From the NCBI GenBank assembly GCA_008330645.1, contig VLTN01000061.1:152097-216096 (forward strand): a stretch of DNA of 64,000 bases, in the 5' to 3' direction. Source of the DNA: Cafeteria roenbergensis. Lineage: Eukaryota; Sar; Bigyra; Bicosoecida; Cafeteriaceae. Both the position numbers and the translations under genes were made by a program. Below the pieces are notes generated by a model. The model worked only from the letters and a program-made list of their open reading frames with translations. It was not told the origin of the DNA and did not search any database. Positions within the stretch are counted from its first letter, which is position 1. The number at the start of each line of letters is the position of its first letter. Below are positions 1 through 64,000 of this stretch, one piece after another.

Positions 1-2
1 CC

Positions 3-3000
3 TCCACACTCGTCTGGTCAAGCCTCCGCCGGGCACGTGTTCGCGGCTCCTCGTTCCGGGAGCCGGGCGAGAAGGACACCCCTTCCCGCACGCGGCGCGC
101 GCTCGTCACGGCCGTTCAGTACGCTGCAGAGACGCTCCGCGGCTCCCTCGCCGCGGTCGAGGCCGCGGTGCCCCCCGCGGTCGCGGCCGCTCAGGGCTCC
201 GTCAGCTCCCCCAGGCTGCGCACCCACAAGCACGTGGCGCCGCCGCCGCCCGTGGTGTCTGCGGCGGACGGCGTGCCGGCGGTGGAGGCGGCTGCCACGC
301 TCGAGGCCGCTGCCAGAGCCATCAGGCAGAGCCCGCTGCTGGCGCTGATGAGGGCGCCTCTGGTGCAGCGCTTGCTGCAGCGAGTGCGTCGGCGCGCCCA
401 GCGCGGGCGAGCGGCGCGGCACGACTTGTCCAGCGACGCGGCGCGCGCCACCCCGCCCGAGGCGGCAGTGGTTGCAGGGGGCGTGTGGGCGTCCACGGTG
501 GCGCCGCCCGCGCCCGCCGCGCTGCTCGGCGCCTCCTCTGCCCGCGGCGGCGGCATGGAGGCGTGGGAGCGCTGGGTCGACGCCGCGTTGGCCGGCATGC
601 TGGCGCGCGGCCTCGCTATGCGGGTGCAGGGGGCGGCGCAGGCGGGGGTTCTTCGGATGACGTCTCGCGCCATGGCCGCCGGCCGCATCGCCGCGTCCAG
701 CAGCCCCATCGTGGCGTCGGTCCTGGTGGGCGGCTGCGGGGAGTGCCTGTCCGCCTACGAGCATCTCGAGGCCGCTTGTGCGGCCGGCACCCGCGCCGAG
801 AGCGAGGCCCTGGCGGGGCTCACGCCCCCTGCCGCGGCGCTCGCCAACGAGGGCGCCGCCAGGCGGAACGAGGGGCCGCGCGCCGTGCTGGTGACGCAGC
901 TGACGGGGCAGGCAGCGTCGGCGCACGGCCTGCAGCACCGCGCGCCAGGGGAGCTCGGAGCAGGGGGCGCCGGCTCCGTCGGGCGCGGGTTTGCCGGGCC
1001 GCTCCGGGCCGTGCTTGCGGCAGGGGCGTCCGCAGTGCTGGTGCCGGCTGAGGCGGGCGTGCTCCTGGTCGCGCCGGGGGCTGGGCGCGCCTCCGCGCCC
1101 AGCGGCTCCGACTCTCCCGCCGCTGGGCGCGCGAGCAGCCGTGCGGGAAGCCAGGCGGAGGGTGCAATGAGGCGGGCCCGGCTGGCCCTGCACCTGGTGG
1201 AGGGGCTCCTGGCGTCGATGCCCAGCCTGCCGCCGCTGCTGCGGCGTCTGCCCGTGCACGCCGTGGGAGAGGCCCTGGGCAGACGGCGCGGCGGGGGGGT
1301 GGGGCCGGACGGCGGGGCGTCGGCGGCCAGCGTCGGCATGGCCGCCGGGTCGGGCTGGTGGCAGGACATGTGGGGCGCCTTCTCGTCGCTCTCGCGGCCC
1401 GCGGTGGCGGCGATGCGTGGCGGGCTCGTCGGCTGCCCGTGGCTCCCGTCGTCCACGGCCGATGCCAGGCTCCACGTCCACGCCGACGCCGCCGGCACGG
1501 CGTGGTGGGAGCTGGCTGGCCCGGCGGCTCTGTGGCTGGCGTGTGAGGAGGCCAAGTCGGCCCGAGCCACGCTGGGGCGGCGCCGCATTGGCATGATGCC
1601 GGAGCTCAAGGTGCGAAGCGCGAGAGTGGTGGCCGCCACGGGCGACGACCTGGCTACTGCGGTGGCCGTGCGCCACTCCACCCCCCACCACGTGGCGTTC
1701 GCGTCGACGTCCGGCGTATTCGACCGCAGCGCCAGGGGCGTCATCCTCTCCTGCCCAATGCAGGACCCCGCAGTCGTCGAGCGCTCCTGCTGCGACGCGC
1801 AGGCGCTCTCCGTGCTCGTGCCCTCCACCTCGACGTCCGTCCCGGTCGACAGCGTGGCGCCCTGGATGCGGCCCGCGGACCTCGCAGCCGCCCCCTGGAG
1901 CTCCGCACGCCGGTACGTGAGGCCTGCCGTGTCTGCCGGCAGCCTCGCCATCGCGACGGCAGCCAGCCGTGCCCAGATGGACGCCACGGGCCGCCTGGGC
2001 GCCGCCACCGTTCGCTGGCCGCAGCTGCGGGCGAGCGAGATGCTGCTTCCCGCCGAGCGCGAATCCTGCGCGCGGCTCTTCGAGCGGGGTGAGTCCGCGG
2101 ACATCACGCGCGCTGCCGCCGTCACGGCCCTGCACCACCACCCGCTGCTGCCATTCTTCGCGAGCGCGGGCGTCGCAGGGCAAGCGCTTCTGTGGCGGCT
2201 GGGCAGGGCCAACGGGGTGTGCAGGTTTGAGCAGCTGGCGACCGGAGTGGCCGAGGCCGGCGTGTACGCGGGCCACCGGCTCTCGTGCGTGCAGTGGTCG
2301 CCGCAGGGCGACAGGCTGGCCACCGCAGACTCGCTGGGGGGCGTGTGGGTGTGGGACTCGGAGCGGCCGGAGACGGCCTTGGCCGCCTTCCGCGGGCACA
2401 CTCGCAAGAGCAGCGGAATCGCCTTTTTGGACGCCGGCAACGTGTTTGCAGTGGCCGGGTCGTCGGACGGCTCGGCGCTGGGATCCGAGGCCGCTTCGTA
2501 CGGCGGGCCGAGTGCGCTGCGGCACGCGGAGATCCCCGCAGTTCCGCCGCTTCCGCGAGGCTCGCTGCCGTCGGTGCGCGTGTTCGACATGCGGGCGAGC
2601 CACCGAGCGCGCTGCGTGGCCACCGTGTCGGCAACGGTTGGCAGCGCCTCCGCCATCGCCTGCGCGCCTGGCGACCGCGCGCTCATCGTCGGCGGGTCGC
2701 GCGGGGACCTGGGGCTCTTCGACCTGCGGGCCATGTGCCTCGTCCACCACCACGGGGCCGGGAAGGACTGCCACACGCGAGGCATCAGGGCGCTCACGGT
2801 GGACCCGTCTGGGTCGTTCGTGGCCTCCGGCGGCGGTGACGGCTCGGTCCGGCTCTGGGGCGTGCCGTCGCTGAAGGACATCGGCTCCCTGCCCGGCCTC
2901 TTCGCAGAGCGCACCTTCGTGGGGCACAAGCTCGGCGACGGCATGGTGAGCCGCGCGGGCGTCACGGGGCTCGTCCTCACAGAGGACAGCCTGTTCGCGT

Positions 3001-3047
3001 CTGGCACGGGCGGCTTCGTCTATGCTCTGCCCAAGCGATGGGTGTGA
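3..3047 (+). CDS. DMXL: DmX-like / Rabconnectin-3-type WD40 protein, C-terminal part (5' partial)
   Basis: Open in this frame from the first complete codon, so the gene starts outside the window; the first ATG in frame is at 168. About 1,014 codons are present. The last 350 residues are WD40 blades (for example SCVQWSPQGDRLATADS, ALIVGGSRGDLGLFDLR and SFVASGGGDGSVRLW). The order of these blades and the closing segment after the last blade match the C-terminus of DmX-like proteins (Rabconnectin-3 alpha, yeast Rav1 relatives), which promote assembly of the V-ATPase V1 and V0 sectors on acidic compartments. The part before the blades is Ala/Gly-rich and not recognisable. It runs tail to tail with MIOS. 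Seen: WD repeats and open frame. Inferred: DmX-like identity, from remembered family pattern. A different large WD40 protein is the main alternative. Confidence 0.72.
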   Translation, partial: STLVWSSLRRARVRGSSFREPGEKDTPSRTRRALVTAVQYAAETLRGSLAAVEAAVPPAVAAAQGSVSSPRLRTHKHVAPPPPVVSAADGVPAVEAAATLEAAARAIRQSPLLALMRAPLVQRLLQRVRRRAQRGRAARHDLSSDAARATPPEAAVVAGGVWASTVAPPAPAALLGASSARGGGMEAWERWVDAALAGMLARGLAMRVQGAAQAGVLRMTSRAMAAGRIAASSSPIVASVLVGGCGECLSAYEHLEAACAAGTRAESEALAGLTPPAAALANEGAARRNEGPRAVLVTQLTGQAASAHGLQHRAPGELGAGGAGSVGRGFAGPLRAVLAAGASAVLVPAEAGVLLVAPGAGRASAPSGSDSPAAGRASSRAGSQAEGAMRRARLALHLVEGLLASMPSLPPLLRRLPVHAVGEALGRRRGGGVGPDGGASAASVGMAAGSGWWQDMWGAFSSLSRPAVAAMRGGLVGCPWLPSSTADARLHVHADAAGTAWWELAGPAALWLACEEAKSARATLGRRRIGMMPELKVRSARVVAATGDDLATAVAVRHSTPHHVAFASTSGVFDRSARGVILSCPMQDPAVVERSCCDAQALSVLVPSTSTSVPVDSVAPWMRPADLAAAPWSSARRYVRPAVSAGSLAIATAASRAQMDATGRLGAATVRWPQLRASEMLLPAERESCARLFERGESADITRAAAVTALHHHPLLPFFASAGVAGQALLWRLGRANGVCRFEQLATGVAEAGVYAGHRLSCVQWSPQGDRLATADSLGGVWVWDSERPETALAAFRGHTRKSSGIAFLDAGNVFAVAGSSDGSALGSEAASYGGPSALRHAEIPAVPPLPRGSLPSVRVFDMRASHRARCVATVSATVGSASAIACAPGDRALIVGGSRGDLGLFDLRAMCLVHHHGAGKDCHTRGIRALTVDPSGSFVASGGGDGSVRLWGVPSLKDIGSLPGLFAERTFVGHKLGDGMVSRAGVTGLVLTEDSLFASGTGGFVYALPKRWV

Positions 3048-3371
3048 TGGCGGCGCCGCCTCTGCTTGCCGCGACCAGACATCCCAAACGTCGACCTATC
3101 CGCTCCTCGCCGCATCCGATCGATCAAGCGCACGCGAAAAGAGCTGGCCGGGCGTGCTCTGAAGTACTGGACACTCGTGTCGCTCTTGCCGCGCTCGCTG
3201 CAGCTGGCGCTCTGGCGCTAAAGAGGTATTTGGTGCTTCGGTGCAACACGCACACGCTCGCACGCACCGCCCTGCACGAACACGCTCGCACGCACCGCCC
3301 TGCATGAACACGCTGTCACGCACCGCCCTGCATGCGCCCTTGCCCTCGCGGGGGCTTGCTCGGGAGTGGCG
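3048..3371. repeat. Convergent intergenic spacer with a 28-bp tandem repeat
   Basis: The 324-bp spacer between the stops of the DmX-like gene and MIOS holds three head-to-tail copies of a 28-bp unit at 3253-3280, 3281-3308 and 3309-3336 (core CGCACCGCCCTGCA). The third copy has diverged slightly. No gene or conserved signal is visible in the rest; both genes' polyadenylation sites should lie here. Confidence 0.8.
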
Positions 3372-6300
3372 CTAGTCCAGCTCAAAGAGCAGGGCGTTGG
3401 CGTCTTCCTCCCCGTCGCTGGAGGCCAGGGCACGCTCGTCCAGCACCCGGCAGCGGCAGCCGCAGCCGGAAATCGGGCACACGTCGTGGCCCTTGAACCA
3501 CGCAGCGAGGTGCGAGGCGTGGCCTCCGTGCCTGCAGGATTGGCACCACGTCCACCAGTCCGAGAAGTTGGCCGAGTCCTCCGGCACGGGGCGGTCGCCT
3601 TCGTCCACAGCAAGGTGAGGGGCGACGGCGGGAGCGTCGGCGACCTCTCGGCCGCTGCTCGGCTTGGACGCGGCGCGGCCTTGGGCAGTCGCCGGCGACT
3701 GCAGCTTCCACTGCTTGTACGGGTTGATCGACACCATGGAGATGAGGCAGAGGCTGCAGCGCGGCAGCGGGTTGTGGCACATGGGACAGAAGATCAGCCG
3801 CTGGCGCTGCTTCATGACCCACTCGCCGTTCACTTTGCCGCTCCGGACCATCCAGGGCAGAGCCAGGGCGTCTCCGCAGAAGTTGCAAAACGCAAAGACT
3901 GCAGGGTGCTGCGTCACCACGGCGCCCAGCAGTCGCTGCGCGACGGTCAGGCTGCTCGGGGCGGAGGCCGCCTCTGCGGCGTGGCCTCTGACGCTCGGCC
4001 CCGCAGCCCGCCCCGACGTCAGCAGCGCAGAGCTTCTCCCCTTGCCACCGGGAAGGGCCCTTCGAGTGACGCGCATCGCCCTGGACGGGTCCTGCCAGCG
4101 GCTCGCCTTGGTCGCAGTGGAGTACACTTGCGGGGGCAGGCTGCCGGCGGGCTCCAGGTCGCCCAGCAGCGCAAGGTCGCGGGCCTGCTCCTGCTCCGAG
4201 GCGGCGGCCGGGGCGGGAGCGGCCGCGGCCGCGCCAGCGGCCGATCCGGCCGGAGCAGACGGCCCGGTGCCTCCGTCAGGCCGGGGCTGAGCCGCCGCGG
4301 CGCGGTCCCGCCAGCTGGGCTTGGCTGCGGCCTTGGATGCCTCCATGGAGCGCACCATTTTGGCCCGCTGCACGTCCAGCGTCGCTCGCTCGCGCCAGAG
4401 CTTCCACCGGTTGAGAAGGTCCCGGAAGGACTGCAGCCAGCGCAGGGCCCGCCTGGCCGAGCGAGCCGACACCTTGCTCGGGTCGAAGAAGCAGGCCAGC
4501 AGAGCGGCCGAATGGACGTCGCCAGTGCGGTCAACGTATGCCTGGATCACGCGTACCCCGGCGTTGGTGAAGCCAGTGAGGACGAGCCCGAGGATGTTGC
4601 CGTCCATGATGGCACCCCTCGCTAGCGCCCTCGTGAAGGGCAGGAGCTGCGAGTCGGGGAGGAACCGGGCAGCGAAGGCCGCCCGGTCTTGGCGCCGCAG
4701 CCCGCGCTCCACCAGGATGGACAGAAAGGGGGACGTCGACCACTCGGCCTCGACCGGCGGGCGTGCGGCCGGCGCAGCGGCCGCCCCGGGAGCGGCGTTC
4801 TGGCCCGCGGCGGGGCCAAAGGCCGACTCCTGCAGGTCGCTGAGCGTCTGCGCGGTGCTGGCAGCGTCGGGCCGCGCGCAGGCTGCCAGGAAGGCGCAAA
4901 TGCAGCGGAGGTAGGGGTGCTTGCTGCGCATGCGGCGGCGCAGCCCGTCACACGTGTCCGCCCACAGGTGCGAGCCGCCGTCCACCGCTGCCGCTGGCAG
5001 GCAGGTGCCCGAGCGAATGGCCTCCTCCGCGGCCGCGCCGGCGCCTGGGAAGCCAGCCACCGCCATGGCCGTCAGCTGCATGAGCTCGCGGTGCTCCTGC
5101 GCGAGGTACACGGCGCGCTTGAACACGCCTCTGTCGTCCGCCGCCGCTTGCAGCAGCGCCGCGCTGACGCCGGCGCCGGCGCCGCCCTCAGCGGGGGCTC
5201 TGGCCGCGAGCAGAGCCGCCTGCAGCGCCTTGAGCTGCGCCTCTGCGCGCTCCGCGGCCGTCCGCAGCACGGCCGTGGCCAGGCGCAGATCGCCGTGCCA
5301 CACAGCGAGCGCCGCCGCCCTCTCGTAGGCGCCCTCCGCGAGGCAGCGCAGGACCACCCCGGGGACGCTGCCGGCCACGCCCAGCTTGGGAACGGGCTTC
5401 CCGGCCGCGTCCAGCCACACCTCGGCCGGATCGACGGCGGAGGCCTCGTCCTCCGGGCGGAGGCGGCAGCTGGACCACTCGTCGGCGGTCACCCAGCCGC
5501 AGGAAGCCAGCGCCGCTGCGCGGGCGGCGCCTCCGAAGGCCACGAACGGGCCCACACGGAAGGGGCCGCCCTCGGCCGTGGGGGCGTCGTCTGAGGCGTC
5601 GCGGGCTGGCGAGGCGTCGGGCGACCGCCCCGCGAGAAGAGAGATCATGCCCAGCCGGGGGAGGCCGGTGGGGACCGGGGGCAGCGCCCCGAGGGGCGTG
5701 CCCGGCGCAGCGCCGCGGAGGCGGCGCCCGGCTGCACGGAGGGCCGCCTTGGCTGCGGTTGCTGACGCCTCGGGGCCCGCGACCCACTCCCAGGTCGCGC
5801 GGAGGCATCTCAAGTCCTTGCTCTGCCGGCGCAGCTCCTGCGCGAGCGGGCAGAGGCGTCCGGCGGCCGACCGCTCCTGCCTGGGCAGCGATACGGCCTG
5901 CCGCTCCGCGCTCACCCTCGAATCAGGGGGGGCGATTGCAGTTGGGAGCGAGGCGGGGGGAGGGCGCGTGCCGGGCGCGGCCGTCGGGCGGCTCGACGGC
6001 AGCCCCCGGAGCAGCAGCAGCGCGGCGTCGGCGCCCCCGTGCGCATCTTCGCACAGCCCGGCATCGTCGTCGTCCTCGTCCACCGCGGCGGACACTGCCA
6101 CGCTGTGGCTACGAGACGCGGCAGGGCCTCCACCGGCGGCAGAGCCAGACGTCGGCGGGGGCGTGCAGGCCATCATCAGCCGCGCTTGCGCCGTGGACAT
6201 GCCGGGCACGGACGGCGGCAGAGCGAGCGAGGGCGGCGGCCGAGTGTTGTTGAGGGGGTCCTCGCTGGCGCCGCCGAGCCCGCCGCGGCGCAACATCGCG

Positions 6301-8351
6301 CCCCCGGGAGCCGCCCGACTGGCGGGCCCCCCGAGCGCGTTTGTGGGCCCAGAGCGGCCCCCCGTGCCTGCGAGGAGCTGGGGGAACTCAGCGGTGGGGC
6401 CGTGGCGCGACCCGATGGCGGGCGACATGGTGCGGGCGTCGAGGACGGGCCGCCGGCCGAAGCTCCATCCGGGATCCGCGGGCGCATGCGGCGGCGCGGC
6501 GCCCCACGGCAGGCTCGCTGACGCCAGGGTCGGGGGCGACCACGCCGGCGTCCTTGGCGGCAAGCCGCCGCCCGGCCGCCCGGCCCCGCTGATGGAGGGC
6601 GACACGAGAGCCTCGCCGCGCATCGTCAGGTGGCGGGGGCTGCCGGTACTCTCCGGGTCGGAGCCGGATGACGGCCACGCCAGCTGCCGCGCGCCGCTGC
6701 CGCCCGCGCCCGCGCCCGCGCCCGCGCCGGCTGCTGCTGCTGCTGCTGCTGCGGCCCCGAAGGCATGGACTTGGCGCGGCATCCCCGCCTCGACGCCAGG
6801 CCACCCGCCCGGCGACACCAGCGCGCCCTGGGAGTGAGCCGGGTGGGACAGCCCCGCCGCGGATGCTGCGTCTGCCGAGGCCAGGGCGAGGACCCTGTCG
6901 ACGGAGTGCTGCCAGCCGAGCGCCGCCACCGCCCGTGAGAGGGCAAAGCAGGTTCTCGCCGGGTTGAGGCCCACGCCGGCTGCCACGCGCCGACGCATGC
7001 GAGCTGTGATGCCGATGGGGGCGGCCACGGAGCGGAGCGGGGTGGGCGCCACTGTCAGCGCTGTGTCCGCCACCCGCGCGGCCACGGCGCCCCCCGACCC
7101 GACAAAGATGTCCACAGCGCCCACGAGCCGCATTCCGAGGTCGGTCACCACGCCGTCCCGGCCTGCAACGAGAACCCGCGAGGCTCCGGCCCCGCGGCTC
7201 CAGCCCGGGCCGATGGCGCCCGCCATATCCATCCCGCTCAGCTCCGACTGCAGCAAGCGCCTGGCCGCTGATGCCGACCCGCGCAGGTGAACCGGGTCCC
7301 GCCCCGCGGCCGGCCGGTCGGAGCCGCGGGGCGCGCCGGCAGCCGCAGCGCCGCCTCCCGAGGCGTCCTCCGCCGCCGCGGCCCGCCGCTCGGCAGCCAC
7401 AATCTGCTGCCTCCGCTCGTCCCAAAGCTCCACCGTCAGACCGTCGGCCGCAAGCGTGGAGACGAGGCCTTGCTGGCCTGGACACCACCGCGCGAAGCCC
7501 AGGCCGGTGTGGGTGGTGCGGCGCGAGCTCTCGATCACGCTGCGCGGCTTGTCCAGCATTCGCAGGTCCCACACGCGCACGTCTCCGCAGTCCGTCGACG
7601 TCAGCAGCGAGCTTGCGTCGCCGGGCTCGTACTGCACGGTCACGATGTTCCGGCTGGGCAGGTGCACCGTGAAGTCCGGGAACCTGCTGTGCGAGAGGCG
7701 CGAGTCCACCAGCACCACGGTGCGAGACATGAGCGCCACGGCCAGGCACGAGGCAGAGCCCGGCTGCCAGTCCAGAGCGCTTGCGCTGTCGGCCTTGAGG
7801 AACGACGCCACGAGCGGCGTGGAGCCGACAGACCCCAGCTGCCGGTCAGCAGGAGTGGCGAAAGACCCCACGGAGATGCCCGCCCCAAGGTCCGTGTGCG
7901 CTGCAGACGAGTCCGCGGCAACGCGCTCGATTCGCCACACGTTCACGGCCGCAGCGGCCTGGCCGCCTGTCATGGCCGAGGCCACAAGGTCTGCCGAAGC
8001 CGGGCACCATGCCACGTCAGAGGTCACCCTGCGGAGGCCAGACATGCCCATGAGCCCGATCGGCTGCTGGGCACCCGGGCTGTCGAAGTCCCGGAGCTGG
8101 GTCAGCGCAATCTGGCCACTCCGGGTGCCCACGGCCGCCATCAGCGCGTTGGACGGGTCCGGGCACCACGACATGCACTTGGGATCCAGGTCGCCGCACG
8201 CTGTGGAGACCACGTCGAAGGTCTGGCCGCCCAGTGGTGGCCGGGAGGACTGGGAAGCCGAGGCGACATGCAGCCGAACTCCCGAGGAAGCCACCGTGGC
8301 GCACACCCCTGGAATGTGCGGGTTCGCACGGAGGCCGCGGGACGGGTGCAT
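3372..8351 (-). CDS. MIOS: GATOR2 / SEACAT subunit Mios (SEA4 homologue)
   Basis: Single exon of 1,659 residues. The N-terminal part (about residues 1-430) is a WD40 propeller with MSWCPDPSNALMAAVGTRSG and later blades. A long Ala/Gly/Pro-rich insert follows, then a helical solenoid. The last 180 residues carry the Mios zinc domain: CNFCGD, CPMCHNPLPRCSLC, then WTWCQSCRHGGHASH and CPISGCGCRC. That CPxCxxPLPRCxLC plus WCxxCRHGGHxxH order is diagnostic of Mios. In known organisms GATOR2 relays amino-acid sufficiency to TORC1 at the lysosome or vacuole. I chose the ATG at 8349-8351 because the frame upstream (open to 8999) is unlike the family and would overlap the divergent CUE/Smr gene. Human Mios is about 875 residues, so this one is nearly double, mostly through low-complexity sequence. 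Confidence 0.9.
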   Translation of the reverse strand: MHPSRGLRANPHIPGVCATVASSGVRLHVASASQSSRPPLGGQTFDVVSTACGDLDPKCMSWCPDPSNALMAAVGTRSGQIALTQLRDFDSPGAQQPIGLMGMSGLRRVTSDVAWCPASADLVASAMTGGQAAAAVNVWRIERVAADSSAAHTDLGAGISVGSFATPADRQLGSVGSTPLVASFLKADSASALDWQPGSASCLAVALMSRTVVLVDSRLSHSRFPDFTVHLPSRNIVTVQYEPGDASSLLTSTDCGDVRVWDLRMLDKPRSVIESSRRTTHTGLGFARWCPGQQGLVSTLAADGLTVELWDERRQQIVAAERRAAAAEDASGGGAAAAGAPRGSDRPAAGRDPVHLRGSASAARRLLQSELSGMDMAGAIGPGWSRGAGASRVLVAGRDGVVTDLGMRLVGAVDIFVGSGGAVAARVADTALTVAPTPLRSVAAPIGITARMRRRVAAGVGLNPARTCFALSRAVAALGWQHSVDRVLALASADAASAAGLSHPAHSQGALVSPGGWPGVEAGMPRQVHAFGAAAAAAAAAGAGAGAGAGGSGARQLAWPSSGSDPESTGSPRHLTMRGEALVSPSISGAGRPGGGLPPRTPAWSPPTLASASLPWGAAPPHAPADPGWSFGRRPVLDARTMSPAIGSRHGPTAEFPQLLAGTGGRSGPTNALGGPASRAAPGGAMLRRGGLGGASEDPLNNTRPPPSLALPPSVPGMSTAQARLMMACTPPPTSGSAAGGGPAASRSHSVAVSAAVDEDDDDAGLCEDAHGGADAALLLLRGLPSSRPTAAPGTRPPPASLPTAIAPPDSRVSAERQAVSLPRQERSAAGRLCPLAQELRRQSKDLRCLRATWEWVAGPEASATAAKAALRAAGRRLRGAAPGTPLGALPPVPTGLPRLGMISLLAGRSPDASPARDASDDAPTAEGGPFRVGPFVAFGGAARAAALASCGWVTADEWSSCRLRPEDEASAVDPAEVWLDAAGKPVPKLGVAGSVPGVVLRCLAEGAYERAAALAVWHGDLRLATAVLRTAAERAEAQLKALQAALLAARAPAEGGAGAGVSAALLQAAADDRGVFKRAVYLAQEHRELMQLTAMAVAGFPGAGAAAEEAIRSGTCLPAAAVDGGSHLWADTCDGLRRRMRSKHPYLRCICAFLAACARPDAASTAQTLSDLQESAFGPAAGQNAAPGAAAAPAARPPVEAEWSTSPFLSILVERGLRRQDRAAFAARFLPDSQLLPFTRALARGAIMDGNILGLVLTGFTNAGVRVIQAYVDRTGDVHSAALLACFFDPSKVSARSARRALRWLQSFRDLLNRWKLWRERATLDVQRAKMVRSMEASKAAAKPSWRDRAAAAQPRPDGGTGPSAPAGSAAGAAAAAPAPAAASEQEQARDLALLGDLEPAGSLPPQVYSTATKASRWQDPSRAMRVTRRALPGGKGRSSALLTSGRAAGPSVRGHAAEAASAPSSLTVAQRLLGAVVTQHPAVFAFCNFCGDALALPWMVRSGKVNGEWVMKQRQRLIFCPMCHNPLPRCSLCLISMVSINPYKQWKLQSPATAQGRAASKPSSGREVADAPAVAPHLAVDEGDRPVPEDSANFSDWWTWCQSCRHGGHASHLAAWFKGHDVCPISGCGCRCRVLDERALASSDGEEDANALLFELD

Positions 8352-8610
8352 GGCAACACCACAGCCTGGCCGCAACGCAAGCCGCCAGGCGGGTGGAGGG
8401 GACGGAGGCTGCGGGCCGGCCGAGTGCCGGCTGGGCTTGCCGGCCCAAGTTCGGCGGCGACTAAGGTGGAGCTGGTGTCCAACTCGGAACCCAGCAGCCA
8501 GAGTCAGAGTCGCACTCTGTCGTGGAGCTTGCTGGAATCGCGCGCGCCTGCCGCCGGCCCCTGATCGCCGCCTGCGCGCACTGGACACCTGGCGCAGCCA
8601 GGCAGGTAGG
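8352..8610. promoter_or_regulatory. Divergent promoter region MIOS / CUE-Smr gene
   Basis: These 259 bp separate the two chosen start codons, so both promoters must lie here or within the 5' exons. I see no TATA-like element or obvious motif. The call rests only on gene arrangement. Confidence 0.45.
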
Positions 8611-11288
8611 ATGCCCCGCCGCAGCCGGAGCAAGGCCAAGGCCGACGGCGCAGCCGGCACCAACCCAGTGAGGCTCGAGGCCAGCCTCCCCGCGCGAGCA
8701 AGCCTAGAGGTGTGCATCCCGCGTGGAACGAACGCCTGAGGGCGGATCAACGGCCTCCGCGGCGGGCTTGCTGCAGCGGAGCTTGCGTGGGCCGGAGTTC
8801 TTCGCCCGCTGGTCCTGGGGGCGGCGGTCTCCGTCCGCGCAGCGACCACGCTTGCTGCTTTCGATGCGCTGCGCCCCTTGTCGTCCCGTTGCAGTCCACG
8901 CCGCTGGGCGTGCTGCGGCAGCTGTTCCCGGATATGACGCGCAAGGACCTGATCACGCAGCTGGACGCCTGCGGCGGCGACCCTGAAGTCGCCGCGCACT
9001 TGCTGCTGAGCCAGGCGGGCACCGCAACTCGCTCCGGCGCTGCAGCAGCGCCGAGGTCATGGGGGCAGGTGCCAAGCAAGGCAGCGCCGCCAGTCGGCGG
9101 GCTCGCGCACACGCTTGCTGCTGCTGCGGCTGGCGGTGACGGCGGCAGTGGAAGTCGTGGTGGTGGTGGTGCTGTGTCTGGTTCTGAGACAGGAGTCGCC
9201 CCGCCGCCCGCACCAGCAGCCTCGGCGCCCCTAGGAGCCGCTCCGTCCGAGTCTTGGTCGACGTCTGCGGTTGCCGACAGGAGCGCGAGCGGCGCGTGGC
9301 CAGGCGGCCCGCCCTCTGACGGTGCGGCCGTGCTCGAGGTCGAGGTCGATTTTCTCGTGGGAATGCTTGGAGAGGGGGTCACGCGCGAGGCGGCACGGGC
9401 AGCCTTGCGGCTGGCTGGGGGCGACGTGGAGGCGGCTGCGGACGCGCTGCTCGACGAGGAAGAGGCGGAGGAGGTCGCCGACGACGACTCGGACGACGAG
9501 GCCCCGGGTCGCCTGGAGGCCGCAGCGCTCGAGCGCGCAGTGGCCGGAGCGGGGCCGTCGCCTGGCGGCGCTGCGGCGGCAGACGCGGGGGGCGCCGGCC
9601 TTCACAGCGGCAGCGCCGCCTTTCCCGACATGCTTGGAATGCAACGCGCGCAGCGGCTGGCGGAGCAGGGCGCACTTCGCGCCAGCGGCACGGTCAACCG
9701 CTTCGCCCTCACAGTCACCCCCGGAATGAGCGACGCGGACCTTCTCGCGGCCGCCGTGGCGAGCGGGGTGCTCTCCCCAGCCGACGCCGCGCTGCTCAGC
9801 TCAGCGGCCGCGCCCGAGGCGGCGACAGGCGCGGGGAGTGTTGGCTCGGCCGCGTCGTCGGCATCGTGCGGCAGCGCGGCCGAGCTCCACGCTCGCCTGG
9901 CAGCGGCCGTGGCCAGGGACCTGGTGGACTCGGCGTGGGAGGCGGCCGTCGGGGACGAGGCCCGTGCCCGCGCCCTCCTCCGTGAGTGGGCGCCGGCCGA
10001 TATGGCAACGGCGGAGCTCTTGGAGCGGGAGGCGATAGGCGGGCCGGCCGACGCTGGGGGCGCGTGGGGGCGGCGCGTGCCAAGCCACCGCTCCAAGGGC
10101 AGTGCCAGCACCGCCAGCAGTGCTGCCTCGGGCGGCGGCAGCGGGGCCAGGGGGGCGCGGCGGGCGCGGCAGGCCCGAGCGCAGGCGAAGCGCGCAGCCC
10201 TGGAGGAGTCTGACGCGATGGTGGCGGCAGCACTGGCAGCGGGCATGGCAAGGGGGGGCGGCACCGGCCCGCGCCGCTCGATGGCCAGCAACGTTTCCGC
10301 CGCCCAGCTCGAGGCTGAGGCGGCGGCCGCGCGGGCGCCGACGCTGGGGAGCCACGTGATCGGGGAGCGGGTCGGGGTGTCCGGCTCCACGCACCAGCGG
10401 GACGTGCTTGCCGCCGACGTGGCCGTGGAGGAGGGGCTGGAAGCCGCGGGCGGCGCCGGGGGCGGAGTCCTTGGCGCTGCTCTTGCAGCCGGCGCCGCTG
10501 CTGACCCGGCCGGCGCGGATGCCGCCGACGCGGAGGAGGGCTGGCAGACGTCGAGGCGGAGGCGGCTCGCGCCAGGCGGCGTGCTGGGGGGCGGGCGCGG
10601 GGGTGGCGCTCTGGGGGTGCCGGGAGCTCTGGCAGCAGGCGCCACTGGCCGCGGCACGCTGACGGCGGAGGAGGCTCGAGCCCACGCCCAGTTCGGGACG
10701 GCACAGCAGCAAGTGGTGGTCCTGCGCCGGGTGCGCAAGGCGCTGCTGCGCGAGGCCACGCGAAGCCACACCAAGGGCGACGGCGCCTCTGCTGCTATCC
10801 AGGCGGACCGCGCCGCGCGCATCCGGCAGCAGATCCGGAGCGCGCAGCGTGCCGCCGCGGACGCGACCATCAGGGCGCGGAACGCGAGCGCGTGGGCTCA
10901 GGCGGGTGGCGGTGCGAGGGCCGAGGCCTCGGTGGACGAGGAGCTCGCCAACGCGGTGCGGCGCGGGGAGGACGTGCGCGAGGCCACACGCCGCACGGGG
11001 GCCTCGCGGCTGGTGTTTGTGGGCAGCCGCGCCGTGGTGCCGCAGGGCGGGGTGGTGGACCTGCACGGACAGCTGTCCCACGAGGCGGTTCGGCTGCTGG
11101 CCGACGTGATTGTTCCGGCCGCCAGAGCGGACGGGGTGACGCGCTTTGAGGTGATCACCGGGCGGGGCGCTCACTCCAAGGGCGGGCGCGCGCGAATGCG
11201 GGGCGCTGTCGAGCGGTGGCTCAAGGCAGCCCCCGGGCTGTCGTATTCAGCCCCCAGCGCAGGCAGCTTCGCCGTGCGGCTTCGATAG
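8611..11288 (+). CDS. CUE/UBA and Smr domain protein (N4BP2/Cue2-like), two exons
   Basis: Proposed exons 8611-8667 and 8895-11288 (816 residues); the intron starts GTGAGG and ends TTGCAG and is phase 0. Splicing gives a basic N-terminus (MPRRSRSKAKADG) joined directly to a CUE domain at residues 20-62 (LRQLFPDMTRKDLI...LDACGGDP). A second UBA/CUE-like helix set lies at about 167-208. A DUF1771-like helical segment rich in Arg/Ala precedes the Smr domain at about 737-816, with the signature VDLHGQ and the loop ITGRGAHSKGG. Smr proteins with CUE domains bind ubiquitin and cleave mRNA on stalled or collided ribosomes (yeast Cue2, animal N4BP2). The role here is inferred from domain order. The alternative is an unspliced start at 8712, whose first 61 codons look non-coding. 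It converges on glycogen phosphorylase 255 bp away. Confidence 0.78.
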
Positions 11289-11543
11289 CGGCTTGCGCGC
11301 GAGGGTGCGCGTGAATTCGCCCTCGGGTCCGAGGCAGGAGCAGGAATCCAACCCTGCGTCCGCGTTCCGGCTGTGGGGCGACCTCAATGTGCAGCAGCAT
11401 GGTGTGTGGGGAGACGTCGAGCGCAAGAAGAACAAATGCGGTCGCGTTGCGAGCACACGACTGGACACGGCAGGCCGCCAGCGCAGGACCGGACGGAGGG
11501 GGTGGGCACCCCTGGAGCTCCGGCCGCGGCGCAGCTGGCCTCT

Positions 11544-14500
11544 CTAGAAGGAGGGCGCGCCAGCGCCCCCGGCCCCCATGCGCTCGGCGCGCTGGGCGGG
11601 GGTGAGAGTCTCGTCCACTGCGGGGTCAATCTCGATGCCCTGGCGGCCAGCCTTGGGGTCGGGGCGGCGCAGCGGCGTGATGCCCCACATGTCCTTGCAG
11701 TACTCGGCGATGGTGCGGTCGGACGAGAACTTGCCGCAGCCGGTGGAGGTGAGGATGGACATGCGGGTCCACTGGTGCCGGTCCGCGTACACGGTCTGCA
11801 CGCGCGCCTGGGCGATGCAGTACGACGGCCAGTCCTGGCGCAGCAGGTAGTAGTCGTTCTGCGGCTCCAGCACGTTGAGCACGTCGGCGAACTGGCCCGC
11901 TTCGCCGAACTCGCCGGCGCGGATGCGCGCCACGACGGCGTCGAAGGCAGCGAAGCCGTCAGCCATCTCGTCCGCGGAGAGCGCGTCGGCGCCCACGAGG
12001 TCGCCCTCCTCGCTGGGCTCCTTGGAGGCAGCCGCGGCCCCCGCTGGGCCCGAGGCCGCCGCGCCGGCGGCAGACCCGACTGCCGTCTTGGTGCGGAAGC
12101 GCAGGTCCTCCCGGAGCGCCGGGACCTCCGACGCGCGCGCCCCGAAGAGGAAGAGGTTGGACCAGCCGCACTCCTCGCCGATCTCCACGTTGGCGCCGTC
12201 GAGCGTGCCCATGATGAGCGCACCGTTCATGGCCTGCGAGGGCGAGGAAAGCGGGGCGAAGCGCAACGTCGCCCAGCAGCGCGGACCGAGCAGGAGTGCA
12301 GTGGCATGCAGAGGCATGCAGAGGCTGAGCGAGCCAGGAAATGCAGGCGGGGCGCAAAGAGCGCAAGCGTGCGGAAAGAGCCTGCGGAGTGCGTTAGGGC
12401 GCGCCAGGCGGCTGCTCCGCGGCCGAGGGCAGCAGGGGCTCACCTGCTTCATGTTGCCAGTGCCCGAGGCCTCCATGCCAGCGCAGGAGATCTGCTGGCT
12501 GAGGTCGGCGCCGGGGATGATCACCTCCGCGTTGGACACGTTGTAGTTGGGGAGGAAGACGACCTTGAGCGTGTCCTGAATGGCCGGGTCGTTGTTGACC
12601 ACATCACCGACGCAGTGGATGAGCTTGATGATGCGCTTGGCGAGGTGGTAGCCCGGGGCGGCCTTGCCTGCGAAGATGACCACGCGCGGGATCTCGTCCA
12701 GGATGGCGTCCTTGGGCATCGCCTTGAGCTCCGTGTAGCGGTGGATGCACCACAGACAGTTGAGGAGCTGGCGCTTGTACTCGTGAATGCTGCGGGGACA
12801 GGCGGGTGGGGCAGGCGGGTGGGGCAGGCGGGTGGGCGAGGCGGGGCCGTCCACGGGCGGAGGCTGGGGAACGGCCGAGCGCTCGGCAGGCGCTCAAGCC
12901 GCAGCGCCGGGGCGGCTCGGGGCAGCGAGGGCGCGAGCGCTCACCGCTTGATCTGAATGTCGAAGATGGCCTCCTCGTCCACGCGGATGCCGACCTCGTC
13001 GGCGATGTAGGCGGCGAGGCGGGCCTTGTTGTCCGCCTTGACGGAGCGCCACTCCTCGTGGAGGGTCTCGTCGTCGGCGAACTCGCGGAGGGCCTCGATG
13101 CGGCTGAGGTCCTTGAGCCAGGCGGTGCCGGCGCCCGCGGCAGGGACCATGGCGGCGGAGGCCTTTGAGGAGGAGCCGCGCTTGCTGGGCTTGGCGGCGC
13201 TGGAGCCGGCCTTGGCGAGCCAGCGGGTGATGAGGGTGGCGAGCTCCGGGTTGCACTGGTTGATCCAGCGGCGGGGGGTGACGCCGTTGGTCTTGTTCTG
13301 GAACTTGCCGGGGAAGAAGGCGTCGAAGTGGGGGAAGACGTTGGTGCGGAGCAGGTGCGTGTGGATGGCGGCGACGCCGTTGACGGCGTGGGAGCCGACG
13401 ATGGCGAGGTGGGCCATGCGGACCTGCTTGTGCATGCCCTCCTCCACGATGCTCATGCGGCTCAGCAGCTCCGTGTCGCCGGGGTGGCGGTGCTGCACCT
13501 CCTGGAGCCAGTGCCAGTTGATGAGGAAGATGATCTCCAGGTGGCGCGGCAGCAGCGATGCGAGCAGGTCGACCGGCCACTTCTCGAGCGCCTCGGGGAG
13601 CAGCGTGTGGTTGGTGTAGGAGAAGACGCGGCGGGTGATGGACCAGGCGTGGTCCCACGGCAGCGCGTGGTCGTCCACCAGGATGCGCATCAGGTCGGCA
13701 ACCGCGAGCGCCGGGTGCGTGTCGTTGAGCTGCACGGCGAGCTTGCGCGGCAGGTCGTCCCACTTGCGGCCCGGGACCTTGAGGAAGCGGCGGATCACGT
13801 CCTGCAGCGTGGCCGACACGAACAGGTACTGCTGCTTGAGGCGCAGCTCCTTGCCGGACGAGTGGTTGTCCGCCGGATAGAGCACGTGGCTGATGGTCTC
13901 GGCGCGCTGGCGGGCCTCCACGGCGCGCATGTAGTCGCCGGCGTTGAAGGAGCTCAGGTCGAACTCGGACGAGGGGGCCGCCTTCCAGAGCCGGAGGTTG
14001 ATGGTGTTGAAGGTGTCGAAGCCAGGCACCGGGTTGTCGTATGCGACGGCCATGACGACCTCGCCGCCGCGCCAGCGCTTGCGCTCGTGGCCAGTGGCCT
14101 CGTCGGTGTAGGTGATCACCTCGCCGTAGAAGCGCACGGGGTACACGATGTCCACGCGCTCGATCTCCCACGGGTTGCCAAACGTCAGCCAGTAGTCAGG
14201 AACCTCCACCTGGTCGCCGCCCTTGATGCTGCGGGAGGGGGCGCGAGGGCGGGCGTGCTGGGGAGCGGGTGGCGCGCCGGCAGCCATTGCGACAAGGGGA
14301 GCTGGGCGCGCCTCCGCGGCGTGCCACGGCGAGCGGCGCAGGCAAATCGGGCAAGGAGCAGCTGCGCGCGGGAGTGGAAGCCTCACCGCTGCTTGAAGAT
14401 CCCAAACGTGTAGCGCAGACCGTAGCCCCAAGCAGGCATGTTGAGGGCCGCGAGGGAGTCCAGGAAGCAGGCGGCGAGGCGCCCCAGCCCGCCGTTGCCG

Positions 14501-15033
14501 AGGGCCGCGTCAGGCTCCTCCTCGTAAAGCTTCTCCAGGTCGAACCCCATGTCCCCGAGGGCATCGCGGTAGTTGGCCTCAAGGTCAAGGTTGAGCAGCG
14601 CGTTCTGCATCGCGCGGCCCATGAGGTACTCGAGCGACATGTACGCCACGCGCTTCGGATCGTGGCGGTCGAAGTACGCGTTGGTATCGTTCCAAGCCTC
14701 GATCAGCCGGTCGCGGATCCTGCGCGGTCTCAACGTGCGACAGGGAAGCGAGGGTTTGGGGCAGGCGTGTTTTGGATCGCGCGGCCCGTGCCGCACGCGG
14801 CGCTCGGAGCAGGGTCCCAGCGCGACCACGTGGTCTCACGAGTGGGCGGTCGCGCGGTAGCACTTGGACGCGTCAAAGTCGAAGCGGGAAGCCGCAAGGG
14901 TCAGCTCGACGTGGTTCGCGATGGACCGCTGGATGCTGTGCCGATCCGAGCACAGGTAGGTGCCCATGAGCTCCCAGAGCTTGGTGTTCTTCGAGTCACC
15001 AACCTCCTCGCTCTCCATCTCGCCCAGGGCCAT
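11544..15033 (-). CDS. PYG: Glycogen/starch phosphorylase (GT35), five exons
   Basis: Exons in transcript order: 15033-14840, 14719-14387, 14228-12945, 12789-12444, 12233-11544 (948 residues). Introns of 120, 158, 155 and 210 nt all run GTGAG to GCAG, and every join restores family sequence: [48 protein letters not shown] and GTGNMK-Q-AMNGAL. It releases glucose-1-phosphate from alpha-1,4-glucan in the cytosol. The pyridoxal-phosphate lysine is Lys718 in [23 protein letters not shown] and [14 protein letters not shown] are also typical. Two Ala/Gly/Ser-rich inserts, one before the RIHEYKRQ exon and one in the last exon, are not in animal enzymes. The start at 15033 gives [10 protein letters not shown]; no plastid or signal peptide is evident. 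An additional 5' exon cannot be excluded. Confidence 0.94.
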
Positions 15034-15962
15034 GCGGAGCAGCGGGAACTCTGCGGCACGCGGCCTGCGGACGGGAGCACACCAAAGACGGCAAGGCGCG
15101 CGCGGTGCGTTGCCTTGGGGGGCGAGGGCTTCGCCGCAGAGGGAGGGCGCGGGGAATCGCGAGCGTGCGACAATCCCAAGTGCAAGGAGAGTCAGAACAC
15201 GGGGACCGCAGCTGCCACAGTTCTTCAACGGGGCGCCCGCGCCAACGGCCGGGACAAAACTCGCGCAATCTCACGTCAGGTCACGGCAGGGGCAAGAGCC
15301 AGGCCAGGGGAGCAGCGGTCGCCGGGGGAAACGACGCGCGGGGGAAACGACGCGGGGCCAGGGGAAGGGGGGACGCGCGCGCAGAAGCATCAGCCGAGGG
15401 TCACAAAATGGCAGCCGGGCTGACGACGATTCCGCGGCCCGCCGCGCGCCGCAGCGGCCGCCGCCCCGGCGTGGCCGCGGCAGCCGAATGTACGCCAAGG
15501 CGGCCGCAAGGCCCAGGCCAGGGCCGGGACCCTGGGCCTGGTGCCGCGCAATCTCGGGGCGCGTGGCGCGAACAATTGGGGCTGACCCTTGGTAATCGAC
15601 GAAAAGGACGCAGTGCGAGCGCCCAGCGCGGGCTTGATCTCGGCCGAGTCCGCGGCGGCTGCACTCCCAGAGCTAGCACCATGACGCAAGGCGGCCATGC
15701 CGGTCGCGCAGGCCCTTCTCCCGAGAGCCGGGGCAAGGTGTGACAGCCGCGTGCTGTGGAGCCGTCGGGACGGGGATCCGAGCGGCTCTGCTGGTCGCCG
15801 GCGGCGCTCGGGACGCCCCAGCGGATGGGGACCGCACCTCCAACGGCGACAAGTCCGCCAAAAGGCCGCGCCAGGCCGCCCACGCTCCCTGCCTCGGGGT
15901 GAGCTCGGGAAAGTCTCTTCCCTCGCTGCCACTGGAGCGGGTGCTGGGCGAGAGCGCACCTG
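15034..15962. other. Intergenic region, divergent 5' flanks of phosphorylase and RMDN-like gene
   Basis: This 929-bp GC-rich stretch lies between two divergent start codons. The frames open here have no recognisable product and look like chance frames of GC-rich DNA. A 17-bp direct repeat (core GGGGGAAACGACGCG) occurs near 15327-15358. I see no RNA gene, no clear core promoter motif and no coding exon, though an unrecognised short 5' exon of either neighbour could be hidden here. Confidence 0.5.
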
Positions 15963-18781
15963 ATGCACTCTGCCGCTCAGCACCTGCGCAGGGCGGAGAG
16001 GCTGCTGGGCGCGCCCCGCGAGAGCGAGACGACCCGCGCGGCAGTGCCGCGATCGCGGCGACAGGCCGTGGGCGAGTACCCCGTCTGGGCCTGTCGCCCT
16101 TGCTGTTGCCCCTGGCTGCCGGAAGCTGCGCTCGTGACGGTGAGGGCAAGGCGGCTGTCGCGCCGGCGAGGCCAGCGCCAGGCGCGCATTCGAGGCAAGG
16201 TGCGTGCGCTATCGACGGGGCACGCGCGCCTGGGGGGGGGGGGACGGCGGCCACGCTTTCCGTCGGCCACGTGTTTGCTGTTGCGCGCCGCCAACGCAGT
16301 CGGCCGCCGTGGCTGCCTTGCTGGCCATCCTGGCCGGAGCTGTGGCGCATCACTGCCACTGCTTCGAAGCCCGTAGCGTGGCGTGGGCGGGGTCGCTGGT
16401 GCCAGGCACGGCGACGCAAGTGGAGCCGCTGGAGGAGACGCTGGCGCTTTGGCTTGGCCAGGCAGTGTGTCCAGCGCCGGCCAACACCAGCTGGGAGCAA
16501 GCGGTCGTTGCGGAGTCGTGCGATGTATGGGGAAACACTCCCGTCGAGGCTGTGGCTGGCTGGTGCGCCTTAGCGGGGCTGGCAGCGCTGCTTGCCATGC
16601 TGCTGAGGCGGCGGGCGGCGGCAGCAAGGACCGCCGACGGCTCCCATGGCGCGGACGGCAACGATGCGGGGTGGGACCGGCAGCGCGGAAGAGCAGGCGC
16701 CAAGACGTCGGCCGGCGGCGGCGCCGCCGCGGACCGCTCGCTCCCGTCCCTGCTCAGCCCGCCGGCCGCAGCGCCGGCGCGGCAGGCGGTCGAGCCTGCG
16801 GAGGAGCGAGCCGGAGGAAGGCGGGCGGGCGCCGCCTCTCGCGCGCTGCAGGAGCTGCATCGGCAGCTGGCGTCGTCGCCGCTGCTGCACCGTCGAGGCC
16901 GGCTCGCGGCGGGGGCGGCAGGCACGCCAATGCATCCGTCGCCGGCGACCACGCCGTCGCGGCGAGACAGCGGGCCTGGGCGACGGCTGCTGGCGGGGGC
17001 CGACGTGCGCAGGCGCCTGGCCTTTACGCCGAGTGCGCGGCCCGCCCGGCGCATGCTTTCGCCGATGGACACGCCCCTCACGGCAGCGGTGACGCTCCGT
17101 CTGCGCGAGGGAGGCCGCGTTGCCGCCGCCGAGGACGCGGTCGGCGTGGAGCTCGCGGGGCTGGCAGAGGTGCGGCCCCGGCTGTCGCTGCCGCGGGGAC
17201 CCGACCAAACTGCCGGGCCATCGCTGGCGCGGGCTTGCCGGCGGATGGACGCGCTGTCCGCAGAGCGGTGCCACTCGGAGGCGCTGGCCGCCGGCGCCGC
17301 CGCCTGCCGAACGTGGGCCCCGTACGCGCGCCGGCACAGCGTGACGTTCTCCGCGCTGCTGGCCCGCACAGCGCGGTCGGCGTACGCGGTCGCAGCTGCG
17401 CCAGTGGCCCCGCCCCGGGCGCCGCCGGCGGGGACTGGGACGCTCTCCGCCGTCCTGGAGGGCCTGATCGGCGCCTCAGCGTCGCAGGGATTGCAGGTGC
17501 CGTCGCCGTCCGTCGCCTCTGCTGCCGACCTCGATGGCAGCGCGCGCCTCCCGTGGGCGGCGGCGGCGGCGGCCATGGCGACCGTGCTGAAGATTCCCCC
17601 GCACCCCAGCTCCCACCACGCCCAGGCGCTCGGGCGAGCAGGGGGCAAGCTTCCCGCGTGGGAGCCGGCGCCCTCTCCGGAGGCGCACTCCCAGACCCTG
17701 GCGCTGCTGTTCCGTGACTGCCGGCGCGTGGCAGCGGCAGAGCACGACGTGGCAGGCCGGCCTCGGGCGTGCGCGGCGCTGCTAGGAGACGGCCTCTGCG
17801 CCGCCGCCACGGCGCTTGCGCTCCACCCGCGCTGCAGCCTGGCGCACACGTGGCTGGCTTACTGTGCCAACGCTGCGATGCCCCTGGCCCTCCTAGCGCG
17901 GGTCGGGGACGCCGCGCGCCGCCGGGCCGCCGCTCTGGAGACCAAGCGGGCGCCTGAAGCGGACGGACCGTCGGCTGGCAGCGGCGGCGGCCCTGCCGCA
18001 GGTGCGTGCGAGGAGGGCGACTCGGTAAGGGCCGCCAGCGCCCGCGCCGGCCCCATCTCGCAAGCCATTGCAGCTGGGGCCTTTGCCCGGCGCGTGGCGG
18101 CGGCTGCGTGGGAGTCGGCAACTGGCCGCGTGGCAGCCGCCACAGAGGCAGTGCGGGGCGTCGACCTGGGGCTGGAGCGGGCAGGCACGTCCAGCCGCGC
18201 CGCGTCCGTAGCCCGCTTGCACGCAGCGTGCGCCGTGGACCTCGACCCGCTCGACGCCAGGGCGCTGCACTTGCTGGGGCGAGCCTACCTCGAGGCATCG
18301 CAGGCGCCCACCTCGTGGCGCGTCGCAGCGTGGGCGTCCAGTGCGCCGATTCCGAGGCCGTCGGTGCTGGATGCCCTGGGGGCGCTGCTGCGGGCCGAGC
18401 ATGCATGGGTGAGCCGAGGCTGTGTCGCTGGGGGCGTGTGCGCACGGAGCTGGGGGGGACAGCGCCGGCGCGCTCCGCCCTCGACGTGCCGCTTGCTTGG
18501 CTTGGCGTGCAGCGTTTCCTCGCCCACCTGCAGCTGTCGTCTGTCGCTGCAAGCGCCGAATCGGTCTCTTTCCCTCGCAGGCGTCGCTTCACAGCGGGGC
18601 TCCTTGGCCAGCCAACCTGCTCGCGCAAGCGCAGGCGCACCTCGCTGCAGGCGACAGGGCGGCAGCGACGAACTGCCTGGCCCTCTGCATCGACTTGGGC
18701 TCTGCGGCCCACGCTGACGCAGAGAGCGCCGAGGCAGCGGCGGAGGCGGCAGCGCTGCGCCGCGACGAAGGCCTCGTGTGA
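15963..18781 (+). CDS. RMDN: RMDN (FAM82)-family TPR protein with N-terminal membrane segments, three exons
   Basis: Proposed exons 15963-16139, 16300-18408 and 18581-18781 (828 residues); both introns are phase 0, GTGAG to GCAG. The C-terminus matches regulator of microtubule dynamics proteins. AHTWLAYCANA corresponds to the family's SHKWYAICL-type helix, DPLDARALHLLGRAYLE to the next repeat, VLDALGALLRAEHAW to the following one, and the last exon (NLLAQAQAHLAAGDRAAA) to the terminal TPR. Family members sit on mitochondria or ER and link to microtubules or membrane contact sites. The N-terminus has two hydrophobic segments (SAAVAALLAILAGAVA and WCALAGLAALLAMLL), followed by a long disordered basic linker. 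Exon 1 is the less certain part: it puts a charged leader before the first hydrophobic segment and removes a G-run (near 16232) as intron. The uninterrupted frame could instead start at 16204. Confidence 0.7.
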
Positions 18782-18984
18782 GCTCGATTGCGCTGCGCGG
18801 TCTCAGGCGACGGGAGCGCAACGCGAAGCAAGTCCAACGCCGATGCCCGTGCCCCTTCCGGAGGCGTCGTTTCGTTTCGTTTCGTAGCGTCTCTGGCGCT
18901 AGCGCGCGCGCGCTCGCTCGGCACGCAAACACACCCGCATGCTTCACAGCTGCGCTGCGCGTTGCAGCGTGAGGGCATACGCTC

Positions 18985-21900
18985 TCAGGACGAAATGCTC
19001 GTGAGCAGGCCCAGAGCATAGGCCAGTCGGTTCACATCCACAGCCCCCAGCGCGGTTTCGCGCGGCGCACCGTGCCCCCACCCCGCGGACGGCTTGGTGA
19101 GCACGTAGCCCATGACGCCCCCTGGGAACTGGTCGCAAAGCTTGTAGTCCGCCTTTTGCACGCGGGCGATCCCCTCGGGCGTCGCAACGGCGGCATGGTC
19201 CTGGTCGGCGCTGCTGTAGTAGCAGAAGAGGGGCACGCTGCCCTCCTCCTGGCTCTGGTAGACGAGACCGTTTGCGAAGGTGGCAGGCGAGTACCCCGCG
19301 GGAGGCGAGGAGGCGGTGGACGCGAAGTTGTCGTTGGCGTCGGCGTCCCAGTAGTCGTTGAGCTTGATGGTGCCTGAGGCTGAGGCTGACGGCTGGTAGC
19401 CTTCGATGCGAACCTGGGCGTACTGCAAGTTGCTCAGCAAGCACGCCTCCGTGCCGCACAGCAGAGAGTCCTTGCGGCTTGTGTCATGCATCTGCACGAG
19501 CGAGCCTGGCGGCGGAGGCGCCATCGCCTTGGTTTCGGCGATGGCGGCCTTGAGCAGCGTGCTTGCGTTGGAGATCTCCGCCGCCCAGCGAGCGGGGTCG
19601 TTGCCTGCCCAGTATGACAGCCCGTCCGCCAGAGCGGTGAGCTGGGAGAGGTACGCCGGGTCCGGCGTGTGGGCGCCCGGGGTCTGCCGAGTGAGGTCGA
19701 GCGCCGCCTTGGCGAGCTGGGCGTTGGCCATCACACCTCGGAGCCCCACCGTCTCGAGCTCTTGCGAGGCCGCAGCACCCTGCGCCGTGTAGGTGATGTC
19801 GATGGTGACGCCCGACGCAACGTCCGCGGCGGAGAGGGGCGGCAGCTCCACGAGCAGCGCAGCGTCAGAGCCGATCCACGACCACGACCCGAAGCCGCCC
19901 CAGCGAGAAAAGGGCAGCGTCCCAGTCGCCCCCGACTTGGTGGACCAGCTGATGGGCGCGGCTGGCGGCGGCTTGTTCATCAGCGCGAAGGACAAAAAGC
20001 GCGTCGCGGGGGCGCCTGAGAACGTGCCCTGCACTTCGAGCTCGATCTGGGTGTTGAGGCGGTCGGCCGTGGTGTTCTGCGTCACAAGGAGCGTGTTGTA
20101 GTCTCCCTTGAGGTATGCCGTGGTCTCGCCATCGTCTTCGTATGCGGTCCCCGAGCCCGAGAGCGCGCCCGAGTGGAGCACGAAGCCGAGCGCCGTGTAC
20201 ACGCGCTTTGCCGTGCCGATCATGTCGCCGCTGCGCAAGGGGCGGAATGGCATGATGCTGCCGGCCACGGCGAAGATGGGCGTCTGCGACATCGAGTAGG
20301 CCCGCGAGAAGAGCTTCGGGCCCTGGATGGTCTGCCCGGTCTCGGTCTCGACCCAGGTGCCTGGGGGCACCCACGTGGACTTGGACACAAGTTTGTCGTC
20401 GCCGGTTGGCTCAGTGATGGGGCTGACGAGGAGGATGGGTCCCAGCATGTAGTTTGTCATGGTGCCGGCGGAGTCGACTGCGTAGGCCTCCTGGCTCTCC
20501 GGCCAGTCGTAGTAGAGCGGCCGCATCAAGGGGACTTGCGAGTCGAACGCCTCTCGGGCGGCCGTGTAGAGGTAGGGAACCATCTCGGCCCGACGCTGCA
20601 GGGCCTTGCGGTTGGCCTCGAAGAAGTAGTTGGGCGCGTGCCAGGGCATGACGAGCGAGCACTTGAAGTCTCCGTTGTCAAAGTCGGGGAACGGGTCCTT
20701 GCAGCCACCAGCGCTCTGGCCACGCTCATGAGAGCGCATCACGGGCGACAGAGACCCCCAGGCGAGCCAGCGCGTGAACAGTTCGTGATCCAAGCCCGGG
20801 CCCTGCAAGCAGCGGGTGGGTGCAGAGCAAGGGACGGGGCGAGCCAGCTTGGACGCGCAAGGGCGGGGCAGCGCGCGCAGACGTGCGTGAAGGCCGGGGA
20901 AGCGGGGCGAGGGGCCGGGGGGGGGGGGGGGGGATGGGCTCACCATGATGTCGTGGGACCAGTAGCCGAAGCCACCCGCGTTGGAGGAGGTCATCGTGAA
21001 GTACGGCTGGTACGCAAGGTTCGGCCACACCACTCCGGCGACGTCGCCAGAAAAGCCGACAGGGTAGCGCTGATTGCCGTACCCGCCGAACCGGCCCAGC
21101 TGCATGCCGCGCTTGATGCTGGCCCCTGATCCAGCGGCTCGGCGCTTCGGGTCGGTGTTTCGCACCTTGTTGAGCTGGATCGTCGGGTTCGCCTTGCCTC
21201 CGGGCATCTTGCCTCCGTGCTCGCCCTGCGCCGCGCAGAATCAGTTCCACGGCTCGGGTCAGCGGTGCTGTTGCTTCCGCGCACGAAACGCCCCGCCTCC
21301 TCGGACACCCCCGTCCCCGCTCGTACACGCACAAGCGCATGCACACACACGGTCGCTGGGGGCCACGAGAGGTGCGGGCTGTCGCACCCCCCTCACGCTG
21401 CATCGCAAGTCCTCACCTGCTGCCAGTCGATCCACGCGTAGTCGGCATACTGCTGCTGAACGGGCTGCCAGACGACGTCCTCAAGTGCGTTCATCGCGGT
21501 GCGGTTCACAAAGTCCGCGGGAAGAGACTGGAGCCCCGAGCAGTCCACCCCGAGCGTGTTGCAAAGCGCCTGGAACTCGTTCTCCCAGCTGCCAACGCCG
21601 TCCGCGTCGTGCAGGTTCACCAGCGTCATGAGCCCTTCCGCGTTGCGCACCAAGTCGCCGAGGTCCGCCGGCACCGGGTACAGGTTCGTGTCGAACGAGT
21701 ATCCGGTCCAGTCATTCTTCTTGTGCCAGTTCATGTCAAGGACCTGCGCGGGGGGCGGGGAACAGACGCCGTGGGGGTGAAAAGTCGCGGCGGCGGCGGC
21801 CGCTCTCGAGACGCATCGCGCAAAACGCGTGCGGATCCGCGGCAGCAAACTGCAACCGTCGCGACGCGCAAAAACACAGTCCGAGGCCCGCGCAGACTGG

Positions 21901-22788
21901 CCCGGGCGCGCATGCCGGTGCCGTACCGCGAAGGGGTCTCACGAGGATGTCCAGAGGAACATCCCTGGACCGGTAGGCGTCGATGAGGTCGCGGACGTCG
22001 ATGTTCGAGTAGTCGAACCACCGCGTGAACCAAGTGCCGAGGGCGGCGCGCGGCGGCATCGCCATGGCTCCGGACACCTTCCCGAAAGCGGCAAGCGCGC
22101 CGCGGTAGTCGTGGCCGTACGCAAAGAGGTACCAGTCGGAGATTTCCGGGCGGGGGTACAGCTGGCCGAAGGTGTCGAAGGGCCAGTCGTGCTCGTCCAG
22201 AACTGCGTTGTCCTGATCCTCCACGAGCGCCCATCCGCTGCGGGAAAGCACACCCCACACGCAGTGCTCCTTGCCGTTTTGCGTGCAATTGAGGGTGACG
22301 TTGCCAGTGCCGTCGAGCGTCCGGAAGGTGCCGAGCAGGTTGCCGGGGTCGTCTGCGCTGCGCATTCCGCCGTCCCAGCTTGTGAACGCCGACGACGGGT
22401 CCCTGCTGGTGACTGAGAGGCTCGCGGCCGTGAATGGCCCCCCTGTGTACGTGATGAGCACCGATGGTGTCGAAATTACCACGCCGTTTCCTTTGGGCGT
22501 CGCGGTGAAGTCGACCTGGGGGAGGTTGCGGTTCACAAACGCGAGGGTGGCGGCGTCGAGAACGCTCGGGTCCGGCATCGAGCCGTTGATGTACTGCATC
22601 CGAACCAGCCGGTCGGTCAGAATTGTGAAGCGGGCCTTGCCGCCGTCCGCCGTGACAATGGACGCGTTGGGCGCTGTTGGGTCGTAGGGCAGAAGCTCAA
22701 ACTGGAGCTTGTTGCCGAACCGGCCCCCTGCGGCGCTCACGCCCGCCAGAGCGGCAGCCGCCAAGCTGGCCGCGACGAGGCGCGGCAT
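18985..22788 (-). CDS. Secreted GH31 alpha-glucosidase, four exons
   Basis: Exons in transcript order: 22788-21943, 21743-21417, 21225-20944, 20802-18985 (1,090 residues), all phase 0, introns GTGAG to GCAG. It begins with a signal peptide (MPRLVAASLAAAALAGVSA), then the GH31 N-terminal sandwich and barrel. The catalytic nucleophile is Asp388 in WIDWQQ at the end of exon 2. The acid/base is Asp452 in GFSGDV, in exon 3 just after YGNQRYPV. The exon joins rebuild PLDIL-VLDMNWH, WIDWQQ-GEHGG and SHDIM-GPGLDHE. It hydrolyses terminal alpha-linked glucose in the ER, lysosome or outside the cell. After the barrel (to about residue 760) comes a tail of some 330 residues with a YW-and-DN-containing module I do not recognise. 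Intron 3 carries a 17-base C tract on the coding strand. Substrate (alpha-1,4, 1,6 or xylosyl) cannot be read from the sequence. Confidence 0.92.
20917..20933. repeat. G17 homopolymer in GH31 intron 3
   Basis: A run of 17 G on the + strand (C17 on the coding strand) lies just inside the donor end of the 141-bp intron. Its length is likely to vary between reads. Confidence 0.95.
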
Positions 22789-22993
22789 CGTTGCTTTCAG
22801 GCGCTTGTAGTACAAAGCGCGAGTCGGCACTGCACGGCACGGCGCGGCTGCCGAGCTTTGCGAGTGCGCTATCCTGCAACGATGATTGAACGCCGCCCGC
22901 ACAGCCTCTGCCGGCATATAAAAAAAACTTGGAGTTTGGCCGCAAACCGGCGCGGAAGCAAAAGCCGGAACCGCGTTTCAAATCACCAAACGC
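22789..22993 (-). promoter_or_regulatory. GH31 5' flank with a TTTATAT element
   Basis: In this very GC-rich DNA the only AT-rich stretch upstream of the GH31 start codon reads TTTTTTTATATGCC on the coding strand, near 22914-22927, about 130 bp before the ATG. It is a plausible TATA-type core element. A similar TTTATAT precedes the giant surface-protein gene. Function is inferred only. Confidence 0.25.
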
Positions 22994-25984
22994 TCATGCC
23001 TTCGCGGCGGCCACCGATCGCTTGGCTTGTGCGAGGGCCTTTTGCCTCTCCGTGGCAACGAACCGGCCCAAGTCCCTCGGCCCCCCGCGGTGGAGGATCT
23101 CCTGCGCCACAGTGGCAAGCCGACGTCGCCCGCTTTGCCCCGGCTGGCCCGATGGCGGCCGCTTTGGCGTTGCGACGTCTGCGGCCTCCGCGCCAGCCAT
23201 GTCTGCCAGAGCCAACATGCGTCGGCGCGCGGCCAGGAGCTTGCCCGCAGTGGCGCAGACGCTTTCCTCCGCCGGCCAAGCGGCGGCCTCCACCGCCCGG
23301 GCCCGCTCCGCCCTCGACGACATGTCCAGCCAGCGGAACCAAGGTGGCGCGGCGATTCTGGTCCTGAGTTCGTTCACGAGCGTGCGGGCAGCGGCGGCGC
23401 CGCCCGCGCCGGAGCCGCCCTGCCCCTGCCGCAAGGCCGCCCGCAGCGCATCGGCCGCCTGCGCCTCCAGCGAGCGGCGCTGCTGGGCGGCCCACTCGCC
23501 GGCGAGCACCCTCACGAACTCGGCCACCGCCCCGCGGCCGGTTGCGATGGATTCGAGCACCGCCTCGTCGTCCGGCCTGCGGGCCGCGGCCGCGGCCGTG
23601 GCCTCCACCGCGGCATCGAAATCGGCCTTGGCCCACTCCGAGGGCGTCTGGCACCCCACCGTGTCGCGAAGGCCCACGACGTCCATCCAAGCCGCTCCCA
23701 TGTCAACCGAGGAGGCGGCTGACGGCGAGTTGGGCTCTGCCGCGGCCACGAGCTGCCGCGGCGAGGCCGGCGCAAGGCTGGGCAGAGCCGAGCGCCGGCG
23801 GGCGGGAGGGGACGCGGCCCGCTCTGCCCGGCCGCCCGCTCCCTTGGACCGGGCCGACGAGGGCGGGGCGTGCGGGGTCGCCAGGCGGGGAAGCGAGACG
23901 CCTGCCTTGGCCGCGGCCTGCCGCGCTCGCCGCAGGTCCAGGCGGCAAGCCTCCAGCTCCGCCCGCAGCTCCGCCGCCTCTGCCACGGCGTGCAGCGCAT
24001 CCGCCTGCGCGGAGGAGCGCGCAGCCGCGACGGCCCGGGCGGTCTCGTGCTGGAGCCACTGCGCTCTGCGCTCGAAAGCCAGCGCCGCGCGGGCCTCCCG
24101 GCCGCGGAACGCCTCGCGCATGGCCACCGGCACGCGGGCCAGGACTGTGCGGACCTGCGTCCAGGCTGCGGCGTGCGCCGCCACCTGGTGGCGCTGCTCC
24201 CGGTCCTCTGACATGCGCCGGGCGTGATCGAGCAGGCTGGATCGCTCGAACTCACCGGCGCCAGCCAGGCCCGTCCCCGCCGCGTCCGCGCCCGCTGCTG
24301 TGGCCGGCGTGCCCTCCGCGCCCGCAGACGCCGCCGCCGCCGACGCTGCCGCCGACGCCGACGGCGTCTCTCCCGCGTGCTGGGCGGGTGTGCCTGTCCG
24401 GGAGGCGGTGCGGCGCGTGCTGGGCGGCGGCGCGTCCGGAGGCACCAGCGCGCGGAGCTGGGCCGCGGGCAGCGCCCTCAGCGCCTCCTCCACGGCGCGG
24501 GTCACTGCCTTGGCGACGCGAGCTACCAGCGGGTCGTCCTCCGGCGGAACCAGGCCGGCGTCTGACAGGGCGGCGTCAGCGGCCGCTGCGTCCAGCAGCG
24601 CCAGCAGGCCCGCTCCCTCGCCCGTGCGCAGGTCCAGGGCGGCGCCTGGGGACATCCCAGCCGCCGCAGCCTCGGCCCGCCTGGCGTTGCCGGATGCCGT
24701 CTGCGAACCCGCACAGGGCGCGGCGCCGCCGGCCTGAGAGGGCACGGCGAACACCGCAGGGGCGCTCCCGGCAGAGTGCATCGGCAGCCCTCGCCCCCGA
24801 AGCACCACGGACCTGGCCAGGCCCTCCGCCGTGCCCGCTCTTCCCGGCGTGGCCACCGCCTGCCCGGGGAGCTGGGCCGCCGCCAGCACCGCCCCGATCT
24901 GCTCTGCGGCCGGGACGCCCCGCACCGACCCGTCCTTGCTCTCGGCAGCGGACCCCAGCCCCCCGTGCTTCGCGAGCAGCGCCGCCAGCGCGGGCGAGTC
25001 CCGCGCCGACGCCCTGAGCCGCTGCGAGGCCAGCTTCGCCCCCGCCCGCGGCTGGCCGCCGTGCAGCGCCAGCCGCGGGCTGGGCGCATCCCGGAAGGCG
25101 AATCGCAGAAGGCTGCCCCCGCCCGTCTCGCGGGCGGCCGCCTCTGCGTCCCTTCGGCGAGCGGCTGCCGAGGTAGCCGGGGCGATCTCGTCCGCGGCCA
25201 GGTCGCCAATGACCCTTGTTGCGCCTGCGCTGCCGGACTTGGCGCCGCCTGCCGTCGGGCCCGCCGCCTTCGCCCCTGCCGGCACCGCGGCAGAGGACGA
25301 CAGCACGCCTCTGGCGATTCGCTCTCGCCGCTTCTCGGCGAGCGCCGACGAAGAGGCGATGGTCTGCACGTCGGCCCAGCTGGCCGTGTGCCCCACCAGC
25401 AGGCTCTTGACCGTGCCCGCCAGGCCGTACTTGCTCGTCGAGCGAGTGTTGCTCGCCAGTGCAAAGCGAAAGGGCTCGTGCACAATGCGGTCGGCCAGCA
25501 GCAGCCGCAGACGCTCGCGCCAGGACATAGACGGCAAGTGAATGGCCAGCCCAGCAACTGCTTCGCGCAGCGTCGCGACGGTGACGCCATCCGGGAGCAG
25601 CCCGCCCAGCCGGAGCAACGTGGACTCGCGCCCGCTCGCATCGCCCGCTCGTGAGCTCGAGCCCGCACCCGGGGCGCGGCTAGCGAGCGTGAAGCCTCCC
25701 GCTACCGAGGCTGCATCGCCAAAGCCGGCGCCTTGCCCGATTTGGTCCAGCAGGCGGCCAGGGCCGTCCGTGGACGGCCGCGCCCCATGCCCGCCATAGC
25801 CGTCGCGCTCGCGCGCAGCCAGCCCGCTGGGGACGCTGGCCATGCGCAGGTGGGCGAGCGACCTGACGTCCGTCGGCGAGAGAAGCGCCCAGACCGGGGG
25901 CCTCGCCGGCGCGCCGCTTGCAGGCAGTAAGCGCACGTTCACGCTCCCGCACAGCCGATCGAACTCGCGCTGGTAGTACGCCAT
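22994..25984 (-). CDS. Uncharacterised coiled-coil protein
   Basis: Single open frame of 996 residues; I do not recognise a family. The start at 25982-25984 (MAYYQREFDRLCGSVNVRL) was chosen because the first 55 residues have a normal mixed composition, whereas the frame upstream is low-complexity and codes no ordered sequence. The middle third is Ala/Ser/Pro-rich and probably disordered. About residues 590-760 and the C-terminus (ending ATERQKALAQAKRSVAAAKA) are rich in Glu, Arg, Ala and Leu at heptad spacing, as in coiled coils. No signal peptide or membrane segment is seen. It lies head to tail with the GH31 gene, 205 bp upstream of that start codon. A cytoskeletal or basal-body role would fit such a layout but is not supported by any motif. 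Confidence 0.7.
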   Translation of the reverse strand: MAYYQREFDRLCGSVNVRLLPASGAPARPPVWALLSPTDVRSLAHLRMASVPSGLAARERDGYGGHGARPSTDGPGRLLDQIGQGAGFGDAASVAGGFTLASRAPGAGSSSRAGDASGRESTLLRLGGLLPDGVTVATLREAVAGLAIHLPSMSWRERLRLLLADRIVHEPFRFALASNTRSTSKYGLAGTVKSLLVGHTASWADVQTIASSSALAEKRRERIARGVLSSSAAVPAGAKAAGPTAGGAKSGSAGATRVIGDLAADEIAPATSAAARRRDAEAAARETGGGSLLRFAFRDAPSPRLALHGGQPRAGAKLASQRLRASARDSPALAALLAKHGGLGSAAESKDGSVRGVPAAEQIGAVLAAAQLPGQAVATPGRAGTAEGLARSVVLRGRGLPMHSAGSAPAVFAVPSQAGGAAPCAGSQTASGNARRAEAAAAGMSPGAALDLRTGEGAGLLALLDAAAADAALSDAGLVPPEDDPLVARVAKAVTRAVEEALRALPAAQLRALVPPDAPPPSTRRTASRTGTPAQHAGETPSASAAASAAAASAGAEGTPATAAGADAAGTGLAGAGEFERSSLLDHARRMSEDREQRHQVAAHAAAWTQVRTVLARVPVAMREAFRGREARAALAFERRAQWLQHETARAVAAARSSAQADALHAVAEAAELRAELEACRLDLRRARQAAAKAGVSLPRLATPHAPPSSARSKGAGGRAERAASPPARRRSALPSLAPASPRQLVAAAEPNSPSAASSVDMGAAWMDVVGLRDTVGCQTPSEWAKADFDAAVEATAAAAARRPDDEAVLESIATGRGAVAEFVRVLAGEWAAQQRRSLEAQAADALRAALRQGQGGSGAGGAAAARTLVNELRTRIAAPPWFRWLDMSSRAERARAVEAAAWPAEESVCATAGKLLAARRRMLALADMAGAEAADVATPKRPPSGQPGQSGRRRLATVAQEILHRGGPRDLGRFVATERQKALAQAKRSVAAAKA

Positions 25985-26475
25985 CGTCGCCCCGACACCT
26001 CCCCGTTTCGGGGCAAGCGTGGCCGGCCGAGCCGGCGACTGAGCGTGCGGCAAGCGAGGCAGAGCGCCCGGGCCGTTGCCGCGGTGCGACCTGCGCTCGC
26101 TCTCGCCCCTGCCTCCGGGGCCAGGCGCGTTGCATCGGCCGGGACAAGTCAGGGCCGGTGCGTGCGTGTGTGTGTGTGTCTCTGTCCCCGCTGCGCAGGG
26201 CCGCGCGGCCCGACAGCGCGCTGCGCAACGCAACAACATTCGGCACGCAAGCAGCCCCGTGATGGAGCTGCGGCGCCCCCACGCGGCGGCCAGCCTGATC
26301 AACCAAACTCACGGACAGCGACACCACCCGAGGAAGTGCGGGCGCCGAGACGGGACACGAGGGGGGAAGGGAGGGCGGGGTCCCGCGCGCGCCCGCCCCA
26401 GTGCAAAGCGTTTTGCCAAGACGCACAGGCAGTGGTCGGCGGTCGCCGCAGCCACACAAAAAGTAGCTTGCCGGG
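25985..26475. other. Intergenic region with a GT microsatellite
   Basis: This 491-bp gap lies between the coiled-coil gene's start and the channel gene's stop; both genes are on the minus strand. It contains a short (GT)n run near 26165-26179. The coiled-coil gene's promoter and the channel's 3' end should lie here. Nothing else is recognisable. Confidence 0.5.
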
Positions 26476-28740
26476 TCAAACGACAGCGTCGCTCCCTGTT
26501 CCAGAGGCGACGGCCGCGTTCATCTTGCGGAGCAGGTCGATGATGGAGACCAGCTTGTCGTCCACGCGGTCCTCGATCTCCTCCAGCCGGGCAACGACGG
26601 CGAGCGCCGCGGGGCCCATGCTCGTGAGGGCGCTCCCCGCCTCGGCACCGCCGGCGCCTTGACGACGGCGCAACCCGTCCTGGGGCGGAACCGCTTCCTT
26701 CAAGCTTCCCGCTGCCGCTGGAGGGCCCCACCCGCCCTCAAACGCGCCAGGCGCGTCCTGGTCCCCAGCGGCGGACTGGGGTGGCGAGGAGGCGGCCGGC
26801 TCGCCCGGGGACGCGCCGCCTCCGCGCTCGACGCCGTCGTCCTCGTCGCCAATCCAGCGGCGGCTGCCCCCTTCTGATGCCTCGGCCCCGGGCTCGTGCG
26901 AGCCGTCGGGGTCGCCAGCAGGCGTGTCGGGCGAGCCCAGAATGCCATGCATGTCGGCGCGCAGCCTGTTCACCTCGTCCTTGGTCAGCGCGCCGGTCCC
27001 GTCCACGTCGTACTTGCGGAGCAGCGTCTTGGCATCGGGAATGAGCTCCTTGGGCAGGTCCCCGGCCACGGCGGCCATGTGCTGGATCATCAGCGCAAGC
27101 TCCTCCTCGTCCACCAGCCCGTCGCCGTCGCGGTCGATGCGGTTGAGCTCGTTAAGCATGCGCTCCTGCTGGATCTCGCGGAGCACCCGAGAGAAATTCG
27201 TGCCGATGACGGTGATGGGCAGGGCGAGGATGATGATCCCGCTGATCATCGTCACCACCGCCACAACTCGGCCGCCCGCCGTCACGGGAACCTCGTCTCC
27301 AAACCCGACTGCGGCACGCACACGGAGCGATTGCGGACTAGGGGGTTGGGGCGCAGATCGCGTTCGCGTTCGAGGGCACGTCGCCGCCGGGTGCCCGCCC
27401 GAGGTGGGCCAAGGACGCTGCCACACGACGGGGCCGCGCGCAGCAGGCTGCAATCGCTTCCCCAGGCATGCCCCGCCCCCCGCTCCAGGCGACACAGCTG
27501 AGCCATGTCGGAGGCAGGGGCCGGGGCATGGCCCCGGCATCGCCACCGCCTCAGTTTGACGAGCGCGCACGACGGCGCGCCGGGCGCGATCAAGCACGAC
27601 GGCGCGCCGGGCGCGATCAAGCACCGGCAGCATCGCAAGACCCCGACCCTGACGGCAGCGGCAGGCACCATCAGAGCGTCCCGTCCCTACGCGGCACGCC
27701 GCCTCGGTGTCTCACCCGTCGTCATGGTCACAATGCACCACCAGAACGTCGCCGGGATGCTCTGGAAGGGGTTTGGGTCCGTGCACACGCATGCCAGAAC
27801 CACGTCCGTGGCGCCCTTTTGAAAGCGAAATGTGCCGTTGGAGTTGAGCTGCGTCCACTCCGGCAGCCGCGGGTCGCACGTGATTACTCCCAGCTGCGCG
27901 AGCGAGCGAGTCTCATCCGTCCAGCCGCCCGCTCGGCAGCCGTCGTCGGTGAGCTCCGCGAAGTACAGTCCCGATGAGAACATGACCATAGCGATGGAGA
28001 CCAGGAACACCAGCATCATCAAGGGCCGCAGAGAAGACAGCATGGCCGAGGAGAAGATGCGGATACTCTGCGAGTATCGCGACACCTTGACGATGCGCGC
28101 GACGCGAACCAGGCGGACCACTCGCACCAACCCGATGCTGCTCGCCCCCGACGCTGGAATGGCAAGCTCGACATAGAACGGGATGATGGAGATGATATCG
28201 ATCCAGTTGAACGTGTCCTTAAAGTACCCAGAGCAAGAGGGCGTGGACACGAGGCGCAGCAGCACCTCCAGCGTGAAGACGGCAATGCAAAAGGCCTCGA
28301 TGCCGAAGAGCACGTGGGAGCCAGATTGGCGGATGGACGGAACAGTCTCCAGGACGAAGGTGATTGTCGACGCAAAGATCAGCGACAACACAAGCATGGA
28401 GAACGAATAGGACTGCGCGGGTGTTGTGCGGGGAGGCGGGAACCACTGGTGGAGGTCGATGCAGCGCAGCGGAGCGGCGCACAAGCTGCGGCGCGGAAGC
28501 CGCGGCCCAGCGCAGAGAGGCTTGCGCGGCCATGCCAGGGCAATGCCGTGCTGCGTCGCAGAGGGGTCTGGGCCGGCCGCCTGGAGGTTCCAGCCGCGGC
28601 ATGAGCCCCTGTGGGCCACCGGACCCGGCAACTCCGGGTGCGCTCTCCGGGCCGGCCCCAGCGCGAAGCAGGGAGCCGCACAACGCCCGGGCCGGATTGA
28701 GGCTGGTCCTCACGAGCGTGCTTGAGTGGGGGTCGTCCAT
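26476..28740 (-). CDS. Voltage-gated K+ channel with C-terminal EF hands, three exons
   Basis: Exons in transcript order: 28740-28714, 28412-27716, 27308-26476 (518 residues). S1 starts at [16 protein letters not shown]4 carries a charge every third residue ([17 protein letters not shown]). The selectivity filter TMTTVGFGD spans the second intron, whose phase 1 join (G plus TC) creates its Val. S6 is [17 protein letters not shown]. Two EF hands follow: [12 protein letters not shown] and [13 protein letters not shown] terminal amphipathic helix ([21 protein letters not shown]) may tetramerise the channel. It should pass K+ across the plasma membrane under voltage control with Ca2+ modulation. 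Exon 1 (MDDPHSSTL) is tentative; S1 onward is firm. There is no T1 domain. The 407-bp second intron holds a 27-bp tandem duplication at 27567-27620. Confidence 0.88.
27567..27620. repeat. 27-bp direct tandem duplication in a channel intron
   Basis: Two identical adjacent copies of a 27-bp unit (begins GCACGACGGCGCG) lie inside the 407-bp intron that splits the selectivity filter. It looks like a recent slippage duplication. Confidence 0.9.
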
Positions 28741-29104
28741 GAAAATCCAGAGGCGGCCGCGGCATCCAGGCTGGCGGCGGCCTTGCTGCCCAGCGGGCGG
28801 GCGCTGCGTCGCCCCTCCGCTGCCCTTCGCCGAAGGCATGGCGCCAGCAGCGCGCGGGCCGTTCCGGAACCGAGGAGGGGGGTGCTGCTCAAGCAGGTCG
28901 CCAGCGCAGCCTGGGCGGGAGCGACGCCTCCCAGCCGGCTGCGGGCGCGACGGCCTGTTCTGGGTGTCGTTGCTGTTGGTTGTTTGGCGTCGTGTTTCGG
29001 CAGAGCTGAGGACGAATTTTTCGCTGGGGCGCGGCCTGGGTGTCGAAAACGCGCCTCTCATGCGCGCCAGGCCTGCCTCGGCACTACGAGCGCGCCCGCG
29101 AGCC
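28741..29104. promoter_or_regulatory. Divergent promoter region K+ channel / ITPase
   Basis: These 364 bp lie between the proposed channel start codon and the ITPase start codon, which point away from each other. No TATA-like motif was found. Long frames through this stretch have no recognisable product. The call depends on the tentative first channel exon; otherwise the shared region could extend to 28412. Confidence 0.4.
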
Positions 29105-30425
29105 ATGGCAGCAGCAGTCGCGGCCTCCGCAGCAAAGCGTATCAAGGCTACCTCGGTCATCACCTTCGTGACCGGCAACGCGAACAAGCTGCGTGTGAGC
29201 GCATCCGCCCGAGCCCGGGCTCGGCGCCGACCCCAGGGCGCAGCGGCCCGACCCTAGCCGGCGGCGCCCTGCCTTGCACTCAGCCCGGAACATGTGCTCG
29301 CGCGCGGACGGCGAGCGGTCCTCCTCCTCTGCTGCAGCGTCGACGTGCGCGCGCTTGCCAAACTTTTCTCCCGCGCTCGCAGGAGGTCAAGACGATCCTC
29401 GGCGACGGGTTCCCCTTTGAGGTCACGTCCCGCGGGGTGGATCTCCCCGAGCTGCAGGGGGAGCCTGACGAGGTCGCCCGGGAGAAGTGCCGCCTCGCTT
29501 CCGAGTCAGTGAGTTTGCGATTCCTCTGCTGCTGCTGCAAGTGCGCCGCCAACGCTGCTTGCCAAGGCTCCGGGCCGTGGATTGACGCCCCCAAGGCGGA
29601 CCTCATCACGCGTGGGCTTGCCGCGGGCCACCGCCTGCCTTCGCAGGTCAAGGGCCCGGTGATGGTGGAGGACGTTTCGCTGTGCTTCAACGCGTTGGGT
29701 GGACTTCCAGGAGTGTACATCAAGTGGTTCCTGCAAAAGCTGGGGCACGACGGCCTTAACCGCATGCTCGCTGGCTGGGAGGACAAGTCCGCCAAGGCCG
29801 TGTGCACCTACGCCTTCTGCGCCGGGCCGGGCAAGGAAATCCACATCTTCCCCGGGATCGTGGAGGTGAGCCTCGCCATGGCGCGGGCGAAAGAAGCCCT
29901 TGGCAGGGCCGGTGCACATCTAGGCCGTGCGAGGCAGCGTATTGGCTCACGGATGGGGCCGTGGTGCGCACGCGGAGGGCTGCTCCGGCATGCTGCGGCC
30001 TCGTTCGCGCCGCCCGCCACCCGCCTCAAAGCCGCTCGCCGCCCACCGCCAAGCCGCCGTCCTCCCCCGCCCTTGATCGCAGGGCACGATCGTGCCTGCC
30101 CGGGGTCCGCCCGACTTCGGCTGGGATGCCGTGTTCGAGCCCAAGGGCTCTGACAAAACGTGAGCGCCGCCGTGTTTCTGCTGCGCTGCTGATTTGCACT
30201 GTGCTGCAGCTGCGCACCCGCTGCCAGCGGCCCTCGCGAGCGGCCTCGCGGCACACAACGCCTCGGGAAGTCGTTGCGTGCAACTGGCATGTGGCCCGCA
30301 GGTACGCTGAGCTGGACTCGGAGACGAAGAACCGCATCTCTCACCGCGGCGCTGCCATCCGCATGCTCAAGGCGTTCCTGGAGGAGCGCGGCGATGCCGT
30401 CCTCGGCTCCGCGTCGTCGGAGTGA
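29105..30425 (+). CDS. ITPA: Inosine triphosphate pyrophosphatase, five exons
   Basis: Exons 29105-29194, 29383-29508, 29647-29865, 30083-30159 and 30302-30425 (211 residues). Introns of 188, 138, 217 and 142 nt run GTGAG to GCAG, and the frame is kept throughout. The enzyme hydrolyses ITP, dITP and XTP to the monophosphate and pyrophosphate, cleansing the nucleotide pool in the cytosol. Family landmarks are all present: FVTGNANKL near the N-terminus, [48 protein letters not shown] with FGWDAVFEP, and the C-terminal [10 protein letters not shown]. Human ITPA is 194 residues, so the length fits. An upstream in-frame ATG at 29060 would add a basic, Ala/Arg-rich leader and was not chosen. Confidence 0.95.
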
Positions 30426-30670
30426 TCCGCGGAGCGTGCGTGTGTCGGGTGCTTGCGTGTGCGGGAAGTGCGCGCGGGAGCGCTGCGCCAGACAACCAGC
30501 GGGCGCTCCCTCCCCAGCCCCCCCCCCCGGCCAACGGGGCGTGTTCGCGGGCGGCAGCAGCCTTCGGCCGATGCGCAGCCCGGAGCTGCACTGCACGGTC
30601 GACGCCACAGTAGCGACACGCACGCACATTCTCAGTCTGCACCCGCGGGGAGGAGGAGAGCGTGCAGGGC

Positions 30671-32181
30671 TCAGATCTTGGCCATGAGGCCGTCGTCGGC
30701 CTCTGCCTCCTCCTTCTGCCGTTGGCGCACTGCCATGGGGTTCTCGTGGAGGGCGCGGGCCTCGGGATCGCCCTTGTCGCAGGGAGCGAAGATGCAGCAA
30801 ATCTGCGGAGCCAGCAGCAGCACGGCCAGGGGAGGTGACGTTGCCTCGGGGCGTTGGGGGGGGCGTATCGGGCCGTGCAAGCAAGCGGCGAGAGCCGAAG
30901 TCTCACCGTCTCGTCCTCGTCCATGGCAAACTTCCTCTTGACCCAGCAGCAGTTGCAAAGCCCGAAGCACAGGCACAACGCGGTTACGAGCGCGACGAAG
31001 ACCACGGAGCCGAACGTCATCAGGATGATCGCTACCAACGCGCTCAGGATGCACTGGTTGTAAAGAACAAAGCCGAGCTCGCACTGAATGTCCCAAGTTA
31101 CCACTGCCTTCTCGTACGCCCACGACTTTTCCCCGGAAGGCGAGAGCAGCGCGCCAAAGGTTCCGTCCCTGCGGACCTCCGCGACGGCAACGAGCACATG
31201 ACGCACCCGCTTTGCCAAGCGGCCGGGCGCACGAAGACGGCAGGGGGGAGGGGGAAGGCGCAGGCAGGCGGCGCACTCACCAGCAGAAGGCCTCCGCGGT
31301 TGCGCTGTCGACCACGACCTCGGGCTCGGACTCGTTGAACACGGTGACGACGGCCTTGCCAGAGCGGCAAAACACCGAGTCCTGGTTCACACCGCGGCCG
31401 GTGCACTTCTCGCACGCGGTGATGTTCAGCATCTGCGATCCAGGGGCGGCGGCGAAAGCAAGCGCAAGCGCGTGGCTCGAGCAAGCTCGGGCGGCTGTCA
31501 TCGCGTCGCGGCTGCCGAGCGCGCTTTGCCGCGGGCAAGGCAGGCAGCGGCCCCTTTTCTCAGGGACGGGCAGCGACCGACCCCAACAGCATCCGTGCGG
31601 AGGCACCACCCGCGGGCTTGGCGCGCGTCGAGGGCCGGGGCCGGGGCCAGAGCCGGAACGGAGCGGCAAGCGGCGACCACAAAAGGGCAACCGTTTCCTG
31701 CGGCCGCTTCCGCGCCGGGCGCAGCCTGGGTGACGCCCACCCGCCGACCAGGAGCCCCACGCCACCAACACAGAGCCAACGCTTGGCTGTTCCGTCAGGG
31801 CGCGGGGCCTGCCCGGGTCTCCTGCCGCGCGGCGGCTTCGAGACGCTCGGCGGATTCTCTGGGCGGCAAGCGTCTCTCTGAGTGAGGCTGCCGAACCCCG
31901 AGCAGCCGCCCGGACTGCGCCGTTCCCCTCCCGGGGCGGCGAGGAGGAGGAGATCGCGTGCGCGCGTCGTCCTCCCTGTGCGCTTGGGCGTGCGGCGGCA
32001 GGGGCAAGCGCGCGCTCGCCGTCCTCACCTGCACCGGGGAGGTGATGTTAATTCGCTGCAGCCGAGGCTCGGGCGGCTTGCCAGCCCCCGTTGCCAGCAT
32101 ACGGCCAGTCCCAGAGGCAAGCGCAACGGGCGGAACGGCCGTCGCAAGAGCGAGGGCGAGGGTCAGGGCTGCAGCGCGCAT
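30671..32181 (-). CDS. Small single-pass membrane protein, PTTG1IP-like, four exons
   Basis: Exons in transcript order: 32181-32029, 31432-31281, 31168-30907, 30802-30671 (232 residues). All introns run GTGAG to GCAG; the first is 596 nt. It has a signal peptide (MRAAALTLALALATAVPPVALA) and then a short cysteine-rich PSI-like ectodomain (CEKC...VFCRSG...AEAFCW, then a further Cys after WDIQ). One membrane span follows (ILSALVAIILMTFGSVVFVALV), continuing into a Cys-rich juxtamembrane stretch (CLCFGLCNCCW). The basic/acidic tail includes MAVRQRQKEEAEADD. This order resembles animal PTTG1-interacting protein (PBF), whose tail is also helical and charged. Homology to PTTG1IP is inferred from layout and weak pattern, not identity. 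It could simply be a PSI-type receptor fragment family. Confidence 0.72.
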
Positions 32182-32519
32182 CTCCCAGGAGACTGCTGAC
32201 GGTGTGGCTCGCTGTGCCAACCAACCCGGAAGCAGGGGCAGAGCCTCGGGTTCGCGACGATTGGCTTGCATGCCTTTGCTGAGAGCCTGGAGTCCCCCTC
32301 GGCCGACGCGCAAGCATGAGATGCACGCGTGTGCGTGCATGCGTGTGTGCCAGGGGGAGGGGACGGCTGCTCGAAAACGGCGCTCCAGGCGCAGTCGCTT
32401 CGCTGCATGTGGGGAACGGATCGGGACCAAGCACCACATGCACAACGGACGGCAGAAGCAGGCCACGCGGGCGCAGATGGGCGCAGATCGCGCCCACATC
32501 GTGGCCCGGCCGCCCACCA
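32182..32519. other. Intergenic region between two minus-strand genes
   Basis: These 338 bp lie upstream of the PTTG1IP-like start and downstream of the EF-hand gene stop. No motif, repeat or RNA gene is recognisable. The promoter of the membrane-protein gene should be here. Confidence 0.4.
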
Positions 32520-33910
32520 TCAAGGGGGCGGCACGGGCGGCGGCAGCGGGACGGCGCGCAAGTTGGCGCTTGCAGGCGGCGAAGCCGACCCCTTCTCGAC
32601 CACAGTCACGTCCTCGACGTCCGAGTCGCAAAGCGACCCGTCGTCGGACTCGCGCAGCGGGAGCAGGCCGCGGGGAGCACGGGGGGTGGACTTGTGAGGC
32701 CCCACAGCGAGCATTGGGTCGTCGTCCTCCTCCTCGTCCTCGTCCCCCATGGCCGAAGTGTCACCGTCCGGGCAGATCCAGTCGTAGAAGCTCAGGCAGA
32801 ACTCTCGAAACGTCACCTGTCCACGCCTGTCCCACGCCATGGCGTCCCACCGCTCTTGCGAAAGGAAGGAGGCCGCCCCGAAGCCCACTCCGGAGTGCCG
32901 CCTGGCGTTCCGAGACTTCTCGCGAAGCTGCTTCGTCACCTCCTCGCGCTGCAGCACGCCGTCTCCGTTGTCGTCGAACAGCATAAACGTCTCCAAGCAG
33001 ATGCGCATGGCCGACACCACCGCACTCATTTGCTTCGTGCGCACGTAGGACTTGGAGCGGCCCCGCTCACCCAGCGTCGGCGGCTTGAGGCTCGATGCCG
33101 ACGCGAGTGGGTTGGAACGGGAGACCACGTCTTTGTCCGAGCCTGGAACGGCCGCGCGGCGTGGAGCTGGCCCAGCGCCCTCCTCGTCCGGCACGAGCTG
33201 CAGCACGCACCCCAGCGCCAGCGCGACGATGAACTCGCGAAAGTCCAGGCCCTTGCTATCGTCGACATCGGCCTCCTTGAACATATCGTGCGCGTCCGCT
33301 GGGGTCACGTGCGCCCCCATGGCCTCAAGGCAGCGGCACAACTCGTCGAAGTCCAGCGTGCCGTTGCCGTCCGCATCAAACCGCCTCCAGACCAAGCGAA
33401 CGGTGCGAAAAGCCTTCTTAACCCGGGGAAACTGCAGAACGATCTTTGTGAGAGTCCTCGAGCTGGATGGGGCACTCCTCTCCGCCTGGAGCTGCTGAAT
33501 CGCCTGCTGGGTGCGGATCTGCAGAGGCGAAGGCCCTCGCTCCCTGCGAGAAGCGGCAGCGGAAGGCACGTCACGAAAGTTTGGCACTGAGCTCTCGAAA
33601 CACAGTCCGTCCGCCTACGGGCAGACACCCGGGTGGCAAGCTCGCGCATCGCCGGCTGCGCGCCGAGTGCTGGCTCGCCGTGCCGCTCGACCCTCGGCCT
33701 CTCGCCACCCCTCGCCCGCCGCCTCTTCCCGCCAAGAGACAGCGGGCGACGCGCATGACCCGTAGGGCAGGCAGTCGCGCATCGACACCCAACGGGGACA
33801 GCCCAAAGCGAGCGCCCGCCGCAGTCTGCCGGCCGGCTTGAGCGTCTGGCATGGCCGGGCATCACCGGCCGCCGTGCCCCCGCTCACTGGGCGCTTGCGC
33901 ACAGTCCCAT
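32520..33910 (-). CDS. CML21-like EF-hand protein, probably N-myristoylated, two exons
   Basis: Main exon 33543-32520. The frame has no ATG before the first EF hand (the open frame starts with GTG at 33587), so a 5' exon is needed. I propose 33910-33888, giving MGLCASAQ joined in phase 2 through a 344-bp intron (GTGAGC to TTCTCGCAG); the total is 348 residues. EF hands: FDADGNGTLDFDEL, a degenerate ADVDDSKGLDFREF, FDDNGDGVLQREEV and WDRRGQVTFREF. The preceding helix KIVLQFPRVKKAFRTVRLVWRRF and the overall layout match plant CML21/22-type calcium sensors. MGxCxS is a classic myristoylation plus palmitoylation signal, implying membrane attachment. The acidic tail (GDEDEEEDDDP) ends in a Pro run. 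The EF-hand body is firm; exon 1 is a prediction. Confidence 0.8.
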
Positions 33911-34607
33911 GGCTGCCTGCGCCGCGAGGGAGCTGCGAGGCGCAACTGCAATCCCTGGCGCAGACTACAACCCCTTGCCAAGTCGGATGGCTCAGCGGCG
34001 GTTCCGGTGCAAATCCCCGTTGCCTCGAGATTGCTTTTTTTTCCTGCACCTGGCCGGCGGCTCTGCCCGCTTCAACCGCAAGTCGGGAAGCTGCGAGCCG
34101 GTCGGGCCCGTGCGCGCGCGCCTGCAAAAAACTCCGGGCCTCGGGTCGCGCAAGCCCGGGACCGTCCGCCGCCCGCTCGGTTGGACAGTCGAGCGCGCCG
34201 TGCGAACCCGACGGACACAACCGTGCTGGGCATCCGGCTGCCGCTCCCCGCAAGTTGCGCACGCGAGGTGCGACGCGAGCGGTCGCTTCCGCCAAGGCCC
34301 CGCAGCCCAGCTAGGCGGCCGGCCACCCTATGCGACCGAGAAGCGAGATGTTTATATCCATGCGGCTGTTGAGAGGCACCCGCTCCAGGCTGCCCCGCGC
34401 TCCTCTCCTCACTTCGACATGGCGAACACGCAAAGCTGCTGTCCTGGGCACGCGAGCAACGACGTCGTTGCTCTGCGCTGCGTGCAGCATGCCAGCGCCG
34501 TCGCACTCCCTCGAAGCCGGCGCGCGCCCGAGGACGCAGCGCCTGCGCGAGGTCGAAAAGCGATTCGCTCTCCGGCCTTGGGGGCTGGCGGCTGCCGCGA
34601 GCGTGTC
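33911..34607 (+). promoter_or_regulatory. 5' flank of the giant surface-protein gene with a TTTATAT element
   Basis: A 697-bp divergent spacer. An open frame runs through it into the giant gene, but its composition is unlike a protein and the signal peptide starts only at 34608. An isolated AT-rich TTTATATCCATG lies at about 34351, some 255 bp before the chosen start. It is a possible TATA-type element, similar to the one upstream of GH31. No other signal is recognised. Confidence 0.3.
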
Positions 34608-37600
34608 ATGGGGCGACTGCAGCTGCTCGCTGCAATTTCACTTTTGGCTTTCGTTCCTGCTCGAGTCGGCGCAACGAGCTGCTCGCCGCTCAACGAGTCC
34701 GCCCCAGCCATTGTCACCCAGTCGTGCTCCCTCGGCAGCGGGGACTACCATTTTCGGAGCCTGTTCATCGCCGAAGGTGCCGTCGTGACCGTGACGGTCC
34801 CTGCGCGATTGGTGGCCATCGAAGCAGTCGTAGTTGAAGGAACGCTCGCCGCCGGGGGCAACAGAGCGCAACTCACCGTAGCCGCCCCTGCCATCCGTGT
34901 GTCTAGCACAGGGACCATCTCTGCAAACGGCGCCGGGTTCACGAGCGGCACGCAGGACGCCAGCTGCCCGTCCGTGGGCGGGCGCGGCGGAGGCGTGCAC
35001 GGCGGCGGGCCGCAGGGGTCGGCGTGCGGCGACTACGAGTGGCCCGTGCTGGCGGGGTCGGCAGGCGGCGCGGGCACGAACGCCGGCGGTGCTGGCGGCG
35101 GGTCGCTGCTGCTGCTGTGCAACGCCACGGCGACGAGCGAGCTGGACGTGAACGGCACCGTGTCGGTGAACGGCGTGAACGGCATCGGCTCGACGGGCTA
35201 CAACTATCAAGCGAGCGGCGGCGGCTCCGGGGGCTCGCTGCTGGTGGTGGCGTCTCGCCTGTCGGGCACGGGCATGCTGTCGGCGAACGGCGGCGCCGGC
35301 GCGCGGGGGTACAGCTCGTACCACAGCGCCCCGGGCAGCGGCGGCCGCGTGGCCATGCACGTGACGGGCTCCGGGCACGCCGCGTTCCGCGGGACGGTTC
35401 GGGCCATTGCGGGGGCTGCGTACTCGACGCTGCCTCAGGCCGCGGCCGGCACGGTGTTCTGGTGCGAGAGCCCGGGCTCTGCGCCGCAGGACGCGGAGAC
35501 GAACCGCTTCGGCTGCGGAGTGCGCCGCGTGGAGGTGGACAACGGCGACCTGGCGGTGTCGTCGCAGCTGGCGCAGCTTGTGGCGTCGGGCTCGCAGCAG
35601 CGGTTCGAGGTGGACGAGCTGCACCTTGGCCCGGGCGTGCGGTTCTCGGTGCAGGCCCCGACGGCGTTCGACGCGGCGACGATGCCCGACGTGCGGTCGT
35701 CGGTGCTGCTGGGCAACGTGACCGCGCGGGCCGCGACGACGAGGCCGGTGGTCCACGTCCCGGCCGGCACGACGGTGACGCTCGCGGGGCTGGTGGACGG
35801 GTCGTCGAGCGTGGGCCGGACTCGCACGTGGTCGTCGCTGACGGTGTCTCCCGGAGAGGCGTCTTGGGCGACGGAGGTGCTCGAGCGGACGACGGTGGTC
35901 GGGCCGCTGGAGGTGTCTGCGGCGTCGCTGTCGGTGGAGGAGCACGGGCGGGCGGTGCTCCCGCCGTCGGTGGTGGTGCGCGGGGCCGCGCTGTCGGTGT
36001 CGGGCGAGCTGGTGGGGGTGCGGAGCCTGACGCTGGACTCCGGGGCGGTGGCGACGTTCTCGAGCACGGGAGCGACGTGGGTGAACGACACGGCGGAGGG
36101 CATGTCGGGCGAGCTGTGGGCGTCGTGGGCGTGCGGGCCGGCCGGCAGCGTGTCGGCGTGCGCGTCGGACGGCTCGAGCCGGGCGTCGGGGTCGTCGCGT
36201 GGGCGGTTCGGCTTCTCGCGTCTTCGGCTGCTCGGCGATGCGACGCTGACGCTGGGCGCGGGCGTGACGGCGCTCGGGGCGGCGGAGGTGTCGGTGCTTG
36301 ACACGTCGACGCTGACGCTCGGGTCGCTGGCGTCGCAGCAGTTCCGGCTGACGGCGCGCGACCGCATGCAGGTGGCGGTGGGGGCGTCGGTGGTGGGCGA
36401 CGGCGCCGGGTTCACGAGCGGCACGCAGGACGCCAGCTGCCCGTCCGTGGGCGGGCGCGGCGGAGGCGTGCACGGCGGCGGGCCGCAGGGGTCGGCGTGC
36501 GGCGACTACGAGTGGCCCGTGCTGGCGGGGTCGGCGGGCGGCGCGGGCACGAACGCCGGCGGTGCTGGCGGCGGGTCGCTGCTGCTGCTGTGCAACGCCA
36601 CGGCGACGAGCGAGCTGGACGTGAACGGCACCGTGTCGGTGAACGGCGTGAACGGCATCGGCTCGACGGGCTACAACTATCAAGCGAACGGTGGCGGCTC
36701 CGGGGGCTCGCTGCTGGTGGTGGCGTCTCGCCTGTCGGGCACGGGCATGCTGTCGGCGAACGGCGGCGCCGGCGCTCAGGGGTACAGCTCGTACCACAGC
36801 GCCCCGGGCAGCGGCGGCCGCGTGGCCATGCACGTGACGGGCTCCGGGCACGCCGCGTTCCGCGGGACGGTTCGGGCCGTTGCGGGGGCGGCGTACTCGA
36901 CGCTGCCTCAGGCCGCGGCCGGCACGGTGTTCTGGTGCGAGAGCCCGGGCTCTGCGCCGCAGGACGCGGAGACGAACCGCTTCGGCTGCGGAGTGCGCCG
37001 CGTGGAGGTGGACAACGGCGACCTGGCGGTGTCGTCGCAGCTGGCGCAGCTTGTGGCGTCGGGCTCGCAGCAGCGGTTCGAGGTGGACGAGCTGCACCTT
37101 GGCCCGGGCGTGCGGTTCTCGGTGCAGGCCCCGACGGCGTTCGACGCGGCGACGATGCCCGACGTGCGGTCGTCGGTGCTGCTGGGCAACGTGACCGCGC
37201 GGGCCGCGACGACGAGGCCGGTGGTCCACGTCCCGGCCGGCACGACGGTGACGCTCGCGGGGCTGGTGGACGGGTCGTCGAGCGTGGGCCGGACTCGCAC
37301 GTGGTCGTCGCTGACGGTGTCTCCCGGAGAGGCGTCTTGGGCGACGGAGGTGCTCGAGCGGACGACGGTGGTCGGGCCGCTGGAGGTGTCTGCGGCGTCG
37401 CTGTCGGTGGAGGAGCACGGGCGGGCGGTGCTCCCGCCGTCGGTGGTGGTGCGCGGGGCCGCACTGTCGGTGTCGGGCGAGCTGGTGGGGGTGCGGAGCC
37501 TGACGCTGGACTCCGGGGCGGTGGCGACGTTCTCGAGCACGGGAGCGACGTGGGTGAACGACACGGCGGAGGGCATGTCGGGCGAGCTGTGGGCGTCGTG

Positions 37601-40600
37601 GGCGTGCGGGCCGGCCGGCAGCGTGTCGGCGTGCGCGTCGGACGGCTCGAGCCGGGCGTCGGGGTCGTCGCGTGGGCGGTTCGGCTTCTCGCGTCTTCGG
37701 CTGCTCGGCGATGCGACGCTGACGCTGGGCGCGGGCGTGACGGCGCTCGGGGCGGCGGAGGTGTCGGTGCTTGACACGTCGACGCTGACGCTCGGGTCGC
37801 TGGCGTCGCAGCAGTTCCGGCTGACGGCGCGCGACCGCATGCAGGTGGCGGTGGGGGCGTCGGTGGTGGGCGACGGCGCCGGGTTCACGAGCGGCACGCA
37901 GGACGCCAGCTGCCCGTCCGTGGGCGGGCGCGGCGGAGGCGTGCACGGCGGCGGGCCGCAGGGGTCGGCGTGCGGCGACTACGAGTGGCCCGTGCTGGCG
38001 GGGTCGGCGGGCGGCGCGGGCACGAACGCCGGCGGTGCTGGCGGCGGGTCGCTGCTGCTGCTGTGCAACGCCACGGCGACGAGCGAGCTGGACGTGAACG
38101 GCACCGTGTCGGTGAACGGCGTGAACGGCATCGGCTCGACGGGCTACAACTATCAAGCGAACGGTGGCGGCTCCGGGGGCTCGCTGCTGGTGGTGGCGTC
38201 TCGCCTGTCGGGCACGGGCATGCTGTCGGCGAACGGCGGCGCCGGCGCTCAGGGGTACAGCTCGTACCACAGCGCCCCGGGCAGCGGCGGCCGCGTGGCC
38301 ATGCACGTGACGGGCTCCGGGCACGCCGCGTTCCGCGGGACGGCTCGGGCCGTTGCGGGGGCGGCGTACTCGACGCTGCCTCAGGCCGCGGCCGGCACGG
38401 TGTTCTGGTGCGAGAGCCCGGGCTCTGCGCCGCAGGACGCGGAGACGAACCGCTTCGGCTGCGGAGTGCGCCGCGTGGAGGTGGACAACGGCGACCTGGC
38501 GGTGTCGTCGCAGCTGGCGCAGCTTGTGGCGTCGGGCTCGCAGCAGCGGTTCGAGGTGGACGAGCTGCACCTTGGCCCGGGCGTGCGGTTCTCGGTGCAG
38601 GCCCCGACGGCGTTCGACGCGGCGACGATGCCCGACGTGCGGTCGTCGGTGCTGCTGGGCAACGTGACCGCGCGGGCCGCGACGACCAGGCCGGTGGTCC
38701 ACGTCCCGGCCGGCACGACGGTGACGCTCGCGGGGCTGGTGGACGGGTCGTCGAGCGTGGGCCGGACTCGCACGTGGTCGTCGCTGACGGTGTCTCCCGG
38801 AGAGGCGTCTTGGGCGACGGAGGTGCTCGAGCGGACGACGGTGGTCGGGCCGCTGGAGGTGTCTGCGGCGTCGCTGTCGGTGGAGGAGCACGGGCGGGCG
38901 GTGCTCCCGCCGTCGGTGGTGGTGCGCGGGGCCGCACTGTCGGTGTCGGGCGAGCTGGTGGGGGTGCGGAGCCTGACGCTGGACTCCGGGGCGGTGGCGA
39001 CGTTCTCGAGCACGGGAGCGACGTGGGTGAACGACACGGCGGAGGGCATGTCGGGCGAGCTGTGGGCGTCGTGGGCGTGCGGGCCGGCCGGCAGCGTGTC
39101 GGCGTGCGCGTCGGACGGCTCGAGCCGGGCGTCGGGGTCGTCGCGTGGGCGGTTCGGCTTCTCGCGTCTTCGGCTGCTCGGCGATGCGACGCTGACGCTG
39201 GGCGCGGGCGTGACGGCGCTCGGGGCGGCGGAGGTGTCGGTGCTTGACACGTCGACGCTGACGCTCGGGTCGCTGGCGTCGCAGCAGTTCCGGCTGACGG
39301 CGCGCGACCGCATGCAGGTGGCGGTGGGGGCGTCGGTGGTGGGCGACGGCGCCGGGTTCACGAGCGGCACGCAGGACGCCAGCTGCCCGTCCGTGGGCGG
39401 GCGCGGCGGAGGCGTGCACGGCGGCGGGCCGCAGGGGTCGGCGTGCGGCGACTACGAGTGGCCCGTGCTGGCGGGGTCGGCGGGCGGCGCGGGCACGAAC
39501 GCCGGCGGTGCTGGCGGCGGGTCGCTGCTGCTGCTGTGCAACGCCACGGCGACGAGCGAGCTGGACGTGAACGGCACCGTGTCGGTGAACGGCGTGAACG
39601 GCATCGGCTCGACGGGCTACAACTATCAAGCGAACGGTGGCGGCTCCGGGGGCTCGCTGCTGGTGGTGGCGTCTCGCCTGTCGGGCACGGGCATGCTGTC
39701 GGCGAACGGCGGCGCCGGCGCTCAGGGGTACAGCTCGTACCACAGCGCCCCGGGCAGCGGCGGCCGCGTGGCCATGCACGTGACGGGCTCCGGGCACGCC
39801 GCGTTCCGCGGGACGGCTCGGGCCGTTGCGGGGGCGGCGTACTCGACGCTGCCTCAGGCCGCGGCCGGCACGGTGTTCTGGTGCGAGAGCCCGGGCTCTG
39901 CGCCGCAGGACGCGGAGACGAACCGCTTCGGCTGCGGAGTGCGCCGCGTGGAGGTGGACAACGGCGACCTGGCGGTGTCGTCGCAGCTGGCGCAGCTTGT
40001 GGCGTCGGGCTCGCAGCAGCGGTTCGAGGTGGACGAGCTGCACCTTGGCCCGGGCGTGCGGTTCTCGGTGCAGGCCCCGACGGCGTTCGACGCGGCGACG
40101 ATGCCCGACGTGCGGTCGTCGGTGCTGCTGGGCAACGTGACCGCGCGGGCCGCGACGACGAGGCCGGTGGTCCACGTCCCGGCCGGCACGACGGTGACGC
40201 TCGCGGGGCTGGTGGACGGGTCGTCGAGCGTGGGCCGGACTCGCACGTGGTCGTCGCTGACGGTGTCTCCCGGAGAGGCGTCTTGGGCGACGGAGGTGCT
40301 CGAGCGGACGACGGTGGTCGGGCCGCTGGAGGTGTCTGCGGCGTCGCTGTCGGTGGAGGAGCACGGGCGGGCGGTGCTCCCGCCGTCGGTGGTGGTGCGC
40401 GGGGCCGCACTGTCGGTGTCGGGCGAGCTGGTGGGGGTGCGGAGCCTGACGCTGGACTCCGGGGCGGTGGCGACGTTCTCGAGCACGGGAGCGACGTGGG
40501 TGAACGACACGGCGGAGGGCATGTCGGGCGAGCTGTGGGCGTCGTGGGCGTGCGGGCCGGCCGGCAGCGTGTCGGCGTGCGCGTCGGACGGCTCGAGCCG

Positions 40601-43600
40601 GGCGTCGGGGTCGTCGCGTGGGCGGTTCGGCTTCTCGCGTCTTCGGCTGCTCGGCGATGCGACGCTGACGCTGGGCGCGGGCGTGACGGCGCTCGGGGCG
40701 GCGGAGGTGTCGGTGCTTGACACGTCGACGCTGACGCTCGGGTCGCTGGCGTCGCAGCAGTTCCGGCTGACGGCGCGCGACCGCATGCAGGTGGCGGTGG
40801 GGGCGTCGGTGGTGGGCGACGGCGCCGGGTTCACGAGCGGCACGCAGGACGCCAGCTGCCCGTCCGTGGGCGGGCGCGGCGGAGGCGTGCACGGCGGCGG
40901 GCCGCAGGGGTCGGCGTGCGGCGACTACGAGTGGCCCGTGCTGGCGGGGTCGGCGGGCGGCGCGGGCACGAACGCCGGCGGTGCTGGCGGCGGGTCGCTG
41001 CTGCTGCTGTGCAACGCCACGGCGACGAGCGAGCTGGACGTGAACGGCACCGTGTCGGTGAACGGCGTGAACGGCATCGGCTCGACGGGCTACAACTATC
41101 AAGCGAACGGTGGCGGCTCCGGGGGCTCGCTGCTGGTGGTGGCGTCTCGCCTGTCGGGCACGGGCATGCTGTCGGCGAACGGCGGCGCCGGCGCTCAGGG
41201 GTACAGCTCGTACCACAGCGCCCCGGGCAGCGGCGGCCGCGTGGCCATGCACGTGACGGGCTCCGGGCACGCCGCGTTCCGCGGGACGGTTCGGGCCATT
41301 GCGGGGGCGGCGTACTCGACGCTGCCTCAGGCCGCGGCCGGCACGGTGTTCTGGTGCGAGAGCCCGGGCTCTGCGCCGCAGGACGCGGAGAGACGAACCG
41401 CTTCGGCTGCGGAGTGCGCCGCGTGGAGGTGGACAACGGCGACCTGGCGGTGTCGTCGCAGCTGGCGCAGCTTGTGGCGTCGGGCTCGCAGCAGCGGTTC
41501 GAGGTGGACGAGCTGCACCTTGGCCCGGGCGTGCGGTTCTCGGTGCAGGCCCCGACGGCGTTCGACGCGGCGACGATGCCCGACGTGCGGTCGGCGGTGC
41601 TGCTGGGCAACGTGACCGCGCGGGCCGCGACGACCAGGCCGGTGGTCCACGTCCCGGCCGGCACGACGGTGACGCTCGCGGGGCTGGTGGACGGGTCGTC
41701 GAGCGTGGGCCGGACTCGCACGTGGTCGTCGCTGACGGTGTCTCCCGGAGAGGCGTCGTGGGCGACGGAGGTGCTCGAGCGGACGACGGTGGTCGGGCCG
41801 CTGGAGGTGTCTGCGGCGTCGCTGTCGGTGGAGGAGCACGGGCGGGCGGTGCTCCCGCCGTCGGTGGTGGTGCGCGGGGCCGCGCTGTCGGTGTCGGGCG
41901 AGCTGGTGGGGGTGCGGAGCCTGACGCTGGACTCCGGGGCGGTGGCGACGTTCTCGAGCACGGGAGCGACGTGGGTGAACGACACGGCGGAGGGCATGTC
42001 GGGCGAGCTGTGGGCGTCGTGGGCGTGCGGGCCGGCCGGCAGCGTGTCGGCGTGCGCGTCGGACGGCTCGAGCCGGGCGTCGGGGTCGTCGCGTGGGCGG
42101 TTCGGCTTCTCGCGTCTTCGGCTGCTCGGCGATGCGACGCTGACGCTGGGCGCGGGCGTGACGGCGCTCGGGGCGGCGGAGGTGTCGGTGCTTGACACGT
42201 CGACGCTGACGCTCGGGTCGCTGGCGTCGCAGCAGTTCCGGCTGACGGCGCGCGACCGCATGCAGGTGGCGGTGGGGGCGTCGGTGGTGGGCGACGGCGC
42301 CGGGTTCACGAGCGGCACGCAGGACGCCAGCTGCCCGTCCGTGGGCGGGCGCGGCGGAGGCGTGCACGGCGGCGGGCCGCAGGGGTCGGCGTGCGGCGAC
42401 TACGAGTGGCCCGTGCTGGCGGGGTCGGCGGGCGGCGCGGGCACGAACGCCGGCGGTGCTGGCGGCGGGTCGCTGCTGCTGCTGTGCAACGCCACGGCGA
42501 CGAGCGAGCTGGACGTGAACGGCACCGTGTCGGTGAACGGCGTGAACGGCATCGGCTCGACGGGCTACAACTATCAAGCGAACGGCGGCGGCTCCGGGGG
42601 CTCGCTGCTGGTGGTGGCGTCTCGCCTGTCGGGCACGGGCATGCTGTCGGCGAACGGCGGCGCCGGCGCGCGGGGGTACAGCTCGTACCACAGCGCCCCG
42701 GGCAGCGGCGGCCGCGTGGCTATTCACGCCATCTCCCTGGCATGGCACGGCCAGGCATTGGCCTGCCAGGGATCACCGTTCGCCTCGTACTACGCAGCCC
42801 CTGGCACAGTATTCCACTGCACGGGAGCAGACTGCTCCACAACACTCGGAAGGCGTTCAAACTCCTCCACGATCGCGGACGGCTCAACTCGCAAGGTCGT
42901 CGTTGATGCCTGCGGGATTGCTTCGTCTGGCTTTGCAGCGCTCGGGGCAGGGCTTGTGCCTGTCAAGGAGGTTAACAGTGTGGTGCTTGTTCGAGGCGGA
43001 GCTGCCTCGCTGGTGGCTTCACGAGACGTCGCCAAAGTTCCTTCGACCCAGCTTCGGGTGGAGTCTATCGCTGGCGACAACAGTGGCACCCTAGCCGTTG
43101 CCTCGGGTACCTCCCTGGTTGTTCTGGGCACCGGCAGCGGTTGGGCCCCTGGCAAGGGCGAGACCGTGGTGCGATACACCGATGCTGGAGAGCGCACTCT
43201 ATACACCGTGCAGCGCGTTCTGACCGGCCAAGCCGAACTGTTCTTCGCGGACATGTCGCTTGCGGCCGGTGGCAAGCTATACCTCCCGGCCGTGGTGTCG
43301 ATTTGCAACGTTTCGCTTTCGTTTGCTGGCACCGTTTACGGAGCGGACACGCTCAAAATCTGCCAGAACGCTCTGACGTCTGCTTCGCTCTCCATCACCG
43401 GGTGCAAAGACCCGGAAGCGAACAACTTCAACTTGGGCGCCGTTCACGGGGATAACTCGACTTGCTACTACGGTGGCGTCCGCGGGTGCACCTACGCTGT
43501 GGCATCAAACTTCGACCCCCTGGCAGAAGTGAACGACGGCAGCTGCGTTTTGACGAGCGGCCTCAAGAACGGGTGTCCATACAGTGCGGCGACGAACTAT

Positions 43601-46600
43601 CTGGCGTCGTCGCTCGACGACGGAACCTGCGAGTTTCCCGATTTCGGGGCACTCGTGGGCCAAGTCAGGGAGCTCGAGGCGCAAATTTTGCCCCTGCAGT
43701 CACGGCTCAACTCCAGTGAATCGCAGCTTTCGGTTGTGCGAGAGAGCCGGGCCGCAGAGGAGGCAAAGCTTCAATCCATCATTGCTCAGCTCTCCGGAAA
43801 CGTGACCGACTTGCAGACACTCGTCTCGTTCTTTAACCGCAGTTGCGGCCCAGGCAGCTTCGACGTCGCTCGCGACCTTGCAGTTGCCGAGGCCAAGCTT
43901 GTGCTGCTTCGCGGAAACGTGTCAGAATTGCAGGCCAAGCTCAACGACACCACCTTGCGCGCCCAGGTCGCAGAGGGCGAAGTCCAGGCCAGCGACGCGA
44001 AGAACGCTCTGCTCCTGAGCGACCTCGCAACGTCCCGGGACCAGGTGGCGAGCCTCACGCAACGCGCCCAGCAGACAGAGGCTCAACTCTTGGCAGCGTC
44101 GGCGAACAACTCGCTGCTCGCCGCTGACCGCTCGGCGTGGAGAGCTCAGGCCCTGCAGCAACAGGATCGCGCGGATGTGGCAGAAGCGGACGCCCAGTCG
44201 GCGGCCGTGAACAACTCGGCCCTGGCGAGCGAGCTGGAAGCGTTGCGCGCACAGGCTTCAGCCTTGCTGGCTCGCGCAGAAGCAGCCGAAGCGACGGCGA
44301 CTCAATATCTCGCGCAGATTGCAGCTCTGCAGGCATCCAACGACGTTTTGGCACTGACGTCGAACTCAACCCAGATGCACTTGGCCGCGAGACTCGCTAA
44401 CGCGACGAGAGACAACACTGAGCTAGCTCGCCTGCTCAACCAAACGAGGCGAGAGCTTGAGGCAACGTCCTCAAGCTGCTCTGGGGCCCACGGAGGAAGC
44501 TTGTCGCCAGTGGACCCGTGCCCGCCTGGAGGCGACGTCAACTGCACCGATCTTGCCACAAGCGGCGCGGCATGCACCTCTGGCGGTGCCTGTGCCAGCG
44601 GGATCTGCACCAATGGACAATGTGCCGCGGCGACTTGCTCTGACGGCGTTCGCCAGGGAAGCGCCGGCTCCAGTCACTACGAGACGGACACCGACTGCGG
44701 CGGGGATTGCAGCCCATGCCGGGCCGGCGGGCGGTGTTCCTCGGTGGGCGACTGCCAGGCCGGGCTCATCTGCTTCCAGAGCCTGTGCCAGGCCGATCCG
44801 TTCTTGGATTCTGGAACCGGCCAGGGCGGCGGCGTGGTGGTGCCTCAAGTGGACAACTCGACAATGAACCTCGCCGATCTGCGCCCTTGCGTGCTCTCCG
44901 CTCAGTGCCGCTCGCGCGTCTGCGTCAGGGTCACTGACGGAACCGGCCAGACGGAGCCACCTTCGGCCGAAGCCCCTGGGCTTTGCGCTCCCGCAGCGCT
45001 CGACGACGGAGTGCTCAATGGCGACGAGGCGTGCGTGGATCGCCTGCCCGGTACCCGCTCCTGTGGTCTCGCTGAGCCTTGCTCCGCCACCTCAGACTGC
45101 AGCACCGGCGGCGCTTGCCTTGACGGCACGTGCCGCGCCCCCACCTGCACCGACGGTGTGCTGGACCCGCTTCACGAGACGGACGTCGACTGCGGCACCT
45201 CCGGGGATCTGCTGCCGACCAGCGGATCGGCCTGCTCGACCTGTCAAGTCGGAGCCGCGTGCGAGGCGGACGACGACTGCGCTAGCGGGACGTGCCTGTC
45301 GGGTGTGTGCTCTGCGCCGCCCTCATGCGACAACGGCGTGCGGGATGGCAGCGAGACTTGCGTCGACGGCGGGGGCGCTGACTGTGCCCCGTGCACACCG
45401 CTGGCAGCTTGCCTGGTGGGCTCAGACTGCGACTCCGGCGTGTGCAACCAACACGCCAACGTTTGCGAGCGGCCCACGTGCTCGGACGGTGTCATGAACG
45501 GCGACGAAACCGGGGTGGACTGCGGCGGCTCGTCGGGCTGCAGCCGCTGTGTCACCGGCGACCGCTGCACCAGCGGCTCGGACTGCGCGTCCAGGTCCTG
45601 CCAGCTCGGGTTCTGCGCCGCCCCCACCTGCTCAGACGGGATCCGTCAGGCGGACGAGGCCCCGGGCGGCGACTGCGGCGGGCCGCGGTGCTCGCGCTGC
45701 ACGGCAGGTGTGTCCTGCGCGACATCGGACCAGTGCGAGGGCCAGTGCGTGGCCGGCGTGTGCCAAGCGCCAAGGTGCGACAACAGGGTGCTCGACGGCG
45801 CCGAGCACGACGTTGACTGCGGCCCCGAGAGTTCCGGCTGCCCAAGGTGCACGGCGGGCCAGTTGTGCCTGAGCGGCTCGGCCTGCCTCGGCGGCACATG
45901 CACGGACGGCCGCTGCGCTGCCCTCTCTCCCGAGGCCATGCTGAACTTTTCGGTGTCAGCAGGTGGCGGTTCTTCCGCCACTGATCGAGTGTGCCCGCTT
46001 GGGCAGGGCACGTGCGGGGGCTTGTGCGGTCCTTGCAGCGCCGGCAAGAGCTGCGCAAGCTCTGGAGACTGCGCAAGTGGTCTCCGCTGCTCGTCCCGCG
46101 TGTGCGTCGCCACCTGCGAGGGCCTGTGCGGCAGCGCGGGCTGCCCCAAGTGCGAGGCAGGCCAGTCTGCCCAGACCGGCGACGCGTGCGTCTCGGGCCT
46201 GCTGGATGCCAGGACGCTCACTTGCGCGCTCCCGGACCACTGCACCAACGGCCGGAAGGACCCAGACCTCGGCGAGACGGCCGTGGACTTTGGCGGCCAG
46301 TGCGGCTCCCTTCGCTTCGACGGCGCCCAGTGCCGCGTCGCGAAAGACTGCTTGAGCGGGTTTTGCCACCCCACACGAGCCGTGTGCTCGCCCAAGCATT
46401 GTGCCGACGGTGTTCGATCGGGCGACGAAACCTGCGTGGACGGCGGTGGGTCGTGTCCCTCTGGCTGCGCGCCGCGGAGCGCTTGCCTCAAGGCGACCGA
46501 CTGCACTGTCGCCGGGTCCCACTGCACGGGTGGCCTTTGCTCGGTGCCCAGCAACTGCTCAAACGGGCGCAAGGACCATGGCGAAGTGGCCGTCGATGTT

Positions 46601-49600
46601 GGCCCGAGCTGCGGGCCTACTCCGGCGGGCGGCGTCTGCTCTGCCTCCGGCGAGTGCTCTTCGCTCGATTGCCGCTTCCCCTTCGCCGGGGCTCGGCTTG
46701 GCACCTGCGGCGAAGGGGACTGCTTTGACGGCGTCTGGCAGCGCCAGCGGGAGGCGGACCTCGACTGCGGGTCTGCCTGCGGCAGGAGCAGGCTTTGCGC
46801 TGTGTACGCTCGCTGCTCCATCTCGGGCGACTGCGAGTCGGGCAGATGCGCCGGCGGGGCCTGCCAGCCTGCGCTGACCTGCGTGCCTGGCCAGTGTGGC
46901 GGCAAGTGCCCGCCTTGCCCGCTGGAGATGCCGTGTAGCACCGCCACCGACTGCCTGAGCGGCAACTGCGCGTTCGGGATGTGCGCCGCAGCGGCGCCCG
47001 GGCAGGACGCAGCGGGATGCAGCGGCTCCGGCTCCCTCACGGTGGACGCGGGCGACCAGTCGCAGCAGCCCGGGCTGGGCTTCTTGGTGGACGAGACAGC
47101 CGTGGTGCAGCCCGGCGTGCCCTACGCTAGCAGCATGACGCCGTCGTCGGGTCCGTCCGGCCCCACCTCCAGTGTCCGCTTCTACGGCGGGGCCTTCGAC
47201 GTGTCGCCCACCGCAATCTTCCGCACAGTGGTTGCGAGCCCCGCCACGCGGGCCCGCCTGCCCGGGTCGGCGTCCGGCACGTGCATGCCTGCCGGCGATT
47301 CCTTCGTGGAGTGCGGGGTCCCGTCCCACTCGCGCGCCACGGTGGTGCTCGCGGTGGAGTACTCGGCGTCGGGATCAGTCGACGGGCCGTGGCTTCGCGT
47401 GCAGCCCTTCTACTTCAGCACGGGGCGCTACCGCATCACCGGCCGAGCAGGCGCCGTCACGGGCCTCCGCATCACGTCGAGCCCCGCGTCGCTGGTCCAG
47501 GGCTCCCCCTTGCTGCCGGCGCCGGCCGTGTCGCTAGTTGATGACTTTGGCGCCGTAGTGACCACGGACTCCAGCACGATCGTTCGCGTCTCGGTGTTCT
47601 CCACCTTCCTCGAGCAGCAGGTCAGCGGGCTTCAGGCAACTGCTGGGTCAGACGGGTCCGCGACTCCGCAGGCCTCCAGGGCACACGACGGCGTGGCGAC
47701 GTTTGAGGGCCTCAGCGTGGCGGCGGGCAGCCAAATCATCGGGCACGGTCTGCGCCTCGTGTTTGAGGCCCACGGGTGCGCTGGCGCAGGCGCGATCGGC
47801 GCCGCCACGGACCTCATGCGAGGATTCGCGAAGCTCCCCGACGCCAGCCAAGACGAGTCGGTCGCCGAGTGCGAAGTACTGGACTCTGGCGGGCGCTGCT
47901 GCGAGGCCCCTGCAGCCCTTGATGCGTGCGGCATTTGCTCGACGGCAACAGGTGTGAGCGAGGCCACCTGCGGAATCCGGATCGACGTGCCAGTCGTGGT
48001 CGCCCAGGCTGCGGGCGCCGGCGCGCCGGCATCGAGCGCGCAGCTGCTCCCCGCCGAGATCGCGCGTCGCATGCAAGTTGCCGTCGGCAATGTGGCTGGC
48101 TTCCCGACGGCGGCGACTGGCTCCGCAAGCGTGAGCGAGGCCGGGACCATCGGCGGCGTTCCCCTCGCCGCAGCGTCGAACGGGGGCACAGCCGCTGTCT
48201 CCGCCGAGCAGCCTCGAGGCGCGGGCGAGCAGCTCGTCGTGTCTGTGCTCGTGCCTCCTCCCGCCGGAGGCTGGCCCAGCGCTGGCCCCAACAGCCGCGA
48301 AGAGGTGGAGCAGCGGCTGCTGGGCGCGACGACCGACCCTGGCTCGGCGCTGTTCGACCAGAGCGCCGCCAGCAGCGATCCAGCCCTCGGGGACAGCTCT
48401 CTCAGCGTCCTGCCTGACGCGTCGCAGGCGGCCCCCGTGCTGAGCGGCGGGGTTGTGTGCTCCGGCGCATGCTCCGCGATGGACATTGCCGCCGGCTGCA
48501 TGCTCTGCGCCGACGACCCGGCCGGCCTGACGTCCAACGCCACGCTCGCCGCAACCCACTGCGCTGCTGCGGGCGGCCAGGGCGAAGTCGCGCCCGACGG
48601 CCCCACCGATCCCGAAGGCGGCGGCGGCGGCGGCGTGCCAGAGGGCAACGACGACCCCGCAGCATCCTTGCCCCTGGCCCAGTTTGGCGCCGTCTCTCCC
48701 TCGGACAAGGCGCTTGCCAACATCCATGCTGCAGTCGTCGCTACCACGGCAGTCGTGGCCCTTGCGCAAGGAGCGGTGGACGCGGTGCGCGCTGCCCGAG
48801 CAATGGGGCCACTGCACTCCGGCCCCGGCTCCGGCGTCGCGGCCGCCCTCCCGGGCCTGGCAGCCGTTGGGATGGGCCTCTGGGACGTCGCAGACCACGG
48901 CCAATTCACGACGATGCTCTCCCTGCTTCACGTCGCCTCGCCGCCAGTCGTGGCCCACACCGGGCAGATGGTCGTGTCTGCTAGTGGCCTGGTCCCAGGG
49001 GCTTGGAGCATCCTGGAGCCGGTTCTCGGGCCGATGGTCGGCCCCGCACCCGCAGAACCTCCGCTGCAGGGCGCATCGCCCAACGCCACTTCCACGCCGA
49101 CTCAGTCGCAGGCCTCGTGGCAGCGGTTCCCCGACGACCCCGCGGCAACCGGAGACGCTTCGGCTCCCGCGTCCGTCCGCATCCTTTCGTCCTTCGTGGG
49201 GGCTAGGCCGGAGGAGCTCCTGGCTCTCGCGCTCGCGCTCTTCGTGCTGGCCGAGCTGCTGGTGGCGGTCGTGTTCGGCGTCGCTTTGGTGATCGCTTGC
49301 CGCGCGCCGGCGCTGGCACCGGTGCCAGCGCCGGCACCGGCGTCCACCCGCACGCACAACCCGATGCGCAAGGCGGCCAGGGGTCCAGGTGGGGCGCCTG
49401 CGTCAACGTCGTCGGGCCCCGTTGCCGTCTCCGCAGTGGCGGCAGTCGGCAACAGGATGTCGTCGGCCATGCTGCTCGTCGCGACCATTTTCCTGGGTGC
49501 CGTGACGGTCGCAGCCCTCTTCGGTATCTCGGCGCCGTCGAGCAGCGCAGCTGCGGCAACGGGCGGCTGGCTCGTGCTGGCCGTCTTCTCCGGCGGGCTG

Positions 49601-50626
49601 GCGGCCCTCTGCTGTGCAGTGATCCTGCGGGCCAAGCCCTGCGCCTGCACGGCCTCTCTGTGCGCCTCTTGCCGGGGAGGGGTGGGCGAGCCTGGCCAGG
49701 GCCCAGACGTTCACGCTTATCAGGGCAAGGGCGCGCGTCTCGTCGACGGCACTCGCCGCTTCGACCACGCCAGGGCCGGCGCGCTTTGGTGGCTGGTCAT
49801 CGTGATGGTCGCCGACCGCATCGCGAGCGCTCTCCTGCTGGTGCTTCTCTCGTCACGGCCCGGCGCCCAGACCGGCGCCATGCTCGCCAAGCAGGTGCTC
49901 CTCCTCGCCGCGGTGCTCTCGCTCCGCCCAGGAGCCAACCCCGCGGCGCAACTCGTCACCATCATCATCACCGCGTGGCGCGTGCTCGTTCTCGCGCTCA
50001 TGCTGGCCTTCGTCCCGCCGTACTCGTCGACCAACGTGGCCACCCTCCGCGCGGTGGGCGAGGTGGTCGTGGTGCTGCAGATCATCTGCGCCTTCGGCTT
50101 GCTGGCCTTGGTGCTGCTCCGCTTCGGCCCTGTCGCTCGCTTCGCTGCTGCTGCCACTGCGCCCTGCTGCGCGGCGAGCTCGCGGCGCAGCATGCGCAAG
50201 TCCATCGCCGGCCCCGACGCAGCCAGCGGGAATTCAAAACAGAGCCTGGTGTCCGCTGCCGGAAGCGCAGCATCGCCTCAGCCGGCCGAAATGCTGACCG
50301 CGTTGCCAATGGCAGCAACGACGAACCCAATGCAGCGACACGGCACCACCGTTTCTACGAGAAGAGCCGACCCCCACGAGGCAACGCCTCATGGCAAAGG
50401 GCCGGCGGAGCGAAAGGCGTTTGCTCCAACGGAGGGAGCGAAAGCACCCGGTGAGACGGGGCTTAGCGTCTTCGTTGGACACGGCGCCAGACAAGACGGA
50501 AAACTCCTGAACAAAGGCTCTTCCGATGCAGCTGGGCGTGCTGGTGCAGGAAGGCTGCGGCCACTTGACAACCCAATGCTGAAACCCCGGCGCCTGGCCA
50601 AGTCTCCTCACCGAGAGGAGGCATAA
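34608..50626 (+). CDS. Giant repeat-containing cell-surface protein with multi-spanning C-terminus (one 2-bp frameshift)
   Basis: About 5,339 codons if the extra 2 bp at about 41388-41393 are ignored. As given, the frame from 34608 ends at 41615 and the downstream frame continues to 50626. The signal peptide is MGRLQLLAAISLLAFVPARVGA. Residues 108 to about 2,700 are five full 491-residue units plus a partial one. Each has a Gly-rich beta-solenoid-like half (GGGSGGSLLVVASRLSGTG, SANGGAG) and a Ser/Thr/Val half. Next come three Cys/Asn modules of the NYxxxAxxDDGSC type (43390-43630), a coiled coil (43650-44480) and 13 or so modules of the CxDGVxNGDExxVDCGG type with two to three Cys pairs each (44500-46990). 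A TIG-like segment (47100-47550) and about seven hydrophobic spans (49200-50130) follow, then a basic cytoplasmic tail. No introns are evident. I cannot name a family; adhesion or sensory receptor is a guess. Confidence 0.8.
34929..42720 (+). repeat. Tandem array of 1,473-bp coding units (5.3 copies)
   Basis: Units start at 34929, 36402, 37875, 39348 and 40821, with a partial last unit at 42296-42720. Spacing is exactly 1,473 bp (491 codons) for the first four and 1,475 bp for the fifth. Units 2-4 differ from each other at only a handful of bases. Homology begins at GGCGCCGGGTTCACGAGCGG and ends in the sixth copy just after GGCGGCCGCGTGGC. Because 1,473 is a multiple of three, unit number can change without breaking the frame. 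Confidence 0.97.
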
Positions 50627-50950
50627 ACGATCGACCCCACCTTGGCGATCGTCTCGAGCCTGTGTGGGATTCTTCCGGCCATTCATGACAGGCGCCCTCG
50701 GGCCCATTCCCTCGGTCACAAACCGTTCGCCCGCGCTGCACTTCAACGCCACGGGCGTCGGTGCGAATTCGGGTCCCCCTGTGCTTGGCTCAGAAGATGG
50801 ACGACTGCAGTTTGCCGTATGCCTGCCCCTCACCACTGGCTGAGTGAGTGCCAAATCGAACTGAAGATAACTATTCTCAAGAGTCTTCCCCGAGTCAAGG
50901 CTTGGCAAGCACGCTTGCAAGCGGACTCTGGAGCTGCCAGTGTCTCAGCA
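50627..50950. other. Spacer between giant gene and retroelement copy A
   Basis: 324 bp with no recognised gene. It holds the 3' flank of the giant gene; composition is less GC-rich than neighbouring exons. The retroelement's 3' end begins abruptly at 50951 (TGAACATCG). Confidence 0.5.
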
Positions 50951-51588
50951 TGAACATCGTGGGCGGGGGGCCGAAAACTCGCGTCACCATACCACACACT
51001 CGATTCACAGACTCATCAAGAACCAATCCAGCAACTCCATCACCGATGAATCACAAACCCCGCCAAACCCGCAATCCCAAGTCTCAAGTCCCAGATCCCT
51101 CCCATCACACTGCCTCGAGTCGCCACTCAGCCGCCCCTGCTCACCGCATACGCTCCACCTGCTGCCGCAGGTACTGCGTCTGCCCGATCAGCTGGGTCGC
51201 CAGTCCCTTGGCGATGACCTCGTTCAGCCTCGACAGCCAGCGGAAGGCCCAGCGCGCACGCTCCCTCGGCCGGTCGCCGAAGGCCGTGTCCGCCACCTTC
51301 TTGAGGAAGGCGAAGGCCGCCGGTCCCATGCGTCCCGTGGTCGTGACGACGAAGGGCACAATGGAGCTCATGTTGTCCTTTGTAGCTGAGCTCTTCTTGT
51401 ACTCCCTCATCTTGTCCTTCTCACGGCGCTCGAGAAAGGCGTCCATGCTGTGCAGGCCCTGCGTCACGAACTTGGCCACCCCGATTGTCTGCGTCCCCGC
51501 CGCCGAGTAGACCTGCACGGCATCCGCTCTCAGCTGCGCGTCAGCTGCTGTCTCCTGGCTGGCTGGAGCTCCGGCCGCACTGGCCGCC
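50951..51588 (-). mobile_element. Non-LTR retroelement copy A: 5'-truncated, internally deleted
   Basis: Minus-strand copy of the same element as copies B and C. The 3' end and 190-bp untranslated tail are shared (TGAACATCGT, then ACCATACCACACACTCG on the + strand). It keeps the last 110 codons (MDAFLERREKDKMREYKKSS to the stop at 51141-51143) and a short upstream piece around RADAVQVYSA. About 1.3 kb between these pieces is missing, including the zinc finger and the PD...D endonuclease residues. Homology stops near 51588. It is more diverged from B and C than they are from each other, so probably older. The frame happens to remain open through the deletion. Confidence 0.85.
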
Positions 51589-51713
51589 GAACCCAGGGAA
51601 ACACACGCAGCCCCGGGTCGAACGAGCATCGTGGCCGCGTGGCTCTGCACCAACGCCTGGCCGGTCCACATTTCCCAATCAGCTCTCGTCCGCCACCCTG
51701 CGCATCTGACAGC

Positions 51714-54700
51714 ATGGCCACCCTTCCTATGCAGGAGGGTGCAATGGCCGGCGCGCTTTGGGAGGCGGCAAAAGCCGGGAACACCGCCGAGGCCAGCAGG
51801 CTGCTGGATGCGGGCGCGCCGGTCGACTGTAACAACGACGCAGACGTGAGCGCTCGTTGTCACGGCGTGCGTTGCAGCCAGTCCTGCGTCTCTCTCCCAC
51901 CATGCGAGGCTGCTGCCTTCGAGTTGGGCCGCGCGCGGGTGCCAGGAGCTGGCCGTGGGCCGCGGTGGCAATGGGGGCAGCATCACTGGCTGCTGGCGAG
52001 CGGAAGGCGTCTCCGGTGGCATGCCGTGACGGCTGCGGTTGTTGATGGCACAGAGCCTCGCAGAACGGATTCACGGCGCTCATTGCCGCTGCATCCGGTG
52101 GCCACACTGACGCGGTGGAGCTGCTGCTGGACCGCGGCGCCGACCTGGAGGCCAAGGGCCGCGTGAGATCGGCGGGCGTGAGTTGCTGCGCGACGGGCCG
52201 CGCGAGGGCGTTACAGGCAGGCCGGGGGGGCGGGTGGGGGCTGGCGCTGACGCGTCGGGGCGTCGTGGCCGTGTGGCGGGCCGGCGTGGGATGTGGCGGT
52301 GGAGTTTGGCAGGAATGTCGGTAGGGGAGCGATGGTGCGCCGAGGTGCGTTGACATGCGGGCCTGCTTGGTCGCAGTATGGTGTTACGGGTCTGATGGAG
52401 GCGGCATCCGGTGGCCACACGGACACGGTGGAGCTGCTGCTGGACCGCGGCGCCGACCTGGAGGCCAAGGATGAGGTGAGATCGGCGGGCGTGTGTTGCT
52501 GCGCGACGGGCCGCGCGGGGCGTCTTGGTCAAGCCGGGGGCGAGGGGGGGCTGGCGGTGACGTGCCGGGGCGTCGTGGTCGTGTAGCGGGCCGGCGTGGG
52601 AGGCGGCGCTGGAGTTGGGGGGGGCAGGTCGGTAGGGGAGCGATGGTGTGCCGAGGTGCGTTGACATGCGGGCCTGCTTGGTCGCAGTATGGTGTTACGG
52701 CTCTGATGGCGGCGGCATCCGGTGGCCACACTGACGCGGTGGAGCTGCTGCTGGACCGCGGCGCCGACCTGGAGGCCAAGGATGAGGTGAGATCGGCGGG
52801 CGTGAGTTGCTGCGCGACGGGCCGCGGAGGGCGTTACAGGCAGGCCGGGGGGGAGGGGGGGGGGCTGGCGGTGACGCGTCGGGGCGTCGTGGCCGTGTGG
52901 TGGGCCGGCGTGGGAGGCGGCGCTGGAGTTGGGGGGGGCATGTCGGTAGGGGAGCGATGGTGCGCCGAGTAGCGTTGACATGCGGGCCTGCTTGGTTGCA
53001 GTATGGTGTTACGGCTCTGATGGCGGCGGCATCCGGTGGCCACACTGACGCGGTGGAGCTGCTGCTGGACCGCGGCGCCGACCTGGAGGCCAAGGATGAG
53101 GTGAGATCGGCGGGCGTGTGTTGCTGGGCGACGGGCCGCGGAAGGCGTTACAGGCGGGCCGGGGGGGAGGGGGGGGGGGCTGGCGCTGACGTGCCGGGGC
53201 GTCGTGGTCGTGTGGCAGGCCGGCGTGGGAGGTGGCGCTGGAGTTGGGCGGGGCCATGTCGGTAGGGGAGCGATGGTGCGACGAGTAGCGTTGACATGCG
53301 GGTCTGAGGCATCGCAGCATGGTGCTGCGGCACTTGTTGAAGTCGCCCCCGGTGCCCACACTGACGCGGTGGAGCTGCTGCTGGACCGCGGCGCCGACCT
53401 GGAGGCCAAGGGCCGCGTGAGTGCGGCGGGCGTGTGTTGCTGCGCGACGGGCCGCGGAGGGCGTTACAAGCAGGCCGGGGGGGCGCGGGTGGGGCTGGCG
53501 GTGACGTGCCGGGGCGTCGTGGTCGTGTGGCGGGCCGGCGTGGGAGGCGGGGCTGGAGTTGGGGGGGGCATGTCGGTCGGGGAGCGATGGTGCGCCGAGG
53601 TGCGTTGACATGCGGGCCTGCTTGGTCGCAGGATGGTGCTACGGCGCTTGTTGAAGCTGCGCTAGGTGGCCACACGGACACGGTGGAGCTGCTGCTGGAC
53701 CGCGGCGCCGACCTGGAGGCCAAGGGCCGCGTGAGATCGGCGGGCGTGTGTTGCTGCGCGACGGGCCGCGGAGGGCGTTACAAGCAGGCCGGGGGGGCGC
53801 GGGTGGGGCTGGCGGTGACGTGTCGGGGCGTCGTGGTCGTGTGGCGGGCCGGCGTGGGAGGTGGCGCTGGAGTTGGGGGGGGCATGTCGGTAGACGAGCG
53901 ATGGTGCGACGAGGTGCGTTGTCATGCGGGCCTGCTTGGTCGCAGTATGGTGCTACGGCTCTGATGGCGGCGGCATCCGGTGGCCACACGGACACGGTGG
54001 AGCTGCTGCTGGACCGCGGCGCCGACCTGGAGGCCAAAATTGTTGTGAGAGCGGCGGGCGTGTGTTGCTGCGCGACTGGCCGCGTTGGGCGTCTCGGGCG
54101 GGCCGTGGGGGGAGGGGCGCGGCTGGCGGCGATGTGCCGGGGCGTCGTGATCGTGTGGCGGGCCGGCGTGGGAGGCGGGGCTGGAGTTGGGGGGGGCATG
54201 TCGGTGGAGGAGCGATGGTGCGCCGAGGTGCGTTGACATGCGGACCTGCTTGGTTGCAGTATGGTGCTACGACGCTAGCTGTGGCGGCATCCGGTGGCCA
54301 CACGGACACGGTGGAGCTGCTGCTGGACCGCGGCGCCGACGTGCAGGCCAAGGATGAGGTGAGATCGGCGGGCGTGTGTTGCTGGGCGACGGGCCGCGCG
54401 GGGCGTCTCGGGCGGGCCGTGGGGGGAGGGGGGGCTGGCGGTGACGCGTCGGGGTGTCGTGGCCGTGTGGCGGGCCGGCGTGTGATGTGGCGGGCCGGCG
54501 TGTGATGTGGCGGTGGAGTTTGGCAGGCATGCCGGTTAGGGGAGCGATGGTGCGCCGAGGTGCGTTGTCATGCGGGCCTGCTTGGTCGCAGTATGGTGCT
54601 ACGGCTCTGATGGAGGCGGCATCCGGTGGCCACACGGACACGGTGGAGCTGCTGCTGGACCGCGGCGCCGACCTGGAGGCCAAGATTGTTGCGAGATCGG

Positions 54701-57700
54701 CGGGCGTGTGTTGCTGCGCGTCGGGCCGCGTGGGGCGTCTCGGGCAGGCCGTGGGGGAGGGTGGGGGCTGGCGCTGTCGCGTCGGGGCGTCGTGGCCGTG
54801 TGGCGGGCCGGCGTGGGAGGCGGGGCTGGAGTTGGGGGGGGCACGTCGGAAGGGGAGCGATGGTTCGACGAGTAGCGTTGACATGCGGGCCTGCTTGGTT
54901 GCAGTATGGTGTTACGGCTCTGATGGCGGCGGCATCCGATGGCCACACTGACGCGGTAGAGCTGCTGCTGGACCGCGGCGCCGACCTGGAGGCCAAGGAT
55001 GAGGTGAGATCGGCGGGCGTGAGTTGCTGCGCGACGGGCCGCGCGGAACGTTACGGTCGAGCCCGGGGCGGGGGGCGGGGCTGGTGGTGACGTGCTCGGG
55101 CGTCGTGGTCGTGTGGCGGGCCGGCGTGGGATGTGGCGGTGGAGTGGGGGGGGCATGTCGGTAGATGAGCGATGGTGCGCCGAGGTGCGTTGACAAGCCG
55201 GTCTGCTGGGTCTCAGAATGGTGCTACGGCTCTGATGGCGGCGGCATCCGGTGGCCACACGGACACGGTGGAGCTGCTGCTGGACCGCGGCGCCGACCTG
55301 GAGGCCAAGGATGAGGTGAGATCGGCGGGCGTGAGTTGCTGGGCGACGGGCCGCGCGAGGGCGTCTCGGGCGGGCCGTGAGGAGAGGGGCGCGGCTGGCG
55401 GTGACGCGTCGGGGCGTCGTGGCCGTGTGGCGGGCCGGCGTGGGATGTGGCGGTGGAGTTTGGCAGGCATGTCGGTTAGGGGAGCGATGGTGCGCCGAGG
55501 TGCGTTGACAAGCCGGTCTGCCGGGTCGCAGAATGGTGCTACGGCACTGATGGCGGCGGCATCCGGTGGCCACACTGACGCGGTGGAGCTGCTGCTGGAC
55601 CGCGGCGCCGACGTGCAGGCCAAGGATGAGGTGAGATCGGCGGGCGTGTGTTGCTGCACGTCGAGCCGCGCAGGGCGGCACGGGCAGGCCGGGGGGGAGG
55701 GTGGGGGCTGGCGCTGACGCGTCGGGGCGTCGTGGTCGTGTGGCGGGCCGGCTTGGGTTTAGGCGTTGGAGTGGGGGGGGCATGTCGGTTAGGGGTGCGA
55801 TGGTGCGCCGAGGTGCGTTGTCATGCGGGCCTGCTTGGTCGCAGGATGGTGCTACGGCTCTGATGGCGGCGGCATCCGGTGGCCACACGGACACGGTGGA
55901 GCTGCTGCTGGACCGCGGCGCCGACGTGCAGGCCAAGGATGAGGTGAGATCGGCGGGCGTGAGATGCCGCGCGACGGGCCGCGCGGGGCGTCGCGGTCGA
56001 GCCCGGGGCGGGGGGCGGGGCTGGCGGTGACGTGCTCGGGCGTCGTGGCCGTGTAGCAGGCCGGCGTGGGAGGCGGGGCTGGAGTTGGGGGGGGCATGTC
56101 GGTGGAGGAGCGATGGTGCGCCGAGTAGCGTTGACATGCGGGCCTGCTTGGTTGCAGTATGGTGTTACGGCGCTAACTGTGGCGGCATCCGGTGGCCACA
56201 CGGACGTGGTGGAGCTGCTGCTGGACCGCGGCGCCGACGTGCAGGCCAAGGATGAGGTGAGATCGGCGGGCGTGAGTTGCTGCGCGACGGGTCGCGTTGG
56301 GCGTTGCAGGCGGGCCGGGGGGGAGGGGGGGTTGGCAGTGTCGCGTCGGGGTGTCGTGGCCGTGTGGCAGGCCGGCGTGGGAGGCGGGGCTGGAGTTGGG
56401 GGGGGCATGTCGGTAGAGGAGCGATGGTGCGCCGAGTAGCGTTGACATGCGGGCCTGCTTGGTTGCAGTTTGGTGTTACGACGCTAACTGTGGCGGCATC
56501 CGGTGGCCACACTGACGCGGTGGAGCTGCTGCTGGACCGCGGCGCCGACGTGCAGGCCAAGGATGAGGTGAGATCGGCGGGCGTGAGTTGCTGCGCGACG
56601 GGTCGCGTTGGGCGTTGCAGGCGGGCCGGGGGGAGGGGGGGTTGGCAGTGTCGCGTCGGGGTGTCGTGGCCGTGTGGCAGGCCGGCGTGGAGGCGGGGCT
56701 GGAGTTGGGGGGGCATGTCGGTAGAGGAGCGATGGTGCGCCGAGGAGCGTTGACATGCGGGCCTGCTTGGTTGCAGGTTGGTGCTACGGCGCTGACTGTG
56801 GCGGCATCCGGTGGCCACACGGACGCGGTGGAGCTGCTGCTGGACCGCGGCGCCGACGTGCAGGCCAAGGATGAGGTGAGATCGGCGGGCGTGAGTTGCT
56901 GCGCGACGGGTCGCGTTGGGCGTTGCAGGCGGGCCCGGGGGAGGGGGGGTTGGCAGTGTCGCGTCGGGGTGTCGTGGCCGTGTGGCAGGCCGGCGTGGGA
57001 GGCGGGGCTGGAGTTGGGGGGGGCATGTCGGTAGAGGAGCGATGGTGCGCCGAGTAGCGTTGACATGCGGGCCTGCTTGGTTGCAGTTTGGTGTTACGAC
57101 GCTAACTGTGGCGGCATCCGGTGGCCACACTGACGCGGTGGAGCTGCTGCTGGACCGCGGCGCCGACGTGCAGGCCAAGGATGAGGTGAGATCGGCGGGC
57201 GTGAGTTGCTGCGCGACGGGTCGCGTTGGGCGTTGCAGGCAGGCCGGCGTGGGAGGCGGCGCTGGAGTGGAGGGGGCATGTCGGTAGGGGAGCGATGGCG
57301 CGCCAAGGCGCGGTTACATGCGGGCCTGTGGCGTCGCAGGGTGGTGCCACGTCGCTTGTTCGGGCTGCATCCGGTGGCCATAAGGACACGGTGGAGCTGC
57401 TGCTGGACCGGGGCGCCGACATGGAGGCCAAGGGCCGCGTGAGTGCGCCGGGCGTGTGTTGCTGCGCGCCGGGCGGGCGCGGGGCGTCTTGGTCAAGCCG
57501 GGGGCGGGGGAAGGGCTGGCGGTGACGCGTCGGGGCGTCGTGCTCGTCTGGTGGGCCGGTGTGGGATGTGGCGGTGGAGTTTGGCAGGCTTGTCGGTAAG
57601 GGGAGCGATGGTGCGCCGAGGTGCGTTGACAAGCCGGTCTGCTGGGTCGCAGAATGGTGCTACGGCACTTGGTCGGGCTGCATCCGGTGGCCATACTGAC

Positions 57701-57751
57701 ACGGTGGAGCTGCTGCTGGACCGCGGCGCCGACGTGCAGGCCAAGGATGAG
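51714..57751 (+). CDS. Ankyrin-repeat protein, one repeat per exon, at least 20 exons (3' end missing)
   Basis: Exon 1 is 51714-51845 (MATLPMQEGAMAGALWEAAK, a capping ankyrin repeat). Nineteen 99-nt exons follow, starting at 52064, 52377, 52688, 53002, 53318, 53632, 53946, 54260, 54592, 54905, 55217, 55532, 55845, 56158, 56469, 56777, 57087, 57340 and 57653. All are phase 0, so each encodes exactly one 33-residue ankyrin repeat of the form YGATALMAAASGGHTD then VELLLDRGADLEAKDE. The visible product is 671 residues of stacked repeats with no other domain, a scaffold for protein binding. Introns are 154-233 nt, mostly 212-216, and begin GTGAG; exceptions are GC-AG after the exon at 54592 and GTGAAT after the last. 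The gene is cut by retroelement copy B within the intron after 57751, so the C-terminus is absent or lies beyond the window. Expression is unknown. Confidence 0.82.
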
Positions 57752-57936
57752 GTGAATGCGGCGGGAGTGTGTTGCTGCACGTCGAGCCGCGCAGGGCGGC
57801 GCGGGCAGGCCGGGGGGGAGGGTGGGGGCTGGCGCTGACGCGTCGGGGCGTCGTGGTCGTGTGGCGGGCCGGCTTGGGTTTAGGCGTTGGAGTGGGGGGG
57901 GCATGTCGGTTAGGGGTGCGATGGTGCGCCGATGAA
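52064..57936 (+). repeat. Tandem array of about 312-bp exon-plus-intron units
   Basis: Nineteen head-to-tail units, each a 99-nt ankyrin exon plus an intron. Introns share long blocks, including GAGCGATGGTGCGCCGAG and GCGGGCCTGCTTGGTCGCAG at the acceptor end, and are about as alike as the exons. Subfamilies are visible: exons ending DLEAKDE, DVQAKDE or DLEAKGR, and acceptor ends of the TGCTTGGTCGCAG, TGCTTGGTTGCAG or GTCTGCTGGGTC type. One intron (57186-57339) is 60 bp shorter, and one (54359-54591) has a 20-bp internal duplication. Confidence 0.93.
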
Positions 57937-60492
57937 TGAACATCGTTGGGGGGGGTCGAAAACTCGCGTAACCATACCACACACTCGATTCACAGACTCA
58001 CCAATCACCAATCCAGCAACTCCATCACCAATGAGTCACAAACCGCGCCAAACCCACAATCCCAAGTCCCAAGCCCAGATCACTCCCATCACACTGCCTC
58101 GAGTCGCCAATCAGCCGCCCCTGCTCACCGCAAACGCTCCACCTGCTGTCGCAGGTACTGCGTCTGCCCGATCAGCTGGGTCGCCAGTCCCTTGGCGATG
58201 ACCTCGTTCAGCCTCGACAGCCAGCGGAAGGCCCAGCGCGCACGCTCCCTCGGCCGGTCGCCGAAGGCCGTGTCCGCCACCTTCTTGAGGAAGGCGAAGG
58301 CCGCCGGTCCCATGCGTCCCGTGGTCGTGATGACGAAGGGCACAATGGAGCTCATGTTGTCCTTTGTAGCTGAGCTCTTCTTGTACTCCCTCATCTTGTC
58401 ATTCTCACGGCGCTCGAGAAAGGCGTCCATGTTCTGCAGGCCCTGCGTCACGTAGGACTTGCTCACCGCCGAGGTGATCTGCACGTCGACGAGACGGGTG
58501 GTCTCGAAGTCGACGTGCACCCGCAGGTCCGGTCGCTTGCGCGCGGCCTCGCTGGACCCCGGCTGGGATCCAAAGCGCGCCTGACCGTCCTGCCAGCTGG
58601 AGGGCTCCACCACCGACTGCAGCCCCGCCGAGCGCACCGCCGCGTGCAGGACGTCGCGGACGTCGTTGTGCGCCCGGATGGTGGAGCCCTTGCCGCAGCG
58701 GCAGCGCGCCAGGTGGTGTGCCACGCCGGAGACCCCGCCGATGTGGACGGTGCCTCTCGCGGTGGTGTCTCGCTGCATGCACGCGCAGTTGATCGACACG
58801 CCGTCCGGCACCACGTGGTCGGCCTCGGAGGCTCCGATGCGGTAGCGTTCCACCACCGCGAACTCCTCGTCCGTGAGCCCGCGGGGTCCCATCATCGTGT
58901 TGCGGAGCCAGTAGTGTGTTCCCGGCACGCATGCCTCTCGGAACGCGACCAGGTCGCTCATGACGCGGAACATGGCCGGGTCATCGATGTTGGCGACACG
59001 CTTCTCCGTCGTGCCCTTGGCCAGCGCCTCGGCCCTGCAGCGTGCTGTGCAGGCCCTGCGCGCCTTGGCCAGACGGCGCAGGAAGACGCACTCGTGCTTG
59101 ATGCGCAGCATGTCATCGTGGTGCAGCACCATCTTGCGCTGCCAGGGCGCCTCGGTCTGCTCGTTCGCCCGCGCTGTCACCCCGTCGCCGTACAGGCACT
59201 TGCGGAGCTTGGCCTTCAGCTCGCCCGGCAGCTTACCCAGGGTGTCGGGCAAGAAGCCCTCGAACCCTGTCGCTGCGGCCAGGCAGCGGGCTCCCTTGCA
59301 TGCCCTGATGAACTCCTCCACCAGGTTTGCAGTTGCCTCCATGTCATCCGACGACTCGTCGTCAGATCTGAGCTCCATCATCGCCTCCAGCGCCAGCTCC
59401 TCGATCTCGGCGCGCAGCTCTTCCAGGCCCTCGACAGCCCCCGCGATGTCCGACCTCCACACGTGCGCCAGCTGGTAGCGCTTCTTCACCCTGGCGTCAT
59501 GAAGGTCGGCCTCCTTGCCCACGACGCAGTCCTTGTCCGGCCTGAAGTACCGTGCCTCGGTGCAGGCGTCCTTGTACTCCTTGCTGTCCCGCTCGTAGTC
59601 CCGGTAGGCTCCCTTGGCGACCTCCTCGCATCGCAGCAGGATGTCGCCCACCTCCTTGGTCGCATCGCTGCGGTCTGAGCGCTTCAGCGAGCTCCTCACG
59701 AGTTTCTTGAGCGAGATGCCCTTCCAGTTGGGGTCGTTGCCGTCCGCGTCCGCGTCGGGTCCGTCCCTGGCCAACCCGATCGCCGGCGTTCGCCTGACCG
59801 AGTAGACCTGTGCCGCATCCGCTCTCGGCTGTGCGGCATCAGATGTCTCTTGGCCGGTTGGAGCGCCAGCCGCACTAGCTGCCGCTGCGCCGCCGCCGCT
59901 CGTCGTCATCTCGGTCGCCGCTCCCGCCGCGCTGGCGGCAGCCGCACCTCCGCCGACCGTCTGGCCTCCGCTTGTCGGTGTTGGCTGATGCCCCGGTTCA
60001 GCCGCTCCCCCCGTACCGCTGACGAGCCAGCCGTCCAGCGTACCTGCAAGCTGCTGCCCGTGCGCCGGCCCCTCCTCGCAGTCCTCCTTGGACTCGCTCT
60101 CTCCGACCGCCGGGTGGTCCACCCACGGCGTGCCGCCCGCTGCAGCAGCCGCCGCACCCGACTCATCCTCCGCTTCCGCCTCGCCGGCGTTGGCTGGTCC
60201 CGCTCCGGCACCACTCCCCGACGCCGCTTCGCCTCCGCCTCCACCAGTGCCGGGTCCGTCGAGGGCCTCCTCCGGCGGTGGTGCCATCTCGAACCGCCCT
60301 TTCCGCATGTCCCGAACGGCCTCGATGAAGCCCGCTGTCGCCTCGAAGCGGAACTGCGCCACGCCAGGCAGGCCCATGCCCCCGGCTTTGCAGCCCCTGC
60401 TCAGCATCTTTGCCAGCCTCATCTGAGCGTAGCCTCCCTTCTTCAAGGCCGGGTTGGACGCTGCCGATGCGAGCCGAGTCACACCGTCGGCT
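57937..60492 (-). mobile_element. Non-LTR retroelement copy B: 5'-truncated
   Basis: 2,556 bp, minus strand, 3' end at 57937 (possibly preceded by one extra TGAA at 57933-57936). It is inserted in the intron after the ankyrin exon at 57653-57751, replacing the expected acceptor end. It matches copy C position for position with no indels and only five base differences. The 5' end stops at 60492 in the middle of the coding region. Three bases (60493-60495) separate it from the 3' end of copy C. Confidence 0.93.
58125..60492 (-). pseudogene. Retroelement ORF fragment: post-RT region and restriction-like endonuclease (copy B)
   Basis: A 789-codon open fragment lacking the reverse transcriptase and any start of its own; the frame runs on by chance into the tail of copy C. 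It holds an Ala/Gly-rich linker, then the C-terminal endonuclease region: CACM...HHLARC (CCHC-type finger), RAHNDVRDVL, KRPDLRVHVDF..RLVDVQIT (PD..D motif) and KMREYKKSS with IVPFVITTTGRMG. These are hallmarks of the restriction-like endonuclease of R2/NeSL/CRE-type elements, which nicks target DNA to prime reverse transcription. The endonuclease residues look intact, but without RT this copy cannot move by itself. Confidence 0.85.
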
Positions 60493-60495
60493 GAT

Positions 60496-63400
60496 TGAAC
60501 ATCGTTGGGGGGGGTCGAAAACTCGCGTAACCATACCACACACTCGATTCACAGACTCACCAATCACCAATCCAGCAACTCCATCACCAATGAGTCACAA
60601 ACCGCGCCAAACCCACAATCCCAAGTCCCAAGCCCAGATCACTCCCATCACACTGCCTCGAGTCGCCAATCAGCCGCCCCTGCTCACCGCAAACGCTCCA
60701 CCTGCTGTCGCAGGTACTGCGTCTGCCCGATCAGCTGGGTCGCCAGTCCCTTGGCGATGACCTCGTTCAGCCTCGACAGCCAGCGGAAGGCCCAGCGCGC
60801 ACGCTCCCTCGGCCGGTCGCCGAAGGCCGTGTCCGCCACCTTCTTGAGGAAGGCGAAGGCCGCCGGTCCCATGCGTCCCGTGGTCGTGATGACGAAGGGC
60901 ACAATGGAGCTCATGTTGTCCTTTGTAGCTGAGCTCTTCTTGTACTCCCTCATCTTGTCATTCTCACGGCGCTCGAGAAAGGCGTCCATGTTCTGCAGGC
61001 CCTGCGTCACGTAGGACTTGCTCACCGCCGAGGTGATCTGCACGTCGACGAGACGGGTGGTCTCGAAGTCGACGTGCACCCGCAGGTCCGGTCGCTTGCG
61101 CGCGGCCTCGCTGGACCCCGGCTGGGATCCAAAGCGCGCCTGACCGTCCTGCCAGCTGGAGGGCTCCACCACCGACTGCAGCCCCGCCGAGCGCACCGCC
61201 GCGTGCAGGACGTCGCGGACGTCGTTGTGCGCCCGGATGGTGGAGCCCTTGCCGCAGCGGCAACGCGCCAGGTGATGTGCCACGCCGGAGACCCCGCCGA
61301 TGTGGACGGTGCCTCTCGCGGTGGTGTCTCGCTGCATGCACGCGCAGTTGATCGACACGCCGTCCGGCACCACGTGGTCGGCCTCGGAGGCTCCGATGCG
61401 GTAGCGTTCCACCACCGCAAACTCCTCGTCCGTGAGCCCGCGGGGCCCCATCATCGTGTTGCGGAGCCAGTAGTGTGTTCCCGGCACGCATGCCTCCCGG
61501 AACGCGACCAGGTCGCTCATGACGCGGAACATGGCCGGGTCATCGATGTTGGCGACACGCTTCTCCGTCGTGCCCTTGGCCAGCGCCTCGGCCCTGCAGC
61601 GTGCTGTGCAGGCCCTGCGCGCCTTGGCCAGACGGCGCAGGAAGACGCACTCGTGCTTGATGCGCAGCATGTCATCGTGGTGCAGCACCATCTTGCGCTG
61701 CCAGGGCGCCTCGGTCTGCTCGTTCGCCCGCGCTGTCACCCCGTCGCCGTACAGGCACTTGCGGAGCTTGGCCTTCAGCTCGCCCGGCAGCTTACCCAGG
61801 GTGTCGGGCAAGAAGCCCTCGAACCCTGTCGCTGCGGCCAGGCAGCGGGCTCCCTTGCATGCCCTGATGAACTCCTCCACCAGGTTTGCAGTTGCCTCCA
61901 TGTCATCCGACGACTCGTCGTCAGATCTGAGCTCCATCATCGCCTCCAGCGCCAGCTCCTCGATCTCGGCGCGCAGCTCTTCCAGGCCCTCGACAGCCCC
62001 CGCGATGTCCGACCTCCACACGTGCGCCAGCTGGTAGCGCTTCTTCACCCTGGCGTCATGAAGGTCGGCCTCCTTGCCCACGACGCAGTCCTTGTCCGGC
62101 CTGAAGTACCGTGCCTCGGTGCAGGCGTCCTTGTACTCCTTGCTGTCCCGCTCGTAGTCCCGGTAGGCTCCCTTGGCGACCTCCTCGCATCGCAGCAGGA
62201 TGTCGCCCACCTCCTTGGTCGCATCGCTGCGGTCTGAGCGCTTCAGCGAGCTCCTCACGAGTTTCTTGAGCGAGATGCCCTTCCAGTTGGGGTCGTTGCC
62301 GTCCGCGTCCGCGTCGGGTCCGTCCCTGGCCAACCCGATCGCCGGCGTTCGCCTGACCGAGTAGACCTGTGCCGCATCCGCTCTCGGCTGTGCGGCATCA
62401 GATGTCTCTTGGCCGGTTGGAGCGCCAGCCGCACTAGCTGCCGCTGCGCCGCCGCCGCTCGTCGTCATCTCGGTCGCCGCTCCCGCCGCGCTGGCGGCAG
62501 CCGCACCTCCGCCGACCGTCTGGCCTCCGCTTGTCGGTGTTGGCTGATGCCCCGGTTCAGCCGCTCCCCCCGTACCGCTGACGAGCCAGCCGTCCAGCGT
62601 ACCTGCAAGCTGCTGCCCGTGCGCCGGCCCCTCCTCGCAGTCCTCCTTGGACTCGCTCTCTCCGACCGCCGGGTGGTCCACCCACGGCGTGCCGCCCGCT
62701 GCAGCAGCCGCCGCACCCGACTCATCCTCCGCTTCCGCCTCGCCGGCGTTGGCTGGTCCCGCTCCGGCACCACTCCCCGACGCCGCTTCGCCTCCGCCTC
62801 CACCAGTGCCGGGTCCGTCGAGGGCCTCCTCCGGCGGTGGTGCCATCTCGAACCGCCCTTTCCGCATGTCCCGAACGGCCTCGATGAAGCCCGCTGTCGC
62901 CTCGAAGCGGAACTGCGCCACGCCAGGCAGGCCCATGCCCCCGGCTTTGCAGCCCCTGCTCAGCATCTTTGCCAGCCTCATCTGAGCGTAGCCTCCCTTC
63001 TTCAAGGCCGGGTTGGACGCTGCCGATGCGAGCCGAGTCACACCGTCGGCTTCCCGGCCCAGGAGCGCCCACCACGCCTCCCGCCTTGCGTGCTCGTCCG
63101 GCAGCCCCCGAACAAGCGCCTCGATGGCCTTGGACATGGCCTCACGGAAGCCGTCCTCGGTCACCGTGCACATCTCGTCCGAGAGCGCGTGGCCGATCGC
63201 ATCCAGCTCCGTCTTGTGCGCCACCGCCGACAGGTTGGCCAGCAGCGCCGCATGGAACACCGCCAGCTCCTGGCCCGCCGCCGCACCCGCTGCTCTGTGC
63301 AGGTAGCTGAACTTCTGGCCCACCACCGACAGCAGCAGGTGGTGCGCCCGCTTGAGCCCGCAGACCTCGATGCCCGCGAGCAGGCGCTCCGCGGCCGGCC

Positions 63401-64000
63401 CGAACTCCTTCTCCAGTCGCTTCATCGAGTGCTCAAGTGCCACCTCCGGCGGGAGTTCCTCCCCTACAGGACACTGCAGCACCGCCACGCTCCGTTCGGT
63501 GAGGTGGCACCCCTCCAGCACCGAGGGTGGGGACCCTGGATCGTCCCTACTCCGCTTCATCGCCCGCCGAATTCTGGCTTTGGTTCTCTCGAGCTGTCCT
63601 CGCTTGCACAGCACCTGGGTCTTGTCGGCGTTCATCCGCAGCCCCACCGTGCTGAGCCGCTCGGCCAGCATCTGGGCTGCCTTGAAGGCGCTCCCTCCTC
63701 GGGCCCACGAGCGTCGTGTCGTCGGCCATCTGCAAGATGAGCACATCTGGGAAGGCGCGCCTCACCTCGTCCACCAGGGGGTGCACTGCGATCGCAAACA
63801 GTGCGCCCGCTGCCGGGTCGCCTTGACGCACGCCCCTGTTGGACTCCAGCTCAAAGACCTCGCCCTCGTCCGTGGCAAAGAGGAGCGGGCTGGACGAGCC
63901 GTACAGCGCCAGCACCGCCGGCACGAGCTTTCTCGTCAACCGCCGCACCTCCTCGATCATCGCGCGCCTGGAGACGGAGTTGTAGGCGTTGGCCATGTCC
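60496..64000 (-). mobile_element. Non-LTR retroelement copy C (RT plus restriction-like endonuclease), runs off the window
   Basis: The 3' end is at 60496 and the element continues past the window edge. It has a 188-bp 3' untranslated region without a poly(A) tail, then the long coding region. The presence of reverse transcriptase with a C-terminal restriction-like endonuclease, and absence of LTRs, integrase or RNase H in view, places it with early-branching LINE-like elements (R2/NeSL/CRE group in the broad sense). Exact clade cannot be set without a tree. Confidence 0.92.
60684..63999 (-). pseudogene. Reverse transcriptase / endonuclease polyprotein of copy C, frameshifted (5' partial)
   Basis: The upstream piece (63999 down to about 63700) has RT motifs in order: DMANAYNSVSRR (first catalytic Asp, at the window edge), NRGVRQGDPAAGALFAIAVHP, and MADDTTLVG, where the catalytic box has Met in place of the usual Tyr or Phe. 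The frame then shifts by one base at about 63690-63705 (near a GAGGAGGG tract on the coding strand). The second piece continues as RT thumb (LRMNADKTQVL), a linker and the endonuclease, with the same CCHC, RPD..D and KMREYKK motifs as copy B, to the stop at 60684. A one-base sequencing error would restore a complete protein; otherwise the copy is dead or uses frameshifting. Confidence 0.85.

Follow-up and report, generated by a model that had tools for sequence, protein, structure and literature searches.

The ankyrin gene in the 64,000-nucleotide stretch of DNA analysed here (the window) is best explained as a truncated gene from a large, recombining and probably subtelomeric family of C. burkhardae (Cafeteria, formerly C. 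roenbergensis), a marine single-celled predator, and to this explanation as a whole we assign a probability of about three in four. Each gene of the family starts with an N-terminal cap (N-cap) exon, after which come some 7 to 28 or more exons of exactly 99 nt, each encoding one ankyrin repeat and each separated from the next by a copy of one ancestral intron of about 210 nt. With all intact exons in phase 0 and with the same splice ends, gain, loss or swapping of units would keep the reading frame. The arrays would grow, shrink and be reshuffled by unequal recombination and by gene conversion, whose breakpoints would fall in exons as well as introns, and selection would preserve the ankyrin framework and permit or drive variation of the binding-surface residues. 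The exon junction falls between what we take to be ankyrin positions 2 and 3, presumably inside the binding loop, and each new exon junction would also create a new binding loop. The arrays mostly point to contig ends, which are probably chromosome ends, and a telomere-style retrotransposon would have capped several that were broken mid-array, the one in the window included.

The window gene and its genome-wide family

As the preliminary description had claimed, the window holds 19 exons of exactly 99 nt, all open, in phase 0 and encoding one 33-residue ankyrin repeat apiece when read at fixed positions. However, that description treated a single gene made of these exons, and it overlooked exon 1 (51714-51845), the retrotransposon junction near 57933 that truncates the window copy, the family of such arrays on at least 20 contigs and their outward facing at contig ends. 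The features are listed in window coordinates.

50951..51600, - strand: third copy of the retrotransposon, 5'-truncated, upstream of exon 1; right-hand limit approximate
51714..51845, + strand: exon 1, N-terminal cap, 44 aa, ending at a GT donor in phase 0
51846..52063, + strand: intron 1, 218 nt, GT-AG
52064..52162, + strand: repeat exon 1, one ankyrin repeat, open 99-mer
52163..57652, + strand: 18 homologous introns of 154-233 nt, lying between the 19 repeat exons
52377..52475, + strand: repeat exon 2
52688..52786, + strand: repeat exon 3
53002..53100, + strand: repeat exon 4
53318..53416, + strand: repeat exon 5
53632..53730, + strand: repeat exon 6
53946..54044, + strand: repeat exon 7
54260..54358, + strand: repeat exon 8
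54592..54690, + strand: repeat exon 9, followed by the sole GC donor
54905..55003, + strand: repeat exon 10
55217..55315, + strand: repeat exon 11
55532..55630, + strand: repeat exon 12
55845..55943, + strand: repeat exon 13
56158..56256, + strand: repeat exon 14
56469..56567, + strand: repeat exon 15
56777..56875, + strand: repeat exon 16
57087..57185, + strand: repeat exon 17
57340..57438, + strand: repeat exon 18
57653..57751, + strand: repeat exon 19, the final one of the array
57752..57932, + strand: intron 19, shortened by the retrotransposon; its exact limit is uncertain to within a few bases
57933..60491, - strand: non-LTR retrotransposon copy, 5'-truncated, its 3' end abutting intron 19
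60492..64000, - strand: second head-to-tail copy of that element, reaching the contig end

Seventeen of the 18 window introns are GT-AG and one, intron 9, is GC-AG; the consistent phase and GT-AG ends of a spliceosomal exon array were found for 19 of 19 exons. The product predicted from the 20 exons (N-cap and 19 repeats) has 671 residues. Reading repeat exon 19 on into the cut intron 19 adds 28 residues and then meets a stop at 57836-57838, so the truncated gene can still end in frame. Independently, TRF reported a unit of 314 nt in 16.5 copies (score 7124) in the window array, and GC content across the window is 64-77% per 2-kb step. The joined exons exceeded the Pfam cut-off for ankyrin repeats (PF00023/PF12796), with Ank_2 at E 5.2e-72 and Ank at E 8.6e-72 in a profile search of the first 341 residues (N-cap and 9 repeats). 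In this same part of the product no NACHT or NB-ARC domain was found by Pfam, which returned solely ankyrin families and a sub-cut-off DUF5681; the search covered the product from exon 1 onward, and any exon further upstream would lie outside it. The nearest solved structure by sequence, among the best 60 of 457 distinct chains, was Monoextended DARPin R12 (6mol_A, E 2.5e-135).

The introns of the window array are about as conserved as its exons, as had been proposed, with a mean pairwise divergence of 0.133 versus 0.134. They are indeed copies of one another, but the term "near-identical" does not describe their average, since pairs lie between 0.5% and 22.9% apart. Cafeteria strains average 1.67-1.89 introns per gene according to PMC6972860, the paper behind four published strain assemblies, and by that figure a gene with at least 19 introns is exceptional in this species.

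Elsewhere in the window, a 1473-nt tandem repeat (34700-42070) has three copies 99.9% identical (at 36173, 37646 and 39119), flanked on either side by diverged neighbours (about 88% and 67-69%), within long ORFs on both strands, and gave no Pfam match in the part searched. An ORF of 3301 aa at 40721-50626 (+) shows a TRP channel match towards its C terminus that is marginal (28.7 bits against a cut-off of 28.5). Another of 1894 aa at 3372-9056 (-) has MIOS WD40 and zinc-ribbon matches and is presumably a GATOR2-type protein.

The assembly searched comprises 36,303,456 bases in 167 contigs, the window contig being C61. A photosynthetic alga was rejected as the host, since the search for chlorophyll a/b-binding proteins gave no match while its control in Synechococcus elongatus was positive. 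Used as DNA queries, a single exon gave at least 40 matches and a single intron at least 184, and the intron matches listed span at least 20 contigs (C61, C60, C136, C20, C155, C68, C15, C4, C8, C51, C88, C55, C31, C43, C129, C10, C2, C74, C79 and C29). The N-cap query gave 93 matches genome-wide at E ≤0.001, the weaker of which need not belong to intron-type arrays. Among the matches listed, 20 of 20 contigs have an N-cap match no more than about 800 nt upstream of their intron matches, and a homologous N-cap is present in all 11 arrays read. These arrays were read partly or wholly, and several of their unit counts are cut by contig or stretch ends: C61 19, C60 16, C136 8, C88 10, C15 28 (followed only up to the end of the stretch taken), C20 19, C10 14, C129 14, C29 13, C43 10 and C79 7.

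The 11 arrays contain 158 units, 156 of them whole. At fixed positions, using the exon profile alone, 149 of the 156 are 99-mers with an open frame, preceded by AG and followed by GT or GC, and the splice ends themselves number 154 AG, 148 GT and one GC; without the near-duplicate C129, 138 of 142 exons are intact. A looser scan near the expected sites found AG for 156 of 156, GT for 155 and GC for one, figures that arise partly by construction, and the fixed-position count is preferred. In seven of the 156 units (one each in C60, C88, C20 and C10, and three in C129) the frame is broken or the splice ends are misplaced; some of these defects may be assembly error and some real decay. Retention of the intron would break or stop the frame for 120 of 147 introns, and from their sequence the array introns are predicted to be removed by splicing.

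The exon core had no exact match in viral contigs (viral_contigs) and an intron stretch had none in bacterial and archaeal contigs (genome_contigs); phage records gave 20 matches, each below 60% identity. We found no prior description of these array genes in the open-licence literature searched. The word "ankyrin" occurs 0 times in the C. burkhardae papers PMC6972860 and PMC8547959, and in a third, PMC7852580, which reports a short-read transcriptome of strain E4-10, it appears once, as an enriched domain of one gene set, with gene structure unmentioned in the passage concerned. The genome also has long intronless ankyrin arrays, for example on C28, C126 and C162, the latter two seeming to be near-copies.

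Surface variation and turnover of units

Variation was analysed over 138 intact exons, C129 being left out, with 121 distinct repeat sequences. In the ankyrin numbering that we assume, the most variable positions are 10, 13, 2, 3, 14 and 5. At the six positions which we take to be those randomised in DARPins (2, 3, 5, 13, 14 and 33), mean entropy is 2.04 versus 0.69 elsewhere (permutation p 0.0005), position 33 being conserved in these arrays. These data support the location of the variable residues on the ankyrin binding surface, as in intronless ankyrins of the same genome, and the array proteins would have a binding function. Within arrays, surface pN is 0.334, other pN 0.105 and other pS 0.180. 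In 10 of 10 arrays surface pN is higher than intron divergence, and in 10 of 10 it is also higher than rest-of-exon pS, barely so in C60 (0.208 versus 0.206); rest-of-exon pN is below pS in nine arrays and equal to it in C88.

The strongest rival explanation is that this variability is neutral and reflects the standard constraint on ankyrin repeats, relaxed at the loop positions, in place of diversifying selection. Positions rank in a similar order in the intronless ankyrins of this genome (Spearman 0.60 for the 22 repeats that align well and 0.58 for all 79, over 28 covered positions), which raises the odds of this rival; the same similarity weakened surface entropy as a hallmark of the intron-type family alone, a candidate that we rejected. 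Surface-codon pS is raised as well, to 0.338, approximately equal to surface pN, and local mutation or conversion could therefore add to selection. Neutrality is at odds, however, with a surface pN that lies above intron divergence in every one of the 10 arrays and above rest-of-exon pS overall, and we would give it slightly less than an even chance.

A second rival holds that these are decaying, satellite-like or pseudogene arrays, formerly coding and now unspliced and drifting. The loss of the normal 3' end of the window copy and the seven broken units are what decay would produce, but exon length has stayed fixed in 149 of 156 units while window introns vary from 154 to 233 nt, and the deficit of rest-of-exon pN in all arrays but C88, where it equals pS, likewise makes decay improbable.

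The recombining family that we favour agrees with the earlier proposal that the unit of duplication is exon plus intron, neutral to the frame, and such units are turning over inside arrays. Among 131 units with introns (C129 and broken units were left out of the distance comparison), 121 have their nearest intron relative, and 96 their nearest exon relative, within their own array. Mean intron divergence is 0.147 within arrays and 0.234 between them, and mean exon divergence 0.161 and 0.206. The co-duplication of each exon with its intron, also proposed earlier, is borne out in four of 10 arrays, where exon and intron distances correlate (C60, C15, C20 and C10, p <0.01), and fails in the window array (r 0.16, p 0.14), which with C136, C88, C29, C43 and C79 makes up those uncorrelated at 0.05. 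From the 980 within-array pairs, the 68 with introns no more than 2% apart have exons 9.1% apart, and the 35 with exons no more than two differences apart have introns 7.4% apart. This decoupling of exon and intron similarity is symmetric, which indicates that the units are mosaics. Whole units were therefore copied and, then or alongside, sequence was exchanged inside them, and recombination is the mechanism we infer.

Two other candidates were rejected. Exons outpacing their flanking introns (7.6% versus 2.7% in 23 disjoint pairs with alike flanking introns) had been considered as proof of selection, but choosing pairs by exon gives the mirror result, which argues for reshuffling and not selection. 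A G-quadruplex as recombination trigger was dismissed as an effect of composition only, since coding-strand motifs occur in 79 of 146 introns, versus a mean of 84 in shuffled introns.

The C10 and C129 arrays look near-allelic. Their 5' flanks are identical at 888 of 889 positions and their 3' flanks are 97.8% identical over 2.0 kb. The pair differs in unit order, and C129 contains two garbled units, for which reason it was not counted as proof of variation in unit number.

Contig ends and the retrotransposon

All 14 intron-type arrays lying within 20 kb of the end of contigs of at least 60 kb face outward. Arrays are interior on three of the 20 contigs (C4, C55 and C10) and on small contigs in three cases (C136, C155 and C129). 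Of the 93 N-cap matches, 36 could be located no more than 20 kb from an end, of which 32 face outward and 4 inward. This count assumes six contigs (C9, C14, C52, C59, C71 and C94) to be long, and it has a bias, since wherever the assembly breaks inside an array the 5' part faces outward by construction. The remaining matches are 19 interior, 4 on small contigs and 34 on contigs of unknown length. The contig ends that bear arrays are probably chromosome ends, although repeats break assemblies and contig ends therefore need not be chromosome ends.

The same property of repeats underlies a third rival, in which unit number, order and position at contig ends come from repeat misassembly and the end polarity is meaningless. 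The two garbled units of C129 and the PacBio coverage of 13-45x given in part of PMC6972860 fit such an artefact. Yet interior arrays broken in assembly should also leave inward-facing remnants at other contig ends, and there are none among the 14 terminal arrays; the exon-intron anatomy moreover recurs in 11 separately read arrays, C10 and C129 being near-copies, and we consider an artefact of this kind to have little chance of being right.

The element next to the window array encodes a reverse transcriptase (RVT_1, E 7.9e-8, in the terminal 300 bases of its second copy), in line with a HeT-A-like telomeric retrotransposon. Its window ORFs gave no Pfam match, and of three pieces searched solely the reverse-transcriptase piece matched. 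The 3' end of the element has 49 matches listed (the best 40 of 302 first-look candidates were scored); 45 could be placed and 4 could not, and 43 of those placed share the same polarity. The HeT-A-like orientation, with the 3' end inward, was found at 25 of 26 contig ends, the exception being the right end of C85. None of the 45 placed matches is interior, and a looser motif scan of the stretches read found one interior copy, on C20. C3, C17 and C31 have the element at both ends, and C74:1-9000 holds a head-to-tail stack of three. The HeT-A-like combination of head-to-tail arrangement, single polarity, inward 3' ends and 5' truncation was thus found in full.

Six of 13 array 3' ends examined run directly into the element, which cuts the array in an intron on C61, C79, C136 and C68 and in an exon on C31 and C51. 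On C31 and C51 it is the same exon that is cut, with the two break points some 20 nt from each other, which is what separate breakage and healing events would produce. The C43 array stops about 350 nt short of an element; C60, C88, C20 and C29 extend to the contig end; C10 and C129 have a common apparent natural 3' end, the last C10 exon reading into a stop. A specificity of the retrotransposon for the ankyrin intron was rejected, since the junctions vary and include exons (C31, C51), the element itself and other sequence. An upstream copy of the element, 761-763 nt ahead of the N-cap match, is common to C60, C61 and C136; copying between contig ends is therefore probable for these arrays as well.

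The telomere motifs (TTAGGG)4 and (TTTAGGG)3, searched with at most one mismatch, are absent from the assembly, and a control for this search recovered a GC-rich hexamer repeat, its window copy included. Telomerase_RBD gave no match in a search that had no working positive control. The end stacks are a candidate retrotransposon telomere. A more speculative proposal, which we regard as doubtful, is that of a chromosome-end diversity system, in which outward-facing arrays, intron copies serving as homology for reshuffling, distal trimming and retrotransposon re-capping would change the repertoire of recognition proteins.

The weakest rival, introner-like mobile introns inserted in each repeat and alike as copies of a transposable intron, would account for introns homologous across arrays (divergence 0.234 between arrays), but we judge it very improbable given that the intron occupies the same codon position in each intact repeat that was read, that the N-cap lies just upstream on all 20 contigs, that 121 of 131 units have their nearest intron relative inside their own array, and that none of the matches listed places the same intron in another gene context, let alone in many unrelated genes.

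Known systems and biological meaning

Animal ankyrin genes have exons that match single ankyrin repeats, with introns that are not known to be related in sequence; the Cafeteria genes share the repeat-sized exons and differ in having introns copied from one another, inside arrays and across them. With DARPins they have in common near-consensus 33-residue repeats and variation at mostly the same surface positions, on the set as we take it and with position 33 conserved here, whereas the Cafeteria arrays are natural, far longer and diversified by the genome.

The closest precedent that we found is in fungal NLR genes, whose ANK, TPR and WD40 repeats of high internal conservation show repeat-number polymorphism and a proposed concerted evolution (Dyrka et al. 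2014, PMC4986451). As there, the tandem repeats are highly alike and variability lies on the concave ankyrin binding surface. Unlike the fungal repeats, which belong to NOD receptors, each Cafeteria repeat has its own exon, no NOD domain was found in the part searched, and the arrays lie at contig ends; the word "intron" is absent from the consulted text of PMC4986451. For the end stacks, the comparison is with the telomeric non-LTR retrotransposons HeT-A/TART/TAHRE and with GilM/GilT of Giardia, described in passages of PMC5537684 and PMC10088271 as head-to-tail stacks of one polarity. The Cafeteria element resembles them in both respects and in its 5' truncation and the direction of its 3' end toward the interior, and differs in capping inside host ankyrin exons and introns.

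Repeat-protein genes of rapidly changing length and surface are known from fungal immunity-like receptors. In the Cafeteria genes every module occupies an exon of its own, accompanied by its own intron copy, and the family has at least 20 arrays, mostly at contig ends that are probably chromosome ends. These arrays let one test introns as recombination spacers that protect the reading frame, and the caps that the retrotransposon forms within exons and introns resemble a direct trace of chromosomes that broke and healed. The arrays also let one test whether fast-changing binding proteins are maintained in a unicellular grazer for which a giant virus is known. If the chromosome-end diversity system is true, the targets of recognition could be, for example, the giant virus of C. 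burkhardae, prey bacteria or conspecific cells.
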